From contig JAVCCE010000039.1 in assembly GCA_030765645.1 (NCBI GenBank), forward strand, positions 1 through 64,000: a stretch of DNA of 64,000 nt, given 5' to 3'. Origin of the DNA: Candidatus Hinthialibacter antarcticus (GTDB lineage Bacteria > Hinthialibacterota > Hinthialibacteria > Hinthialibacterales > Hinthialibacteraceae). Under the pieces are notes generated by a model. The model saw nothing but the letters and a program-made list of their open reading frames with translations. It did not search any database and had not been told where the DNA came from. A program made the translations under genes and the position numbers. Positions 1 through 64,000 of this stretch are shown one piece after another (the first letter of the stretch is position 1; each line of letters opens with the position of its first letter).

Positions 1-66
1 ACTCGTTTGTGGAATTATGGAGCATAGACCAAACGGATTTCAAATCGATTACAAGCAATGGAGCAC

Positions 67-1302
67 CTAGTTCCTAAATTTTGAGACACTTACAACACTT
101 CTTCTTTCAAACGTTGGGACAGTAGTGTTTTTAACTGTTAAAACAGTCGGAATTTTAGTTAGACCATCTGCGACGTTATTAGATTGATCATGCCACTTAA
201 GAGGCATAAAAACTTGATTGCTGTTTTGCCATGGCACAAGAGACGAGAAACTATACATGTCTTCATGTGACAGCGCAGTACAAATAACATAAGGCAATTT
301 TGAATAAATTGCAAATGCGATAATTCCACCTGATTGATATTGAAAATAAAAATCACTATTTTGTAAAAGCAAAATATCTCCAAGAAAGGAATTTGAAAAA
401 TCTTTTGAGAAAGAACAGGCTAAATTGTTTTCTTTAGCAACTTTACGGAAATATTTACACCCATTAAAGTCTGAAATCATTAGCACTGAATGGTCTGGGA
501 AGTATTTATTTAATTCAACAACTGTTTCTATAAATTCAGAATCTTTGGTGTTTCTATCTTCTCGTCGTATTGTACAGTATCGACAATGAAATGTTATGTA
601 TGGTTTAGATGGACATGATTTCAGCAATTCAGGTTCTAAATTATTTTTGTTTATAAGAAATCTGTCTATATTTGTTGACTTACTTTTTTCAAAAAGATGG
701 TTCATTAAATTAAAGCATAATGGATAAATTGGCTCTTTTGCAAGTATCTTTTTCAAAAATACAAAATAATCATTATTTTCTTTACTAGTCATTTGAATGA
801 ACACATCATTCCACTTACAAAGTTTTACTCTTGATACTGATTCAGGCAAATAAGCTTTTGCAATATTCAACTGATCTTTTAAAAAAGTTTCTTTTTCATC
901 AGTATTTAAAGGACGTCCCTCGACATCTCGATATGAGGCAGAATCAACAATAAAGAAATTAACATAGACTTCATGAGACAAGAAATACCGTCCCAACATT
1001 ACAACTTTAAAATATTCACCATATGCGGGAGGAGAAGTTGAATTATCAAATACGACTGAAACCCTATCGATTGATTTATTTTCAAGAGCATTTAATATAG
1101 ATTTCGCTTCTTGCTTTTCTATCTTTCTCTTTCGATAGATATCATACTTGCGGCGAATATTTTTGATTGACAATGCTCTCACCAAAGACGCCAATTTGCG
1201 TATCAAAGGCAAGATCATCATGCGTCCAATACCAAGCGGCAAACGGTTTAAACCATTTTTAAAATTTTCACGAAATGACTGTAAAAAATTAGTATTAATC
1301 AC
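67..1302 (-). CDS. Glycosyltransferase-like protein of the surface-glycan operon
   Basis: The product has about 411 residues and I cannot place it firmly in a family. The C-terminal half reads like a GT-B-type glycosyltransferase: a strand motif PYITFHCR, then a Rossmann-like segment (HSVLMISD), then DILLLQNSDFYFQYQSGG, reminiscent of the donor-binding region of fucosyltransferase-like enzymes. The N-terminal 60 residues are basic and the protein has no signal peptide. I chose the GTG at 1302, not the upstream ATG at 1380, because GGAAGG lies five bases before it and it overlaps the dehydrogenase stop codon by 8 bp, as do other junctions here. The gene is visibly AT-rich compared with the genes upstream, which suggests separate acquisition. 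It is the last operon gene seen. It could instead be a non-enzymatic glycan protein. Confidence 0.6.
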   Translation of the reverse strand: MINTNFLQSFRENFKNGLNRLPLGIGRMMILPLIRKLASLVRALSIKNIRRKYDIYRKRKIEKQEAKSILNALENKSIDRVSVVFDNSTSPPAYGEYFKVVMLGRYFLSHEVYVNFFIVDSASYRDVEGRPLNTDEKETFLKDQLNIAKAYLPESVSRVKLCKWNDVFIQMTSKENNDYFVFLKKILAKEPIYPLCFNLMNHLFEKSKSTNIDRFLINKNNLEPELLKSCPSKPYITFHCRYCTIRREDRNTKDSEFIETVVELNKYFPDHSVLMISDFNGCKYFRKVAKENNLACSFSKDFSNSFLGDILLLQNSDFYFQYQSGGIIAFAIYSKLPYVICTALSHEDMYSFSSLVPWQNSNQVFMPLKWHDQSNNVADGLTKIPTVLTVKNTTVPTFERRSVVSVSKFRN

Positions 1303-2344
1303 ATTCACCTTCCAATTCCAGCATCGGGCGGCCAACGTCGCCCCGCTCCAGGTCAGCAAGCGCTTTATTGACTTCATCAAGTGGATAACGATTTGTAATT
1401 AATTTTTCCAACGGCAGGCACCCTTGGCGATAAAATTCAGCAAAACGCGGAATATCCTCATCCGAATTCGACTCGCCGCCCCAACTCCCTCGTATCTGTT
1501 TACCCGAAATCAAATCATGCGGTTCCAGACAAATTTTTTCTCCCGAGGGAGGATGGCTGGCAAATACGCACAATCCGCCGTTTTTTCGTACGCTATTAAA
1601 CGCACTCTCGATGGTTGAGGTTTGACCCGCCGCTTCAACCGCGTAATCAACTCCGTCAGCGCCGACAATCTCTCGAATACGGGCCGGGGCGTCTTCCTCG
1701 AGGGCGTTGATGGTATGAGTCGCGCCGAACGCTTTGGCCAGTTCCAATTTACTGGCTTGTGCGTCTACCGCAATCAATAGCGATACGCCGCTTAGTTTTG
1801 CAGCCATTACAGCGCTCAGACCGATTCCACCGACGCCCCAAACAACCATTCGGCTGTTTGGTTTAGGACGGACGGAATTCAATACGATACCAGCGCCCGT
1901 CAACACCGCGCAGCCAAACAAGGCGGCAATGTCTAATGGAATGTCATCTTCAATTTTCACGCAACGGTTTTCGGAAACGACCGTTGAATCACTAAACGTG
2001 GTAATCGCGCCTGCGTTGATCGCCTGTTCTCCGTTTCGATAAATGCTTCCTCCGCTGTCGATTCCGCTGCCTTTGATCCACGTCAAAACAACACGGTCGC
2101 CGGGTTGAACCTTTGTCACGCCTTCGCCGATTTCAACAACTACACCAGCGCCTTCATGCCCGAGTAAATGCGGGAGGTAACGGTCAGTTCCCCGTTTGCC
2201 TTGCGCCTCCATCAACTGGCTGTGGCAAACACCGCTATATGCGACATCGACTAGAAGTTGCCCCGGTTTGAGTGCAGGAATTTCGATCTCTTCAATGCGA
2301 AGCGGTTGATTGAGTTCGTATAAAACAGCAGCGCGGGTTTTCAT
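1295..2344 (-). CDS. Zinc-type medium-chain alcohol/polyol dehydrogenase
   Basis: This is an NAD(P)-dependent MDR dehydrogenase of 349 residues, probably oxidising an alcohol or reducing a carbonyl in sugar metabolism. Visible features are the catalytic zinc ligand in GVCHSQ (about Cys40), GHEGAG (about His63/Glu64) and the dinucleotide-binding motif WGVGGIGL near the middle. The usual four-cysteine structural-zinc lobe is absent: the region after GDRVVLTW carries no Cys cluster. The ATG at 2344 forms an ATGA overlap with the stop codon of the upstream nucleotidyltransferase, so it is preferred to the longer reading frame. The substrate cannot be read from the sequence. Its place in a heptose-containing operon suggests a sugar or sugar-derived alcohol. 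Confidence 0.85.
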   Translation of the reverse strand: MKTRAAVLYELNQPLRIEEIEIPALKPGQLLVDVAYSGVCHSQLMEAQGKRGTDRYLPHLLGHEGAGVVVEIGEGVTKVQPGDRVVLTWIKGSGIDSGGSIYRNGEQAINAGAITTFSDSTVVSENRCVKIEDDIPLDIAALFGCAVLTGAGIVLNSVRPKPNSRMVVWGVGGIGLSAVMAAKLSGVSLLIAVDAQASKLELAKAFGATHTINALEEDAPARIREIVGADGVDYAVEAAGQTSTIESAFNSVRKNGGLCVFASHPPSGEKICLEPHDLISGKQIRGSWGGESNSDEDIPRFAEFYRQGCLPLEKLITNRYPLDEVNKALADLERGDVGRPMLELEGECD

Positions 2345-3105
2345 GGTTGTGTTTGCTCCGGCATGTCTATCTGACAACGACCAGCAGCCACATCTGCCCG
2401 GGCTTGCTCTAAGCGTTCCGGCGAGTCAATGGCGCAGCGATACCCCGTGAGAGGAAAACCATACAAGCGCCCGGTATCGACTAATTTTGAAAAAACGTCC
2501 CGGGGAAAATCACAGGGCTGGTTCACTGGGACATGAGAAAGAACTTCACGGTCACAAAGGCAAATGGCGGAATTCACCCAATGCCATTCAATATGTTTGT
2601 ATGCGTCTTCGCCTGGTCGTTCTAGAAAGCCCGTAATGCGATTGGAATCATCCAGGCTGACAATGCTGTTAGAGCGCTTTCGTTGATGAAGAAGCAATGT
2701 CGCCAAAGCGCCGCGTTCACGGTGAAACGCAAGCATCGCAGTCAGGTTTTGGTCAGTCAAAATATCTCCGTATTGAACCAGGAACGAATCGCTCTCGCCC
2801 AAGAAGGTTTCCATTTTTTTTGCGCCGCCCGCCGTACCCAGCAATTCGTCTTCTTGTGAGTAAACAATTTGGACGCCGCAACGCTCGCCATCGCCAAAAT
2901 AGTTTTGAATCTGCTCAGGCATAAAATGCAGGTTGACTGCGATTTCGCGAAACCCATGCCGGGCGAGATGCGTCAGAAGATATTCAAGCAATGGCCGGTT
3001 TTGGATATCCAACATTGGCTTGGGGGTTTCATGCGTCAGCCCGCCCAAGCGTGTTCCATAGCCAGCGCATAACACTATCGTGCGGATGTTGCAGCCAGTA
3101 TCCAT
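2341..3105 (-). CDS. Sugar-1-phosphate nucleotidyltransferase (HddC/RfbA-like)
   Basis: The 254-residue protein belongs to the NTP_transferase family, which joins a sugar 1-phosphate to an NTP to give an NDP-sugar and pyrophosphate. The N-terminal signature LCAGYGTRLGGLT followed by KPM is the nucleotide-binding loop, and QYGDILTD carries the metal-binding aspartate. It overlaps the GmhB gene by 31 bp and follows it directly. In GDP-heptose pathways the enzyme after GmhB is HddC, a member of this same family, so activation of heptose 1-phosphate is the likely job. Whether GTP, CTP or another NTP is used cannot be decided by eye. Mannose- or glucose-1-phosphate are alternative substrates. Confidence 0.82.
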   Translation of the reverse strand: MDTGCNIRTIVLCAGYGTRLGGLTHETPKPMLDIQNRPLLEYLLTHLARHGFREIAVNLHFMPEQIQNYFGDGERCGVQIVYSQEDELLGTAGGAKKMETFLGESDSFLVQYGDILTDQNLTAMLAFHRERGALATLLLHQRKRSNSIVSLDDSNRITGFLERPGEDAYKHIEWHWVNSAICLCDREVLSHVPVNQPCDFPRDVFSKLVDTGRLYGFPLTGYRCAIDSPERLEQARADVAAGRCQIDMPEQTQP

Positions 3106-3671
3106 TCGGCGGCATCTCCTAAATCTTTGCAGATAAAATCAGGTTGAATTGTCTCGTCAAGAATATCGCTGGTTTGAATCGTTGGCGCGACGTGTGCGCC
3201 GGTCTGAACCAAGACGGTCTTACATCCAGCCGCAACGCCAGCATGGATGTCAGTAATTCGATCTCCAACCATGTAACTTGTCGAAAGATCAATTTGATAT
3301 TCTTTCGCTGCATGTAAGATTAAACCCGGACGGGGTTTTCGGCATTGGCAATCAATCCGGTACGCGGGCAAGGTCGCCTGGGGATGATGGGGGCAGGCGT
3401 AAAAGCCGTCAATCGGCGGAGCGCCCTGTTGCATCAATTGATCTTCAATTTGTTTTTGTAATGAATACATTTCGTCTTCTGAAAGTAAGCCGCGCGCAAC
3501 CACGGTTTGGTTGCTAGCGACCAGTAGGCGGAATCCGTTATTGTGCAAATTAATTAATGCGTCAACAACGCTTGGCAGAACTCGGATTTTCTGGGGTTGC
3601 GTTAAGAGATGAACGTCTTCAATTAAGACGCCGTCACGATCTAAGAACACAGCCGAATTCAAATTACTCAC
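3075..3671 (-). CDS. gmhB: D-glycero-D-manno-heptose 1,7-bisphosphate 7-phosphatase
   Basis: This is a HAD-superfamily phosphatase of 198 residues, close to the usual GmhB length of about 190. The nucleophile motif FLDRDGV gives Asp11 and Asp13. The lysine motif lies in CRKPRPG and the last acidic motif in VGDRITD. The zinc loop typical of GmhB is present as Cys93-x-His95 and Cys108-x-Cys110. The reaction removes the 7-phosphate from heptose 1,7-bisphosphate before nucleotide activation, which fits the kinase at 13566 and the nucleotidyltransferase just downstream. The start is a GTG. A histidinol-phosphatase role is the main alternative within this subfamily, but the neighbours argue for heptose. 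Confidence 0.88.
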   Translation of the reverse strand: MSNLNSAVFLDRDGVLIEDVHLLTQPQKIRVLPSVVDALINLHNNGFRLLVASNQTVVARGLLSEDEMYSLQKQIEDQLMQQGAPPIDGFYACPHHPQATLPAYRIDCQCRKPRPGLILHAAKEYQIDLSTSYMVGDRITDIHAGVAAGCKTVLVQTGAHVAPTIQTSDILDETIQPDFICKDLGDAAEWILAATSAR

Positions 3672-3702
3672 CCTGGCTCATCTTGTTTGAATGCCACATA
3701 TC

Positions 3703-4371
3703 TCATGCAGATTCCGCAATAAACCAATAATAGTCGCCCTTGTAGCCCACTTCATCGAAGAGTTTTTTCCAGTCATCCACGTGCATGTACGTTAAAGCGG
3801 TCAGGTTCCAATTCAACATGGACTGGTGTTCTGCTTCATTGCGCCAGGCGTCGTTCATGACAAACGCGTCTTTTCGCGTTACGCGCTGAATTTCACGAAA
3901 CGCCTGCTTACAATCAATCGGCGGCAGGTTGTGAATAGTGTTTATACAAATCACTAAATCAAACGAGTCGTCTTCAAATGGAATGTTGTTGGCGTTTGCG
4001 ACTTGGATAAACGGCTTCATCTCTTCATGGGCATGATCGTAAGCATATTTTGAAACATCAATGCCGCGAATATACGCCTTGGGCATTAGCAGGCTGAGGT
4101 CGTACATCATGAAACCTTTGGCGCAGCCTACATCCAAGATGCGAGCGTCTTCGGGCAGTTGGTAATGGTCGCGAAATCGCTTGACGGTATCCGTCCAGAA
4201 GCGTGCGTTGTAGCCATATCCGCCATAGCCGGTGAGGCGGTCGCCGTCGAAATATTCCACGTCGAATTTACGCGCAACGGCGCGGTGATCTTCGGTGATC
4301 AATTTGGCACGATCATCAATTGGCCGCTTGGATTGTGGATATTGGTCGAGCAGGTTGATTTCTTGTCCCAT
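3703..4371 (-). CDS. Class I SAM-dependent methyltransferase
   Basis: The 222-residue product has the seven-strand Rossmann methyltransferase core: motif I is ILDVGCAKGF, followed by IRGIDVSKYA with the acidic residue that binds the SAM ribose, and DLVICINTIHNL as motif IV. It is cytosolic and most likely O- or N-methylates a sugar, a nucleotide-sugar or a terminal residue of the exported glycan. The ATG at 4371 is preferred over the ATG at 4404 because a purine-rich GAGAGTGAG precedes it. The upstream PLP gene ends 17 bp before it. Wzt-type exporters with a C-terminal domain often recognise a methylated or otherwise capped glycan end, so a capping role is possible, but this is inference. Confidence 0.82.
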   Translation of the reverse strand: MGQEINLLDQYPQSKRPIDDRAKLITEDHRAVARKFDVEYFDGDRLTGYGGYGYNARFWTDTVKRFRDHYQLPEDARILDVGCAKGFMMYDLSLLMPKAYIRGIDVSKYAYDHAHEEMKPFIQVANANNIPFEDDSFDLVICINTIHNLPPIDCKQAFREIQRVTRKDAFVMNDAWRNEAEHQSMLNWNLTALTYMHVDDWKKLFDEVGYKGDYYWFIAESA

Positions 4372-4388
4372 GATCTCACTCTCTATCT

Positions 4389-5468
4389 TTAAAATTCTGT
4401 CCATTGACGAATAACATCAACGACGCATTGAATATTTTCAAGTGGTTGGGAAGGCCCACATGGCAATATAACGCCTTCATCAGCGAATGCGGATGCATTG
4501 GAAAACGCACTGGGATTATTTAAGTATGGCGCACGATTTAACGGCAAATGAAAAGGTATTGCATCAATATCATTTTGCGACAACATCTCAAGAAACGACT
4601 CACGCTCTTTTACTCGAACTTCAGCACAAAGCGAAATTGCCCCTTGATCGATGCGAACAGGAATAAAGCGGATATGTTCTGAATCAACGATACCATCAGA
4701 GTAAATTTTGTATACAGCATTTAAGTGCTTGACTTTTTCTTCAACTCGATCCAGCTGAGCTAATCCCATTCCAGCAAGTAAATCGCTAATTTTGAAATTA
4801 AAACTCAAAACCTCGTAGCGTTCTTCTCCTTGGCGGGGAACTCCTTGGTTTTGAATTAATTTTAATTGCTGGTACATTTCTTCACTGTGAGTAACAACGA
4901 CGCCTCCATATCCAATAGAGACAAGAGAAATCATTCCTAAAGAAAAACAGCCAGCGTCACCTATCGTTCCAAGACATTGGTGCTCAAATTTGGAGAACAT
5001 GGCCTTGCAAGTATCTTCAATAACGACGATCCCAGATTTGGCGGCAATTTTTTTAATTCTCGCCATATCACAAGCCCGACCATTCAAATGGACGGGAATA
5101 ATTGCTCGTGTAGACGCTGTGATTTGTTTTTCGATTTCATAGGGATTCACCAAAGGTGAATCAGGAAAACAATCCGCCAGTACGACCTTAGCGCCTATAG
5201 CCGCCGCTGCGTTTCCTGTTGCGATCCAAGTCAATGCAGGAACAATCACTTCGTCGCCTGATCTAACTCCAGCAGCAATCAACGCCATTGTGAGAGCGGC
5301 TGTTCCGCTTGGCGTTAACACAGCGTAAGGAATTTGCAACATTTCTGCAAACCGACGCTCCCATTCTGCTGAAACAGGGCCCATGCTTAAGTGTTTTCCG
5401 TCAAAAGCACTTAAAAGCCCTTGCTTTTCCGCTTCTCCGATTTCTGTGTACCACCATGGAATTTTCAT
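4389..5468 (-). CDS. DegT/DnrJ/EryC1/StrS-family PLP protein lacking the usual Schiff-base lysine
   Basis: The 359-residue protein has the fold and length of a sugar aminotransferase: SGTAALTMAL near residue 54, GDEVIVPALTW near 71 and IPVHLNG near 124. The cofactor-binding acid pair is Glu151-Asp152. At the position where family members carry the catalytic lysine, the sequence reads GCFSLGMISLVSIGYGG, with Ser181 where Lys is expected; the DNA codons ATT TCT confirm it. Gln of the usual EDxxQ is also changed, to Lys155. In ColD and CDP-hexulose 3-dehydrase the lysine is replaced by His and the enzyme becomes a dehydratase, so this protein may catalyse deoxygenation, or may have lost activity. 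It follows an SDR gene in the glycan operon. Confidence 0.85.
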   Translation of the reverse strand: MKIPWWYTEIGEAEKQGLLSAFDGKHLSMGPVSAEWERRFAEMLQIPYAVLTPSGTAALTMALIAAGVRSGDEVIVPALTWIATGNAAAAIGAKVVLADCFPDSPLVNPYEIEKQITASTRAIIPVHLNGRACDMARIKKIAAKSGIVVIEDTCKAMFSKFEHQCLGTIGDAGCFSLGMISLVSIGYGGVVVTHSEEMYQQLKLIQNQGVPRQGEERYEVLSFNFKISDLLAGMGLAQLDRVEEKVKHLNAVYKIYSDGIVDSEHIRFIPVRIDQGAISLCAEVRVKERESFLEMLSQNDIDAIPFHLPLNRAPYLNNPSAFSNASAFADEGVILPCGPSQPLENIQCVVDVIRQWTEF

Positions 5469-5503
5469 TTTGGACCAACCTAGAGAAGATATAATTTATT
5501 TAA

Positions 5504-6310
5504 TCAGGATTTTTTCTGATTTTGTGCACATATGTATGATTGGCGCGCTGCATGAAAATGATCGACCCCCAACAATCCACCATCAACAATAATTGATTGC
5601 CCTGTTAGGTAAGGACAACCCTCAGAGCACAAATACGACGCCAGATCAGCGATTTCTTCTGGACGCGCCGCTCGCTTCCCGGGGACGATCGATTCGACAA
5701 TGTCGTGATTCATTGGCTTACTAGTTAGCGATGCGCCATTATCGTCTATATCCACTAATCCAGGACAAATCGCATTAACCCGAATTCCTTTTGCGGCAAA
5801 ATGCTGAGCCAGATAACGAGTCAAATGGTCCAAGCCTGCTTTTGCTGCATGATAAGCCGCTGGTTGATGAGATATGGTAAACGCATTTGTGGATCCAATA
5901 TTCAGAATTACTCCGCCCCCATTTTTTTCCATGACAGGCATCACGTATCGGCAGGCCAGTGCAGGTGCCTTTAACAACACATCCAATGCTAGATCCCATT
6001 CTGAAAAAGATTCTGCATAGTCATACAGGCTTAATTTAGGACGTGCATTATTTATAAGGAAATCCACACGCCTGTATTGTTGAACTGCAATATTAACCAT
6101 TTTCTGAATCTCAGATTCTTTTCGAAGATCAACTGGAACAAATTCTGAATTTTTGATTGAAGCCGCTGCTGCTTCGCCTCTTTCTTGATTCATATCAGCA
6201 AGAATTACTGTGGCTCCCAATTCGGCGAAACGACGTGAAATTTCAAGACCGATACCTTGTGCAGCGCCGGTTATAAGTGCGACTCGATTTGTAAAACAAT
6301 TTGGAGTCAT
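5504..6310 (-). CDS. Short-chain dehydrogenase/reductase
   Basis: This classical SDR of 268 residues shows the cofactor motif TGAAQGIG at the N terminus, LINNARP in place of the common NNAG, and a complete active site: the serine in NIGSTNA lies 13 residues before the tyrosine of YHAAK. PGLVDI follows the active site as in many classical SDRs. It is a soluble NAD(P)-dependent oxidoreductase whose substrate is probably a sugar or polyol in the glycan pathway. The aldo/keto reductase upstream ends 4 bp before its start, so the two genes are likely translated together and may act on successive carbonyl/hydroxyl steps. The exact substrate is unknown. Confidence 0.87.
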   Translation of the reverse strand: MTPNCFTNRVALITGAAQGIGLEISRRFAELGATVILADMNQERGEAAAASIKNSEFVPVDLRKESEIQKMVNIAVQQYRRVDFLINNARPKLSLYDYAESFSEWDLALDVLLKAPALACRYVMPVMEKNGGGVILNIGSTNAFTISHQPAAYHAAKAGLDHLTRYLAQHFAAKGIRVNAICPGLVDIDDNGASLTSKPMNHDIVESIVPGKRAARPEEIADLASYLCSEGCPYLTGQSIIVDGGLLGVDHFHAARQSYICAQNQKKS

Positions 6311-6314
6311 AGTA

Positions 6315-7319
6315 TTAGGTTTCTAAATATTCTTTGGGCAATGAGTGGATATAATCCCACAATTTCAGTGATCGAATTGATTCATCAATCTGTTGAACTT
6401 CGTCTTTTTCAAGCACCCAAGAGGCGCCGTTTACGCATTCGGTTAACTGAGCATTATTCCGAACCCCAACCAATGCTGTACAAACACCTAGTCGGGATAG
6501 GAGCCAGGCAATCGCCAATTCAACAAGCGTCTTACCATAACAGGTTGCTATTTCGCTTAAAGATTCAACCAGGCTATAAGTAGACTCAGTAAGCCAGCGG
6601 CTCACCCGCTGACTGGTTGCAGCGCGGCTTTCTGGAGGCGCTGCTTGTCCTCTTATGTATTTCCCGGTAAGCAGTCCTCTCGCTAATGCGCGGTTGCAGA
6701 TAATGCCAGTGTTTTCTTGCACGCATAACGGCCGAGCTTCAACATCAACCCGTCGTTCAATCATGTTAAAATGCGCTTGATATGAAACCATTCGGTTATA
6801 TTTGCATGCATCTGCGATTCGGTTAATCGCATTGAGCTGACTTGGAGAAAAATTTGAGCAGCCATACGCTAAAATTTTTCCTTCTTGCTTGAGCGCATCA
6901 AGAGCCCCGAGCGTCTCATCTAACGGCGTGGATGGATTGAATGCATGTAACTGAAAAAGGTCGATTCGGTCAGTACGCAGTGCGCGCAGGCTAGACTCAA
7001 CATGAGATCGCAACGATTTTTCCGTCAGTGAATCTAATTTCACTGCAAACGAACCATCGGCGCGTTTTGTCGGGATCAACCCCGCCTTTGTGCTTAAAAT
7101 TACTTCATCACGCCGACCTTTCAATGCACTACCTACAATTGCTTCAGATTGCCCATTTCCGTACAAAGGCGCTGTATCGATAAACGTAATCCCCTGATCC
7201 AATGCATTATTTAAAAGAAGAGTGGATTCTTTTTCGTCAAGAAAAACACCAAAGTGAAGCGCACCCAAACCTAATATGGATGAATGTAATGAACTCGAAC
7301 CTAATTTTCGTTTTAACAT
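6315..7319 (-). CDS. Aldo/keto reductase
   Basis: The 334-residue protein is a TIM-barrel NAD(P)H-dependent aldo/keto reductase. FIDTAPLYGNGQSE carries the catalytic Asp and Tyr, STKAG carries the catalytic Lys, and IDLFQLHAF carries the catalytic His. YGCSNFSPSQL is the conserved segment after the barrel strand. The C-terminal part AIAWLLSR and ALVGVRN belongs to the cofactor-binding end. It lies between the dioxygenase-like gene (17 bp upstream) and an SDR gene (4 bp downstream). Homologues in nucleotide-sugar clusters reduce keto-sugars, which is the inferred role here. A general aldehyde-reductase function cannot be excluded. Confidence 0.9.
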   Translation of the reverse strand: MLKRKLGSSSLHSSILGLGALHFGVFLDEKESTLLLNNALDQGITFIDTAPLYGNGQSEAIVGSALKGRRDEVILSTKAGLIPTKRADGSFAVKLDSLTEKSLRSHVESSLRALRTDRIDLFQLHAFNPSTPLDETLGALDALKQEGKILAYGCSNFSPSQLNAINRIADACKYNRMVSYQAHFNMIERRVDVEARPLCVQENTGIICNRALARGLLTGKYIRGQAAPPESRAATSQRVSRWLTESTYSLVESLSEIATCYGKTLVELAIAWLLSRLGVCTALVGVRNNAQLTECVNGASWVLEKDEVQQIDESIRSLKLWDYIHSLPKEYLET

Positions 7320-7335
7320 TGAATCAAAAATGTCG

Positions 7336-8058
7336 CTAAATTGGCTTTATTCTAAATTCAAGACTCAGACGAGTTGTTTCTCCAACCTCAATATTTTCGC
7401 TATGCAGTAAACGCGGGTGAAACATGATTGCATCTCCGGAAGACAGGGAGGGACGCATTGGATCTAGTTGTGTGACATCACCAGCGAAATAGAGTTCATC
7501 TTTACGGAATTTTCCATTTTCCGGCAAATAAGATTCGTACTCTCTTTTATGCGAACCAGGGACAAGCGCAATGGTTTCCTGTGGAGTAAAACCAATGATG
7601 GGGATCCAAAATGAGAAAACGTCTTTGGCGGCCCCCCATTCTTTTCGACTAAAGGGATATCCATCGCCAAAACCGGGTCGGATAAAACGAAACGCCAACC
7701 AACCAAGCCCTTCGTCCCATCGCTCGTAATTTGAACAACCCAATTGATTAAGCAACTCAATCATTGACGGGTTCATCAGAATGTTTGCAATTTCTTCAGG
7801 AGGCGTAGTGTGTCTATTGTTCGCCTTAAATAGACTATTGTGCTCTACGCCAAGTTCACGAAACCATAAGTGATATTCGCCTAATGGATGAGTATCCTGT
7901 TTCCCATTAACCCACTTGTCGAGTAAGCGATACAACCATTGGTGGGCAAATTCCGTAAGTTTGCAAATATCGGATGATGAAAAAGCACAAAAAATAGCGA
8001 ATCCATTTTCTTCATAAGAGTGCGCAGCAGACTCGATTACTTCTAAGTTTTGGTTCAT
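7336..8058 (-). CDS. Phytanoyl-CoA dioxygenase (PhyH)-like Fe(II)/2-oxoglutarate oxygenase
   Basis: The 240-residue product resembles the PhyH branch of double-stranded beta-helix oxygenases. The C-terminal motif MFHPRLLHSEN supplies the second iron-binding His, and the Arg of ETTRLSLEFR is placed to bind 2-oxoglutarate. PGSHKREY is the characteristic loop before it. The first His-x-Asp pair is less certain: KDVFSFWIP sits where it is expected and contains no obvious His-x-Asp, so activity must be tested. Members of this family hydroxylate or oxidise small molecules, including sugars and lipids in surface-glycan or natural-product clusters. Its neighbours are a TPP enzyme and an aldo/keto reductase. 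Confidence 0.7.
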   Translation of the reverse strand: MNQNLEVIESAAHSYEENGFAIFCAFSSSDICKLTEFAHQWLYRLLDKWVNGKQDTHPLGEYHLWFRELGVEHNSLFKANNRHTTPPEEIANILMNPSMIELLNQLGCSNYERWDEGLGWLAFRFIRPGFGDGYPFSRKEWGAAKDVFSFWIPIIGFTPQETIALVPGSHKREYESYLPENGKFRKDELYFAGDVTQLDPMRPSLSSGDAIMFHPRLLHSENIEVGETTRLSLEFRIKPI

Positions 8059-8085
8059 GCGGCTTAATTCCCCAAATAATCTTCC

Positions 8086-9021
8086 TTAGGCCTTAAAATT
8101 AAATTCTCGCTGAATTTGGTTATTGATTCCTTCAGGCGAAAACCCCAATCGTTCGCAATGATCATGATAGGTTCCGTATTCACGTTGAAATTCATCGGGG
8201 ATACAGACGGAACTAAATTGAATTGGCCCGACTGTATGCAATAAACGTGCGATTTCCTCTCCAACGCCGCCAGACTGTGCGTGCTCTTCAATTACGATCA
8301 CTCGGCGCGTTTTTGATGCGCTGGACAAGATTAAATTATCATCTAGAGGCCGAATTGTATGGAGATAGATCACTTCTGCATCTATACTGTGAGCAGTCAA
8401 CTGTTCACGCGCTCCCAAAGCGGCTTTGAGATGCGGCCCCGTCGCAACGATTGTGACGTCTTCACCCTCGATTACTTTCACGCCTTTTCCGAACTCAATA
8501 TCTTTGCTATCTAAGACTTGTTCATGCTGATAGGCGGGAAGACGGTATAAAGTCAGCTGTCCATTGGCATAAACCTGGCGGAATAGAATATCGAACTCGA
8601 CTGGAGACGCGGGATAAACAATCTGTGAACCTGGTAAGGTTTTGAGTAGCGCAAAATCAGAATAACAATGATGCGTACACCCCAAGTTTGAATAGTCGAA
8701 AGCAGAACCAACCGTAATCAGGTTTCCACCCAGTTGGTGGTACCCAAAATCCAATTTAATTTGTTCAAATGAGCGCTCAATCAGAAACGGCGCAATCGTA
8801 TGTGCAACGGGCACAAAACCCATTTTTGCAAGCCCAGCCGCCATACTGATAATTGTCGGTTCACAAATTCCGACATTGTAATAACGACCAGGGCAAGCTT
8901 TTGCAAACGGCTGCAAAATAAAGTGGCTGATATCACCAACCAGAACCACGAGATTGTTGTCTTCTTGCCCTAATTCTAACATTGTCTCTGCGAATTGATC
9001 CCGCATGGATTTAGCACTCAA
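8086..9021 (-). CDS. Transketolase C-terminal half (pyrimidine-binding and C-terminal domains)
   Basis: This is the second half of a split transketolase, about 311 residues. It contains the pyrimidine-binding region with the GICEPTIISMAAGLA segment, whose Glu is the expected TPP-activating residue, and the transketolase C-terminal domain (VTIVATGPHL, VIVIEEHAQSGG). I chose the TTG at 9021 because a strong GGAGG lies seven bases upstream and the codon overlaps the stop of the N-terminal half. The first in-frame ATG is 15 bases further in, at 9006. The two halves overlap by 4 bp and should form one enzyme that moves a two-carbon ketol unit between sugar phosphates, or a related transfer on an activated sugar. 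Confidence 0.88.
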   Translation of the reverse strand: MSAKSMRDQFAETMLELGQEDNNLVVLVGDISHFILQPFAKACPGRYYNVGICEPTIISMAAGLAKMGFVPVAHTIAPFLIERSFEQIKLDFGYHQLGGNLITVGSAFDYSNLGCTHHCYSDFALLKTLPGSQIVYPASPVEFDILFRQVYANGQLTLYRLPAYQHEQVLDSKDIEFGKGVKVIEGEDVTIVATGPHLKAALGAREQLTAHSIDAEVIYLHTIRPLDDNLILSSASKTRRVIVIEEHAQSGGVGEEIARLLHTVGPIQFSSVCIPDEFQREYGTYHDHCERLGFSPEGINNQIQREFNFKA

Positions 9022-9782
9022 CGCAATACCTCCATGATTTTCGTATACTCTTCTGCAGACGGAATTCGATGGTGCCACATCCCGTGCCCCTCCAACATTG
9101 GAACGCCTTTCCCTTTGACTGTTTTAGCCACAATCATATTCGGCACGTCTTCAGATTTGAAATCAAGAGCGCTCGCGAGTTCTGTATTTGAGTGGCCGTC
9201 TACCACTTGGGTATGCCAACCAAAAGCCTTCCATTTAGCAGGAAGGTCGTCAACAGGCATCAATTGTGCGGCGGAACCATTCCAGTCTACAACTGCACAC
9301 AAGTTGCCAAGTTGAAAGTTTCGAGCCACGCTGGCCGCCTCCCACACCGTGCCTTCATGACATTCGCCGTCACCCATCAAGACGAAAACCTTATTATTCA
9401 TCCCTCGAAGGCGGAGCCCCAATGCAATACCAAGAGCGAAGGACAATCCATGACCTAAGGAGCCAGTCGACGCCTCAACACCTGGTACTTTCGTACAATC
9501 AGGATGCTCACCCAAACGACCGCCTTTTCGGCAAAACATCATTAAATCTTCGTCTGTTAAAAAACCGAATTTATGCAGTACTGCGTACATCGCAACGCAG
9601 CCGTGCCCCTTACTTAAGATAAAGTAATCTCGTTCAGGGGAATCTGGATTCTGAGGATCAAAATGAAGGTATCGCTCATATAATAAATTAATAATGTCGA
9701 CAATAGAAAAGGCGCTCGGGATATGACCATCTTTTCCCCGATAGACCATCTCAATGATTGTTTTGCGTAGATCGTTGTTCAT
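9018..9782 (-). CDS. Transketolase N-terminal half (TPP-binding domain)
   Basis: The 254-residue protein is the diphosphate-binding half of a split transketolase. SKGHGC near residue 57, GSLGHGLSFALG near 108 and the TPP/metal motif GDGECHEGTVWEAA at about 137 are all present, with VVDWN closing the motif. Normal transketolases are single chains of about 660 residues; here the two halves are separate overlapping genes, as in DXS-like and many glycan-cluster versions. The gene lies between an FkbM methyltransferase gene and the C-terminal half. Because heptose genes are in the same operon, production or use of sedoheptulose-type sugars, or chain extension of a sugar, are plausible roles. The true donor and acceptor are unknown. 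Confidence 0.9.
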   Translation of the reverse strand: MNNDLRKTIIEMVYRGKDGHIPSAFSIVDIINLLYERYLHFDPQNPDSPERDYFILSKGHGCVAMYAVLHKFGFLTDEDLMMFCRKGGRLGEHPDCTKVPGVEASTGSLGHGLSFALGIALGLRLRGMNNKVFVLMGDGECHEGTVWEAASVARNFQLGNLCAVVDWNGSAAQLMPVDDLPAKWKAFGWHTQVVDGHSNTELASALDFKSEDVPNMIVAKTVKGKGVPMLEGHGMWHHRIPSAEEYTKIMEVLR

Positions 9783-9795
9783 AAGCTTCTTTCAA

Positions 9796-10671
9796 TTAGC
9801 GAGATTGAGGAAACGGTTCATGATACTGGCCGCTTATATATAAAGATCCGTCGTGATAACTGGTCGGCATTTGGTCTAAATTCTCGACGCGCTGCCAACC
9901 AATCTTTTGGGCGTACATTCCAACGCCTTCTGTCGTAAAATGATTAAACACAGATTCTGCATTTTTCACGTTTTCTATTTCGACCATTGCGTCTGTATTT
10001 TCCCACTGATTCTTATTGGTAGATAGTAATATTTCTTTTTCGTGACCTTCTGCATCGAGTTTGATAAAGTCAGCCCATTCCAAAATCGGCCCGATGCCTT
10101 CTAACGAAACGGGAAAGCGTTCTAATTCCCCATACGGGTTTTCTTTTGAACCAGCGATATGGCTGCCTGTCGTATTGCCTACAACTCGAATAAATTCGGT
10201 TTCACCTGGTTTGCTGGAAACAGCCGCTTGGGAAACGTTTACAGATTCGCATTGATTGAGTTGTAGATTACGCCGTAAAATATCAAAATGTTTTGGGTCC
10301 GGTTCATACGAACGAACATCAAATCCGCACTTTGATAATAGGACACTGTGCAATCCGATGTTGGCTCCAATGTCTGCAACTTTCTTATAACGGTTTCGAG
10401 CGCTCCAGTAAAAACTGAAAATAATCAACTCATCCAGATCGAAAAGGTTGGTCGAATTGATTGCTCCCATTTGAAAAAAAGGAAAAACCAGATCACCGAA
10501 AGGAGAAAAATCTACTGGAATCGCCTCTTCATTACGAAATAAAGTTCCCACCTCAAGTTTAACAAGCTGTTTCAACGCATTGTAAATAGGTTGTTGAGGT
10601 GAATGAAATGCAGAAATTGCGGGTAAGCCTTCAAATAAGTTGTTGAATACTGAATCCATTTTCTCTCTCAT
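9796..10671 (-). CDS. FkbM-family methyltransferase
   Basis: The 291-residue protein matches the FkbM type of SAM-dependent O-methyltransferase. Motif I is VADIGANIGLHS, SYEPDP has the ribose-binding Glu, and DFIKLDAEGHE is the diagnostic FkbM motif. The first 80 residues are a divergent extension without a signal peptide. Family members methylate sugar hydroxyls in polyketides and surface polysaccharides, so it may modify the exported glycan. Its ATG at 10671 forms an ATGA overlap with the SDR stop. A second ATG at 10659 sits directly after a GAGAG run and could be used instead. Confidence 0.87.
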   Translation of the reverse strand: MREKMDSVFNNLFEGLPAISAFHSPQQPIYNALKQLVKLEVGTLFRNEEAIPVDFSPFGDLVFPFFQMGAINSTNLFDLDELIIFSFYWSARNRYKKVADIGANIGLHSVLLSKCGFDVRSYEPDPKHFDILRRNLQLNQCESVNVSQAAVSSKPGETEFIRVVGNTTGSHIAGSKENPYGELERFPVSLEGIGPILEWADFIKLDAEGHEKEILLSTNKNQWENTDAMVEIENVKNAESVFNHFTTEGVGMYAQKIGWQRVENLDQMPTSYHDGSLYISGQYHEPFPQSR

Positions 10672-11495
10672 GATTGATTTTTGAGATATGCGTCGTTTCC
10701 ATGACGCCGTAATTTGTACATATTAAAATTATTGCGCAACATTGATTCAAGTTCGGGATCGCCCCATGCATCAAATACAACACTGAAATTACGCCCGCTA
10801 ACGACATCACGCGGTGAATTGATAATCCAATCACAGCAATTTAAAACATCGCTCATTGGCGTACATTCATCGCTATTTAGTTTTGAACGGGTTTTATCAT
10901 AATTGGCGCCGACTTTTTCGACTCCAGCCTCTAGCGTCGATTGATGAATTTTTGTTTTAACCCATCCTGGACCAACTATAGCAAAACGTGCGTCTTGGAT
11001 TTCCGCATCCAAGAGTTCACACATTTTGATTAATGCAATTTTTGAAATCGTATACGCAGAATAGTTCACCGTCGCGTTATTGGCGCCGCCGCCCGCAAAA
11101 AACAATACACAGGGTGGAGTATTCGCACCACTGGAACGATATGGCAACAGTGCATGCGCGATACGAAGTTGCGCCGTAAAGTTCACTTGGATTGACGATT
11201 CCCATTCATCAAAATCACAGTCCAAAAATGATCCAACAGGATCTTGCAATCCAGTCGCAAGAACAAGAACATCCCAATTTGGGCACGTCTCTTTCAACGA
11301 ATGGATTGAAGTCTCAATCGACTCTTTATCACTTAGATCACAATGAACCAACGACATCCCTTTGGATTCAAGTGCAGAAATTTCAGGAGAACTTGTGCGA
11401 TAAGTCCCTGCAACCGTCCAGTCACAATCCAACCAACGCTGGCACATCGCTAAACCGATATCGCTAGAAGCGGAAATGACAATAGCTTTTTTCAT
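10668..11495 (-). CDS. SDR-family protein with altered cofactor and active-site motifs
   Basis: The 275-residue product folds like a short-chain dehydrogenase: LVLATGL stands at the NNAG position, and Tyr148-x-x-x-Lys152 is intact in AYTISK. Two features are unusual. The glycine-rich loop reads ISASSDIG instead of TGxxxGIG, and the residue 13 places before the tyrosine is Gly135 in FFAGGG where classical SDRs have Ser. It may therefore be a slow or specialised reductase, or have a non-catalytic role. It overlaps the FkbM gene by 4 bp and lies 15 bp after the E1-beta gene, so it may act directly on the product of that TPP enzyme. Confidence 0.78.
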   Translation of the reverse strand: MKKAIVISASSDIGLAMCQRWLDCDWTVAGTYRTSSPEISALESKGMSLVHCDLSDKESIETSIHSLKETCPNWDVLVLATGLQDPVGSFLDCDFDEWESSIQVNFTAQLRIAHALLPYRSSGANTPPCVLFFAGGGANNATVNYSAYTISKIALIKMCELLDAEIQDARFAIVGPGWVKTKIHQSTLEAGVEKVGANYDKTRSKLNSDECTPMSDVLNCCDWIINSPRDVVSGRNFSVVFDAWGDPELESMLRNNFNMYKLRRHGNDAYLKNQS

Positions 11496-11510
11496 TAATG
11501 TTATCTCTTT

Positions 11511-12569
11511 TTAAAACGGGCCTTTGAAATTGGCGTCGGGAACATCGAGTCGTTGACCTGATTTGACATCAAGTAAATCAGTGACTGGTTCAAGCCCCAA
11601 GGTGCGCTTCGCTGCGATATGAATATGGCCCGCACGCGGATAATACGCCGCTGACAACGGCGGGCTGGTGGGGCATGGGCAGTCCGGCAATGCAACGCGT
11701 TGCGGCGCCGCTTTCAGCGATTCAAATTCTTGCTCGACCACTGCGGCGACAATTTCCGCGCTCACGCCAAATGCCTGTCCGCCTGTATCCGCTACAACGA
11801 GGCGACCCGTTTTACGAACGCTTTCAAAAATACACTCTTTGTCCCACGGCAGGATCGTGCGTAAATCAATCACTTCGGCGGAAACGCCTTCTTCCGCTAA
11901 GCGATCAGCGGCGCGTAATGCTTCCAGCGTCATATACGAAGCGCTTACAAGAGTGACATCGCTTCCCGCTCGCATTATACGGGCCTTGCCAATCGGCGTC
12001 GTATAGTGTCCTTCCGGCGCCTCATCGCTCAGATTATACAGCCATCGGTGTTCGATCATGACAACCGGGTTATCATCCTCAACCGCAGCGATTAACAACC
12101 CTTTGGCGTCGTATGGCGTTGTTGACATGACGACTTTTAACCCAGGAATGTGGGCGAACCAGGCCTGAAGGCTTTGAGAGTGCTGAGGCCCTTGCCCCCA
12201 TCCCCGCCCGGCGATCATTCGGATTACGAGCGGGGCCTTCATCACGCCGCCAAACATGTAGTGCCATTTGGCGGCTTGGTTCACAATTTGCTCAATGGAG
12301 ACCAGGGCAAAATCAACTCGCTGGTGCGTTAAGATCGGGCGCATTCCGCTGATCGCCGCTCCCAGTGCAACGCCTGTAAGAGCGTTTTCGGAGAGCGGGA
12401 TATCAAATACGCGTTTCGATCCATATTTTTTTTGCAGATCAAGCGTAGAGCCGAAAATCCCTTTGGGATCGGGCGCGCCTAAACCCATCAGAAAGACATT
12501 GGGGTCAGTTTCAAGACAGATGTCTTGCGCTTCGCGAAGAGCCTGTGCGTAAGTGATAGTTCGACTCAT
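11511..12569 (-). CDS. Pyruvate dehydrogenase E1-beta-like TPP enzyme subunit
   Basis: The 352-residue protein aligns with E1-beta / AcoB-type subunits. ITYAQALREA opens the pyrimidine-binding domain, IPLSENALTGVALG contains the Glu that activates TPP, and VVMIEHRWLY and GRLVVADTGG belong to the C-terminal domain. It overlaps the E1-alpha gene by 4 bp, so both chains are made together. No E2 or lipoamide dehydrogenase gene is nearby, which argues against a housekeeping 2-oxoacid dehydrogenase complex. E1-alpha/beta-like pairs are known in avilamycin biosynthesis, where they add a two-carbon branch to a sugar. A similar acyl transfer to a keto-sugar is the inferred role here. Confidence 0.86.
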   Translation of the reverse strand: MSRTITYAQALREAQDICLETDPNVFLMGLGAPDPKGIFGSTLDLQKKYGSKRVFDIPLSENALTGVALGAAISGMRPILTHQRVDFALVSIEQIVNQAAKWHYMFGGVMKAPLVIRMIAGRGWGQGPQHSQSLQAWFAHIPGLKVVMSTTPYDAKGLLIAAVEDDNPVVMIEHRWLYNLSDEAPEGHYTTPIGKARIMRAGSDVTLVSASYMTLEALRAADRLAEEGVSAEVIDLRTILPWDKECIFESVRKTGRLVVADTGGQAFGVSAEIVAAVVEQEFESLKAAPQRVALPDCPCPTSPPLSAAYYPRAGHIHIAAKRTLGLEPVTDLLDVKSGQRLDVPDANFKGPF

Positions 12570-13531
12570 GCGTACACCTTGGCGAATAAATCATCGGCGG
12601 GTGGAAACGCGCTGTCTTTTGCGAAAGCAAATGCATCGTCGATCTCAGCGCCTATGATTTCATCAAATTCATTTAATTCTGATTGCTGGACGGCTCCATC
12701 GGCGAGTAAGCGCTGCGCACAAGCCGCAACAGGGTCTTTCTTGCGCCAAGCCTGATATTCTTCTTCTGTGCGGTAGCCAATATCGTTGTCGTAGTTGGGG
12801 CCGCAATGTTCGCGCCATCGGTAGGTAGAAAATTCAAGAAAGACAGGCCCTTCGCCAGTGCGCGCTTGTTGGGCGGCTTCTTGCGTAACACCAAAGACTT
12901 CTTCAACAGTATTGCCGTCCCCTTGCCGGGTCGCGGCGCCAAGTCCCTCTGCCAATTGGCTGAGAGAACGACCTTCAGGCTGCCGGACATTTAACGGTGA
13001 ATAAACAGAATAGAGGTTGTTTTCGCAAACAAATAATATTGGTAGCCGCTTGAGCACGGCAAAATTGAGGCTCTCGTGAAAAACGCCCGCTTCAGCGGCG
13101 CCGTCGCCAAAGAAAATTGCGACGACTTGGTCTTCTTCGCGCATCTGGATAGAAAGAGCAACGCCGACTGCGATAGGGATGGTGCTGCCAACAATAGGCG
13201 TCGCGCCAACAAATCCCGCATCCAGATCGGTCAAGTGCATTGACCCGCCCATGCCTTTTGAACAACCGGTCTCTTTGCCATAGATTTCAGCCAACATGCG
13301 TTTCAGGTCGCCGCCTTTGGCGAGATAGTGAGCATGGCTGCGATGACCGGACAATACGCGGTCCCTCTTTTGCAAGGCTGAACACACGCCGACGGCCGCC
13401 GCTTCTTGCCCAATAGAAAGATGAACGGGGCAACGCATCTCCTGCTCAGCATACTGGTCAGCGATTCGCTCTTCGATCAAACGGATGCGGCGTATGTCAG
13501 TATATAGTTTTTTTCTGATGTCTTGATCCAT
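12566..13531 (-). CDS. Pyruvate dehydrogenase E1-alpha-like TPP enzyme subunit
   Basis: This is the TPP-binding subunit partner of the E1-beta protein. HLSIGQEA and SGHRSHAHYLAKGG are typical of E1-alpha, and the TPP motif GDGAAEAGVFHESLN with the downstream VCENN is at about residues 142-175. I start the protein at the ATG at 13531, about 321 residues, because homology begins directly after it and GGATGA lies upstream; the open frame continues to 13633 inside the kinase gene. It is 34 bp downstream of the kinase stop. With E1-beta it should decarboxylate a 2-oxo acid and pass on the acyl group. The acceptor is unknown. Confidence 0.88.
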   Translation of the reverse strand: MDQDIRKKLYTDIRRIRLIEERIADQYAEQEMRCPVHLSIGQEAAAVGVCSALQKRDRVLSGHRSHAHYLAKGGDLKRMLAEIYGKETGCSKGMGGSMHLTDLDAGFVGATPIVGSTIPIAVGVALSIQMREEDQVVAIFFGDGAAEAGVFHESLNFAVLKRLPILFVCENNLYSVYSPLNVRQPEGRSLSQLAEGLGAATRQGDGNTVEEVFGVTQEAAQQARTGEGPVFLEFSTYRWREHCGPNYDNDIGYRTEEEYQAWRKKDPVAACAQRLLADGAVQQSELNEFDEIIGAEIDDAFAFAKDSAFPPADDLFAKVYA

Positions 13532-13565
13532 ATTCAATTTCATCCAGACAATATATAAAATGCCG

Positions 13566-14612
13566 TTATTGTAAAAATTCTTTGATGGCTTGATAGAGGC
13601 TTTCCCGGTCAATCGGGTCGCGGTTTCCGACAATCGTGACCGCCTGGGCGCCTACCATATTACTGATGAAGCCAACAATGTCAGAGGGCAGATTCCGCTG
13701 AACGCATAACGAACTAACCGCCAAGACGGAATCACCAGCGCCTACGCGGTCCGTTACTTTCATCGCTAGCGCAGGACATTGGGTAAAGCCGTCATCCGGT
13801 CGGAAGAGTAAAGTGCCGAATTTACCTTGCGTAACCAACACGGATTTGCAATCCATTCGTTCAGACACATTCTTGACTAAATCATCTAACTGTCCGGTTC
13901 GGTCTCGTTGATCGAGCCTCACCTCACCTTCATGCACACATACGTAATCTGCCCGAGGATAGCGCGACAACGTATGAAATCCATGATTGGCGGCATTGAT
14001 CTGAGTATTCACCGACAAAAAGCGAGCATGTTGACAAATGAAATCAATCACGCGCGGCGTCAAGAGACCATGACCATAATCCGCCGCAATCACTACATCG
14101 CATTCAGCCAAGCGTTCACGAAGAACAGCGCATAAGGCTTCTTCTTCGTTCTCCGCCATCGGCGCATCATTGATTTCATAGACTTCAAGCAGTTTGGTAA
14201 CAAGATATTTATCGACAAAGCGGCGTTTAACGATGGTGGGAGAATTGGATTTTTGAATAAAAAATGGCTTAACCGTTTCGTGAAGGCTCGACCGAATAAA
14301 GTCTTCGCGAGAGTTTTCTTCTCCCAAGTAGGTAACCAATTCGACTTGATCGCAAAAACTCGATAAATGATTGGCCACCATCGCTGCGCCGCCAGCATGC
14401 GTCTCTTCAGACAAATGACGCAAAACTAATATGGGCTCTTTCGCCGACTTGCCTAAAATATCACCGTATACATATTCATCGAGAATGGTTTCCCCAATGA
14501 CTACGACCTTGAGTGAACGCAAATCGTCCAGGCAGCGAATAATCTCGTTAACTGTATGACAAGATTTAAATTCTCTGATATATTCGTCTACGTTTTTGTT
14601 GTAAGCAGTCAT
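13566..14612 (-). CDS. hldA: D-glycero-beta-D-manno-heptose 7-phosphate kinase (HldE N-domain type)
   Basis: The 348-residue protein is a PfkB-family kinase resembling the first domain of HldE/RfaE. VVVIGETILDEYVYGD is the N-terminal signature, HAGGAAMVANHL is the glycine-rich substrate region, and DRVGAGDS near the C terminus holds the catalytic Asp. The cytidylyltransferase-like second domain of HldE is missing, so it only phosphorylates C1 to give heptose 1,7-bisphosphate, the substrate of GmhB at 3075. GmhA (sedoheptulose-7-phosphate isomerase) is not in the window and must come from elsewhere or be replaced. A different PfkB sugar kinase role is possible but less likely next to GmhB. Confidence 0.8.
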   Translation of the reverse strand: MTAYNKNVDEYIREFKSCHTVNEIIRCLDDLRSLKVVVIGETILDEYVYGDILGKSAKEPILVLRHLSEETHAGGAAMVANHLSSFCDQVELVTYLGEENSREDFIRSSLHETVKPFFIQKSNSPTIVKRRFVDKYLVTKLLEVYEINDAPMAENEEEALCAVLRERLAECDVVIAADYGHGLLTPRVIDFICQHARFLSVNTQINAANHGFHTLSRYPRADYVCVHEGEVRLDQRDRTGQLDDLVKNVSERMDCKSVLVTQGKFGTLLFRPDDGFTQCPALAMKVTDRVGAGDSVLAVSSLCVQRNLPSDIVGFISNMVGAQAVTIVGNRDPIDRESLYQAIKEFLQ

Positions 14613-14636
14613 TCAACTTATAGTTGGTGTTTTATA

Positions 14637-15626
14637 TTATTTTTTGTGGATGTAATCAAATGGCTGTGATTTTAATTCATTGAAATGTTTGTCAACCCAG
14701 GCGATTGTCTCTTCGACGCCGCAGTCTAAATCGATTTCATCTTTCCAACCAAGTACATCTCTTGCTTTCTGGCTATCTAAGCGATAGGCAGCGTCTTTGC
14801 CTAAACGCTCTCCGGCAATTTCTACGCATTCAGAAAATTCAACACCCATTTTTTTACAGATTAGTTCAACCAAATCCCGAATCGAAATCAAACGCGGCGT
14901 GGACAAATGATATACTTCGCCTGATTTTCCCTTTTGGGCAATGCGCCAAGTTCCATCAGATACGTCTCGTATATGAATGAATGATCGTATTGACGTCCCA
15001 CCGCCATGCAACTGAAGTTTTCGGCCTAGCCGGATAAACAGTATCGTTCGCGGAATGATTCGGTACAGTTGCTGCCCCGGGCCATACACATTCGCGGCGC
15101 GCGTAAAGACGACGGGGAAATTATAGGCAGAGAAAAAACTCATCAGGCTCATATCGCAGGCCGCGCGCGAAACCGCATAAGGCGTGCTGGGATTATACGA
15201 CGCGTCTTCCAACACATCACCTTGACAGCTGCCATATACTTCTGGAGTCGAAACGTGGACGTAGCGCTTCAAAAAAACACACGTACGCAATTTGTCGTGC
15301 AAATTCACGTTCGCGACAACATTGGTTTGAAACCAGTCAGCAGGTTGCTGCCAACTTTGCGCGACCATGCTTTGCGCAGCAAAATTGACAAAGTAATCAG
15401 GACGAAATTCATGAACTACATCCATGATGGCGTCTAAATCACTATTTAAATCCAGTTGGTGAAATGTATAACGGGAGCGGTCGCCCCATGCGTACGGCAA
15501 CAATGCAGGAATTGGTTCTTCAGAGCGGCTAATGCCAACCGTCTCGATCCCCTGATTGAGCAAGTATCCAACAAAACTGGCGCCGGAAAATGAATTGCTG
15601 CCTAAAACAAGAACTTTATCACTCAT
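14637..15626 (-). CDS. NAD-dependent epimerase/dehydratase (GDP-mannose 4,6-dehydratase-like)
   Basis: The extended SDR of 329 residues begins with VLGSNSFSGASFVGYLL in the place of the Rossmann loop, and HVSTPEVYG carries the catalytic Thr and acid typical of 4,6-dehydratases. The central motif is Tyr150-Ala-Val-Ser-Arg154: the normal YxxxK lysine is Arg. RAANVYGPGQQ and SFIHIRDV are nucleotide-sugar binding motifs. Dehydratases of this type convert GDP-mannose, dTDP-glucose or GDP-heptose into 4-keto-6-deoxy sugars, the kind of acceptor needed for later reduction, transamination or acyl transfer by the operon's other enzymes. The substrate is not determined. Confidence 0.83.
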   Translation of the reverse strand: MSDKVLVLGSNSFSGASFVGYLLNQGIETVGISRSEEPIPALLPYAWGDRSRYTFHQLDLNSDLDAIMDVVHEFRPDYFVNFAAQSMVAQSWQQPADWFQTNVVANVNLHDKLRTCVFLKRYVHVSTPEVYGSCQGDVLEDASYNPSTPYAVSRAACDMSLMSFFSAYNFPVVFTRAANVYGPGQQLYRIIPRTILFIRLGRKLQLHGGGTSIRSFIHIRDVSDGTWRIAQKGKSGEVYHLSTPRLISIRDLVELICKKMGVEFSECVEIAGERLGKDAAYRLDSQKARDVLGWKDEIDLDCGVEETIAWVDKHFNELKSQPFDYIHKK

Positions 15627-15629
15627 GTT

Positions 15630-16586
15630 TTAATTCCCTGCCGCAGTCTGTTCAAATGCGCGTTTCATCCAACGCAAATTATAATAGTTATCTTCATCTT
15701 TGATTCGGCCATCTTTGAATGCTGCGATCATCTCTTCAATCGCATCAGAGACGGTAAGTTTAGGCTTGAAGCCCGTCGCCAGCAATTTATCGGAATTGAC
15801 GCGGTAGGATCGCGGGTCTTGAGATTCCGTCACTTTAATTTCCGCAGGAACTCTCTCAACCACCATTTGGGCGATATCAAGTATTGAAATGTTTTCAAAC
15901 CCGGCGTTGTATACCCCCGTGATTTCATCTCCACGTTGGATCAAAAAAATATACAAATCCGTGATGTCTTGAATGTGAATATTCGGACGCACTTGCGCAC
16001 CGCCGAACACCGTAATCAAACTCCGGCTTAACGCTTGCAACGTTAACATATTGACGGAAACGTCCAACCGCATCCGCGGTGAATAACCACAAACGGTCGC
16101 GGGGCGAATAATCTGCACAATCATATCATCCGAATAACTGAGCAACACTCGTTCCGCAACCATTTTGGTTTTGTTATATTCAGAAACCGGCTTCAGAGAT
16201 AAGTCTTCCGTAACGTGTTCTTCTTCTTTAATGCCATACACGCTGCCGGACGAAGCATAAATAAATTGTTTTACGCCGTTTCGTTTAGCCGCTTCGGCCA
16301 ACTGCATCGTCGCCAATGCGCCAACTTCCCAAGTTAGTTTTGGATCCAAGTCGCCGCAGGGATCATTTGCAACCGAAGCCAAGTGGATCACAATATCGAC
16401 GCCGCCCATCGGGATTGACTCTGCATCCCGAATGTCCACATTCAATACGCGGAGTTTTGGGTGCGGTGCAAGAAAATTGCCGAACCATTGGCAATCCACG
16501 ACAGTGACGTCATGCCCCTCGTCTAGTAATTTCGGAACCAGAACGGTTCCTTTGTACCCACAACCGCCCGTTACTAGAATATTCAT
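15630..16586 (-). CDS. NAD-dependent nucleotide-sugar epimerase/dehydratase
   Basis: The 318-residue extended SDR has the cofactor motif VTGGCGYKGT at the N terminus, IHLASVANDP, ASSGSVYG with the catalytic Ser, and an intact YNKTK active site. RPATVCGYSPRMR is the sugar-nucleotide binding stretch. It resembles GalE- and RfbB-type enzymes and could epimerise or dehydrate an NDP-sugar in the cytosol. It lies 3 bp upstream of the dehydratase-like gene at 14637, so the pair probably works in sequence. Between its start and the Wzt gene is the largest gap of the operon, 91 bp, in which I see no clear promoter. Confidence 0.86.
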   Translation of the reverse strand: MNILVTGGCGYKGTVLVPKLLDEGHDVTVVDCQWFGNFLAPHPKLRVLNVDIRDAESIPMGGVDIVIHLASVANDPCGDLDPKLTWEVGALATMQLAEAAKRNGVKQFIYASSGSVYGIKEEEHVTEDLSLKPVSEYNKTKMVAERVLLSYSDDMIVQIIRPATVCGYSPRMRLDVSVNMLTLQALSRSLITVFGGAQVRPNIHIQDITDLYIFLIQRGDEITGVYNAGFENISILDIAQMVVERVPAEIKVTESQDPRSYRVNSDKLLATGFKPKLTVSDAIEEMIAAFKDGRIKDEDNYYNLRWMKRAFEQTAAGN

Positions 16587-16677
16587 GCTGAATTTATTCC
16601 CTCTAGTGTAAAAGTGTATTAATGATCTTTAAAATCTATCGTTTTGAATCTGCAAAGAAAAAATGTAGGGCTAGCGT

Positions 16678-17997
16678 CTAATCCAACTTAGACAGTGCAG
16701 TATTCCAAGCCAATTTCGGACGAACAGTTCCAATTGATCCATAAGAATACTCTTTACCAATTTCGCCTGTATCAACAGCATCAAAAACGAGAATTTGATC
16801 CTCAAAAATCTGTGTATTCGTTGGCGATTTCCCAACGATAGCAGTTACGCTAAATGAGCCATCATTTAAAAAGTTTTTCGGAATTCGACAGATAGAATGA
16901 TACAACCCAGCCGGGCACTCCTTAGCATACCATGGATCAGGTGTTAATGAAACAGACGTGTGATTAGAAGAACCAAATAATGGAACCCCATATTGATCTC
17001 TGAGCCATAATGCTGCATATAATTTTTGATTGTTTTGTAAATTCCAATATGATATCTGAATTTGAGTTTCCTTTGCGATATCAACATTCGCAGTTGAGCC
17101 GGATACTCCCTCTTGCAAAATTCTCACTGCATGGAGACGAACGCAGTCATTGCCTGGCGCTTGTTCAGGATCATTCCAGACAATCTCTCCCCCCATCGTA
17201 CGAGCGCTTGATAAATAATCATGCACAACATCATTGACAGAGCCGTCAGCGATTACGCCGCCCTTATCCAGTAAAATGGCTCTTTGGCAAAGATTCATAA
17301 TGCTCGGCATATTGTGAGAAACCAGCAAAACCGTGCGGCCCTGTTTTGCGACTTCGCCCATTTTGCCGAGACAACGCTTTTGAAACTCCGTATCGCCAAC
17401 AGCGAGCACTTCATCAACGAGCAAGATTTCGGGTTCAAGGTGAGCCGCGACAGCAAACGCCAGTCGGACGTACATTCCGCTTGAATAGCGTTTGACCGGA
17501 GTATCTAAAAATTTCTCGACTTCGGCAAATGCAACAATTTCATCAAATTTCCGTTTTACTTCCTGTCGGTTCATGCCCAAGACAGCGCCGTTTAACCAGA
17601 TGTTTTCTCTTCCGGTCAACTCAGCATGAAACCCCGTTCCGACCTCTAGCAAACTCGCGACGCGTCCTTTAATGGTCACTCGCCCTTCGCTCGGCTCTGT
17701 AATGCGGCTCAAGATTTTTAACAGCGTACTTTTCCCTGCGCCGTTTCGGCCGATCACGCCAATGATTTCGCCGCGCTGAATCTCAAAATTCAGGTTGTTT
17801 AACGCCCAAATTTCTTCGAGTTCATCCCCCTGAATAATTGGCTTGCCTGAGAGCAAATCGCGCGTCTTGCTCCACATCCCACCAATTGTTTGAACAATTG
17901 TATCGCGCAATGTGGAATAACTTGCACCGCCAGTCTGATGACCGATTGTGTATTTTTTGCCTAAATTTTCTACTTGAATGACTGTATCAGCCACCAT
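16678..17997 (-). CDS. wzt: ABC transporter ATP-binding protein, Wzt type with C-terminal glycan-binding domain
   Basis: The 439-residue ATPase energises export of a finished polysaccharide across the inner membrane. Walker A is GRNGAGKS at residues 83-90, the signature region starts with YSSGMYVRLA near 171, and Walker B with its Glu is ILLVDE at 191-196; VSHN is the switch His. Residues from about 270 to the end form a separate beta-rich domain (VDIAKETQIQISYWNL), as in Wzt proteins that recognise a modified non-reducing end of the glycan. Shorter TagH/KpsT-like ATPases lack this domain. The permease gene lies 31 bp upstream. Methyltransferases in the operon may create the recognised cap. 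Confidence 0.92.
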   Translation of the reverse strand: MVADTVIQVENLGKKYTIGHQTGGASYSTLRDTIVQTIGGMWSKTRDLLSGKPIIQGDELEEIWALNNLNFEIQRGEIIGVIGRNGAGKSTLLKILSRITEPSEGRVTIKGRVASLLEVGTGFHAELTGRENIWLNGAVLGMNRQEVKRKFDEIVAFAEVEKFLDTPVKRYSSGMYVRLAFAVAAHLEPEILLVDEVLAVGDTEFQKRCLGKMGEVAKQGRTVLLVSHNMPSIMNLCQRAILLDKGGVIADGSVNDVVHDYLSSARTMGGEIVWNDPEQAPGNDCVRLHAVRILQEGVSGSTANVDIAKETQIQISYWNLQNNQKLYAALWLRDQYGVPLFGSSNHTSVSLTPDPWYAKECPAGLYHSICRIPKNFLNDGSFSVTAIVGKSPTNTQIFEDQILVFDAVDTGEIGKEYSYGSIGTVRPKLAWNTALSKLD

Positions 17998-18028
17998 TGA
18001 TTAAATCCCTATAGCAATGAAATTGCGC

Positions 18029-18895
18029 TTAGATAAGATCGGCGAATATACATTCGACTCGCCGGAAGGTTCTGACGCCCAACCAAAGAAAAACAACGAT
18101 AACCACCCAACTCAATATAAAGCCCGGCCAGTAAATAGGACTATCGCTTCCTAAAATACACCAGCGAAATCCGTCAATGACTCCAACCATTGGGTTCAAA
18201 TTATAAAGCAGACGCCATTTTTCAGGAATCAGATTACTGCTAAAACCCACGGGAGACACATACAAACCAAACTGGACGACAAAAGGAATTACGTGACGGA
18301 AGTCTCTATATTTCACGTTGAGTGATGTGATCCAAAGGCCTGGCCCTAAACTGGCGAGCAAAGCCATCAGCATAAAGACAGGTAAAAATAAAATAGAGAA
18401 ACTTGGAAGATATTGAAAATAAACCATTAATCCCAGCAGCAGCAAAAAACTAATCAAGAAATCCACAAAAGCCGTCACAACGGTCGCCGTCGGTACGATC
18501 AATCGTGGAAAATAGACTTTACTGATGAGGTTTGCGTTATTGATTAAACTGTTAGAGGCTTCGCTCAACGCTTTAGAAAAAAGCGTCCAAGGCAACAACG
18601 CCGATAAAACCATTAACGCATAGGGTGCGTTGCCTTCACTTGGCAATTTTGCAATTCCGCCAAAAACAAACGTAAACACTAACATGGTAAGAAACGGCTG
18701 GATAATCGCCCAAGCAATGCCGACGATCGTTTGTTTATAGCGGACGGCTATATCACGCCACGCAAGGATCCAAAACAATTCACGATAATGCCACAAATCG
18801 ATCCAGTAATTCTTGTTCGCGCGCCCCGCTTCAAGAATTAGGATGCGCTCGTTTTGTACGTCAGAAATTTCAACGGAATTCGTCATAGTAGGCAT
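18029..18895 (-). CDS. wzm: ABC-2 type polysaccharide export permease
   Basis: This membrane protein has about six predicted transmembrane segments after a cytosolic N terminus with the typical LFWILAWRDIAVRYKQT motif of Wzm/RfbA permeases. IAWAIIQPFLTMLVFTFVF is the first membrane span, and the segment LLYNLNPMVGVIDGFRW before the last span is diagnostic of the family. It pairs with Wzt to export lipid-linked polysaccharide. Possible starts are a TTG at 18898, an ATG at 18895 and an ATG at 18886; none has a strong ribosome binding site, and I give the first ATG. It is the first gene after the operon promoter. Confidence 0.92.
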   Translation of the reverse strand: MPTMTNSVEISDVQNERILILEAGRANKNYWIDLWHYRELFWILAWRDIAVRYKQTIVGIAWAIIQPFLTMLVFTFVFGGIAKLPSEGNAPYALMVLSALLPWTLFSKALSEASNSLINNANLISKVYFPRLIVPTATVVTAFVDFLISFLLLLGLMVYFQYLPSFSILFLPVFMLMALLASLGPGLWITSLNVKYRDFRHVIPFVVQFGLYVSPVGFSSNLIPEKWRLLYNLNPMVGVIDGFRWCILGSDSPIYWPGFILSWVVIVVFLWLGVRTFRRVECIFADLI

Positions 18896-19025
18896 CAATC
18901 AATCAAACGGCAAATAGGAGATTCAGATAAATAGGTGAATTTAGAAGATAAGGCAGGCTCCGCCCCTGTAAGCGGTACATAAAGTAGGGTAGACCGCGCA
19001 GGGAACATCATATTGTGCTGCAAGT

Positions 19026-19054
19026 AAAATATATAAATCCGTGATTAATGTCAA
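19026..19054 (-). promoter_or_regulatory. Sigma70-like promoter of the glycan operon
   Basis: Read on the minus strand, TTGACA (19054-19049) is followed after exactly 17 bases by TATTTT (19031-19026). Transcription should start near 19019, leaving a leader of about 124 bases before the Wzm start. The leader contains GGCGGAGCC (18964-18956) but no obvious protein gene. The whole gap 18896-19200 therefore holds this promoter, the leader and a weak terminator candidate for the upstream gene. Confidence 0.65.
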
Positions 19055-19073
19055 GTCATATTATACTCAAGAT

Positions 19074-19098
19074 AAAAAAAAGTCTGGCTCCGTAACGC
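19074..19098 (-). terminator. Weak terminator candidate after the 1985-residue protein gene
   Basis: On the minus strand a short GC-rich stretch, GGGCGTTACGGAGCC, is followed by a run of eight T. The possible stem is only GGC/GCC with a long loop, so this would be an inefficient terminator. It lies about 100 bases after the stop codon at 19201 and before the glycan-operon promoter. If it does not work, the two transcription units would be joined. Confidence 0.3.
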
Positions 19099-19200
19099 CC
19101 TCTGTTTATTCTATCGAAGTCAATCATTGCTTCTGATTGATAAGATACAACCATTCAAACCGCCTCTTCCTACCTATATAAAAACATACGCAGATTCGGC

Positions 19201-22200
19201 TCACTCTTGATACTGCGTTTGTCCTGACAAGCCGCAGGAGTGAAGGCTTTCATCATGGTGAAGACCTTGCGCAGTAAACGCAGTTGGCCTTCTTGCCTGG
19301 AACGGGTCTGGAATTGTGGCGTTTAACAATTGCATTTGATATCCATTGGAGGTCAGCACAGCGCGAGAGCCAGCGTTTTCATTGGTGCGCGACGCCATGA
19401 CCATCGAACCAGTCGAAACATCAATCGCTGTTTCATCGGTACGCAACATAAAATCGCCAAGCGTCTTTCCCGGTTCTAACTCGCCCTTGGGCGTCATAAT
19501 CACTTCAAACATGGGTAAGCGTCCGTACCGAAGTTTATGCTCACGGAAGATATTATCATGCGCGTTTGATTTTCGGCTGACGGAGTTGACGCTCATTCGG
19601 TTCAGCACCTTTTCGGCGTCATCTTTTTTGTCGGGATCGCTCAGGTCGGTCAATAACCGGGCGATCAAAGCGACATCATCTTCAATCGCTGAATCGGTTT
19701 TGTATTCAATCGGCAGGTTGCCGCCGTCTTCATCGTCATCCTCTTCTTCGCCCGCTTCGGGAATTTGCAAGTTCCTCACCGCAGGCTCATCAGGAATCAC
19801 ATCAATGACGCGCCGCAGCGAATATTCAGCGCTAAACAAGCCACCCTCGTCGCGCCAAGCCGATTGCGGAACGGAGACGCATAAATAGCGCTCGGCAATT
19901 GCTTGCGCGGAACCGGCGCCGCCCAAGCCTTCTACGCTCACGCTTTCTTTCAAGGCATCCTTTAGGGCTTCAAACGGCGCGTTCAAAATTGCGCACACGC
20001 CGACGTTGGCGATTTTTCCCGGCGCTTTGACCAGACCGCTTCGGGCTTCTGCGGCCAGGCCTCGAAACCCTTTTTCTTTTAATTCTTTTAATTCAGGAAA
20101 TTCGATAAAATCTCCGGCAGACACTTGAATGCTATCGACGTAAGGCACGAATGATTGACCGGAACGTAAAACGGAGTTCGCCACATGAAAAGGCTTCGAC
20201 GTGCTGGCGTCGAGTTGGTTGGCGAAAAATTCCGATTCCGCAGACGACAAACTAAAGCTGATGCTGGCTGTCGTGAATGTCCCCGCGACGTCTAACCCTC
20301 CGCATAACGCGTTCCCTGCTCCGCCAGTGAGCGCAGCAAGAATCACCTGCGCCGAGAGATTGACGGTCATATCGACCACAAAGTCGATTGCGGCTTTTTG
20401 TAAATGCTCATTGCCAAAACTTTGGGTTGAGACCAATAAGTTGACGTTTTCTTCGGGTGTGCGCGGCAACTCACGCAGCCAAACAGACGCAACCACAGGG
20501 ACGCTTTCTTCTAAGCCGGGCGGGTCAGTCGCGACCTGGTATTTGTGGGTTGAGAAAAGCGAGGTCGTAATGGGATCGCTTTTGTCGCGCGCTTGGGCAA
20601 ACCCATTCACGCGCCGCAGTTGCGTGGTTTGACCAAACAACTTAAAGAATTTTTTTTCTTCCTCAATCGCGGTTCCAGCGCCGCCGCTTCGTTTGATGAT
20701 GACCTCTTCGATGTCGTCTTCAATTGACGGGTCGTCATCATCGCCCAAGTAGGGATCGGTCAAAAACGCCGTAGTGTTTTGTACGAGATATCCGGCGTGA
20801 AGTCCGGGAAACTGCTGCCCCGGCGTTTTAGAAACCACTTGGTGACTTCCGGGGTATTCTTTATTCAGATCAAAATAACCGCCTGAGGTTCCGCCATGTT
20901 CAGGGACAAGGCCCCGGTCGCTCAACATCCCGCCATTTGTCCATTGACTGACAACGGGCAGTTTAAGCATATCGGGACTATTGGGCGGTAAATCAAATAC
21001 CGCATCTAACTTTGGATCATAAATGACTCCATCCAGTTCTACGCCGAAACCGCGACGCTCAAACGGAGTCACCAGAAGCGAACCGCTGCGCTCGCCATTA
21101 AAAGCGCGCACGCGACTGTCTTTTGCAATCGAGACCGTGCGCGGCGTGCTTCCGATTGAATAGATTTTTTTCGATAGATAATATTGATCGAGTACGCCCG
21201 CAAAATATTTCGTCGGAACGTCTCCCTGAATCAATTGGCTTGAGGAATTAAGGTTTGACGTTGTCGCTTCTTTATCAACTTGAATACTCACTTTTTGCGT
21301 AGTGAGTTGGTTGCCGACGCTTTGAATGCTCTGTGAAGAGTCCGGCCCGCTATATTTCGTCCACGTGCTAGAAATATTACCTTTGATATCATCAAACCCG
21401 ACGCCGGGGTCTTGCAGGTCTTGCGTCACTTTCGTCACCAAATTATACGCAGTGAACTCGTAGTAATCGCCCAAATTCCCGCTGAGAGAAACCAGAATTT
21501 TTTCCGCGTCGGTTGTTGAACTGACAAAGTCAGGCAAGCCGTCCGGCCCGCTCTGCGCCATGAGTTGCGATCCTTGAGGGTTCAACGTCTTTCGGTCGGT
21601 TGTATTTCCAAACACCATAAAGGCGCTGAAATTGCGTTGAAAGAACTTCTGCTTCAAAGTCGAGATGACGGTCTGTTGGGTTTCTTCATCGCGTTCTGTT
21701 TCAAAACCCACGAGAGGGCTTTGCGCTTCTTGTCCTCTGAACTGGTCTCCGGTTTTGATCGAAGGGAGCAATTCCAATTCCAACATGTGCAACACCGCGC
21801 TCCGACTTTTATTTTGCACGTCAAATTGTTGCGACCCGACTTCATGCGCATTGTGGTGTCTTGCATTGAGCGGAAGGTTCTTGTCTGAGTGATTCACAAA
21901 ACCCGGGTCAGAGACTTCAAACTCAACGAATTCGGTCGCGACTTCCCACTCTTTTCCATCTCCTGTAACAACCTTGAAAAATCGCTCTCCGGTATCTTGA
22001 AACTGCAAGTCAACCGTCACTTGCATCTGACGGTCTGCAATTTTTTTCGATTCCTTGATCGTCAAACCAGACGTGACGCCGGGATCAGACGAGTAACTGA
22101 TCGCAGTAATGCCCGAACCGATTGACGTGTTGAAGCGGTTGTTGCCATGCAGCGCCAAGGTTGTGTATTTCGACGCCTCGGGCAGTTTTCCGGCGGCAAC

Positions 22201-25158
22201 GGCATTGCGAACGCGCTCCGAAGGCACTGGCAGCTGGCGCGGGCTGGCGGCGAGCGCATTGCCGCTCACAAACAGGCACTGCTTGTTAAACAGCATATCT
22301 TGCTCTTGGATGAATTCCGTAATGCCAAACGGCGCTGCTGCTAATACGCCGCCGTCTCCGTCAACGAAACGGCGGGTTTCAACCGGGAGACTGGTAAGAA
22401 GTTGATCTTCAGCGAAAATGGAATATACCGTCGGCGCGATTTGAACAATTAAATCATCACCGATGTTGTTGATCGCTGATTCGGTCGGGACGATATTAAA
22501 CGAAATGACGCCCTGGCTGTTTGGCATCAGTGAACCGTTTACGAAAAAGTTGAAATTGCGCAAAAAATTAACAGAGACGCCAACCACTCGTTGCTCAACC
22601 GATTCACGGGTTAAACGAAGCCCTTCACTGGTGTTTGAAAAAAATTGAGACTGAATCGACTTGCCAACAGTCTTAGCGGTTCCGTTGGCGTCATACGTCT
22701 GGATCACAACCGGAATCGGAATTCCCGGCGCCCAACCGCCGCCAATCGGCGCGACTATCTCAAAGGCGCCCATCTGGTTTGACCGAGGAACCAACTGTTC
22801 GTTGTCTTCATCGGTTACGGGTTTGATGTTCTCAGACGCCACGCTCTCAACATCAGCGGGGTGGACGACGTTGACGGTCAATTCTTCAGTTTCGATTACG
22901 GGATGCTCTTTCAAGCCATGCTTGACCTTCCATTCGCCCTGGATATCAAATGGGCGGTTGAAGGTTCCGCCGCGATACACCGTAGAAGAATTAAACAAAT
23001 CGGTAATCGGAAATGTGGAATTCTCTCCGGTCGGGTCAGTGACGTTCCAAATCACGACATCGTTATGCGCGAAGCGGGTAAAGGTGTTCCCTTGCGCCTC
23101 CTGCACCAGATCAAACGGAGACACCGCCGAATCGGGGTGGCGGTGGAATACATTCACCCACGAATTAACGGGGACCTTAATATCATCTGGAACAAAATTC
23201 TGCTCGTTGCTAAATTGGGCTGGCGGATGTTGTAACACCATTTTGGGCTTGACGACGTTGACCGAAATAATCACCGGCTCAACGCCGGGGTCGTCTCGAA
23301 CCGTGAATTCAATATGGTGCATTCCCGCCTGTCGAGGGACGACAAAAAATTCGTACTCGCCAGGACTTTCAACAAACGCTTCTGGTCGCGCGGATGAATC
23401 TGCGGTGAGATTGAATAGGTCATATTGACTGAATTGAAATGGAAAGAAGTTATTAAACTCACCTTTGATTGCGCCGTTGCCGGTATGGCGGTTGCGGTGA
23501 AACGCCGCTTCAAACGGCGCGGGGTCTCCGGCTTGGTTGAGCACTTTGACTTGCAGTGGGACATCGCCAAAGAACTCGCTGTTTGGATTGGTGCATTGTA
23601 CGGCAACCTGAATATACTCCGTGATGAGCAACTCCGAGGTGCTTTGGGTGATATGCCCTTTCGCGGTCGCGTTGACTTCGATCCTTGAGAAAATCACATC
23701 CATCTTAACTTGATGTTTGGCGTACGCGTAATCAAAATCCGCAACCAGCGTCGCGCGGCCTGGTTCCTGACCAACGACAACAAACCCCTTATCTTTGTGC
23801 ATAACCGCAATAAGCCCCTCTAAATCGGGGAACGGGTCGTCGTCGCCAATCACAGCGACTTTTTCACTTGATGATGAAAATGTCAGATGCGAGCTGGTTG
23901 CGGTCAGTTTGTCGCCCGCATGATCTCCACGCAGAATGGTTGCAACCGGCACAAAGTTAAACATTGCGCCAGGATTGGTATACTCAACTTCAATCACTTC
24001 TTCATTTACCCGTTCAACCCGGAAAAACTGAGGACTGCGCGGTTCAATTTCCGCCTTCAGGTCATAATCCGTCCGGGAACGGGCAACCACCGTATCTCGC
24101 GCCCCAGTCGCGTTGTCATCAACGAGAATGACGCAATCCCCCAGTTTGTCTCCAATGATAATTGTGCCGTTCGCGTCAACCGTCGCGACATCGGGGAGGC
24201 TCGGCGTAAAAGTTAAATTCGCTGGGCCGACCGGAACAATGGTGTCGTTCGATTTCTCAACGGTTACGTTGATAATTTCTGTCGGGCCCGCTTCCAAACT
24301 CACCACCGATTGAGGCGTCGCGTGCAGTTCAGAAATAAGAACGGGAACATCCGTGATGATGGCGCCCTCCGGCGTAAACGAGAAACCGACGTTTACATCA
24401 AACGGCAGCGGCGCGGGCATAATCGCCGGGGCTTTATAATCGCCAAGAATATTGATCCTCCCGGTTTGGAACTGCCCGCCAAGCGTCTCATTGACTTTCC
24501 AATAGACATCATTGATCGGGTAAAAAACGCTATCGAATTCGATTCCCGCTTGAAACGTGACCGTTTGCTTCAAGCCGACATCGGCGTTATTAGGCTGAAT
24601 GATAAATTCGCCGAATCGGGGAACAATCGTAACCGCCGCCGTAGCGCTCGCGCTTGTATCTGTTGCATGGCGAACCTCAAGAACCACCTCAATCGGCTGG
24701 GCGTCCGAGAGGTCCGGCGCCGAATATAAACCAAACAGCGGGCTGGCCTCGCTTGCTTGAAACGTCCCAACCGACGCATCGCCTCCCTCGACTCCATTCA
24801 CCGAATATTTCCAATTCGTGGTATGTTCTTGCGGGTCGAGAATGGCAAACAACTGCGTGTCTTCTTCGACGACGCTTGCTATGTGGGGGATGAGTTCGAT
24901 GCCTTTATTGTCATACCAATGCGAGGAGAAAACAAACAAGTCGTCCTCGCTGACAAAACCATCTTGATTGAAGTCCGCAGGAGAACCAGACAGTTGAACG
25001 TACCATTCCCGCATGAACAAAAGCAGGTCCGATTGATCGACAACGCGGTCTCCGTTGAGGTCGCCTAATTCAACTTGTGAAAAAGACGGGAGGGCGAGAA
25101 AAACAAAAAGCGAACAAAACAGGGCGGCTATAAATAGACTTCTCTTGGAATGATTCAT
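19201..25158 (-). CDS. Giant secreted protein with N-terminal dockerin-like domain and Ig-like repeats
   Basis: The 1985-residue product begins with a clear Sec signal peptide (hydrophobic FIAALFCSLFVFLALP, cleavage near SFS-Q). Residues 31-80 form two Ca-binding dockerin loops, DLNGDRVVDQSDLLLF and DFNQDGFVSEDDLFVF. The remainder is beta-rich; around residues 285-360 the segment with PDVATVDANGTIIIG resembles a bacterial Ig-like (Big2) domain. No catalytic domain was recognised. The C-terminal 100 residues contain an acidic linker (EEEDDDEDGG) and no sortase or PEP-CTERM signal. GGAG seven bases before the ATG supports the start. A structural, adhesive or cell-surface role is inferred. No cohesin is seen in the window. 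Confidence 0.85.
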   Translation of the reverse strand: MNHSKRSLFIAALFCSLFVFLALPSFSQVELGDLNGDRVVDQSDLLLFMREWYVQLSGSPADFNQDGFVSEDDLFVFSSHWYDNKGIELIPHIASVVEEDTQLFAILDPQEHTTNWKYSVNGVEGGDASVGTFQASEASPLFGLYSAPDLSDAQPIEVVLEVRHATDTSASATAAVTIVPRFGEFIIQPNNADVGLKQTVTFQAGIEFDSVFYPINDVYWKVNETLGGQFQTGRINILGDYKAPAIMPAPLPFDVNVGFSFTPEGAIITDVPVLISELHATPQSVVSLEAGPTEIINVTVEKSNDTIVPVGPANLTFTPSLPDVATVDANGTIIIGDKLGDCVILVDDNATGARDTVVARSRTDYDLKAEIEPRSPQFFRVERVNEEVIEVEYTNPGAMFNFVPVATILRGDHAGDKLTATSSHLTFSSSSEKVAVIGDDDPFPDLEGLIAVMHKDKGFVVVGQEPGRATLVADFDYAYAKHQVKMDVIFSRIEVNATAKGHITQSTSELLITEYIQVAVQCTNPNSEFFGDVPLQVKVLNQAGDPAPFEAAFHRNRHTGNGAIKGEFNNFFPFQFSQYDLFNLTADSSARPEAFVESPGEYEFFVVPRQAGMHHIEFTVRDDPGVEPVIISVNVVKPKMVLQHPPAQFSNEQNFVPDDIKVPVNSWVNVFHRHPDSAVSPFDLVQEAQGNTFTRFAHNDVVIWNVTDPTGENSTFPITDLFNSSTVYRGGTFNRPFDIQGEWKVKHGLKEHPVIETEELTVNVVHPADVESVASENIKPVTDEDNEQLVPRSNQMGAFEIVAPIGGGWAPGIPIPVVIQTYDANGTAKTVGKSIQSQFFSNTSEGLRLTRESVEQRVVGVSVNFLRNFNFFVNGSLMPNSQGVISFNIVPTESAINNIGDDLIVQIAPTVYSIFAEDQLLTSLPVETRRFVDGDGGVLAAAPFGITEFIQEQDMLFNKQCLFVSGNALAASPRQLPVPSERVRNAVAAGKLPEASKYTTLALHGNNRFNTSIGSGITAISYSSDPGVTSGLTIKESKKIADRQMQVTVDLQFQDTGERFFKVVTGDGKEWEVATEFVEFEVSDPGFVNHSDKNLPLNARHHNAHEVGSQQFDVQNKSRSAVLHMLELELLPSIKTGDQFRGQEAQSPLVGFETERDEETQQTVISTLKQKFFQRNFSAFMVFGNTTDRKTLNPQGSQLMAQSGPDGLPDFVSSTTDAEKILVSLSGNLGDYYEFTAYNLVTKVTQDLQDPGVGFDDIKGNISSTWTKYSGPDSSQSIQSVGNQLTTQKVSIQVDKEATTSNLNSSSQLIQGDVPTKYFAGVLDQYYLSKKIYSIGSTPRTVSIAKDSRVRAFNGERSGSLLVTPFERRGFGVELDGVIYDPKLDAVFDLPPNSPDMLKLPVVSQWTNGGMLSDRGLVPEHGGTSGGYFDLNKEYPGSHQVVSKTPGQQFPGLHAGYLVQNTTAFLTDPYLGDDDDPSIEDDIEEVIIKRSGGAGTAIEEEKKFFKLFGQTTQLRRVNGFAQARDKSDPITTSLFSTHKYQVATDPPGLEESVPVVASVWLRELPRTPEENVNLLVSTQSFGNEHLQKAAIDFVVDMTVNLSAQVILAALTGGAGNALCGGLDVAGTFTTASISFSLSSAESEFFANQLDASTSKPFHVANSVLRSGQSFVPYVDSIQVSAGDFIEFPELKELKEKGFRGLAAEARSGLVKAPGKIANVGVCAILNAPFEALKDALKESVSVEGLGGAGSAQAIAERYLCVSVPQSAWRDEGGLFSAEYSLRRVIDVIPDEPAVRNLQIPEAGEEEDDDEDGGNLPIEYKTDSAIEDDVALIARLLTDLSDPDKKDDAEKVLNRMSVNSVSRKSNAHDNIFREHKLRYGRLPMFEVIMTPKGELEPGKTLGDFMLRTDETAIDVSTGSMVMASRTNENAGSRAVLTSNGYQMQLLNATIPDPFQARRPTAFTAQGLHHDESLHSCGLSGQTQYQE

Positions 25159-25357
25159 TCACCCACTCCATCATAGATATCAGATTAGATTAAATCGTCG
25201 GGAAAAGATGAAATTCTTGGATGCGCCAAAAATCGGCGTAGGCGGATATCCCTCAAAGTGAATGTAACTTAACAATATTAGTCATATTTGTAAAGAGAAT
25301 TTTTGAAAAGAACTGAAATTCAGTAAAAATAAACATGGAAATCTTATTGATTAAGCA

Positions 25358-25397
25358 TAAAAAAATGGAAGGAGCGAATATCGCCGCCCCTTCCATT
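25358..25397 (-). terminator. Rho-independent terminator of the DUF5107-TPR gene
   Basis: On the minus strand the perfect 9-bp stem AATGGAAGG / CCTTCCATT (arms 25397-25389 and 25372-25364) with a GC-rich loop is followed by a run of T (A tract on the plus strand at 25359-25365). It starts 25 bases after the stop codon at 25422. The remaining gap up to 25158 shows no gene. Confidence 0.8.
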
Positions 25398-25421
25398 CGC
25401 AGAACGCCAAATTGCTTCTAT

Positions 25422-28400
25422 TTAAATTTCTGACAGATAGAACCTCGCCCAGTTGTTATAAATATCACGTCCAACAACTTGTTCGAGAGCCTCTTTCGCT
25501 TTTTCGTGATTTCCCTTGCCGAGATATCCCAATGCCATCAGATAGAGCGCGTTCGACTCACGCATCGACGGGCTTTCTCCCTCGCCAAATTTTGCAAAGA
25601 AATCGACGTCTTCTGATGAGCCAAGTGTTTTTTCACCGGCTTCAATCATCTCGTCAAAACATTTGGAGGCATTCTCTTCGTCGCCTAATGCGCGGTTCGC
25701 CAAGCCTTGGTAATAGGAATATTGCCTTGGCTCCCGGATATTTGTTGCAAGTGATTTATTGAAGTAAGCCTCTGTTTTTTGCTCATCGCCAAGCGCTTGA
25801 TAGGCAAGCCCGGTGTAATAGAAAATTTGCGGGTCGCGATCATAGTTACGGTTGCGGCCCATTTGATGATTTTCGGGATATTCATCCGCCGCGAGGAAAT
25901 CTTCAAGCGCTTTTGCAAACTCGCCCTGCTTGTATCGCTCGACGCCGCGCAGCATGTGTGCATCCGTATAAGTATCATGAAGTCGGCGATTGCCTTCCTG
26001 GATGTGGAAGTAGTAGTCATCTAAATATTGGATCGCCTTGTCGTATTGCTCGCCCTGCACCAACGCAATAATGGCGCGGGTCAACGCCGATTCATTTTTT
26101 GCGACCACCTCATGGTTTGCTTCGAGAATTTGAATGCGCGTTTCGACTGGCGCCAGGTTGCCTTCATATAATTTGTCGAGTTCATAGTAATAGCGCGGGT
26201 CGAGCGGGTTGTGCTGAATCGCGGTTTCATAACTTGCGATTGCCTGGCCAAAATCGCGGTTAACGTCATAGTACGCCCACCCCAGGTTGCGGTGAGCAAT
26301 CGCCAACGCCGACTCATACTGCACCGCCTTCCGCCACATTTCGATTGCTTGTATCGGTTGCAAATCGAATAACAAATTACCCAAATAATAGTACGCCCGG
26401 CTATCTTGCGGGTTCGTCTCAATCGCAAATTGCAAAACGCGGATCGTCTCTAAACGATAAGGGAAGCAGTAATCCGTCGGGCTTTTCCGGGCGAGTTCAA
26501 GTTGTTGAATCGCTTTCTTTTCATTGCCGCTCAAGTGGCTAAGAAAAGCCAAAGTATAATGAACCGTCGGGTAATCGCTTAAGCCTTCAACTTCAGAATC
26601 TACGGCGAGCGTTAAAATTTTCTCCGCGTCATCGCTTAGCCCTGCATTCATGTAATCCTGCGCGAGTTCCAGATACGATTCAGGATCATCCTTGAGAATG
26701 CGCGCCAACTCGACCTGATCACTTTGACTGGCTTGTTGATCTCCGCGACGCGCAAGCGCTCGTTCGTTCCAGGCGAGAAAATCTAACGGGTCAATGCGCA
26801 ATGCGCGTTCGGTGCTTCTTACAGCGCGGCGGGGTTGCTTGAGTTGTCTCTGTAACGCACTTTTGAGGCCAAGCGCTTTGGTATTAAGCGTGTTTACTTC
26901 GAGGCTTTGATCAATCAAAGCAAGCGCTTCGGCATAATTACCGCGCAGGCTTTCAATCTGCGCCAAGTTAAAATACGCCGCGCCGCGAAATTCATAATCC
27001 CAAACGGCGCGATAGAGGTTCTCATACGCGTCGTCAAGTTTGCCTTGCTTCTGCTGGACTAATCCTAATTGATAGTAGGCCTCGCAATCACGCGGGCGGG
27101 TATAGTTCTTAGAAATGCGCTCGACCGCTTTTGAGAAGTAAGCCTCGGCTTCTTCATAGATTCCCCGTCGCGCCGCATCCAACCCCATCTGAATATTCGA
27201 CCGCGAATCGAGCGGGTCGCGTTTTAGCGCTTCTTTAAAATACTCAGTCGGATCTAAGCGGGCGTTATGAAACTGCTTGATGCGCAATCCCGTCAGATAC
27301 AATTCTTCAACAGATTCGATTTTATCCGGGTCCTGCGGCGGTTCGACGGTTTTAGGCCGTTCATCAGGAACGTCTAATTTCACTGGAGAGTATTCAACGA
27401 GTTTTTGTCCGCCCTGCGTTATTAGCGAGACAACAATGTCTTCTTCTTTGGCGCCTTGCGGCATCTCGATGATTTCTTTAAACGGCTTGGCGGGCGATAC
27501 GTCAATTGGTTTGTAGCGTATGTTTTTGCCGCTAATTCGAAGCGATAGCATGACATCACGATGATGCTCGGTTGTGTTAATTCTAAGATGAATTTGATTA
27601 TCCGAATTGACTTCGAGATTGACCGCCGCGTGTTGGTTTGCTGATTTCACGCCGCCGATTTCACGTAACGGATACCAAGTCTGCACCGCCTCTTTGACTT
27701 CGTAGGGTTTGATCCAGCTGTAATCCGGTTGATTGTCTGAATACGCGCCCGCCATTAATTCCGCATAAGGACCGTCAGCATCCGTCAACACTTGGGTATC
27801 CCACATGCTGCCTTCCGGGCCCGGGCCCCATTCCCACAGTTTGGCGCCTTTTACGATATGTGGGTTGGCGACGTGGACAACGCCCGCATCTTGCCCATGG
27901 TCATAGCCGCCCAGAAAGCCCTCTTTGAGATCATGCGCAAAAATCGAGACCGGGTTGGGATGGTTCTTCCACCAGCTTAAATCGACGCCATCATAATCAA
28001 CGCCGCGATAGCGTGTACGTCCAATCGGCCAGTGGACGAATTCATTTTTCGAATGATAAACGCCGTACTCTGTCGACGGTGGGAAGAAGACTTGATAATC
28101 GTCGTTGACATGGGTCGCCACATTCGCCCAATACAAAATCGAGTTCGTCGTATCCGTGCGGTTATACATACGGATTTTGGCTTCAATTCTCGAACTGCCA
28201 GGGAACAACGAAATGCCGATGCTCCATTTCATGCGGTGGCGCGGCTCGATCTCGCCGAACCAGATGGTCTTGCTGCCGTCGTTATTTTCAACTAACCGAT
28301 AATTCATCGGCATAAAGGTCGATGCGCGGTGATGATGAAAGACACACCACTCGATTCCGCCCGACACCCAAGCGCCCAACATACCGATTTGCGAGGGCTT

Positions 28401-28775
28401 TATCACATGTTGACGGTAGAACAACTCATACCCGTTGGTCTTGTCAGTCGCATAAAACAAACGCCCGCCCATCTCAGGCAAGACGCACAATTTGATATAT
28501 TCATTCTCAAGATAGAGCGCGTTGTAAGTTTGTTCTTCTTTCTGGTTCGACAACGATTCCTGCAAAGGATACGGGTAGATGACCTTGCTGGCGCCCTGAT
28601 AGGAAAGCGGCTTGCGAAACATCGGGTTCACGTCATCTTCGCCAGTGAGATACGTCGGCAAAACCAACGGCTCTTCCCAGATTTTTACGGAACCGTTCTG
28701 TGCGGCGCCCCACTGCGCCATGAAGCAAAACAGCAAACCGAATGCGATAGAAAAGCGATAACGTGAATTCAACAT
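25422..28775 (-). CDS. Secreted DUF5107 domain protein with a long TPR array
   Basis: The protein has about 1117 residues. A signal peptide (FSIAFGLLFCFMAQW, cleavage near GAAQ) is followed by a DUF5107-type domain in roughly residues 40-400, recognisable by LPEMGGRLFYATDKT and GGIEWCVFHHHR; this resembles the galactose-mutarotase-like fold, suggesting sugar binding. From about residue 480 onward lie many TPR units, for example AYYQLGLVQQKQGKLDDAY and AYYYLGNLLFDLQPIQAIE. The ATG at 28775 is chosen because GGGGAG lies seven bases upstream; the frame extends to 28811. It likely binds glycans or partner proteins in the periplasm. No enzymatic activity is claimed. Confidence 0.85.
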   Translation of the reverse strand: MLNSRYRFSIAFGLLFCFMAQWGAAQNGSVKIWEEPLVLPTYLTGEDDVNPMFRKPLSYQGASKVIYPYPLQESLSNQKEEQTYNALYLENEYIKLCVLPEMGGRLFYATDKTNGYELFYRQHVIKPSQIGMLGAWVSGGIEWCVFHHHRASTFMPMNYRLVENNDGSKTIWFGEIEPRHRMKWSIGISLFPGSSRIEAKIRMYNRTDTTNSILYWANVATHVNDDYQVFFPPSTEYGVYHSKNEFVHWPIGRTRYRGVDYDGVDLSWWKNHPNPVSIFAHDLKEGFLGGYDHGQDAGVVHVANPHIVKGAKLWEWGPGPEGSMWDTQVLTDADGPYAELMAGAYSDNQPDYSWIKPYEVKEAVQTWYPLREIGGVKSANQHAAVNLEVNSDNQIHLRINTTEHHRDVMLSLRISGKNIRYKPIDVSPAKPFKEIIEMPQGAKEEDIVVSLITQGGQKLVEYSPVKLDVPDERPKTVEPPQDPDKIESVEELYLTGLRIKQFHNARLDPTEYFKEALKRDPLDSRSNIQMGLDAARRGIYEEAEAYFSKAVERISKNYTRPRDCEAYYQLGLVQQKQGKLDDAYENLYRAVWDYEFRGAAYFNLAQIESLRGNYAEALALIDQSLEVNTLNTKALGLKSALQRQLKQPRRAVRSTERALRIDPLDFLAWNERALARRGDQQASQSDQVELARILKDDPESYLELAQDYMNAGLSDDAEKILTLAVDSEVEGLSDYPTVHYTLAFLSHLSGNEKKAIQQLELARKSPTDYCFPYRLETIRVLQFAIETNPQDSRAYYYLGNLLFDLQPIQAIEMWRKAVQYESALAIAHRNLGWAYYDVNRDFGQAIASYETAIQHNPLDPRYYYELDKLYEGNLAPVETRIQILEANHEVVAKNESALTRAIIALVQGEQYDKAIQYLDDYYFHIQEGNRRLHDTYTDAHMLRGVERYKQGEFAKALEDFLAADEYPENHQMGRNRNYDRDPQIFYYTGLAYQALGDEQKTEAYFNKSLATNIREPRQYSYYQGLANRALGDEENASKCFDEMIEAGEKTLGSSEDVDFFAKFGEGESPSMRESNALYLMALGYLGKGNHEKAKEALEQVVGRDIYNNWARFYLSEI

Positions 28776-29086
28776 GATGAGGCTCCCCTTCTTGTATGAA
28801 ATGCTACTCACTATTTTTCATATTTCTCGATGAATGGATAGGCCAAATATCAATTATTGTGGTTCATCCGGTAAGTGAGTACCTACATTGATGGATGGTC
28901 ATGATTTTGATTACGAAAACATATCCCGGCGTATCAATAATTGACAAACCAAATCAGGCATGGGTGCAACTCTGGGAGCGCCTGTGCAAGCGGTCTTAAA
29001 ACCCGAAATCATTTATGGTAAATTGGGTGTTGGCTGCAACTCAATCGTTGCGCCGCATTCATCATTCTATGAAAAGAGGCATCGTA
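28776..29086. other. Divergent intergenic region with a partial palindromic element
   Basis: This 311-bp gap separates two genes read in opposite directions, so promoters for both must lie here or upstream of the first genes. I see no convincing -35/-10 pair. TTGACA at 28941 has no matching -10 at the right distance. The right third carries the truncated copy of the dispersed palindromic element (28957-29005). Confidence 0.5.
28957..29005 (+). repeat. Dispersed palindromic element, truncated copy D
   Basis: The left half of the element, beginning GGCATGGGTGCAACTCTGGG, is nearly identical to copy A at 47931, but the right arm that would pair with it is lost or strongly changed after the central CCCG. 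The 12 bases TTGACAAACCAA upstream (28941-28952) also match those upstream of copy A (47916-47927), so the conserved unit extends beyond the palindrome in these two copies. Confidence 0.75.
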
Positions 29087-29803
29087 ATGTTACGCACCAT
29101 CAAAACATCATTCATTCTTACCTCACTCGCTTTGATTCTTACAATGAACGCTGTTCAGGCGGCGGACGACGGCTTTGCTCCGTTGTTTAACGGCAAAGAT
29201 TTATCGAATTGGGAGCAACACGGCGGTGAAGCGGTTTATACCATTGAAGACGGCGCCATTGTTGGAACCTCCGTCCCAAAAACGTCGAACAGTTTTCTCT
29301 GCACCAAGAAAATGTATTCTGATTTCATCCTTGAAGTGGAATATATAGTTGATCCAAAACTCAACTCCGGCATCCAGATCCGCAGCAACGTCTATGACGA
29401 AGACAAAGTGTATGAATACAAAGATGCTGACGGAAAACTCCAAAAGAAAAAAGTCAACGCTGGCCGCGTCCACGGCTATCAAGTTGAGATCGACCCCGCC
29501 CCGCGCGCTTGGTCAGCAGGCATCTATGACGAAGGCCGCCGCGGCTGGCTCTACAACCTGGAAGGCGATAAAAACGCTAAAGCCCGCGCCGCCTTCAAAC
29601 AAAATGAATGGAACCATTATCGCATCGAATGCAAAGGCGACTCACTCAAAACCTGGATCAACGGCGTAGCCGCCGCTGACCTGAAAGACGACATGACCCC
29701 GACCGGCTTCATCGCATTGCAGGTTCACGGAATCGGCGACAGTCAAGAAAAAGCCGGGACGCAAATCCGTTGGCGAAATATCAAAATCAAAGAACTCAAA
29801 TAA
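29087..29803 (+). CDS. Secreted DUF1080 (3-keto-disaccharide hydrolase-like) protein
   Basis: The 238-residue protein has a signal peptide (FILTSLALILTMNAVQA) and one DUF1080 domain: LFNGKDLSNWEQHGG at the start, SGIQIRSNVY, GYQVEIDP and FIALQVHG. This family has a concanavalin-like fold and includes enzymes that cleave 3-keto-glycosides. The ATG at 29087 is preferred to the ATG at 29015 because GAGG precedes it by seven bases and the signal peptide begins there. It lies 49 bp upstream of a Tat-exported Gfo/Idh/MocA oxidoreductase, a common pairing that suggests oxidation of a glycoside to its 3-keto form and then hydrolysis outside the cytoplasm. The substrate is unknown. Confidence 0.88.
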   Translation: MLRTIKTSFILTSLALILTMNAVQAADDGFAPLFNGKDLSNWEQHGGEAVYTIEDGAIVGTSVPKTSNSFLCTKKMYSDFILEVEYIVDPKLNSGIQIRSNVYDEDKVYEYKDADGKLQKKKVNAGRVHGYQVEIDPAPRAWSAGIYDEGRRGWLYNLEGDKNAKARAAFKQNEWNHYRIECKGDSLKTWINGVAAADLKDDMTPTGFIALQVHGIGDSQEKAGTQIRWRNIKIKELK

Positions 29804-29852
29804 TGTTCGCCCATGTAATCGCGTTTCACCGAACCAACGAAAGCAAAAAACA

Positions 29853-31163
29853 ATGACGACAAAAAACAGTAATCATCCAGTCAACCGTCGACAAATCTTA
29901 AAAACGGGCGCTGCGGCGACAGCGGGGCTTTGGATCACCTCAGGGTTGTACGCGGCAAACGCACAGTCGCCGAATGACAAACTCAACATCGGCGTGATCG
30001 GCATCGGCGGCCAAGGCCGCGCCAACCTGAACGCGGTCGCGCATGAAAATATCGTGGCGCTCTGCGACGTCGACGACGAACGCGCCGGCGACGCCTATGA
30101 TAAGCATCGCCAGGCGAAGAAGTATTTCGATTACCGGACGATGCTCGACGAGATGGGAAACCAGATTGACGCGGTCGTTGTCAGCACGCCCGACCATACC
30201 CATTTTCATCCTGCCATGGCGGCGATGGATATGGGAAAGCACCTCTATTGTGAAAAACCGATGGCGCACTCTATCTCTGAAATTCGCGCCATGACCGATC
30301 TCGCAAAGAAAAACAAACTGGCGACGCAGTTAGGCGTCCAGCGTCACACCATCCCGAATGTTCATCGCGTAGTTGAGATCATCCAATCGGGCGCCATCGG
30401 CGAAGTGCGCGAGATCTATTCCAAACTGGGCGGCGACCGCGGTATGCCCGCCGTCCCGACCGAATTCCCGCCTGTACCCAAACACCTCAAGTGGGACCTG
30501 TGGCTTGGCCCGACAAAAGAACGTAAATACAGCCCCGAATATTGCCCTTACAAATGGCGCTTCTGGTGGGATTTTGGCACTGGAGAAACCGGCAACTGGG
30601 GCTGCCATATTCTCGACATCCCCTATTGGGCGCTAAAACTCGAACACTGCAATAAGGTGTCTGCCTGGGGGCCGGAGCTCGATAAAGACCGCACGCCGAA
30701 AGAACTCTCCATGAAATATGAGTTCCCCGCGAGAGGCGACCTGCCGCCTGTGACCTTACATTGGGTTCACACAACGAAACCAATCAAGTCATTACAGGAA
30801 CGCGGCATCCCGCAAGACGGCAACAATATTTTTGTCGGATCAAAAGGCACTTTAGTGTGCGGCTTTGACAAGCGCAAACTCTACCCTGAAAATAAATTCG
30901 CTGATTACAACGAACCCGCACCGAGCATTGCCGATTCACCCGGCTTCCGTCAGGAATGGATCAACGCGTGTAAAGGCGGCGAGACCGCGACATGCAACTT
31001 TGACTATAGCGGGCCGATGGCGGAGACCGTCATTCTCGGCAACACCGCTTACCGCGCCCAAAAAGATTTTGAATGGCAATCAAAAACGATGACGGCAGTA
31101 GGCGCGCCGTCAGCCGAGCCATTTTTGCGTCCGACGTTTCGTAAAGGGTGGCCTCAAGTATGA
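29853..31163 (+). CDS. Tat-exported Gfo/Idh/MocA-family oxidoreductase
   Basis: The 436-residue protein starts with a twin-arginine signal (NRRQILKTGAAATAG) and a hydrophobic stretch ending near YAANA. The Rossmann domain shows IGVIGIGGQGRANL, and the catalytic lysine motif is CEKPMAH. WDFGTGETGNWGCHILDIP is typical of the large planctomycete-type subgroup. Such enzymes keep NAD(P) tightly bound and are folded before Tat export, as in glucose-fructose oxidoreductase. The gene follows the DUF1080 gene, with which it probably cooperates, and converges with a sulfatase gene whose stop lies 5 bp away. Glycoside 3-oxidation is the inferred reaction. Confidence 0.9.
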   Translation: MTTKNSNHPVNRRQILKTGAAATAGLWITSGLYAANAQSPNDKLNIGVIGIGGQGRANLNAVAHENIVALCDVDDERAGDAYDKHRQAKKYFDYRTMLDEMGNQIDAVVVSTPDHTHFHPAMAAMDMGKHLYCEKPMAHSISEIRAMTDLAKKNKLATQLGVQRHTIPNVHRVVEIIQSGAIGEVREIYSKLGGDRGMPAVPTEFPPVPKHLKWDLWLGPTKERKYSPEYCPYKWRFWWDFGTGETGNWGCHILDIPYWALKLEHCNKVSAWGPELDKDRTPKELSMKYEFPARGDLPPVTLHWVHTTKPIKSLQERGIPQDGNNIFVGSKGTLVCGFDKRKLYPENKFADYNEPAPSIADSPGFRQEWINACKGGETATCNFDYSGPMAETVILGNTAYRAQKDFEWQSKTMTAVGAPSAEPFLRPTFRKGWPQV

Positions 31164-31167
31164 TGAG

Positions 31168-32634
31168 TTATGATTGAGAAGAATAATCCTTCCCATTCAT
31201 ACTATTGACAACTGATATCATCCACTGTTCGAGCGAAGTCTTCATTGGCTTCGCTCGTTCTTTTTGCTGAGCAATAACATTTTTCGCTTCTAACGGGTCG
31301 TCATGTAGGTTGTACAATTCAAACTTCACGGATGAATCTTTGTTTTGAATCCGATGGAGTTTCCACGGCCAATCTAACCAGGCGGAATGTCCGGGGAACG
31401 TATTATCGGGATATTGCGTTTTGATTTCCGCCGCGTCTAAACGCAACCTGCTAACTTGGCTAATTTGGCTCCCGCTTTGTTGCGACTTCAACAATTCCGG
31501 CATCCACTCACGGCTAGGCGTACGTACGCCTTTAGAGGGGTAACTCCAAAAACCAATCGGTGGACGTTCAAATTTTTCTCCTTGAAAGAGAGACGCTAAA
31601 CTGACTCCATCCAGTGGAGGTTGATTGGGTAAATCAACGCCTGTGATATCAAGCAAGGTTGGGTAGATATCGCTGGTGGAACATGGAATGGATGTTTGTT
31701 GCGGCGCCTTGATTTTACCTGGCCATTCGACAATTGCAGGGACGCGTAATCCGCCTTCATAGATTTGGGCTTTGTGCCCGCGCCCGCCCGTACTGCCATG
31801 TTTGGGCAAGCCGCCATTGTCGCTGCAATACCACAGCAGCGTATCCTGATGAATATTCTTTTCCCGAATCTGATTGCGCAACTTTCCAAACGCGCGGTCC
31901 ATGCCCGTAATTTCACCGAGAAAATGTTGATACGATTCCTCTTCGTCTTTATACAACTCGCGGTCGCGCTCAATTGCCTCGTGCGGTAAATGAGGTGAAC
32001 CAAACCAGACGACAGCGAGAAAAGGCTGATCATTCTTTGAATGGCGCTCAATGAACTCAAGCGCCGCATCAACAATCAACATCGAACTTTCGCCCTTGGT
32101 TTGAATCGCGTTGCCTTCGCGGCTCATCACGGCATCGTTGTCATAAAAATTGGGAGCAGAGAGCCATTCATCAAAGCCGCTTGCGCCAGGATTCACGGGG
32201 CTTCCCTTCTGCACGGAACCAAGATGCCATTTACCAAAATGCCCGGTTACATACCCAGCCGACTTTAACGCTTCGGCAATCGTAATTTCTTGAGGCCGCA
32301 ACGTGTTTCCCCATGAGAAGCAGCCGAAACGGTTTGGGTGCCTTCCCGTCATTACGCTGCCCCGGGTCGGAGAGCAGACAGGAGCGGCGGCATAAAATTG
32401 CTCAAAGCGCAGCCCTTCTTTTGCGAATGAATCAAAATTAGGCGTGTGGAGAAGCGGATGTCCATTATACGCCATGTCGCCCCAACCCTGGTCGTCTGCC
32501 ATACAGAGAATGATATTCGGGCGCTCTGGCGGGTTCGCGTTGCTGATTTGGTGAACGCCAAATAGGGTTGCGCTCGCACCGAGTGCGGTCGATTGTAGAA
32601 AACTGCGCCGATTGTTCTTCATCGCATCATCCAT
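31168..32634 (-). CDS. Tat-exported sulfatase (arylsulfatase A-like)
   Basis: This protein of about 488 residues carries a Tat-like signal (NNRRSFLQSTALGASA) and the N-terminal sulfatase core NIILCMADDQGWGDM with metal-binding Asp residues. The formylglycine site is CSPTRG at Cys87. GHFGKWHLG and CSDNGG are further family motifs. It removes sulfate esters from an organic substrate, probably a glycan, outside the cytoplasm. A formylglycine-generating enzyme is required and is not in this window. The ATG at 32634 is chosen since GGGGAA lies six bases upstream, although the frame is open to 32712. Its 5' end is 89 bp from a divergent monooxygenase gene. Confidence 0.92.
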   Translation of the reverse strand: MDDAMKNNRRSFLQSTALGASATLFGVHQISNANPPERPNIILCMADDQGWGDMAYNGHPLLHTPNFDSFAKEGLRFEQFYAAAPVCSPTRGSVMTGRHPNRFGCFSWGNTLRPQEITIAEALKSAGYVTGHFGKWHLGSVQKGSPVNPGASGFDEWLSAPNFYDNDAVMSREGNAIQTKGESSMLIVDAALEFIERHSKNDQPFLAVVWFGSPHLPHEAIERDRELYKDEEESYQHFLGEITGMDRAFGKLRNQIREKNIHQDTLLWYCSDNGGLPKHGSTGGRGHKAQIYEGGLRVPAIVEWPGKIKAPQQTSIPCSTSDIYPTLLDITGVDLPNQPPLDGVSLASLFQGEKFERPPIGFWSYPSKGVRTPSREWMPELLKSQQSGSQISQVSRLRLDAAEIKTQYPDNTFPGHSAWLDWPWKLHRIQNKDSSVKFELYNLHDDPLEAKNVIAQQKERAKPMKTSLEQWMISVVNSMNGKDYSSQS

Positions 32635-32723
32635 TTTCGCTTCCCCTTTGCCTTGCCCATTCACAGTGAATTCGTTATTTATATTGCGTTGTCTAATTTC
32701 ACCCGAAATCAACGGAGAAAAAA

Positions 32724-33029
32724 ATGTACGTTGTATGCGTAACAGTTTATGTTGTTCCTGGAAAAGAAAACGAGTTCATTGAAGCCACATCGCTCAATCA
32801 CAAAGGAACCCGCCAAGAGCCGGGCAACCTGCGCTTTGATGTGCTTCAAGCCAATGATGACCCGGCGCGTTTTTTTCTCTATGAAGCCTATCGTAGTGAA
32901 GATGACTTCAAAGCACACCAACAGACCAACCACTATCTCACCTGGCGCGAGACCGTCCAGGATTGGATGGCGAAAAAACGCGAAGGCGTCAAACACACCA
33001 GCCTCTTCCCGACTGACGGCGACTGGTAA
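32724..33029 (+). CDS. Antibiotic biosynthesis monooxygenase (ABM) domain protein, LsrG-like
   Basis: The 101-residue protein consists of one ABM-type ferredoxin-like domain: YVVCVTVYVVPGKENEF, then REPGNLRFDVLQ and FFLYEAYRSEDDFKAHQQT with the conserved His. LsrG, YgiN and similar small dimeric enzymes act on autoinducer-2 phosphate or quinols, so the substrate is open. GGAG six bases upstream supports the ATG. It is transcribed divergently from the sulfatase and converges with the glycoside-hydrolase-like gene 11 bp away. It is cytosolic: no signal peptide is seen. Confidence 0.85.
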   Translation: MYVVCVTVYVVPGKENEFIEATSLNHKGTRQEPGNLRFDVLQANDDPARFFLYEAYRSEDDFKAHQQTNHYLTWRETVQDWMAKKREGVKHTSLFPTDGDW

Positions 33030-33040
33030 GTCAACTTGGG

Positions 33041-35248
33041 TCACTCTGCGTTTTTGGCGATCTCAATATCGTTTAACACATCCTTGTAGAGTTTTGTCCA
33101 ATCGACATATCCGACCCGGTTTGTCCATAGCGGGTTTTTGTATTGCTGCATGGCCAATTCAGAATACGTCTTCCAGTATTGCGCCGCCAAGATCAATTCT
33201 TTAATCGCCTGCTTTTGGTATTCAGGCTTTTTTGTTTCACGAAATAGCGCGACTTCGGCGGAACCGCGTATTTTGTGGGCATAGTATTTTCCCAAATTGG
33301 CGATGGTCTTGATGTCTTGCAACGTCTGGCGCAATTCTTTGTTGCCGTTGTGATCAATTCCTTTTAACAATTCAAGCGCCTTGTCTGCGTGTAGGTGAAT
33401 TTGTTGCGATACCTCCAAAGGCGTCGTACCCTTCAATGCCTTCCCTTCAACAACGCTTTTGACGTAATCCGGGATCGAAATATTGTCCGTCCCCGGGTGC
33501 GGCTTCAAATCAATGAAGAAGTTGACATCGTTGAACCCTGATTCGGTTTTTGCATAGAACGGACGGCTCTTGCAGCCTTCGATGTACCACTGGAAATCCA
33601 ACGATCCCCAATGAAACCCGGTCGTCAATGGGTAAATCATTGACGCGTGTTGCCAGGCGTCAAACAAGGATTCGCTCGCAGCGCCGGGAAAACGGTACGC
33701 GAGAATTTTCTGGAATCGCTCATTGGTCAGATCAGGGTCATACCCCAACCGGCCCCAGATCATCCAATGATACCAATGTTTTTTGATCTCAATCTGGCGC
33801 GGCGACTCCGGCTCTTTACTAAGAAACTCCCGCCCCCATATATATTGATCGGAGCCATAGTAAAAACCGCGCGAAACATCATACGGAATATTCTTGATAA
33901 ACGAGCGCACGAAGTCAGGCGCACCCCAACGGAAATAATACGAATCGTCGTTGCGCAGCGTCCATATTGTTTTCAGATCGCCGATATCCTTGACGAAGCC
34001 TTGATGGTAAGTCTGTTGGGTCGAACTAAAGACATGCGCCTTGGCGTATTTGAAACTGAAAATAAATTCGACATTGTCTTTCTCAATCAACGGCGCAAAC
34101 TTACGCGCGATGTCTTGCGCTCCCGTCATGTGTTGGCGGTGAATGAAGGTAATCTGTCTTTCGGGGAACATCTTGGCGGCGTCTAACGCGCCCTGGCCGT
34201 AAGTTTGAAACGCCCATTCTTCTTTTTGATCCATATCAGCGCCGTGCATGTTCTCGCCCGTGGTCAGGCCGATACCCGCCAGGTCGGGGTAGGTCACAAA
34301 CATCTGCTTGACGCTCTTGCGAAAATAATCAACGGTGGTTGGGTTGTCAATCTTATCGGTGATGCCGTATTTGCCCTGAGTTCCATTGACGAAGATGTTC
34401 CAGGTGACGAAGTAAAAATCGACGTTGCGTTCTTTGCCGTAACGCATCACCTCGCGCCAGAATTTGATCTTGTCATCCATGCTGATTTTTTTGAGCGTCT
34501 CGACGTTGTTGATGATTTCCGGCGCGTCAAACCCGATTCCGTTGAGCGAGTAATCTTCTTTCCAATCTATGGTTGAGCGCTGCACGTCATCTAACGCAAC
34601 ATCTTCATACCCAGGTACGCGCACCAGCGACGGAAACGGGTGCAGGCTCCACAATGAGATATAGTTGTAACGATAGGTCGCGAGCGTATCAATATATTCT
34701 TTCCAGAAGTCCATCGACCACATTTCAGCGATATTGTTTTGGGCGGCGTCACATACGTCGGTGTAACTAGGCGTGCGCACATCCAGCGGCGCATTGAACT
34801 TCGTCCCTCTCATCGCCATATAGGGGGAGTGTTGAATGTTCTTAACATTTTCAAGCCCATCCACAGCGATAATTTCAGCGAGTTCCAGCCCGCCATACAT
34901 GAGACCGGCTTCATCCGCGCCAATGACCTTGATAACCGTTTGCTCATCTTTTTTTTGTGTTTGTATTTGAAAACTTTCTGGAATGGACTCATCTGATGGT
35001 TCATCAATTGAAAAATAAATTGCCGTCCCATCTCTATATGATTCTGAACTAAATTTCAAAACGACCTTTACATTGTGCTTGTCGGCTTGAATTACTTCTT
35101 TGATTTTTTCGATAGCGAATTGAGATTGAGGTTTGCCAACGGTATCATAAATGTAAAGATTGCTCGCTTGGATTTGGCTAATCGAAATAAAAATGCCGAT
35201 AAACACAAATAAGAAAGATTTTTGTATATGCTGAAGAATATAGGCCAT
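33041..35248 (-). CDS. Secreted putative glycoside hydrolase (GH67/GH20-like fold)
   Basis: The 735-residue product has a signal peptide (FLFVFIGIFISISQIQA). Residues to about 140 resemble the non-catalytic N-terminal domain of GH20/GH67 enzymes, including GADEAGLMYGGLELAEII. After YMAMRGTKFNAPLD a TIM-barrel-like region follows, with TYRYNYISLWSLHPFP, DFYFVTWNIF and GIGLTTGENMHG, the last containing a possible acid residue. The C-terminal 130 residues are helical. I cannot assign a family or catalytic pair with certainty. GGGGAG six bases before the ATG supports the start. A role in hydrolysing uronic-acid or amino-sugar glycans is possible but unproven. Confidence 0.7.
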   Translation of the reverse strand: MAYILQHIQKSFLFVFIGIFISISQIQASNLYIYDTVGKPQSQFAIEKIKEVIQADKHNVKVVLKFSSESYRDGTAIYFSIDEPSDESIPESFQIQTQKKDEQTVIKVIGADEAGLMYGGLELAEIIAVDGLENVKNIQHSPYMAMRGTKFNAPLDVRTPSYTDVCDAAQNNIAEMWSMDFWKEYIDTLATYRYNYISLWSLHPFPSLVRVPGYEDVALDDVQRSTIDWKEDYSLNGIGFDAPEIINNVETLKKISMDDKIKFWREVMRYGKERNVDFYFVTWNIFVNGTQGKYGITDKIDNPTTVDYFRKSVKQMFVTYPDLAGIGLTTGENMHGADMDQKEEWAFQTYGQGALDAAKMFPERQITFIHRQHMTGAQDIARKFAPLIEKDNVEFIFSFKYAKAHVFSSTQQTYHQGFVKDIGDLKTIWTLRNDDSYYFRWGAPDFVRSFIKNIPYDVSRGFYYGSDQYIWGREFLSKEPESPRQIEIKKHWYHWMIWGRLGYDPDLTNERFQKILAYRFPGAASESLFDAWQHASMIYPLTTGFHWGSLDFQWYIEGCKSRPFYAKTESGFNDVNFFIDLKPHPGTDNISIPDYVKSVVEGKALKGTTPLEVSQQIHLHADKALELLKGIDHNGNKELRQTLQDIKTIANLGKYYAHKIRGSAEVALFRETKKPEYQKQAIKELILAAQYWKTYSELAMQQYKNPLWTNRVGYVDWTKLYKDVLNDIEIAKNAE

Positions 35249-35365
35249 GACTGTCTCCCCAAAATGATTAAAACATTCTTTCCCAAACTGACTGCGCTAT
35301 GATATCAAATTGAAACTTCCACGTCTTGGCCTTACATCAGTCATTTTAATTAATAAAGGCTAATC

Positions 35366-36541
35366 ATGAAACAGACCTTCTTCATTACACTTTTAGTTGG
35401 ATCATTCGCAATTCTGGGATACGCCAAACCAATTCATCATTCACAAATTATTTTCCCTCATCAAGATAAGCACGTTCATGGCAGCAGTCTGGTTGAGCTG
35501 CCCAATGGCGACTTGCTGGCGGCATGGTTTCAGGGTAGCGGTGAACGATCCGCCAATGATGTCGTCATCAACGGCGCCCGGCTCCAGAAAGGCTCAACAA
35601 AATGGAGCGACATATTTTTAATGGCGGACACGCCTAACCTACCAGACTGCAACCCGGTGTTATATTTAGACCCAAGCAAGACTCTGCGACTGTTTTGGAT
35701 CGCCGTCCGCGCCAATGGCTGGCAACACTCGCTGCTTCGCGTGAGGACTTCAAACGACTACAACACCAATGCCGCGCCGAACTGGAACTGGCAGGATGTC
35801 ATTCTCTTGCAGCCCGGCGAGCAATTCGCCCAAGCGATTCAACAAGGCTTCAAAGAGCTCGACCCGCCCGAAGATATGTGGGCCGACTACGCCCCGCCCT
35901 ATACACGACTTGTTGAAGAAGCCGCCCAAGACAAAAATAAACGCCAGGAAGGTTGGATGACGCGCAATCACCCCACTCAACTTAAATCAGGGCGCATTCT
36001 GCTGCCGCTCTATTCAGACGGTTTCAACATGGGACTCGCCGCAATCTCAGACGACGGCGGAAACACATGGCGGGCGAGCAAGCCCATCGTCGGCCTTGCG
36101 GGCATTCAACCGACGTTTGCGCAACGAGAGAACGGCGACATCGTTGCTTACATGCGCGACACCGGCAGGCCGCCCAATCGCGTCATGCAAAGCCTGTCGA
36201 AAGATGACGGAGAAACATGGTCGGTGATGGTCGATACCGACATTCCCAATCCAAGTTCGAGCCTGCAAATCAGGGCGCTACAGCAAAATGACTATTGGAT
36301 CATGGTCCATAATGATACCGAAGATAATCGCGGCAGCATGGCGGTTGCGCTCTCAAACGATGAAGGCGAAACCTGGAAATGGTCGCAAAATATCGGGCGC
36401 ACTGAATCGTATGGCTATCCTTCGCTCATTGAAGACAAAAACGGCTTGATTCATATTTCGTATACATACAAGACCTCAGAAGGAAATACCATAAAGCATG
36501 AAACGTTTTCAGTTGAATGGATAAAAAGTCAGAGCGAATAA
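35366..36541 (+). CDS. Secreted sialidase/BNR-repeat protein
   Basis: The 391-residue protein has a short signal peptide (FFITLLVGSFAILGYA) and a six-bladed propeller of the sialidase/BNR type. Three Asp-box motifs are visible: SDDGGNTW, SKDDGETW and SNDEGETW. LVELPNGDLLAAWFQG is the usual first blade, and MTRNHPTQLKSGRILLPLYSDG is typical of the BNR_2 subgroup rather than of true viral or bacterial sialidases with an FRIP motif. It therefore may cleave sialic acid or another sugar, or only bind glycan. It lies between divergent and downstream secreted-protein genes, and copy B of the palindromic element follows its stop. Confidence 0.85.
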   Translation: MKQTFFITLLVGSFAILGYAKPIHHSQIIFPHQDKHVHGSSLVELPNGDLLAAWFQGSGERSANDVVINGARLQKGSTKWSDIFLMADTPNLPDCNPVLYLDPSKTLRLFWIAVRANGWQHSLLRVRTSNDYNTNAAPNWNWQDVILLQPGEQFAQAIQQGFKELDPPEDMWADYAPPYTRLVEEAAQDKNKRQEGWMTRNHPTQLKSGRILLPLYSDGFNMGLAAISDDGGNTWRASKPIVGLAGIQPTFAQRENGDIVAYMRDTGRPPNRVMQSLSKDDGETWSVMVDTDIPNPSSSLQIRALQQNDYWIMVHNDTEDNRGSMAVALSNDEGETWKWSQNIGRTESYGYPSLIEDKNGLIHISYTYKTSEGNTIKHETFSVEWIKSQSE

Positions 36542-36583
36542 TACGAGAAACCATCTCAATAATATTTGTAACATCGTTGTACA

Positions 36584-36667
36584 CTGGGGCGGGTACATCT
36601 CTCTTCGCTTCGGTGCGGGCTTTCAGGCCCTTTTTCACAGGCGCTCATTGAGATACACCCGCCCCAG
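36584..36667 (-). repeat. Dispersed palindromic element, copy B
   Basis: This 84-bp copy is inverted relative to copies A and D. Its ends are perfect 11-bp inverted repeats, CTGGGGCGGGT and ACCCGCCCCAG, followed inward by a two-wobble step and ATCTC/GAGAT. The centre is GGGCCTGAAAGCCC as in copy A. Three neighbouring stem pairs and one inner pair differ from copy A, and both strands of each pair have changed. It is enclosed by a 14-bp inverted repeat (36546-36559 and 36720-36733). Confidence 0.85.
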
Positions 36668-36772
36668 ATAAGGCCTGCTTAGAAAAAATCCTTGGGTAGC
36701 GGGTTGTGAAGTTCGTTTTTTGAGATGGTTTCTATAAGGCTTTGTCAAACTTTACGCGAATTGGAGTTTGAA

Positions 36773-38755
36773 ATGCAGGAAGTAAATCTTATTGCGAATA
36801 ACGCACTAAGGCTGGTTGTTGTTTTCATCTTGTTGCTATTCACCCGTCCCAGCGTTTGCGATGAATTTGATTTCGAAAAACTACACGAGGTTTTCTCGAC
36901 CCATTGCTATATCTGTCACGGCGAGGGCGATCCCGCCGCTGGGCTTAACCTCGAACAATATGACAGCCTGGAAAAAGTGCTAGACGACCTTCACGTTTGG
37001 ACGAGTGTTATCTCCCGCGTCAAAGCGGGTGAGATGCCGCCAAAAAACTCATTACCTCTCGATGAAGATCAACAAACCCAAATCGTTGATTGGCTCCAAA
37101 ACACGATTCAAGATTCGCTTTGCGGCGACGGCATCGACCCCGGCCCTCATTCCGTCCGGCGCCTGAATCGCAATGAATATTCCGCGACCATTCGCGACCT
37201 GCTCGGCATCCATTTCGATTCAGGCAGCAGCCTGCCCGCCGACGGCTCCGGCGGAGAAGGCTTTGACAACGCCGCCGAGACTCTCTTCTTGTCGCCCGTC
37301 CATGCCGAACGCTATTTAGAATCCGCCAAAGAAGCGCTCGAATATGCGGCGAAGGAACCAAACTCGAGAGAACAAATATTCATTGCAAAACCAAACGAAG
37401 TAACGAGCGCATTCGAAGCGGGCAAAATGACCATCCATCGCTTCGCCTTCCGCGCATTTCGCCGCCCAGTGACAGAACACGAACTCGACCGCTACATGAC
37501 TTTGTTTCAAACAATGTATCAACGCAACCAGTCGTATGAGTCGGCGGTGTTTTATGCGATGCAGGCGATATTGATTTCACCCCATTTTCTTTTTTTGGTT
37601 GAACAGCCAAACCAAAGCGAGATGGTCCGTCCCGTCAGTGATTACGAACTCGCGTGTCGGCTATCGTATTTTTTGTGGTCGAGTATGCCGGATGACGAGC
37701 TGTTTGACTTGGCCGCTGAAAAACAACTGCACAAGAGGGATGTTCTCAAACAACAAATTAAGCGCATGTTGAATGAGCCGAAGCAAGAAGAATTTAAAAA
37801 GCGTAGTTACATCAATTTCGAAGATCGCAAACTATACGAATTCGCCAATAACTTTGTCAGCCAATGGCTGGGCACGCGCGAACTCGGCGTCAGCAGCCGC
37901 CCCGACCAAAACACGTTCTCTAACTACAACGAGATTCTTGAATCCGCGATGAAATACGAACCCGTCTACGTATTTCAAGAACTGCTCGCCAATGATTTAT
38001 CATTGCTGAACCTCATAGATTCCGACTTCACATTCGCCAGCCGTCAGTTGGCGCAGCATTATGAAATTCAAAAGCAGGTCAATGTACCCAATCAACAATT
38101 GACGCGGGTTGAGTTACCTCCAAAAAGCCATCGCGGCGGAATCATAACCATGGCGGGCGTCTTAACGGTCAGTTCTTATCCTCACCGGACCAGCCCGGTA
38201 CTGCGCGGCAAGTGGATCATGGAAACCGTGCTGGGAACGCCGCCTCCACCTCCGCCGCCCGATATCCCTGAATTGCCCGAAAACCATTCCGACGAAAAAC
38301 CAAAAACGCTGCGCGAACGCTTAGAGATTCATCGCGCAAACCCCGCCTGCGCGTCGTGCCATGACCGCATTGATCCATTGGGATTCGGCTTAGACAACTT
38401 TGACGCCATTGGCCGTTGGCGAACCAAGGACGCCAACCAGAAAATTGATGCGAGCGGACAATTGCCAAACGGCGACCAATTCAACGGGCCGGATGAATTG
38501 AAGCAAATCCTGCTTGAACGCAAAGATGACTTTGTCCGGCACTTGACCGCAAAAATGCTGGGCTACGCTTTAGGACGCGGCCTTATCATGGAAGACTACT
38601 GCACGGTTGACCGCATTGTTGAAGAGTTAAAACGCAACGATTACAAAGCACAAACCTTGTTATGGGAAATCATCCAAAGCGTTCCGTTTCGATATCATAA
38701 AGCGAAAGAAGCGCCAGCGCAGCAAGTGGGTATGGCAAGTAATAAAAACAATTAG
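36773..38755 (+). CDS. Planctomycete-type DUF1587/DUF1595/DUF1592/DUF1588/DUF1585 protein with cytochrome motifs
   Basis: The protein has about 660 residues and contains all five linked domains: DUF1587 (RRLNRNEYSATIRDLLG), DUF1595 (FRAFRRPVTEHELDRY), DUF1592 (YELACRLSYFLWSSMPDD), DUF1588 (HRTSPVLRGKWIMETVLG to DPLGFGLDNFD) and DUF1585 at the C terminus (DFVRHLTAKMLGYALGRG). Two c-type haem motifs, CYICH near the N terminus and CASCH in DUF1588, are visible. A hydrophobic segment (LVVVFILLLFTRP) serves for export. The ATG at 36773 has GGAG six bases upstream; the frame opens at 36725. It is paired with the DUF1552 gene downstream, as usual in this group. The biochemical role is not established. 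Confidence 0.92.
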   Translation: MQEVNLIANNALRLVVVFILLLFTRPSVCDEFDFEKLHEVFSTHCYICHGEGDPAAGLNLEQYDSLEKVLDDLHVWTSVISRVKAGEMPPKNSLPLDEDQQTQIVDWLQNTIQDSLCGDGIDPGPHSVRRLNRNEYSATIRDLLGIHFDSGSSLPADGSGGEGFDNAAETLFLSPVHAERYLESAKEALEYAAKEPNSREQIFIAKPNEVTSAFEAGKMTIHRFAFRAFRRPVTEHELDRYMTLFQTMYQRNQSYESAVFYAMQAILISPHFLFLVEQPNQSEMVRPVSDYELACRLSYFLWSSMPDDELFDLAAEKQLHKRDVLKQQIKRMLNEPKQEEFKKRSYINFEDRKLYEFANNFVSQWLGTRELGVSSRPDQNTFSNYNEILESAMKYEPVYVFQELLANDLSLLNLIDSDFTFASRQLAQHYEIQKQVNVPNQQLTRVELPPKSHRGGIITMAGVLTVSSYPHRTSPVLRGKWIMETVLGTPPPPPPPDIPELPENHSDEKPKTLRERLEIHRANPACASCHDRIDPLGFGLDNFDAIGRWRTKDANQKIDASGQLPNGDQFNGPDELKQILLERKDDFVRHLTAKMLGYALGRGLIMEDYCTVDRIVEELKRNDYKAQTLLWEIIQSVPFRYHKAKEAPAQQVGMASNKNN

Positions 38756-38789
38756 AAGACATCTCAATATTTTACAAATTTGTTAGTAC

Positions 38790-38870
38790 GGCAATAGGTG
38801 CAACTCTGCTCGCTTCAGCGCGGGCTTTCATGCCCTTTTGCTCAGGCGCTCCCAGAGATGTACCCATGCC
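38790..38870 (-). repeat. Dispersed palindromic element, copy C
   Basis: This 81-bp copy has the same orientation as copy B. On the minus strand it begins GGCATGGGTACATCTCTGGG and contains GGGCATGAAAGCCC in the centre. The distal arm is degenerate (one inserted base and mismatches). An 8-bp direct repeat AAATTTGT flanks it at 38776-38783 and 38879-38886, although the AT-rich setting makes that weak evidence for insertion. Confidence 0.82.
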
Positions 38871-38956
38871 TGGATAGAAAATTTGTAGACTTTTAAATTG
38901 ATTATTACAGTAAACATTTCTATACTGATTTGTTGTCAATGATTTGGAGCGAGTAA

Positions 38957-40318
38957 ATGGGGACGCAATCAAACAAACTCACCCGACGCACATTATTACG
39001 CGGAGCCAGCGCCGCATTGGCTTTGCCGTGGCTCGAAGCGATGGCGCCGTTGGCGAGTTTCGCGAACTCCGGTCAAAATGGGCTAGATGAGCAAGCGCCG
39101 GTTCGCATGGCGGCGCTGTTTATGCCCAATGGCGTTTACCCCAAAATGTGGACGCCCGATTCTGACGGACATGACTTTGAACTGTCCCCTTCTCTCTTGC
39201 CTCTCAAAAATTTAAAAGACGATATTCTGGTTCTAACGAACCTTTGGAACGCAGGCAGCAATACCGGCGATGGTCATTACGTCAAAGCAGCGGGCTTTCT
39301 CACCTGCCGTACCATCAACAAAACCGTGGGCGTTGACCTCAACAGCAACGGCATTTCGGTTGACCAACTCGCCGCGCTTCATACCAAAACCAAGACGCCG
39401 ATCGCATCCTTAGAACTCGGGACGGAACCCGTCCACACCGGCGTCGACGTCAACGTCGGCTATACCCGCGTATACGGCGGACACATCGCCTGGCGAACGC
39501 CCACCAGTCCGCTTGCGAAAGAGATTAGCCCCCGTTTGGTCTATGAACGCATGTTCCGCGCCAGCCAACTTGGCCCTACAGACGCACGCGACGATATGCC
39601 GTTGCTCGACTTGGTTCTTGAAGATGCAAACCAATTACGCCGCCAGTTGGGCGCATCCGACAAAAACCGCATGGATGAATACTTACATTCCGTCCGTTCG
39701 CTTGAAGAGCGAATCGAACGCGCCAACAGCCCTGATGAAGAAACATGGGAGCCGCGCGCTGCGTTTGATCCAGAAGAAATGCCGCCGGAGGGCGTTCCCA
39801 AAGAACACGCTGAGCATGTCCGCTTGATGATGGACTTGATGGTGTTGGCGTTTCAGACTGATTCAACTCGAGTTTGCACCTTCATGTTCGGAAACTCGGT
39901 TAGCAACAAGAACTTCTCGTTTGTTGAGGGCGTCGACGGCGCTCACCATTCGATTTCACATCATCAAAAAGACAAAGACAAACTACGCCAGTATCAACTT
40001 ATTAACCAATGGCATGTCGAGCAATATGGGTACCTACTCAACCGCTTAAAGCAAATCAAAGAAGGCGAAAAGACCTTGCTCGATAACTCAATGATTCTAT
40101 TTGGCTCCGGTCTCAGCGATGGCGACCGTCACGACCCTCATAATTTACCCATCATCATAGGTGGACGCGGCGGCGGCAGAATCAAGACCGGGTTCCACAA
40201 TAAATATGGCAAAGACACGCCGCTCGCCAATTTATATGTATCCATGATGGATGCGTTCGGCGCTCCTGTCGAACGCTTTGCCGACAGCACGGGCCATCTA
40301 CCCGGCGTTTTGGTTTAA
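38957..40318 (+). CDS. DUF1552 protein, partner of the DUF1592-type protein
   Basis: The 453-residue protein matches DUF1552. It starts with a Tat-like segment (RRTLLRGASAALALPWLEAMAP) and then ALFMPNGVYPKMWTP, LTNLWNAGSN, TGDGHYVKAAGFLTC and SVDQLAA, all family hallmarks. ILFGSGLSDGDRHDPHNLPI near the C terminus carries conserved metal-binding-like Asp and His residues; the fold is related to alkaline-phosphatase/sulfatase-like DUF1501 proteins. GGAG seven bases before the ATG supports the start. It is 201 bp after the DUF1592-type gene, with copy C in between, and probably cotranscribed unless copy C terminates. Function is unknown. Confidence 0.92.
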   Translation: MGTQSNKLTRRTLLRGASAALALPWLEAMAPLASFANSGQNGLDEQAPVRMAALFMPNGVYPKMWTPDSDGHDFELSPSLLPLKNLKDDILVLTNLWNAGSNTGDGHYVKAAGFLTCRTINKTVGVDLNSNGISVDQLAALHTKTKTPIASLELGTEPVHTGVDVNVGYTRVYGGHIAWRTPTSPLAKEISPRLVYERMFRASQLGPTDARDDMPLLDLVLEDANQLRRQLGASDKNRMDEYLHSVRSLEERIERANSPDEETWEPRAAFDPEEMPPEGVPKEHAEHVRLMMDLMVLAFQTDSTRVCTFMFGNSVSNKNFSFVEGVDGAHHSISHHQKDKDKLRQYQLINQWHVEQYGYLLNRLKQIKEGEKTLLDNSMILFGSGLSDGDRHDPHNLPIIIGGRGGGRIKTGFHNKYGKDTPLANLYVSMMDAFGAPVERFADSTGHLPGVLV

Positions 40319-40390
40319 AGCCCCCCCTCGTTCCACCATTTCTCTATCGTACGACAGAGAGCAATTCTTATTAAATTCCTAAAATTTACC

Positions 40391-40419
40391 TTGACATTCA
40401 ATCGGTTTTTTCATTCAAT
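40391..40419 (+). promoter_or_regulatory. Candidate promoter of the duplicated CBM9-like gene
   Basis: A perfect TTGACA (40391-40396) is followed after 17 bases by TTCAAT (40414-40419), a four-of-six -10 match. The leader to the ATG at 40474 would be about 48 bases and includes the strong GGGGAGG ribosome binding site nine bases before the start. TATAGATAG further right could be an alternative -10 but is too far away. Confidence 0.45.
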
Positions 40420-40473
40420 AGATAGTATAGATAGTTTTATCTACACAACTTAAATCTGGGGAGGTCACATAGT

Positions 40474-41874
40474 ATGAAAAAATTAGGTATGGTAATGCTC
40501 GGTGTATGCGTTTTTGCAGCATCCGGCGTAATAGCGCAAGATGCACCTCTTTCGCTTAGCGCTGGTTGGGCGAACGCAGCGCCAACCATCGACGGCATTG
40601 TAAACTTGGATGAGTATGCAACCGCCGCTCGCATCAGTATTAATGCTCTCGATGAAACACCACCAGGCGTCAGCACGACAGATGCCGGTCTAGTCGGCGG
40701 CCCGAATGCCGACGGCAAACAATCCATCGAAGATTCAAGCGCGTTGGTCTATATCATGAACGACGGCGAAAATTTTTATCTCGCTTTCGATATCACTGAT
40801 GATGTGAATGACACCAGCCGCACGGATGGAAATCATCGCAAAGATGGCATCGAAGTTCGCATCGATTCGGATAACAACGACACGGATGATCGTGAAGAAG
40901 GCATTGATGTCTACCCCACCCTCATGCGTGACGGAGCAACCGCTGACTTTAATGCAGATATTTCTGAAGTGGTATTTACAGAAAAATCTGACGGCACAGG
41001 CTTCATGGCTGAATTTCGTGTTAGCGCGCAAACATTCGCCGATATCATCGGTTTCGATGTCGCCATTAACGACAGTGATGACGGTGACGTAGCCGATCGC
41101 GACACCCAGTATCGCTGGACTGGTATTGATGACGCCTCCTGGAACGACCCATTCAAATGGGGCGACCTGACTCTGGCCACCGGCCCTGGCAACGGCGTAT
41201 TTGGCCGCATGGTCTCAGGTCAAGCGACCTCAGCGCCGACTCTAGACGGCGTGTTAAATGCTGGCGAATGGTCGGGCGCAACGATGATCGCTTGGGACGC
41301 CAATGACGAAATTCGCCCTGGCGTCACCACCGAAGACGCGGGCGTCGTTGGCGGTCAATTCGGCAACGGTAAACAGACTTATGAAGATTCACATGCTGTT
41401 GCGTACATCATGAATGATGAAGAGTGGTTCTATCTGGCTGTTGACGTCACAGACGATGTCTTGGACTTCAGCCGCACCGAAGGAAACCATCTTAAAGACA
41501 GCATCGAACTTCGCATCGATCCCGATTTCAACAAATCTGCGGAGCGCGAAGACGGCGTCGACATTTTTCCGACGTTTATTGGCGACGGCAGTCTTGATGC
41601 TGATGGAAGCAATGACATATCAAACGGCGTCACAGTGCTCAAACCAGACGGAACGGGCTTTATCTTAGAGTTCCGCGCCAGCATGAGCGTTATGGCCCCG
41701 GTAATTGGCTTTGATATCGGCATTAACGATAGTGATGATCCAGCGGTGCAAAACCGCGACACTCAATACCGCATCTATGGCGCAGATGATTCATCATGGA
41801 ACAATCCAACGATGTGGGGCGAGTTAGTTCTTTACTCGTCAAGCGTTGATTCAACCGTTTGGGAAAAATACTAA
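40474..41874 (+). CDS. Secreted protein with two tandem CBM9-like domains
   Basis: After a signal peptide (MVMLGVCVFAASGVIAQ) the 466-residue protein consists of two copies of a domain of about 215 residues. Matching landmarks are APTIDGIV / APTLDGVL, GVSTTDAGLVGG / GVTTEDAGVVGG, NFYLAFDITDDV / WFYLAVDVTDDV, GIEVRIDSDNN / SIELRIDPDFN, and RDTQYRWTGIDDASWNDP / RDTQYRIYGADDSSWNNP. The pattern fits carbohydrate-binding module family 9 (DOMON-like). No catalytic domain is present. A promoter and a strong terminator enclose it, so it is a single-gene unit. It may bind glycan at the cell surface or be an abundant secreted protein. Confidence 0.85.
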   Translation: MKKLGMVMLGVCVFAASGVIAQDAPLSLSAGWANAAPTIDGIVNLDEYATAARISINALDETPPGVSTTDAGLVGGPNADGKQSIEDSSALVYIMNDGENFYLAFDITDDVNDTSRTDGNHRKDGIEVRIDSDNNDTDDREEGIDVYPTLMRDGATADFNADISEVVFTEKSDGTGFMAEFRVSAQTFADIIGFDVAINDSDDGDVADRDTQYRWTGIDDASWNDPFKWGDLTLATGPGNGVFGRMVSGQATSAPTLDGVLNAGEWSGATMIAWDANDEIRPGVTTEDAGVVGGQFGNGKQTYEDSHAVAYIMNDEEWFYLAVDVTDDVLDFSRTEGNHLKDSIELRIDPDFNKSAEREDGVDIFPTFIGDGSLDADGSNDISNGVTVLKPDGTGFILEFRASMSVMAPVIGFDIGINDSDDPAVQNRDTQYRIYGADDSSWNNPTMWGELVLYSSSVDSTVWEKY

Positions 41875-41895
41875 TTCTCAATCTTGATTGGATTC

Positions 41896-41929
41896 AAAAA
41901 GCCCGGGAGCAATTCCCGGGCTTTTTTTT
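41896..41929 (+). terminator. Strong rho-independent terminator
   Basis: The perfect 8-bp stem GCCCGGGA / TCCCGGGC (41901-41908 and 41914-41921) has a five-base loop, five A before it and eight T after it. It lies 22 bases after the stop of the CBM9-like gene. Because A precedes the stem, it may also act on transcripts from the opposite strand. Confidence 0.93.
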
Positions 41930-42032
41930 ATGCATTTAAAAACCAATCTCCCCGGCTAAAGCCGTGAATGAAAGAGCCTACCGAAAAACATCGCAAAGTC
42001 TGCGTTCCCCCTGTTTGTACTGGAGGCGTCTA

Positions 42033-44927
42033 TCACTTAGGAAAGCCAATTGTTATCAATGAATTCATAGTGGGATTTTGAATTACCGTCGGTGCGGCAT
42101 GGTTCCAATAAACGGTCAACTCATCAATGGTTTGGTAATCGCCGAAGCCAAAATGCAACGTTGAAGTCGATTGAGAAATATAACTTGAACCGCCGTCGAC
42201 AATTCGCGTCCAGTGATTGTCACTTTTTCTAGCGACCACTCGAACGCCGTAGGTTTGGGCGCTTGATCCAAGTAATTTCACATTCAACCAATTCTTACCC
42301 TGCGTCTTATTTTCAAGCAAGACAGGCTTCGCATCGATGCAATTGACGACAATGTCCATATCGCCGTCATTATCGAAATCCAACATTGCCGAACCACGTC
42401 CCGATTCCATGCGAATACCGCTGGGTAGGCTCGGCCCTGTCACATCGATAAACTGTTTGCCTAGGTTCTGATAGAATGAAACGCCTTGCCGATAGGTATG
42501 GGTCAGGTCCATTTCATCCACTTGTGGATATATATGCCCATTGGCGGTAAACACATCCAACCATCCGTCAGCGTTAAAGTCGCACCAATTGGTTCCCCAT
42601 GTGACTTTGAGAAAGCTTGGGTTCAGCAGGCCAACGATTCCGGTCACATCGTGCAACATGCCTTTTCCATCGTTGCGGTATATAAGGTCTGTCTGATTGA
42701 CGTAAGAGGTGACAAATAAATCCATAAAACCGTCGTTGTCGTAGTCGCCCGGCGACATCCCCATGCTGGCGTGTTCCTGTCCGTTGGCGGTAAAAGCGCC
42801 GCCGGAAAAATAGCTGACATCTTCAAAAAAACCGTTATTGTTCTGAAACACAAAGTTATATGTCGTGTCGTTGGTCACATACAAATCGAGGTCGCCATCG
42901 TTTTCCATGTCGAATGCGACCGCCCCCATTGCTCTGCCGTTCGTCGAATTCAGGCCAAAGTCTCCCATAACATCTTTGAAGGTCCCATCGCCTTGATTGA
43001 AGTACATCCGGTCAGGTTGTGCGTCAAAATCCAATGGATGGACAAAAACGGAAACGCCGTAAAAGTCGCCGCGGCGTTCTGCATCGCGTACAGGATCAAA
43101 ATCGACGTAATTTCCTGCATAAATATCCAGAAAACCATCTTTATTAAAATCGCCCACTGTGAGAGCGGCGCAATATCCGCCGTCGCCGACGCCCGCTGAG
43201 TCGGTCGCGTCGTGAAACGTACCGTCGCCCTTGTTGATATAAAGCGTATTGCGACCGAAGTTTCCGACGTATAAATCTAACCAGCCATCGTTGTTGACAT
43301 CGCCAAAAACGGCCCCCATTGAATAGCCCAAATCGCCGACGCCTGCTTCAAGCGTTACATCGACAAACTGTCCCTGATCGTTACGGAACAAATAATTCCT
43401 GAAATTGCTATCTGGTTTTACCGCATCAGGCCGCCCGTTTGAAAAATAAATGTCATCATCGCCGTCATTGTCATAATCGCCGACAGCGACGCCTGACCCC
43501 ATCGCGTCTAGTATCCAACGTTTGTCGGGGTGGCCTAAGCGATGCTGAAACGCCATTAACCCGCTTTGCTCTGACGCATCGACGAAATGAAATTTGCCCG
43601 GTGCAACTTCTTTAAGCGCACCTTTCTTTAAATGATTGGAGCGCTCTTTATTTTTCTCGCCGCTATCGGCGGTTACTTGTTTTGATTCTTCCGTTGAGGC
43701 CGATTTCAACTCTGCTTGAGCCATTGTAGTTGGCGACGCCTCTATTTCATCAATCATTTTTTTCAAGGCTTTTAACGGTTCTGATTCAGGATAAACCGAA
43801 AGAGCCGCAACGACGATTTTTTCACATTCTTCATATCGTTTTAATGCAAACAACGATCCTGCGACAATCTTCATATAATATTCCGTTGAGCGCATCCGTT
43901 TGTCTGAAACGATTTTTAAATACGCTAGACTTTTCTCAAACCGTTTCTGAATATACTCAATCTGCCCTAATAACAACAATATTTGGTTGTTAGCGTTTCC
44001 GTTTTCAACTAAACGCGTGAGATGTTTATAGGCAAGATCGTTTCGTCCGACTTGGCAATACTCCAACGAAATTTCAAGCGTTTCTTGGGGAGAAAGAGCA
44101 TTTTGGCGGTTAAACAGCTCGAAAATTCGCACCAGTTTGGATTTTCCCCAATCGTTTAGATAGGCGCCGATCGCCCGGACCTTCTCAAGTTCATCTTTTT
44201 TCTTTTGCCTCGAAAGGCTCAGCAGTAATTGATTGTAGGCTTTTTGATGAAACGGTTGTATTTGGATCACTTTACGCAAATATTGTTCAGCTTTTTCGGG
44301 TTTGTTATCGAGGTTTTCTAACAGGCCCAACTCATAAAATACAAGTCGGTGGTTTGGTTCGAGACGAACGACTTCAAGCAAGATCCGACGCGCTTCGTCA
44401 TACTTGCCTTCTTTTGACAGTACCGCCCCTTTGAGAAAAAGCGCATCAATATGCCCAGGTTCGAGTTCAAGCAACCGTGCGATCCAGAGATTGGCGTCTT
44501 CAAACTGATTATTTGAATAACCAACGATGCAAGCACGATGCAGCAGCAGAAGGTTGTTTGAATCTTCAGCAACCATCTGCTTCATTAAAGTAATCCCATC
44601 TTCAACGCGGTCAGTCTGACAATAGCAGCGGGACAATTGAGAGCCAATCATCGAATGTTGATTGGCTTTGTTATAAAGTTGTTTAACAAATTCCATCCAA
44701 CTGTCATTGTAAACAACTTTCTGCAGAGCTGCGTCAATATTCCGCAAATCGTCACCAATCAACTCGGCCTGAATTGCATCAAGGGCTTGAAACCCTTTTT
44801 GTGGATTCCTGGACTCAATCGCGGTCACAAGTTCATCCACAACGAGGGATTGGTTGTATTGCGCCCAGAGATTTTCGGTTGAAATCAACAATATGAAAAC
44901 TGGTAATACAAAGATTATACGTCGCAT
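42033..44927 (-). CDS. Secreted TPR / FG-GAP (VCBS) / ASPIC-UnbV protein (CRTAC1-like)
   Basis: The 964-residue protein has a signal peptide (IIFVLPVFILLISTENLWAQ), a TPR half to about residue 430, then seven Ca-binding FG-GAP blades with the pattern D-x-[DN]-x-D-G, for example DYDNDGDDDIYF, DVNNDGWLDLYV and DFNKDGFLDIYA, and a C-terminal ASPIC/UnbV domain (NWLNVKLLGSSAQTYGVRV, LHFGFGD). The ATG at 44927 is taken because GGGGAG precedes it by five bases and the signal peptide starts there; the frame opens at 44990. The propeller suggests protein or glycan binding outside the cell. Comparable proteins are frequent in planctomycete-like genomes. No enzymatic activity is known for the architecture. 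Confidence 0.9.
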   Translation of the reverse strand: MRRIIFVLPVFILLISTENLWAQYNQSLVVDELVTAIESRNPQKGFQALDAIQAELIGDDLRNIDAALQKVVYNDSWMEFVKQLYNKANQHSMIGSQLSRCYCQTDRVEDGITLMKQMVAEDSNNLLLLHRACIVGYSNNQFEDANLWIARLLELEPGHIDALFLKGAVLSKEGKYDEARRILLEVVRLEPNHRLVFYELGLLENLDNKPEKAEQYLRKVIQIQPFHQKAYNQLLLSLSRQKKKDELEKVRAIGAYLNDWGKSKLVRIFELFNRQNALSPQETLEISLEYCQVGRNDLAYKHLTRLVENGNANNQILLLLGQIEYIQKRFEKSLAYLKIVSDKRMRSTEYYMKIVAGSLFALKRYEECEKIVVAALSVYPESEPLKALKKMIDEIEASPTTMAQAELKSASTEESKQVTADSGEKNKERSNHLKKGALKEVAPGKFHFVDASEQSGLMAFQHRLGHPDKRWILDAMGSGVAVGDYDNDGDDDIYFSNGRPDAVKPDSNFRNYLFRNDQGQFVDVTLEAGVGDLGYSMGAVFGDVNNDGWLDLYVGNFGRNTLYINKGDGTFHDATDSAGVGDGGYCAALTVGDFNKDGFLDIYAGNYVDFDPVRDAERRGDFYGVSVFVHPLDFDAQPDRMYFNQGDGTFKDVMGDFGLNSTNGRAMGAVAFDMENDGDLDLYVTNDTTYNFVFQNNNGFFEDVSYFSGGAFTANGQEHASMGMSPGDYDNDGFMDLFVTSYVNQTDLIYRNDGKGMLHDVTGIVGLLNPSFLKVTWGTNWCDFNADGWLDVFTANGHIYPQVDEMDLTHTYRQGVSFYQNLGKQFIDVTGPSLPSGIRMESGRGSAMLDFDNDGDMDIVVNCIDAKPVLLENKTQGKNWLNVKLLGSSAQTYGVRVVARKSDNHWTRIVDGGSSYISQSTSTLHFGFGDYQTIDELTVYWNHAAPTVIQNPTMNSLITIGFPK

Positions 44928-45034
44928 TCTATCTCCCCGATTCATGTGAAAGAAACAGTTTCGCACATCTAATTCAAGCACTTTAGTCAAGTATAACCGC
45001 GATCAGAATTAAGAACTACATTTAGCCAAACACA

Positions 45035-45063
45035 AATCGCCCGGAAGGTTATCCCGGGCGATT
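45035..45063 (-). terminator. Terminator of the exported aminotransferase gene
   Basis: The 10-bp stem AATCGCCCGG / CCGGGCGATT (45035-45044 and 45054-45063) is followed on the minus strand by a T-rich stretch (TGTGTTTGG). It lies about 20 bases after the stop at 45083. The T-run is interrupted, so termination may be partial. Confidence 0.65.
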
Positions 45064-45082
45064 GTTCGTTTGATTACAGAGA

Positions 45083-46420
45083 CTAGGCTTTGGCTAATAC
45101 AGATGAATGCTGTTGAATTTTTCGGATCGCGACTGCGATTTGTTCCATATCTGACTTCTCGCCTAACAACATAAACTGCAAGAACCAGATTGCTTCTTCA
45201 CACAAACGATCATTTTCAGGGAGATGATTGTTCTTAAACCAGCGATTAATATACTCTTTACCATAAATGGTTTGATAGCCTGCTGAATTGAGGCTTTCAT
45301 CTAAAAATGGCTCTTTGTTCAAAGGAGAGTAACCCGTCGAGCAGGGGATGCCTTCCTTCTGCATTGCCGATTTGAATTTATCTCTCGGCAACCCCGAAAA
45401 TTCTTTTGGATCATAACGCAGCATGTATAAGTGATACGCGCTTTGCGTAACGCCGTCATAGAGTTTCGCAGGATGGATTCCCGCAATCGGATCGAGCAAA
45501 GACGTTAGGTAATCGGCGTTATCGCTACGCCGCTTGGCTTGCGCTTCAATTCGCGTCATTTGTTGTGTGAGTATCGCGCCCTGAAACTCGGTCATGCGCG
45601 CATTGACGCCGTTATGGAGATATTGAAATCCATAAGTGTTCTTTCGCTCGCGGCCATTGCTATGAAACGAAAAACACCGGTCCATCAGTTCTTCATTTGA
45701 ACCCGTAATGGCGCCGCCTTCGCCGCCGCTTAAATTTTTCGTCACTTGAAAACTAAAACACCCAAGGTCGCCAATGGTCCCAACCTTCTTGCCGCGCCAT
45801 TCCGCCAGGTGCGCCTGACAGGCGTCTTCAAGAACTGGAATGTTATGCTTTTTGGCAACGGCCAGAATCTTGTCCAGATCAGCAGGATAGCCTCCCAGAT
45901 GAACAGGGATAATGCACTTGGTCCGCTCGGTGATCGCCGCTTCGATCTTCGTTGCATCAATCTGAAACGATGCGCGGTCTGTGTCAACGAACACCGGAAC
46001 CGCATGTTGCAGAAGAATGACGTTCACGCTGGCGACGAAAGTGTAAGGCGAAACGATGACTTCATCGCCGGGGCCGACGCCGAGAGCGTTGAGCGAGCTG
46101 AATAGCGCCGTCGTCCCGCTGGATGTCGCAATGCAATCGCGGGCGCCAAGCATTGCGGCATATTCGCGCTCAAAGGTTTTGACATAATCGCCATTGAGAC
46201 GACACCAGCCTTTTTTCTCTAACACATCGCTCCAAACGTTTTTGTCGTTGGCCTGAATTTGCGGCCAGGAAGCAAACGAAGCCTTGCGCACAGGAGCGCC
46301 GCCCAATGCGGCGGGTTTTGCAGACTCTTGCGAAATTCCCCAAGGGGAAGACGTCGCAGCCAACGCGGCCCCAACGGCGGAGCGGCGCAAAAACGTACGG
46401 CGGTTTGGTTTTGTACTCAT
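45083..46420 (-). CDS. Tat-exported DegT/DnrJ/EryC1/StrS aminotransferase
   Basis: The 445-residue protein begins with a twin-arginine signal (NRRTFLRRSAVGAALAA) and then a complete PLP enzyme of the DegT family. SSGTTALFSSL near 101, GDEVIVSPYTF near 119, the acid pair Glu198-Asp199 with Gln202, and GCFSFQVTKNLSGGEGG with Schiff-base Lys228 are all intact. Ordinary family members are cytosolic enzymes of about 370-400 residues that aminate nucleotide-linked keto-sugars. Here the extra N terminus predicts export of the folded, PLP-loaded protein. Its substrate may be an extracytoplasmic keto-sugar made by the exported oxidoreductases. It is transcribed divergently from the ceramidase-like gene, 106 bp away. 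Confidence 0.88.
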   Translation of the reverse strand: MSTKPNRRTFLRRSAVGAALAATSSPWGISQESAKPAALGGAPVRKASFASWPQIQANDKNVWSDVLEKKGWCRLNGDYVKTFEREYAAMLGARDCIATSSGTTALFSSLNALGVGPGDEVIVSPYTFVASVNVILLQHAVPVFVDTDRASFQIDATKIEAAITERTKCIIPVHLGGYPADLDKILAVAKKHNIPVLEDACQAHLAEWRGKKVGTIGDLGCFSFQVTKNLSGGEGGAITGSNEELMDRCFSFHSNGRERKNTYGFQYLHNGVNARMTEFQGAILTQQMTRIEAQAKRRSDNADYLTSLLDPIAGIHPAKLYDGVTQSAYHLYMLRYDPKEFSGLPRDKFKSAMQKEGIPCSTGYSPLNKEPFLDESLNSAGYQTIYGKEYINRWFKNNHLPENDRLCEEAIWFLQFMLLGEKSDMEQIAVAIRKIQQHSSVLAKA

Positions 46421-46526
46421 GGGTTGATCTCCTCAATCGCGGCAAAAAATATACCTATCTTCTCTCTATGCTATCAGATACTCTAAAATGGAACCAGAGA
46501 AATAAAAACAAAGTGGAGATGGGACA

Positions 46527-47885
46527 ATGAAAGCATATCGACTTTTTCCATTGATTCTTTTGACTGTCGTAACATTCAACGCAGCGGCGTATGAAGCAGG
46601 CATCGCAAAAGTCGTCATCACGCCGCAAGATAAAATTTGGATGGCGGGTTACGCAGCCCGCAATCACCCGGCGGAAGGCGTCGAACATGATCTCTACGCC
46701 AAAGCGCTCACATTGAAAGACGACGAAGGTTCAATGGTAACCATGGTCACTATCGACCTGCTCGGCGTGACCTCAGAAATGACGCAGGCGATTTCAACTC
46801 AAGTCGAAGAAAAAACCGGGATGCCCGCGTCAAACCTGATGCTGACTTCGTCTCATACGCACAGCGGCCCGGTGGTTCGCAAAAACCTGAACGATATGTA
46901 CGATCTGTCTGATGAACAAAAAACGCTAATCGCGTCCTACACGGATACATTAATCAAAAACATCATCCAAGCCGTTTTGCAATCACAGCAAAACCTTCAA
47001 CCCGTTTCGTTATCGTATGGAACTGGTGAAGCGACATTCGCTATTAACCGTCGTGAATACACACTACAGGGTGTAAGAATTGGGCTGAACCCTATCGCCC
47101 CCGTCGATCACGACGTCCCGGTTTTGTCGATTCAAAATTCTGACGGCAAAGTCATCGGCATGGTATTCGGCTACGCCTGCCACAACACCACGATGGATTT
47201 TTACCAATACTGCGGCGATTATGCAGGGTTCGCCCAATTGGAACTTGAGCGTTTATATCCTGACGCGACCGCCATGTTTTGGAGCGGATGCGGCGGCGAC
47301 GCCAACCCGAACCCGCGCCGCGAACTCGATCACGCCAAGTCTCATGGACGCGAATTAGCGGTAGCGGTTGCGTCTGTATTGAACGCACCAATGAAAAACC
47401 TAGACGGTTCCCTTCAAGTCAATTCATCCACAATTGACCTGCAATTAACCCCTGCTCCTAGCCGGGAAGAAATTGAACAGCAACGCGAGAGTTCAAATAA
47501 ATACATACAAAGCCGGGCGCGAAATCTCTTGCAGACGCTGGTTTCTAAAGGATCAATATCCGAGACGTATCCCTATCCGATTCAAGTGTGGAAAATTGGC
47601 GAATTGACCTGGGTGGCCTTGGCGGGCGAAGTAGTCGTTGATTATGCGCTTCGCTTTAAGCATGAGTATGGCCGCGAGACGACTTGGGTGATTGCCTACG
47701 CCAACGATGTGTTCGCCTACATCCCGTCTCTGCGCGTGTTGCGTGAAGGCGGATATGAATCCGAGACATCAATGATTTACTATGGCTTACACGGCCCCTG
47801 GGCGGAAACCGTCGAGCAATCCATCGTCGATGAAGTCGACCAGTTGGTTTCTGAAATCAACTCGAAGCCATCTCAAAAACAATGA
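46527..47885 (+). CDS. Secreted neutral/alkaline ceramidase-like protein
   Basis: The 452-residue protein has a signal peptide (LFPLILLTVVTFNAAA) and the N-terminal domain of neutral/alkaline non-lysosomal ceramidases: GIAKVVITPQDKIWMAGY, SSHTHSGP with zinc-binding His residues, GYACHNTTM and FWSGCGGDANPNPR. True ceramidases are near 700 residues with a C-terminal Ig-like domain, which is missing here. Many bacterial short versions have unknown amide substrates, so hydrolysis of an N-acyl lipid or sugar amide is inferred, not certain. The start is supported by GGAGATGGG upstream. Copy A of the palindromic element follows the stop by 45 bp. Confidence 0.87.
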   Translation: MKAYRLFPLILLTVVTFNAAAYEAGIAKVVITPQDKIWMAGYAARNHPAEGVEHDLYAKALTLKDDEGSMVTMVTIDLLGVTSEMTQAISTQVEEKTGMPASNLMLTSSHTHSGPVVRKNLNDMYDLSDEQKTLIASYTDTLIKNIIQAVLQSQQNLQPVSLSYGTGEATFAINRREYTLQGVRIGLNPIAPVDHDVPVLSIQNSDGKVIGMVFGYACHNTTMDFYQYCGDYAGFAQLELERLYPDATAMFWSGCGGDANPNPRRELDHAKSHGRELAVAVASVLNAPMKNLDGSLQVNSSTIDLQLTPAPSREEIEQQRESSNKYIQSRARNLLQTLVSKGSISETYPYPIQVWKIGELTWVALAGEVVVDYALRFKHEYGRETTWVIAYANDVFAYIPSLRVLREGGYESETSMIYYGLHGPWAETVEQSIVDEVDQLVSEINSKPSQKQ

Positions 47886-47930
47886 TTACAAAAGAGTATT
47901 AAAACTCATGAACAATTGACAAACCAATTT

Positions 47931-48012
47931 TGGCATGGGTGCAACTCTGGGAGAGCCTGTGCATAAGGGCCTGAAAGCCCGCACTGAAGCAAGCAGAGTT
48001 ATACCCATGCCA
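47931..48012 (+). repeat. Dispersed palindromic element, copy A (best preserved)
   Basis: This 82-bp element has perfect 10-bp end arms TGGCATGGGT and ACCCATGCCA, a two-base mismatch, then AACTCT / AGAGTT, and an inner hairpin GGGCCTGAAAGCCC flanked by GTGC / GCAC. It lies between two converging genes, 45 bp after one stop and 42 bp from the other. Transcribed RNA would form a long two-part hairpin. Confidence 0.85.
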
Positions 48013-48054
48013 TACACAGCGAACGATCAGGTATTTCTAGATGGCTTCTAACTC

Positions 48055-48843
48055 TTACTTCTTTGGCAACGCCCGCGTCGCGCCAGTCGAGATGCCGCCG
48101 TCAACCAACAGCGTCTGCCCGGTGATATATTCGCTGGCGTCCGAAGCAAGAAAGACAACCGTACCATCAAGATCGTGCGGTTGTCCGGGGCGTTTTAAAG
48201 GGATGCGGTCGCAGAGGTATTCAACCCATTCCTCGTTCTCATACATCATGGCGTTCTGAGTGGTTTTGAACCAACCCGGCGCCAGGCAATTGACTGTTAT
48301 TCCATTGACGCCCCAATCGTCGGCAAGACTCATGGTCAGTTGTTTGACGCCGCCGCGGCTGGCGCAATAGGGCGCGAGGCCCGCATAGCCCGCCACGCAT
48401 GTCACCGAGCCGATATTGATAATGCGTCCGTATTTTTTTTCGATCATAGACTTCGCGACCGCTTGCGAAACAAAAAACGTCCCGCGCAAATTGGCGTCGA
48501 GCACGAAGTTCCAATCATCCCAAGTGACTTCCATCGCGGGCTTGCGGCGGTTGCAACCTGCGTTGTTCACAAGAATGTCGATCTTGCCGTAATGATTAAC
48601 TGCCGTGTTAACGGCGGACACAATGCTATCCTGCTTGGTTACGTCTAACTCGACGGCAAACGCTTTTCGCCCAAGCGATTCGATTTCTTGCTGAAAGGGC
48701 TTTAACGATTCCAGCGCACGGCTGGTGATGACTAAATCTGCGCCCGCGTTGGCTAGAGCGCGTCCCATGTACTGTCCTAAACCACGGCTGGTTCCCGTAA
48801 CAAGCGCAACTTTTCCCGTCAAATCAAACATTGAAGTATTCAT
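48055..48843 (-). CDS. Short-chain dehydrogenase/reductase (sugar or gluconate dehydrogenase-like)
   Basis: The 262-residue classical SDR shows TGTSRGLG at the N terminus, LVNNAGCNRR, INIGSVTCVAG with catalytic Ser, and YCASRGGVKQ, in which the tyrosine is present but the lysine of YxxxK is Arg. VNCLAPGWFKT and GQTLLVDGG complete the pattern. The closest relatives by look are gluconate 5-dehydrogenase or 2-deoxy-D-gluconate 3-dehydrogenase. It is the last gene of the minus-strand operon and starts 11 bp after a zinc dehydrogenase. The lysine change should be checked before assuming activity. Confidence 0.85.
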   Translation of the reverse strand: MNTSMFDLTGKVALVTGTSRGLGQYMGRALANAGADLVITSRALESLKPFQQEIESLGRKAFAVELDVTKQDSIVSAVNTAVNHYGKIDILVNNAGCNRRKPAMEVTWDDWNFVLDANLRGTFFVSQAVAKSMIEKKYGRIINIGSVTCVAGYAGLAPYCASRGGVKQLTMSLADDWGVNGITVNCLAPGWFKTTQNAMMYENEEWVEYLCDRIPLKRPGQPHDLDGTVVFLASDASEYITGQTLLVDGGISTGATRALPKK

Positions 48844-48854
48844 CTAGATCAATC

Positions 48855-49895
48855 CTATGCCTGTTCTGGCTGTAATATCACTTTCATCAATCCGGCTTCT
48901 TTTTTGTACAACCTCTGAAACCACTCCGCCCCATCGCTCAGCGGCGCGACGGCGCTCATCAGCGGCTCGACCTGGATGGCGCCACTGGCGATCAGGTCTA
49001 AGCAAGCGGGATATTCGCCTTTAGACGCGCACGAACCTTGCAGGCGAATTTCACGGGTCACGACAGATTGCAACGGCAGTTCGATGCTTGGCGAAAGGTT
49101 GCCAACCAGCGTCACCGCCCCGCCCTTGCGAACCGAATGGATCGCAGTCGCAACCGGCGCGGTCGCCCCGACAGCTTCAATGGCGACGTCTGCTCCGCGC
49201 CCGCCCGTCATCTCTTTGATTGATGCAATCGCGTTTTCGTCATTGGCCAAAAGCCCAATTGTCGCGCCAAGAGATTTCGCGAGTTGCAGTTTATTCTCAT
49301 CCAGATCAATCGCAATCACAGTGCCGCAGCCAGCGGCGCGCAGCGCTTGTATAACCAATAAACCAATCATGCCCGCGCCGACCACTACCGCCGTATCGTT
49401 CAATGAAACCGGCGTGATTTCGACTGCATGAACAGCGATAGAGACAGGTTCCACAAACGCCGCCTGTTCAAATGAGATCGTATCCGGCAAGCGGTAGACG
49501 ATGCGTTCGGGCACAGCCAGATAATCAGCGAATGCGCCGTGTCGGCGGTAATCCTCGCAGGAGACGCCGAGTACGCGGCGGTCGTCGCACAAGTTGATTT
49601 CGCCGCGACGGCAATGCCAGCAGGCGCCGCAATAGACGGTCGAATCAAAGGTGACGCGGTCGCCGCGTTTCCATTGTCGCACTTTAGCGCCAACAGCAGC
49701 AATCACGCCGGAGGCCTCGTGTCCCATCACAATCGGAGGGCGGCGGCGCCCGGTGGAACCGTCCATTCCGTGCACGTCGCTTCCGCAAACGCCGCAGGCT
49801 TTGATCGCAATCAAGACCTCGTCTTCGCCAGGCTCAGGCTGCGAAATTTCTTGTATTTCAAATTCGTTATATTCTTTCAGCATTAAGGCCTTCAT
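48855..49895 (-). CDS. Zinc-dependent sugar alcohol/threonine-type dehydrogenase
   Basis: The 346-residue MDR enzyme has GVCGSDVHGMDG with the catalytic zinc Cys, GHEASGV with His and Glu, and an intact structural-zinc lobe (YCGACWHCRRGEINLC). VVGAGMIGLLVIQ is the NAD-binding motif. It resembles galactitol-1-phosphate, sorbitol or L-threonine dehydrogenases. Its start overlaps the stop of the beta-helix gene (ATGA). With the neighbouring SDR it suggests oxidation and reduction of the same polyol or sugar acid released by the secreted proteins. It differs from the MDR at 1295, which has no structural-zinc cysteines. Confidence 0.9.
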   Translation of the reverse strand: MKALMLKEYNEFEIQEISQPEPGEDEVLIAIKACGVCGSDVHGMDGSTGRRRPPIVMGHEASGVIAAVGAKVRQWKRGDRVTFDSTVYCGACWHCRRGEINLCDDRRVLGVSCEDYRRHGAFADYLAVPERIVYRLPDTISFEQAAFVEPVSIAVHAVEITPVSLNDTAVVVGAGMIGLLVIQALRAAGCGTVIAIDLDENKLQLAKSLGATIGLLANDENAIASIKEMTGGRGADVAIEAVGATAPVATAIHSVRKGGAVTLVGNLSPSIELPLQSVVTREIRLQGSCASKGEYPACLDLIASGAIQVEPLMSAVAPLSDGAEWFQRLYKKEAGLMKVILQPEQA

Positions 49896-52000
49896 CGCTT
49901 TTTGTCTTTCACTCCAGGCTTCGAGCGCGGACCAACGCGGCTCATGTCAATCGGCTGAAACCCTAGATCCAATGCGGGTGAATTTTCTTTTAAGCGAAAA
50001 TCAAAGTTGTCCACGTCAACAAACATCGGGTCGGCGTAAACGGAATGTTGGTCTTTGCCCTGCTTACGCCATTCGTCAATCGACATACCATTGAATTCAA
50101 CATCGCTCAGCGGTTGAGTGGGATTAAAAAATACATTCCAATCCATCGTGAACGTACTTTTGGCTTCACGAACGCCGCTGTCATTTTTCGGATGAAAATA
50201 AAAATCATACGTTTCGTCTTTCCATTTATTATCGAGCAGTTCGCCCTCTTTCCAGTAAATGATGTTGTTCTCGAAGAAGACGCTCTGATGAGGCTCGACC
50301 CGGCTGCGGCTCAGTTGCTGTAGCTTCCCCAAAGCAAAAACATTATTGCGCACGGTCACTTCTTTGCAAAAATGAATGTTATATCCAGCGAACTTGGTGT
50401 TGTAAACAATATTGTTTTCGATTAATAAATGGCTGGAACCTTCATCGTTATAAATTCCCCACCCGCCGTAATGGTTGGCGTTGACGTCGTGAATCAAGTT
50501 GTTGCGCAATACCGAACCGGGCGACAGGCCGAGCGTGTAAATCGCCCCCATGTCGGAGAGCAGCCCCTGACCGATGTCATGTATATGATTAAATTCCACC
50601 ACATTGTCGCGGCTGATGCTGGGCTGATAACCCCAACTCCACCCCAACGAAACACCCGTGTACCAGCCGTGATGAATTTCATTATGCGCTACGCGGTTGC
50701 CTTGGGTGTTCATTAATAACACGCCGACGGCGGAGGGATACTCTTCGCCAAAATACTCAATCACATTGTCGTTGATTGTATTGAAACCTGTGCGCATGAG
50801 CGGCGAGCTGTCATACGAGCCGCCGTTCACGCGAAAACCGCCCGCGCCAATGTGATGAATGTGGTTCGATAGAAATTTGTTGTTGGTACAGCCTGTTGAA
50901 ATATCGACTGTGAAGGTCCCGAGTTTCGAAATCTCGCAGTGTTGAATCACGCAATTTTTCGCGCCGATCATGGTGATCGCCGCCGGGACGCTGGACGAAC
51001 CCTGGCGATCATTTGAGTTGCCGACCGGCAGTTCAAAATTAGTATACTCAAACGCCAGATTTTCAATATTGATATTTTCAACAAAACGGCGGTTGGCGGG
51101 GTCGCCTTCATAACGGATAAACTCCGGCAATGATGGCGCGATCACTTCGGCTTTGTTTAAATCTTCTCCCGGCATTGGAATGATTGACAAGACGCCCGTT
51201 TTTTTATTGAGATACCACTCGCCAGGTTGGTCTAAACCTTCAAACACATTCTCGACGATATAGCGGGCGCCGTTGCTGGAAAAATCATCCGTGAACACTT
51301 TGCCCGCTTTGTGTTTGAAGGTCACGATGCGCTTGTCGGCGTCGACGGATTGAATCGGCAAATGCGAATCCGTCCAGAAGTGATAAACAATGACTTCGAC
51401 GTCTTGCAGGTTTGTCCAGTTTGGGTCAATATCGCCGTCAGCATATTCAAAGCGCTGGCAATCGGTGTGATAGTGAACCTCGCGACCGCCGTCGGGGAAC
51501 CCGGCCACAATCTTGAAGCCATCATTGGGAACCCGCGCGCGGCCTCGCTTTTCTCCATTCACAAATAATTCGCGAAATGACCAAACGCCGCTTTTGACTT
51601 CTGGGATTTCAGCCGTCCAGATTCCATTGTCCTGTTTCGTCCAGCCAGTGATCGCCTTGCCGCCGCGCAAGATGGGTTTTTCATTTTTGTATGAAGTAAT
51701 TGTCAGCGGCGCGTTATCTGCACCTGAATCACCTGGCGCAAACACAATCGGTTCGTCCATTTCATATACGCCGCCGCGAAGATAAATCGTGTAGGCGCGT
51801 TCGGCGCCGTCTTCTCGCAATGAGCGGACTTCTTCTAAGGCGCGGTTGACGGTTGCGAATGCGCTTCGTAAATTTTTCCCCGATGCGGCGTCATCGCCAT
51901 CAGGTGAGATATAGAAAACGGTTTCTTTCGCGGCGAATGAATCTACAATGCAAAACTGCATGAGGAACAGCAGGATGGTAAGTCGCGTCCATGTACGCAT
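49892..52000 (-). CDS. Secreted right-handed parallel beta-helix protein
   Basis: The 702-residue product has a signal peptide (LTILLFLMQFCIVDSFAA) and a parallel beta-helix of the PbH1/NosD type, with repeats such as NCVIQHCEISKLGTFTVDIS, NTINDNVIEYFGEEYPSAVG and NVVEFNHIHDIGQGL. Residues 25-130 form the common leading segment FYISPDGDDAASGKNLRSAF and LRGGVYEMDEPI. The architecture is shared with polysaccharide lyases and GH141-type hydrolases; no active-site residues could be identified. GGGAG upstream supports the ATG. It is cotranscribed with two dehydrogenases, so its product is probably a sugar fed into them. Confidence 0.87.
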   Translation of the reverse strand: MRTWTRLTILLFLMQFCIVDSFAAKETVFYISPDGDDAASGKNLRSAFATVNRALEEVRSLREDGAERAYTIYLRGGVYEMDEPIVFAPGDSGADNAPLTITSYKNEKPILRGGKAITGWTKQDNGIWTAEIPEVKSGVWSFRELFVNGEKRGRARVPNDGFKIVAGFPDGGREVHYHTDCQRFEYADGDIDPNWTNLQDVEVIVYHFWTDSHLPIQSVDADKRIVTFKHKAGKVFTDDFSSNGARYIVENVFEGLDQPGEWYLNKKTGVLSIIPMPGEDLNKAEVIAPSLPEFIRYEGDPANRRFVENINIENLAFEYTNFELPVGNSNDRQGSSSVPAAITMIGAKNCVIQHCEISKLGTFTVDISTGCTNNKFLSNHIHHIGAGGFRVNGGSYDSSPLMRTGFNTINDNVIEYFGEEYPSAVGVLLMNTQGNRVAHNEIHHGWYTGVSLGWSWGYQPSISRDNVVEFNHIHDIGQGLLSDMGAIYTLGLSPGSVLRNNLIHDVNANHYGGWGIYNDEGSSHLLIENNIVYNTKFAGYNIHFCKEVTVRNNVFALGKLQQLSRSRVEPHQSVFFENNIIYWKEGELLDNKWKDETYDFYFHPKNDSGVREAKSTFTMDWNVFFNPTQPLSDVEFNGMSIDEWRKQGKDQHSVYADPMFVDVDNFDFRLKENSPALDLGFQPIDMSRVGPRSKPGVKDKKR

Positions 52001-52089
52001 TTTTCGCTCCCAATCAGAGATGTTTATATGAATATAGTTTGCCAGAAAAACAGCGGGAGCGAAAGCGCGTACTCAAGCCTACAAGAGAA

Positions 52090-53427
52090 TCAAACCTCTT
52101 CTGGAACCACGTACGGCGCCCTGTATTCACGTTTGACTAGCCGATTGGCTTCGTCATTATTAACAAAGCGTTCTTGTTTCGGATCAAATGTGAGTTTTTG
52201 ATTGCCGACGCGATGCGACACGCTCGCCAAGTGAATCAACGCCGCGCTGTAATGCCCAATCTCGATGTCAGCATTTGGAAGATCGCGAGACCGAATACAA
52301 TCAATAAAGTTTTGCTTATGCGGATCAGGGTTTTGATAGTCAGGAAAACGCCCCGGCTCTTGCGCAACGACTTCGCCGTCATTCGAAAAGATCTGCCAGC
52401 CGCCGCCGTGGCGCCCCATCATCATCATGCCTTTTGTGCCATACAGTTCGATGCGCGTTGCGCTTTGGAACCACAGCGGGTACGAATCGCCCATACGAAT
52501 TTCACTGGGCGTCTTTTTCATATACGGCGACCATTGCGTTAATTCAAAGGTCATCACCAGATCGTCGTCGTATTCATAAGACGTGACTAATGTGTCAGGC
52601 GTTTCGCGGTCATCTTTGAAGGCGTACTTTCCGCCGCTGCTATGCACAGCGGTGGGATGATCTTTGCCGATCAACATACGGGCGAGGTCAAGCTGATGAG
52701 CGCCGTCATCGGCGAGGTCGTCTGCGGTAAAATCCCAAAACATTTTCCATCCGCTGACCACGTCTTTGTTATAAGGACGCATCGGCGCCGGGCCGAGCCA
52801 GTAGTCATAATTGAAGCCTCCCGGCGGTTCGCTGTCCGGCCCAATTGTAAACGGCCCACCGGGCTTCATGTTGAAAACTTTGCAAAGATGCACATCGCCC
52901 AACTTGCCGCTTTGAATATACTCCAACGCTTTGTGGTTATACTCCGCGCTGCGGTTTTGGGTGCCGCATTGTACCACGCGCTTATATTTGCGCGCGGCTT
53001 CGACCATCTTGCGGCCTTCCCAGATGTTGTGAGAGATGGGCTTTTCGACGTAGACGTCTTTGCCCGCTTGGCAGGCGAATACCGCCGCCGGACCGTGCCA
53101 ATGGTCCGGCGTGGCGATTATGGCGGCGTCGATGTCTTTATCGTCGAATGCGTCATTCATTTCCGGTGAGAGGATTGGTTTTTGATCGCGGGCGTTTTCA
53201 ATAAACGCCGCCATGTCATGCAATTCGCCGCGCTTCTGGTTCACGTCGCACAGCATTTTGACGTCTATCTCATCAAACTTGATAAAGCCGCGCAGCAGGC
53301 TGGTGTTGCGCCCGCCGATGCCAATGCCCGCCAACACGATGCGTTCATTCGCGCCCATGACGCGACGACTTTGCGCAGCCGTTAACGCGGCGGCGGATGC
53401 GTGGGAAAGAAAGGTTCGTCGTTTCAT
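52090..53427 (-). CDS. Tat-exported Gfo/Idh/MocA-family oxidoreductase
   Basis: The 445-residue protein begins MKRRTFLSHASAAALTAA, a twin-arginine-like signal with a short hydrophobic stretch. IVLAGIGIGGRNTSL is the Rossmann loop, and VEKPISHN is the catalytic lysine motif. WDFTADDLADDGAHQLDLA is a typical segment of this exported subgroup. It probably oxidises or isomerises a sugar outside the cytoplasm with tightly bound NAD(P). The beta-helix gene starts 89 bp downstream, and a small membrane protein gene lies 18 bp upstream. The substrate is unknown. Confidence 0.9.
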   Translation of the reverse strand: MKRRTFLSHASAAALTAAQSRRVMGANERIVLAGIGIGGRNTSLLRGFIKFDEIDVKMLCDVNQKRGELHDMAAFIENARDQKPILSPEMNDAFDDKDIDAAIIATPDHWHGPAAVFACQAGKDVYVEKPISHNIWEGRKMVEAARKYKRVVQCGTQNRSAEYNHKALEYIQSGKLGDVHLCKVFNMKPGGPFTIGPDSEPPGGFNYDYWLGPAPMRPYNKDVVSGWKMFWDFTADDLADDGAHQLDLARMLIGKDHPTAVHSSGGKYAFKDDRETPDTLVTSYEYDDDLVMTFELTQWSPYMKKTPSEIRMGDSYPLWFQSATRIELYGTKGMMMMGRHGGGWQIFSNDGEVVAQEPGRFPDYQNPDPHKQNFIDCIRSRDLPNADIEIGHYSAALIHLASVSHRVGNQKLTFDPKQERFVNNDEANRLVKREYRAPYVVPEEV

Positions 53428-53445
53428 CCTATCACCTGCTTTGGT

Positions 53446-53736
53446 TTACTTTTTGAGCATTGCATCGGCCAACCAGCCAAATGCAACTGCCGAAGCGATG
53501 AAACATAATCCCCCGCCGACGGAGTCTCCTCTTATACAAAAAAGACATGCAAAGGCAAGGCTTAAAATACCCACAATTGTTGAACCAATACACGCCCAAC
53601 CGATCAAGCCTTCAGGAGAAAAAGAAAGCAAACTCATTACAAATCGAATCGCGAGAACAATAATGCCCATGAATATCAATAATGAAAGCAGAGGCATTAC
53701 GATATTTGATATTGCATATCCAGTATCAACATCCAT
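53446..53736 (-). CDS. Small membrane protein of unknown function
   Basis: I do not recognise a family. The 96-residue protein has three likely transmembrane segments: IVMPLLSLLIFMGIIVLAI, IGWACIGSTIVGILSLAFAC and GGGLCFIASAVAFGWLADAM. GGAG seven bases before the ATG makes it a credible gene. It is 18 bp upstream of the oxidoreductase gene at 52090 and 30 bp downstream of the GlcG-like gene. Confidence 0.7.
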   Translation of the reverse strand: MDVDTGYAISNIVMPLLSLLIFMGIIVLAIRFVMSLLSFSPEGLIGWACIGSTIVGILSLAFACLFCIRGDSVGGGLCFIASAVAFGWLADAMLKK

Positions 53737-53766
53737 TTTATTTCTCCAAGGGGGATTACTTGTCGT

Positions 53767-54171
53767 TTAACTAACCGAGGCGGCTCCTGCGACAGCAACT
53801 TCATGGTCTTTTTCTACGGTGTCGCCTGACACGCCAATCGCGCCGATGATCTCGCCCGCTTTGTTTTTAATGGGGACGCCGCCGGGAAACGTAATCAGTC
53901 CGCCGTTGGAATGTTCGATGCAATAAAGCGGCCCGCCGGGTTGCGAAAGTCCGCCGATGGCGCCGGTTTCCATATCAAAAAAGCGCGCGGTCTTGGCTTT
54001 TTTAAGAGCGATGTCAATCGAGCCTAACCAGGCGCCGTCCATACGCGCGAAAGCTTTCAAATTCGCGCCTGCGTCAACAATGGCGATGTCCATTTTGGCG
54101 CCGATTTCTGTGGATTTTTCGATAGCGGCGGTTACGGCGTTACGGGCTTGTTCTAAGGTAATGTCTGACAT
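53767..54171 (-). CDS. GlcG/HbpS-family protein (DUF336)
   Basis: The 134-residue protein shows the family pattern: [61 protein letters not shown] and VAVAGAA at the end. Members have a profilin-like fold; HbpS binds haem and GlcG neighbours glycolate oxidase, while the function of most is unclear. The ATG at 54171 is preferred to the longer frame (to 54291) because GGAGG is ten bases upstream and the family sequence begins there. It has its own promoter (54203-54230). No signal peptide is seen in this version. Confidence 0.88.
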
Positions 54172-54193
54172 AGGTTTGATTCCTCCATAAGGT

Positions 54194-54230
54194 TTGGGGC
54201 ATAGTGTACCGAAGCCCCAAGCAATGTCAA
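54194..54230 (-). promoter_or_regulatory. Promoter of the GlcG-like gene with inverted repeat over the -10
   Basis: Minus strand: TTGACA (54230-54225), 16 bases, then TACACT (54208-54203). A perfect 7-bp inverted repeat TTGGGGC / GCCCCAA (54220-54214 and 54200-54194) encloses the -10. It has no T-run after it, so an operator is more likely than a terminator. Confidence 0.5.
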
Positions 54231-54253
54231 ACGAAAACATATAATTTCTGTCA

Positions 54254-56551
54254 TCATTCCAGATAGACGGCGACTTCTGACAATCCAACATTCGGCCCGT
54301 CGTCTTTCACTCCCATAATGACAATACGGATGGATTGCACATCCATCTCATCAAATGCAATAACGAGTCCCTGAGACGCGTCATCCATTAGAGTCCCAAA
54401 CGAGTATTGAATCTGATCGTTAATTACAATGATTCCGTTATAAATCTGGTCTTGATGATTGGGGCGGTCAAACAGCATGATGCGATTGGCTTTCTGCGGG
54501 GCGTCCCATTGCAGGCGAAGCCACGCATCGCGGCCTTCTCCCGAGCTCGCCCATTCCTGTTGAGAATCGCCAGGGACGCCGCCCACTTGTCCGTCGATTG
54601 CGCCATCTGGCGAGTATCCAGCGAACGTCGAACTCGCCGTCGCAGTCGCGTTCAAAGCAAGGTTCGCTTCCACTGAAGGTAAATGATCGCGATACTCATA
54701 TCGAACCAACGGGCGATTCGAGGCTTGATAGACTGCTATTTCTGAGAAGCCAATATTCGGGCTACCCGGCTTCACCTGATTCACCACTGCGGCCATCCAA
54801 GTAATTTCACGCGGGCCAAACCGTATTTCATACGGATGCTGCGCCGTGTTCTCTAAGACGCTAAACGGAATAACACTCTCATCAGAGAAAACAAGCGTCC
54901 CGCCGTACACCTGGTCTTCTGCATTAGGTCGGTCAAATAACAAGACGCGATCAATTATTTGGGGAGAAGCCCAAGTCAATTTCGCCCACGCGCCTTCCTG
55001 CTCTCCATCGCTGATCCATTCAAATTCTAAGGGGCCCGGGTGGCCCGCGACGATACAGTCATTAATTGCATACGGCCTTGATACCCCATACACCGAGCTG
55101 GTTTCCGCTTTGGCAAACTGTGCGATGTTGTCCGGCAAAAACAACTTGCCTTCCTTCTTGTCATAGTCCGCCTTCCCAATTACGCAGAGCGAAAAGAGAG
55201 CAATCACCAGAACGGGAACGACGAAATGTATTTTTTGGACTCGAACCGTTCCTTGCGCGACCGGAGCAATTGCGGCAAGACACGGTAAGACGGAAATCAG
55301 AAAACGGTAATCTTCACCGGATTCTCCCACCGCCAATATCAAAATCGACGCTCCCGTGAAGAAAAGCAATATCCATGCTTCGTCGCCCCAAAAATGTAGC
55401 GAAGGCGATTGCATCCACTTCTGGACGACTACGCACAAACGTACCAAAAGAAACACGCCTGATAACCGAACCAATACGACATAAACAGGAAGCCAAGGAT
55501 GGTTGGCGGGCAGTGGTTTTGCGATGCCTGCCTGTAACGGCATCACCCGGTCGCGGACCTTTGGCCCGAACAACTCCGCCATGCGGTCTAATGTATGTCT
55601 GGCGCTGACAAATGGATGGGTAACAATGAAATGAACAACTTTCGATTTCAGTTCGTTGCTGACTTCAATATGTCGAGGGTTATTATAATATTTCCACCCT
55701 TCTTCTAATTTCACTGTTGCTTCGGGCAACGGAAATACGGGTTCCCAACAACGCCGCAAATTAAAACCGCTATTGTTGCTTGCAAGCAATTGGCCATCGT
55801 TATACAGAAATAGTTTAAGATGCCATCCGCCGCTCAGCAAAATAACTGGAACCAGAAACAATAACCAAATACTCCAATGCCTTTTGCTCAGACGAATTAG
55901 AGAAAATACTAACAAAAACGGCAGCAGCACAAAAACAAACGGGCGCGCGGTTTCAACGAACGCGAGACTCAATCCGCTACATGCTGCGAGTACCGCAGAG
56001 AGAAGCCAACCACGTTTTTCATCGGCGGCATGTCGAAGGCACAAAATATAAAGCAGAAAAAAACATGGAACCCATAGGTCATATATTTGTGGATTCAATG
56101 GATGGATCTTCGCCGTCGCCCAGGTAAATACAATCGCTTGCGCCGCGCTCCACCAATATCCGGCGACGCCGCGCTTCAAAGCAATGATCGACAGAAAGAA
56201 CGCCGCAAACACCAAAGCGCGATATAGATGAATTGTGACGAGTTCAAAATGACCCATCAAATGATACGAAAGAATTTCCAACCCGGCGATCACGGGCGGA
56301 ATTGGAACGCGTAAATCCCGATAGAAAATTTGAATTTGCTGCCATGACTGACAGATTTCGACGAACTCGTCTTGCGAATACACCCAACTCCATGTAAAGG
56401 ATGGAACGCCGTTGCCATAGCGGGCGAACGGCGCCGCAAACAGGCAAAACAAGACGACAACAACCGCGCAATGGACTCGCGGCGACATCCATCGCGGCGG
56501 CGCTTGTTCGGTTGGCGTACTGCCCGTATCGATTTTTGCGTTCTCATTCAT
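54254..56551 (-). CDS. Multi-pass membrane GT-C-like protein fused to two discoidin-like domains
   Basis: The protein of about 765 residues has two parts. Residues 1-470 carry roughly ten membrane segments, and early charged residues (VYSQDEFVE) lie where GT39/PMT-like glycosyltransferases have their catalytic acids; [19 protein letters not shown] is typical of GT-C enzymes. From about 490 come two related extracytoplasmic domains: the pairs [20 protein letters not shown] / [20 protein letters not shown] and [12 protein letters not shown] / [12 protein letters not shown] show the duplication. These look like F5/8-type (discoidin) carbohydrate-binding modules. Start is the ATG at 56551; a GTG at 56560 is possible. 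The glycan or protein acceptor is unknown. Confidence 0.8.
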
Positions 56552-56678
56552 AACAGCCACAGAGTTAATTGTATTTTAAATTCTATGTATCAAGCAAACC
56601 TGCATCAAGCAAGAGCTAGACGAACGCTGTGTTTTTTTGAATAATCAATACATCTATATATAGTGGGGAGCCATTTCC

Positions 56679-58589
56679 ATGAACCGACCTCTTACCCGGA
56701 GAGAATTTATCGCCCGATCCAGCGTCGCCGCATCCGCCAGCGCATTGCTGATGAACCCGGCCCGCGCCGCTGACCAGGAGCGCCCGAACATTCTATGGAT
56801 CACCAGCGAAGACAACGGCCCGCACATGGGTTGTTACGGCGATTCATTCGCTGACACTCCCCATCTTGATGCACTCGCGAAAAAAAGCCTCATCTACATG
56901 AACGCTTGGTCGACCGCTCCAGTTTGCGCCCCGGCTCGCACCACCATCATCTCCGGCATGTACCCGCCCTGCACCGGCTCCGAACACATGCGCAGCACGT
57001 CAATCCTGCCGTCAGGATTCAAAATGTATCCACAGTACCTACGCGAGGCCGGATACTATTGTACCAACAATTCCAAAGAGGATTACAATTTAGAAAAACC
57101 GGGACAAGTGTGGGACGAATCGAGCGGTAAAGCCCACTTTCGCAATCGAAAAGAAAACCAGCCGTTCTTTGCGATATTCAATTTCACCACAACCCACGAA
57201 AGCCAAATTCGTAAACGCCCGCACGAGCAAGTTCACGAGCCCGACAAAGTCTCTATTCCCTCCTATCACCCCGACACGCCGGAAGTGCGCCAGGACTGGG
57301 CGCAATATTATGACAAAATGACCCAGATGGACGGGCAAGCAGGAGAGATTTTGGCCCAACTTGAAGAAGACGGTCTTGCCGACAACACTATTATCTTTTA
57401 CTACGGCGACCACGGCTCAGGAATGCCGCGCAGCAAACGCTGGCCCTACAATTCGGGCTTACATGTTCCAATGATCGTCCACATCCCCGAAAAATACAAA
57501 CATCTCCGCCCACCCGATTATAAAACAGGCGGCAGTTCAGACCGCTTGGTCGGTTTTATAGACCTTGCGCAAACGGTCTTAAGTCTGGCGGGAATTCAGC
57601 CGCCGACGCACATGCAAGGCCACGCCTTCGCGGGCGCGTACACCCAATCTCCTCCGAAATTAGCCTACGGCTTTCGTGGACGCATGGACGAACGCTATGA
57701 CATGGTGCGTTGCGTTCGCGACCATCGCTACCTGTACATTCGCAACTACATGCCGCATAAAGTCTATGGACAGTATCTTGCGTATATGTTCCAGACGCCG
57801 ACCACGCGAGTTTGGAAAAAAATGTACGACGATGGCAAACTTGAACCGCCTCAAACTTATTTTTGGGAAACCAAACCGTCTGAGGAACTCTATGATTTAG
57901 AAAATGATCCTGACGAAATTCACAATCTTGCCAATTCGCCCGCGCATCAGGAAATTAAAGAAAAACTACGCCAAGCCAACCGCGAGCACTTATTGAAAAT
58001 ACGCGATGTAGGCTTCTTGCCTGAAGGCGAAATCCACGAACGCAAAGGCTCTACGCCTTATGAAATGGCGCGGGATTCGTCCAAGTATCCAATCGAAAAA
58101 ATTATGAAGGCCGCCGAACTCGCATCTTCAATTGAAAAGAATGAAGCGAAGAATGAAAGCCTTGCGAACCCAGAAGAATTTAAAGCAATCTTAAATAATC
58201 TTTCTGATACAGACAGCGCAGTACGCTACTGGGGCGCAATGGGCGTATTAATGAGAGGAAAAGCCGCCGTCGATCAAGCTAAAGCGAATTTGCAAAATGC
58301 GCTGCAAGATGAATCTCCCTATGTTTCGTCAATCGCTGCGGAAGCCCTCGGACGATACGGCAGCAACGACGATGTAAGCAAAGCGTTACCGGTGCTCGAA
58401 AAATGGGCGAACATCAAATCCCACAACGCCTTTGCCGCGATGATTGCATTGAACGCGATCATCGCGATCGGCGAAAAAGCCGACTCGCTTAAACCCGCAT
58501 TAGCGAAAATGGAGCGGGTTGACCCATCCGTCCCCAAACGTACGCAGAGTTATGTTGGTCGGTTAATGCTGATGTTAGTCGGCGAATAA
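56679..58589 (+). CDS. Tat-exported sulfatase with C-terminal HEAT-like repeats
   Basis: The 636-residue protein has a twin-arginine signal (TRREFIARSSVAASASALL) and the sulfatase core with NILWITSEDNGPHMGCYG. The formylglycine site is CAPART with Cys83, and FYYGDHGSGMPRSKRW carries further metal ligands. It belongs to the heparan N-sulfatase-like branch. Residues from about 500 to the end add alanine-rich helical repeats (SAVRYWGAMGVLMRGKAAV, YVSSIAAEALGRYGSND) of HEAT/PBS type, which are not part of the core and may bind partners. It acts on a sulfated glycan outside the cytoplasm. GGGGAG lies upstream of the ATG. Confidence 0.92.
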   Translation: MNRPLTRREFIARSSVAASASALLMNPARAADQERPNILWITSEDNGPHMGCYGDSFADTPHLDALAKKSLIYMNAWSTAPVCAPARTTIISGMYPPCTGSEHMRSTSILPSGFKMYPQYLREAGYYCTNNSKEDYNLEKPGQVWDESSGKAHFRNRKENQPFFAIFNFTTTHESQIRKRPHEQVHEPDKVSIPSYHPDTPEVRQDWAQYYDKMTQMDGQAGEILAQLEEDGLADNTIIFYYGDHGSGMPRSKRWPYNSGLHVPMIVHIPEKYKHLRPPDYKTGGSSDRLVGFIDLAQTVLSLAGIQPPTHMQGHAFAGAYTQSPPKLAYGFRGRMDERYDMVRCVRDHRYLYIRNYMPHKVYGQYLAYMFQTPTTRVWKKMYDDGKLEPPQTYFWETKPSEELYDLENDPDEIHNLANSPAHQEIKEKLRQANREHLLKIRDVGFLPEGEIHERKGSTPYEMARDSSKYPIEKIMKAAELASSIEKNEAKNESLANPEEFKAILNNLSDTDSAVRYWGAMGVLMRGKAAVDQAKANLQNALQDESPYVSSIAAEALGRYGSNDDVSKALPVLEKWANIKSHNAFAAMIALNAIIAIGEKADSLKPALAKMERVDPSVPKRTQSYVGRLMLMLVGE

Positions 58590-58608
58590 TTATTGAAATA
58601 TTTCTTCA

Positions 58609-58640
58609 CGCGCCCTCAACTTCTTGGGGGCGTTTTTTTT
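58609..58640 (+). terminator. Rho-independent terminator of the second sulfatase gene
   Basis: CGCCC (58611-58615) pairs with GGGCG (58628-58632) across a short loop, followed directly by eight T. It starts about 20 bases after the sulfatase stop and ends at the stop of the converging YgbA-like gene. Confidence 0.85.
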
Positions 58641-59016
58641 AGATGGACGGAGAGAAAAAGTAAAAAATCAGCCAGTCGATGCGACCGCGTTTAATGAAGT
58701 ACATCCCCGAAAAACGCATCACCTCTTTGATTTTTGCGCGGTATTCCGGCTTGTAACAATGAGTAGGACATTGCTTGCATTTTGGTTTGGGATCATAGGG
58801 GCAATGCTTCACGCGCGCACAGGCGTATTCAAATAAATCACGGCATTCATCGCAGAGTTCGCCTTTGCGAGGCGCATGTTTTTTATTGCAATAGACTTGG
58901 ATAAATGCTTCTAGAACTTTGCGGTTTTTTTCATAGACTTTTTCATCAACAGGCCCTGTTCGTCGGCCCAGCGAGGCGGAGTCCAGCGGCTTTGAGAATA
59001 TTCGATTTAAGATCAT
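58639..59016 (-). CDS. ygbA: YgbA-like protein (nitrous oxide-stimulated promoter family)
   Basis: The 125-residue protein has the conserved cysteine pattern of family PF11756: CNKKH, CDECRDLFEYACAR, and HCPYDPKPKCKQCPTHCY, then MRFSGMYF. In E. coli YgbA is induced by nitric oxide stress and its loss affects recovery; the many Cys residues suggest metal or redox chemistry. The frame begins with a TTG at 59046; I take the ATG at 59016 because neither has a good ribosome binding site and the family sequence starts here. It lies directly after the mannose-1-phosphate guanylyltransferase gene, so the two are probably cotranscribed, without an obvious functional link. Confidence 0.82.
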   Translation of the reverse strand: MILNRIFSKPLDSASLGRRTGPVDEKVYEKNRKVLEAFIQVYCNKKHAPRKGELCDECRDLFEYACARVKHCPYDPKPKCKQCPTHCYKPEYRAKIKEVMRFSGMYFIKRGRIDWLIFYFFSPSI

Positions 59017-59050
59017 TTGATAGAAACGCTTATTACGAGAGAGCAAACAA

Positions 59051-60172
59051 TTACAATTGAGTTGCGTTTTGTTCTTTCAATTTTGCAACCGCTTTTTTCA
59101 CATCTTGCGCGCGGTCGTTTGGGCACACCAATACGGCGTCATGCGTCGTAACGACAATCGCGTCTTTCATGCCAACAACGCATACCGCCATTTTTTCTCC
59201 ACCGGGTTCGTTAAAAGCAGTCACATTGTCGCAGTCAATTAAAATAGGATTTCCAACAGCGGTGTTGCGCCGTTCGTCGCGTCGCCGAATCCGGGACAAT
59301 GCGTCCCATGAGCCGAGGTCGTCCCATCGAAAATCACCCAAAGTAACAAAGACGTTTTCTGCTTTTTCCATCAAGCCGTAGTCAATTGAAATATTCGGCA
59401 AGGCCTCAAATACGGCATTGAGTTTTTCGCTCGCGTCGCCGCTTCCCTCTTCTAAAATCAACGCCATCGACTCAATGCTAGTTGATAGTTCCGGCATATG
59501 AATTTGCAAACTATTCGTAAAAGTCGACAGGCGCCAGAAAAACATGCCGCTGTTCCAATAATAAAACCGCGAAGCCTGATAATGTTCTGCGTCTTCCAGG
59601 TTGGGTTTTTCGAGAAAGCGCGAGACGCGATAGATGGGGATGCCGTCTTCGTCGGTAATCGGTTTATTCAGTTCCGATATTTCAATATAGCCATATCCGG
59701 TTTCAGGCCGGGTGGGGTGCGTGCCAATGGTCAGCAATGCGTCTTCTTGTTCGGCGAAACGCAGCGCCGCTTTAATGGTATCGCAAAAGCGCTCTTCATC
59801 GCCGATCAAGTGGTCGGCGGTGGTCACCGACATCAACAGGTCGCCGTCTTCATTGGCGAACCGCGCTTTGGCATGGGCGGCGGCGAATGCCAGACAGCCA
59901 GACGTATTTCGACGCAACGGCTCGCCGATGATGTTTTCGGGCGGATGGTTCGGCAGCGCTTCACGGATCGGCCCGAGCAAATCCTGACTGGTCGCAATCA
60001 ATACACGCTCCGGCGGCAACACTGGCGCCAGACGGTCGACCGCTTCTTGCAGCATAATTTTTTCATCGCTGGTTAAATGCAGCAATTGCTTGGGACGCAT
60101 CTGACGGCTCACCGGCCAAAAACGCTCGCCCGAACCGCCTGCCATAATCACGCCAACTGTTTGAAGCGCCAT
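59051..60172 (-). CDS. manC: Mannose-1-phosphate guanylyltransferase (GDP-mannose pyrophosphorylase)
   Basis: The 373-residue enzyme makes GDP-mannose from mannose 1-phosphate and GTP. VIMAGGSGERFWPVSR is the complete nucleotide-binding motif, RPKQLL follows, and EPLRRNTSGCLAFAAAHA and FLEKPNLEDA are typical of GMP-type pyrophosphorylases. The length fits the single-function form; the C-terminal phosphomannose isomerase domain of bifunctional ManC proteins is missing. GDP-mannose would feed cell-surface glycan assembly, possibly that of the operon at 67-18895. GGAG stands nine bases before the ATG. An alternative assignment to another NDP-sugar is less likely. Confidence 0.92.
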   Translation of the reverse strand: MALQTVGVIMAGGSGERFWPVSRQMRPKQLLHLTSDEKIMLQEAVDRLAPVLPPERVLIATSQDLLGPIREALPNHPPENIIGEPLRRNTSGCLAFAAAHAKARFANEDGDLLMSVTTADHLIGDEERFCDTIKAALRFAEQEDALLTIGTHPTRPETGYGYIEISELNKPITDEDGIPIYRVSRFLEKPNLEDAEHYQASRFYYWNSGMFFWRLSTFTNSLQIHMPELSTSIESMALILEEGSGDASEKLNAVFEALPNISIDYGLMEKAENVFVTLGDFRWDDLGSWDALSRIRRRDERRNTAVGNPILIDCDNVTAFNEPGGEKMAVCVVGMKDAIVVTTHDAVLVCPNDRAQDVKKAVAKLKEQNATQL

Positions 60173-60263
60173 ACAAACAATCTCCTATAAATTCAACTTG
60201 ATGATATCCTACATTCAACTGGCCTAGTTTCTATAGTGAGAACACTGATTTGGGGAGAGAACC

Positions 60264-61430
60264 ATGCAAACTCGACGCAGATTTTTATCGACAGGCGTTT
60301 CAATGACAGCCGTTTCCACATTTTCGGTTCGATCTTCATCCGCTGCCAAAGATTACAAGGCGGCGGTCATAGGGCGCACCGGCGGCGGCGACTACGGGCA
60401 TGGCTATGACAGAATTTTTAATGGACTTGATAACATCAGCGTCGTTGCGGTCGCAGACCATGACGAAAATGGCCGCATGAAAGCGGCTGAGCGCTCCGGC
60501 GCCAAACGGCAATACGCCGAATATCGAGAAATGTTAGAAAAAGAAAAACCGGACTTGGTCAGCATCGCCCCGCGCCAGCCCGATTGTCATAAAGATATGG
60601 CGATCACAGCGATTGAAAGTGGCGCCCATGTATTTATGGAGAAACCGATCACTGAAACCCTAGAAGACAGCGACGCCATCATTCGCGCCGCTGAAAAACA
60701 TGGCGCAAAAATTTTCATCGCCCATAACCGACGTTACACCAAATTGTTTCGTCAAATTCAACAATTGATTAAAGACGGTTCAATTGGAACAGTGCTTGAA
60801 ATGCGCGTGTATGGAAAACAAGACGCAAGAGCGGGCGGCGAAGACCTGATTGTTTTAGGCGTACATGATTTCGACTTAATGCGGCTCTATTTCGGCGACC
60901 CGCTCTGGTGTAACGCAACCGTTCAACAAGATGGGCGCGACATTACGATCAACGACGCCCGTTTGGGCCGCGAACCCTATTTAGTCGCAGGCGACACAAT
61001 GTGCGCAACGTTTGCGTTTCCAAACAACATCTTTTGCCATTGGACTTCAGTCAAAACGGACGACCATTGGAACACCAATTTCTCGAAGCGTGAAAAATGG
61101 CGTTTTGACGTCAATGGAACCAAAGCCATCATCGCTTATCAATCAGGACTCGAGGCCGCCATTTGGAATTCACCCTTCCCCGCTCACACTGACGGCAGCG
61201 TTCAATGGAAAGACCTACCCGAACCAGAAAATTGGAGCCTGCCTGAACATGAGCAACACCCTATCAAAAATTTGATTCACGCGGTCGAAAACGACGTGCA
61301 ACCGATTTGCAGCATGTATGACGGTCGCTGGGCAATCGAAATGGTTTCATCGGTTTATGAATCTCATTTTAAACAAGGCCGGGTCGCGTATCCACTCAAA
61401 AAACGAGGCCACCCATTACGTCAATCTTAA
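60264..61430 (+). CDS. Gfo/Idh/MocA-family oxidoreductase, probably exported
   Basis: The 388-residue protein starts MQTRRRFLSTGVSMTAVST, a twin-arginine-like signal. The Rossmann part reads AAVIGRTGGGDYGHGYD, an unusual form of the GxGxxG loop, and the catalytic lysine motif is MEKPITE. FIAHNRRYTKLFRQIQ and VLGVHDFDLMRLYFGDP are typical of the family. It is shorter than the other two exported copies in this window. GGGGAG six bases upstream supports the ATG. It is divergent from manC. The substrate is unknown. Confidence 0.87.
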   Translation: MQTRRRFLSTGVSMTAVSTFSVRSSSAAKDYKAAVIGRTGGGDYGHGYDRIFNGLDNISVVAVADHDENGRMKAAERSGAKRQYAEYREMLEKEKPDLVSIAPRQPDCHKDMAITAIESGAHVFMEKPITETLEDSDAIIRAAEKHGAKIFIAHNRRYTKLFRQIQQLIKDGSIGTVLEMRVYGKQDARAGGEDLIVLGVHDFDLMRLYFGDPLWCNATVQQDGRDITINDARLGREPYLVAGDTMCATFAFPNNIFCHWTSVKTDDHWNTNFSKREKWRFDVNGTKAIIAYQSGLEAAIWNSPFPAHTDGSVQWKDLPEPENWSLPEHEQHPIKNLIHAVENDVQPICSMYDGRWAIEMVSSVYESHFKQGRVAYPLKKRGHPLRQS

Positions 61431-61456
61431 CAAAAACTAAATATCGACATCCATTG

Positions 61457-61483
61457 GCATAATAACCGCTGAGGCTATTATGC
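61457..61483 (+). promoter_or_regulatory. Inverted repeat enclosing the DUF2062 gene start
   Basis: The perfect 8-bp arms GCATAATA (61457-61464) and TATTATGC (61476-61483) and an inner CC/GG pair enclose the ribosome binding site GAGG; the right arm includes the ATG. In the mRNA this would hide both signals. It may equally be a DNA-binding site. Confidence 0.4.
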
Positions 61484-62058
61484 TTGGACGCAGATGTTTA
61501 ATTCGCACGGTCCTGCTTTTGATTGATTTGATAATGGTTTCGTTTATTCAGCGCCCGACGCGCTATTTTTATCTGAAGATCATTCGCCAGGAAGGCTCGC
61601 CCGACCAAATTTCCGCAGGCATGGCGCTTGGCGTTTTTATTGGTTTAATCACCCCGCCCGGCCCGCAAATGGTCCTTGCCGTCATCATCGCGACATTTGC
61701 TGGAGCGAACCGCATCTCCTCCGCGATTGGCGTCTGGATCACAAACCCGCTTACGATTCCATTCATCTATCCCGTCCAGGTTTGGCTCGGAAGTTTGGTT
61801 TCCGGCATCCCCCTGAATTTTACTGCGCCGACAACGATCCCCGAACTCTGGGAGTTGTTCACAGATAGCCAAAACCAATGGAACTTAATTGTCACTTTGA
61901 TGATTGGCGCGTTTGTATCTGCGATTGTTACGTCGTTTGTTTCATACTTCGCAACGAAATTTGTTGTAAATTCTTATCGTCAAAAAAAACTCGCCCGGCA
62001 AGAGCGCATTCGCAAACGCCAAGAAGCCGCGCAAACGCAAAAATCCGCCGCTCAATAA
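61480..62058 (+). CDS. DUF2062 membrane protein
   Basis: The 192-residue protein matches DUF2062: QEGSPDQISAGMALGVFIGL, PPGPQMVLAVIIATF and WITNPLTIPFIYP are the hallmark sequences. Three or four transmembrane segments are predicted, and the C terminus is basic and rich in Lys, Arg and Gln. The function is unknown; in many genomes the family sits near lipid or cell-envelope enzymes. The start codon lies within an inverted repeat. The aminotransferase gene begins 9 bp later, so the two may be cotranscribed. Confidence 0.88.
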   Translation: MLGRRCLIRTVLLLIDLIMVSFIQRPTRYFYLKIIRQEGSPDQISAGMALGVFIGLITPPGPQMVLAVIIATFAGANRISSAIGVWITNPLTIPFIYPVQVWLGSLVSGIPLNFTAPTTIPELWELFTDSQNQWNLIVTLMIGAFVSAIVTSFVSYFATKFVVNSYRQKKLARQERIRKRQEAAQTQKSAAQ

Positions 62059-62067
62059 GAGGCCAAC

Positions 62068-63249
62068 GTGTTTCATCTTTCTCAGCGTATGGAGTCGGTT
62101 CAAGACCCAGTGATTCCCATCATTGGACGTTTGGTTCGTGAAACGCCCGGAACCATTAACTTCGGGCAAGGCGTTGCCCATTACCCGCCGCCGCCGCAAG
62201 CGCTAAGCGCTTATCAAACCTTCCTTGCAGACCCAGCGAACCATAAATATCACCCAGTCGACGGCGTCCCCATCTTGAAACAAAAACTCGTCGAAAAACT
62301 CCAACGGGAAAATGGAATCACGCTCAATCGTTCATCGGCTGAGGCGCGCTTATGCGTCACCGCAGGCGGGAACATGGCGTTTTTGAATGCAGTACTCGCG
62401 ATCACAGACCCCGGCGACGAGATCATTATTTTGGCGCCGTTTTATTTCAATCACGAAATGGCGGTGCGAATCGCGGATTGCAAACCGGTCTTTGTTCCAA
62501 CCGATGAAAACTATCAGCCTAATTTAAACGCGCTTCTCGACGCCGTCACCGAACGGACCAAAGCCGTCTTGACCGTCTCGCCAAACAACCCGACTGGCGC
62601 GGTCTATCCAGAAGCAACTCTGCGTACGATCAACAAAGTGTGTTTAGACCGAAGCCTGTATCACATCCATGATGAGGCGTACGAATACTTCACTTACAAT
62701 GACGCAACCCATTTTTCACCGGGTTCGATCGACAACGCCAATCATCACACCGTTTCGTTATTTTCATTTTCAAAGAGTTATGGGTTCGCAGGCTGGCGCA
62801 TCGGCTATATGACGTTTCCCGTCCGGCTTGAAACGGCCATCCATAAAATACAAGACACGAATCTAATCTGCCCGCCCATCGTATCGCAATACTCCGCAGC
62901 GGGCGCACTGGAAGCCGGCGGCGCATATTGCAAGCAGTTTCTCTCATCGTATAGCGAAGTACGTCATAAGGTTCTGGATGAATTGAATGAGATTGGCGAC
63001 CTCTGCACAATTCCTCCTGCCGACGGCGCGTTTTATTTCTTCCTAAAGATCAACTCAAACTGTTCGCCGATGGAACTTGCGCGGCGTCTCATCCTCGAAC
63101 ATCAAGTTGCGTTGATGCCGGGCCATGCGTTTGGTATGGATCAAGGTTGTTATTTGCGGCTATCCTATGGTGCGCTTTCGTCCGAGCAAGCAATAGAAGG
63201 AACCGCTCGACTCAAACAAGGGCTTCGGGCAATCATCGGGAGCCAATGA
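62068..63249 (+). CDS. PLP class I aminotransferase (methionine/glutamine transaminase-like)
   Basis: The 393-residue enzyme is a fold-type I aminotransferase. INFGQGVAHYPPP near residue 31, TAGGNMAFLNAVLAI, SPNNPTGAVYP, HDEAYEYF and the Schiff-base lysine in FSFSKSYGFAGWRIGY are present. LRLSYG includes the C-terminal Arg region for carboxylate binding. It starts at a GTG with GAGG five bases upstream. The next gene overlaps it and encodes an omega-amidase-like nitrilase. Transaminases paired in this way use glutamine as amino donor (for example in methionine salvage, YbdL/KAT type), and the nitrilase removes the resulting 2-oxoglutaramate. Aspartate aminotransferase is the alternative reading. 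Confidence 0.88.
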   Translation: MFHLSQRMESVQDPVIPIIGRLVRETPGTINFGQGVAHYPPPPQALSAYQTFLADPANHKYHPVDGVPILKQKLVEKLQRENGITLNRSSAEARLCVTAGGNMAFLNAVLAITDPGDEIIILAPFYFNHEMAVRIADCKPVFVPTDENYQPNLNALLDAVTERTKAVLTVSPNNPTGAVYPEATLRTINKVCLDRSLYHIHDEAYEYFTYNDATHFSPGSIDNANHHTVSLFSFSKSYGFAGWRIGYMTFPVRLETAIHKIQDTNLICPPIVSQYSAAGALEAGGAYCKQFLSSYSEVRHKVLDELNEIGDLCTIPPADGAFYFFLKINSNCSPMELARRLILEHQVALMPGHAFGMDQGCYLRLSYGALSSEQAIEGTARLKQGLRAIIGSQ

Positions 63250-64000
63250 CCATGCAAGCCTTCGGCGTTCAACTCGATATGGAATGGGAAAATAAACCCG
63301 CCAACTTTGAACGAGTGCGCTCCCTTTTGGATGCGCAAGACGTTCCATCCAACAGCCTGATTGTCTTGCCGGAAATGTTCGCGACCGGCTTCAGCATGAA
63401 CCTAACTGACATCCATGAGCCGGAAACGGGCCAGACGGCGGCGTTTTTACGCGAGATTGCTCAAGAAAAAAACTCGTACTGCGTAGGCGGGTGCGTCGGC
63501 ATGGGCAACGACGCCAAAGGCCGCAATCAAGCGCTGTGCTTTGATCCGAGCGGCGCCGAGGTCGCGCGATATACGAAAATGCACCCATTCACCTTCGGCG
63601 GCGAGACCAAACATTACACGCCAGGGGATGAGATCAATTTATTTAAATGGGGTGAATTCACCGTCGCGCCGTTTATTTGTTATGACTTGCGTTTTCCTGA
63701 AATTTTTCGTCACGCAACGCGGATGGGCGCCAATGTTTTTCTTGTGATCGCTTGTTGGCCGCAAGCGCGTGAAGCGCATTGGATGTTGCTCTTACGCGCC
63801 CGCGCCATTGAAAACCAAGCATACATCATCGGCGTAAACCGCTTCGGCAGCGACCCGAAGTTGCAATACTCAGGCCGCAGCCAGATCATTGATCCAATGG
63901 GGAACATCCTCACGGACGGCAAGAACCATGAGACCATTATCAACGCAAAACTTGACTTTGAACAATTGACTCAATACCGAAACGATTTCCCTGTCCTACA
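63246..64000 (+). CDS. Nitrilase-family omega-amidase-like protein, 3' end outside the window
   Basis: The visible 251 residues have the complete nitrilase triad: Glu43 in LPEMFATGFS, Lys111 in TKMHPF, and Cys145 in FICYDLRFPE. LLRARAIENQAYIIGVNR is the conserved following segment. The closest pattern is Nit2/YafV omega-amidase, which hydrolyses 2-oxoglutaramate to 2-oxoglutarate and ammonia. The ATG overlaps the aminotransferase stop (ATGA), so both proteins are made from one message. The frame stays open at the right edge; family members are about 260-280 residues, so only a short piece is missing. Confidence 0.87.
   Translation, partial: MTMQAFGVQLDMEWENKPANFERVRSLLDAQDVPSNSLIVLPEMFATGFSMNLTDIHEPETGQTAAFLREIAQEKNSYCVGGCVGMGNDAKGRNQALCFDPSGAEVARYTKMHPFTFGGETKHYTPGDEINLFKWGEFTVAPFICYDLRFPEIFRHATRMGANVFLVIACWPQAREAHWMLLLRARAIENQAYIIGVNRFGSDPKLQYSGRSQIIDPMGNILTDGKNHETIINAKLDFEQLTQYRNDFPVL

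Follow-up and report, generated by a model that had tools for sequence, protein, structure and literature searches.

A DegT-family protein with serine at the Schiff-base lysine position and a lysine at position 155 that may take over its role

The window analyzed here is a stretch of 64 000 nucleotides from Candidatus Hinthialibacter antarcticus (contig JAVCCE010000039.1, positions 1 to 64 000). Close to its start lies a compact array of minus-strand genes, separated by gaps of -68 to +35 bases (Table 1). One of them codes for a DegT/DnrJ/EryC1/StrS protein without the Schiff-base lysine, which we refer to as DegT*. Among the other products, SDR, SDR2, AKR, transketolase and the E1-alpha subunit have intact catalytic motifs.

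Table 1. Genes of the DegT* array and key DegT* codons (window coordinates)
Feature	Coordinates	Strand	Remarks
Zn-type alcohol dehydrogenase	1295..2377	-	orthologue in both other genomes
Sugar-1-phosphate nucleotidyltransferase, HddC/MurU-like	2341..3105	-	
GmhB-like HAD phosphatase	3075..3671	-	
Class I SAM methyltransferase	3703..4404	-	16-base overlap with DegT*; orthologue in both other genomes
DegT*, Lys-less DegT/DnrJ/EryC1/StrS protein, K155/S181 type	4389..5468	-	359 aa, ATG start
Ser181, codon TCT	4926..4928	-	PLP Schiff-base lysine position
Lys155, codon AAG	5004..5006	-	position contacting PLP O3' in solved relatives
Asp152, codon GAT	5013..5015	-	pyridine-N1 ligand, intact
Classical SDR, YHAAK motif	5504..6310	-	immediately upstream of DegT* in 3/3 genomes
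Aldo/keto reductase (AKR)	6315..7319	-	
Divergent PhyH-like protein	7336..8058	-	cassette marker
Transketolase C-terminal half	8086..9078	-	
Transketolase N-terminal half	9018..9782	-	ThDP motif GDG...N
FkbM-type methyltransferase	9796..10671	-	
Second SDR (SDR2), YTISK	10668..11495	-	
Pyruvate-dehydrogenase E1-beta-like subunit	11511..12569	-	ThDP
Pyruvate-dehydrogenase E1-alpha-like subunit	12566..13633	-	ThDP
HldE/RfaE-domain-I-like heptose kinase (PfkB)	13566..14612	-	
4,6-dehydratase-like extended SDR	14637..15626	-	
Epimerase-like extended SDR	15630..16586	-	

DegT* matches Pfam family PF01041 (DegT_DnrJ_EryC1) over residues 10-353 with an E-value of 1.9e-77. Its score of 261 bits, compared with the gathering cut-off of 19.8, assigns it to the superfamily over the full length. 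According to the original prediction, Ser181 occupies the place of the PLP-binding lysine and Lys155 that of the Gln in the EDxxQ motif. Alignments bear out both assignments. The Schiff-base lysine of 7b0m and of GDP-perosamine synthase aligns with Ser181, and a phage ColD-like protein aligned with ColD puts ColD His188 into the same column. Lys155 stands at the EDxxQ position, three residues past the N1-binding Asp152; Gln, Glu or His is found there in other members. The genome codes for about ten full-length DegT proteins; a second one in the window (45083-46420, minus strand) is of the ordinary Q155/K181 type.

Two genuine homologues of DegT* were found in 85k species genomes. A single-protein scan of these genomes gave no match, the peptide patterns being too specific. 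When the local motif was searched as a degenerate DNA pattern, eight stretches matched, two of which encode true homologues and six of which are not DegT. One homologue comes from an Oligoflexia MAG (52% identity to DegT*; EDSCKALGS and CFSLGMVSLVTIGYGG) and the other from a Parachlamydiales MAG (47% identity; EDACKAMFS and CFSLGMISLVSVGYGG). Lys155 and Ser181 are invariant in all three proteins. No further members were found in 14 genomes of the window's own phylum, 46 genomes of the phylum of the Oligoflexia MAG, 234 genomes of that of the Parachlamydiales MAG or 386 broadly sampled genomes, and no Ser-type member was found among viral contigs. The K155/S181 group is known from three sequences, each in a draft assembly, and the draft state of all three genomes would speak for a sequencing, assembly or frame artefact. 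However, the ORFs are intact, at least two base changes are needed to turn Lys into Ser, and the residues are identical in three assemblies at 47-52% identity. Since two independent homologues carry the same pair, we rejected sequencing error, which the original prediction had named as a possible flaw, and consider the chance of any such artefact practically negligible. Misalignment by one position, which might hide a lysine, was also rejected: FSLGMxSL is common to the three sequences, and residues 156-200 include no conserved Lys.

The Schiff-base lysine of the FSxxxxK motif, characteristic of aminotransferases, is thus replaced by Ser181 in every member of the trio. Other aminotransferase ligands of the cofactor are kept in DegT*, namely D152 (N1), T56 and S176 (phosphate) and N224 (from the partner subunit). 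D152, S176 and N224 are retained in all three proteins, and Ser replaces T56 in the Parachlamydiales copy. The prediction that the PLP site is otherwise intact therefore holds for these four residues but not for the usual Glu of G-E-G-G, which is Tyr187 throughout the trio. The only invariant cysteines are C133, C154 and C174, and the four-cysteine [2Fe-2S] motif is absent.

To put these residues into context, we aligned 111 DegT proteins from the window's phylum, viral contigs, and plasmid and phage records. The sample is non-random, with many sequences from viral contigs and from the window's phylum, and it includes both Lys-type and His-type active sites. In this sample Lys181 occurs in 88 proteins and is combined at position 155 with Gln (42), Glu (26), His (18), Leu (1) or Ile (1). 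His181 is present in 20 proteins, all of which have an acidic residue at 155 (19 Glu and one Asp). The remaining three are the K155/S181 proteins; both residues always occur together and nowhere else in the sample. Lys155 is found in none of the Lys181 enzymes, which answers the concern that active aminotransferases might have an alternative lysine at this site. Ser is thus distinct from the known His (ColD/E1/SpnQ) variant. The trio is further distinguished by N129, G178, M179, Y187, E216, K245 and H307, which are absent or rare elsewhere. Several of these changes are probably near the active site, judging by their motif positions. K25, like K245, is invariant in the trio, and lysine at these two positions is rare (3%) or absent in the other 108 proteins.

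The structure of DegT* was modeled. The AlphaFold model based on a 54-sequence alignment is confident and shows an intact fold (pLDDT 96.2, pTM 0.94), the motif region 155-188 included; a model built from a three-sequence alignment (pLDDT 49) was discarded. A Foldseek search against PDB returned 7b0m and GDP-perosamine synthase at the top, with TM-scores of up to 0.94, and ColD at rank 30. The value of 0.94 for GDP-perosamine synthase places DegT* among fold-type-I aminotransferases. In Pcryo_0638, the Gln159 side chain is 2.9 A from a PLP oxygen (PMC8040287). In Spr1654, His173 lies within hydrogen-bonding distance of O3', and the Schiff base is formed by Lys199 (PMC5936713). By constant offsets of 4 and 18, residue 155 of DegT* corresponds to Gln159 and His173, and residue 181 to Lys185 and Lys199, respectively; residue 152 maps by the same offsets. 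Because the equivalent residues in both proteins contact a PLP oxygen, Lys155 is expected to adjoin O3' and, hence, to be near C4' of the cofactor.

Phylogenetic analysis (maximum-likelihood tree of 81 proteins) groups the Ser-type sequences into a single clade with 100/100 support. Its sister is the Lys-bearing protein L058 (97/91), followed by a Lys-bearing group (99/99), and the His clade is separate (100/99). Judging from this topology, the Ser clade is a descendant of a Lys-bearing lineage. When the Ser and His types were forced together in a 34-row set, the log-likelihood dropped by 21.4 units, a borderline result (AU test, p=0.055). Independent loss of the lysine in the Ser clade and in the His dehydratases is favoured by the tree but not proved. 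Membership of DegT* in the ColD clade is not supported by the tree, again with the reservation that the AU test is borderline. L058, the DegT protein of genome G344, is the nearest Lys-bearing relative, with 32-33% identity to the Ser clade. Unlike DegT*, it has the ordinary E155/K181 pair, and it neighbors a nucleotide-sugar dehydrogenase and a glycosyltransferase rather than the DegT* cassette.

His-type genes of the sample also occur in other settings. Several viral contigs (L074, L075, L085, L114, L091, L125 and L068) have two neighboring DegT genes, one of the Lys type and one of the His type, for example at 2474-3568 and 3571-4710 of L085. They look as if an aminotransferase and a dehydratase served one pathway. 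A His-type DegT (L029, 1447-2652) directly follows a GDP-mannose 4,6-dehydratase-like gene in another member of the window's class, so that a conventional ColD-like enzyme is present in the window's phylum as well.

Whether the Ser-type members share operon context had been put forward as a check, and they do. About 15 orthologous genes are common to the window, Oligoflexia and Parachlamydiales genomes. They include those for DegT*, two SDRs, AKR, the PhyH-like protein, the split transketolase, the PDH-E1-like pair, alcohol dehydrogenase, methyltransferases, the heptose-type kinase, and the 4,6-dehydratase-like and epimerase-like SDRs. Beside DegT*, both other genomes encode SDR, AKR, the PhyH-like protein, FkbM methyltransferase and SDR2; their genes for the split transketolase, E1-like alpha and beta subunits, alcohol dehydrogenase and the second methyltransferase lie in the vicinity or on a different contig. 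All three genomes preserve the run PhyH-AKR-SDR-DegT*, and the remaining gene order is reshuffled. SIS-domain (GmhA-like) proteins are encoded near both other DegT* copies. No N-acyltransferase is found among the genes shared by the three genomes. The gene set is very rare: among the 386 sampled genomes the PhyH-like marker had no match beyond the window's own genome, and the cassette did not turn up elsewhere when plasmids were searched with the PhyH-like protein, SDR2, TKN and the dehydratase. The simplest reading of this distribution is that the cassette may be a horizontally moving surface-sugar pathway.

Several neighbors of DegT* have peculiarities of their own. According to the alignment to 2rdn, the HxD iron motif of the PhyH-like protein keeps its first His in the Oligoflexia copy, but this residue is Phe130 in the window and Pro in the Parachlamydiales one; D132, H219 and R230 are invariant. 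Two of the three copies may thus not bind iron. Two ThDP enzymes, the split transketolase and the PDH-E1-like pair, occur in one sugar cluster in all three genomes, and no E2/E3 partners of the latter were seen among the array genes read. The Parachlamydiales epimerase-like gene (L057, 8586-9541) consists of two ORFs (8586-9218 and 9221-9541), representing either a frameshift or real fission.

Nearly all B6 enzymes have the Schiff-base lysine, the known exception within the DegT family being the His-type 3-dehydratases. We propose that DegT* would be an active, cofactor-binding fold-type-I B6 enzyme of a conserved surface-sugar pathway, acting on a ketosugar intermediate that is probably nucleotide-linked and heptose-derived. 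Its catalytic lysine would have been relocated, with Ser left at 181 and a new Lys gained at 155, beside O3' and near C4'. From there Lys155 could cover at least part of the work of the lost lysine by forming the PLP Schiff base from the O3' side, by shuttling the C4' proton, or both. The proposal follows from the covariation of K155 and S181 together with the placement of residue 155 at O3' by homology. The original idea that Lys155 may take over is strengthened by the exclusive pairing in 111 sequences and by the mapping to a PLP-oxygen contact, while the role itself stays inferred. Because the double swap is conserved in three unrelated lineages within one shared pathway, DegT* is probably a working enzyme whose chemistry is altered, and not a mistake. 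We would put roughly even chances on DegT* being a catalytically active PLP enzyme that acts on a ketosugar and relies on Lys155 for the role of the lost lysine. The narrower claim, that Lys155 itself makes the internal aldimine or serves as the obligate C4' base, is more tentative, possible rather than probable. Lys155 might merely hold O3' or a substrate phosphate, and the other trio-specific changes (N129, G178, M179, Y187, E216 and H307) could reflect different chemistry altogether.

Instead of using a relocated lysine, DegT* may be a PMP-dependent, ColD/E1-like ketosugar 3-dehydratase that works without an internal aldimine. Lys155 or Tyr187 would then provide the C4' base, and no Schiff base would ever form on Lys155. 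Lysine loss, with His in its place, is a known mark of 3-dehydratases (PMC8987622). The E-D-x-C at residues 151-154 resembles E-D-N-C of ColD, and the pathway combines a 4,6-dehydratase-like SDR and a ThDP E1 pair with the lack of an N-acyltransferase in the shared genes. However, DegT* has neither His181 nor Glu/Asp155 and lies outside the His clade, subject to the borderline AU test, and this explanation, which we regard as unlikely, leaves the appearance of lysine at 155 unaccounted for. The missing lysine, together with the frequent occurrence in other families of homologues that have lost catalysis but kept a binding role, might suggest a pseudoenzyme. Such a protein would bind the cofactor or a nucleotide sugar and assist a neighbor such as SDR or transketolase in a structural or regulatory capacity. 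This seems quite improbable, given that the PLP-site residues are invariant at about 50% overall identity, that there is a compensating Lys155 and no sign of decay, and that the cassette provides no second DegT as an active partner. It is very improbable that DegT* is an ordinary aminotransferase in which K25 or K245, possibly from the other subunit, fills the canonical spot. Although both lysines are peculiar to the trio, they are far away in sequence, and their segments form the nucleotide-binding and dimer-interface region in relatives, whereas K155 is predicted to sit at the cofactor. The N-terminal stretch of Spr1654 into which K25 falls contacts the nucleotide base of the neighboring subunit (PMC5936713).

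As for the reaction of DegT*, we lean slightly towards C3 dehydration rather than transamination because of the missing N-acyltransferase, the presence of the PDH-E1-like ThDP pair and the precedent of C-4-branched bacterial sugars such as yersiniose A. In these, 3-deoxygenation goes together with a ThDP-added two-carbon branch, and dehydration would suit a deoxy, branched product.

Among known systems, GDP-perosamine synthase and 7b0m are closest to DegT* in fold (TM 0.91-0.94), share its ligands of PLP phosphate and N1, and give the best sequence match. Yet in these PF01041 aminotransferases position 181 holds the Schiff-base Lys and position 155 Glu, Gln or His, where DegT* has Ser and Lys. 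ColD, E1 (DdhC, AscC) and SpnQ have the PF01041 fold and, like DegT*, no Schiff-base lysine; their His acts as the C4' base on the PMP-ketosugar Schiff base (PMC8987622). They differ from DegT* in His at 181, Glu/Asp at 155 and a separate clade, and E1 and SpnQ also in the four [2Fe-2S] cysteines. If the relocation to Lys155 is true, it would define a third catalytic DegT class beside Lys aminotransferases and His dehydratases, and the Ser/Lys swap would offer a clean case for asking whether the B6 lysine must stay in place or can shift its position. Outside B6 enzymes, a migrated catalytic lysine is known in the WNK1 and POMK kinases, in which the canonical lysine is lost and a lysine is supplied from another position (PMC10211241). 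Their fold and chemistry are unrelated to those of DegT*, and the likeness is an analogy only. At the pathway level, DegT* provides a handle on an uncharacterised set of about 15 genes from three distant lineages, the product of which may be a new branched or deoxy heptose. Deoxysugar genes accompany a ThDP enzyme, as in the DegT* cassette, in the pathways for yersiniose A and, with AviB1/AviB2, for eurekanate and paulomycose. According to current proposals, E1-like pairs of the AviB1/AviB2 type attach a two-carbon branch at C-4 of a 4-ketosugar in avilamycin-type sugars; YerE does so in yersiniose (PMC4753412, PMC10338323). Compared with these pathways, the DegT* cassette differs in having heptose-type genes and in combining a split transketolase with an E1-like pair.
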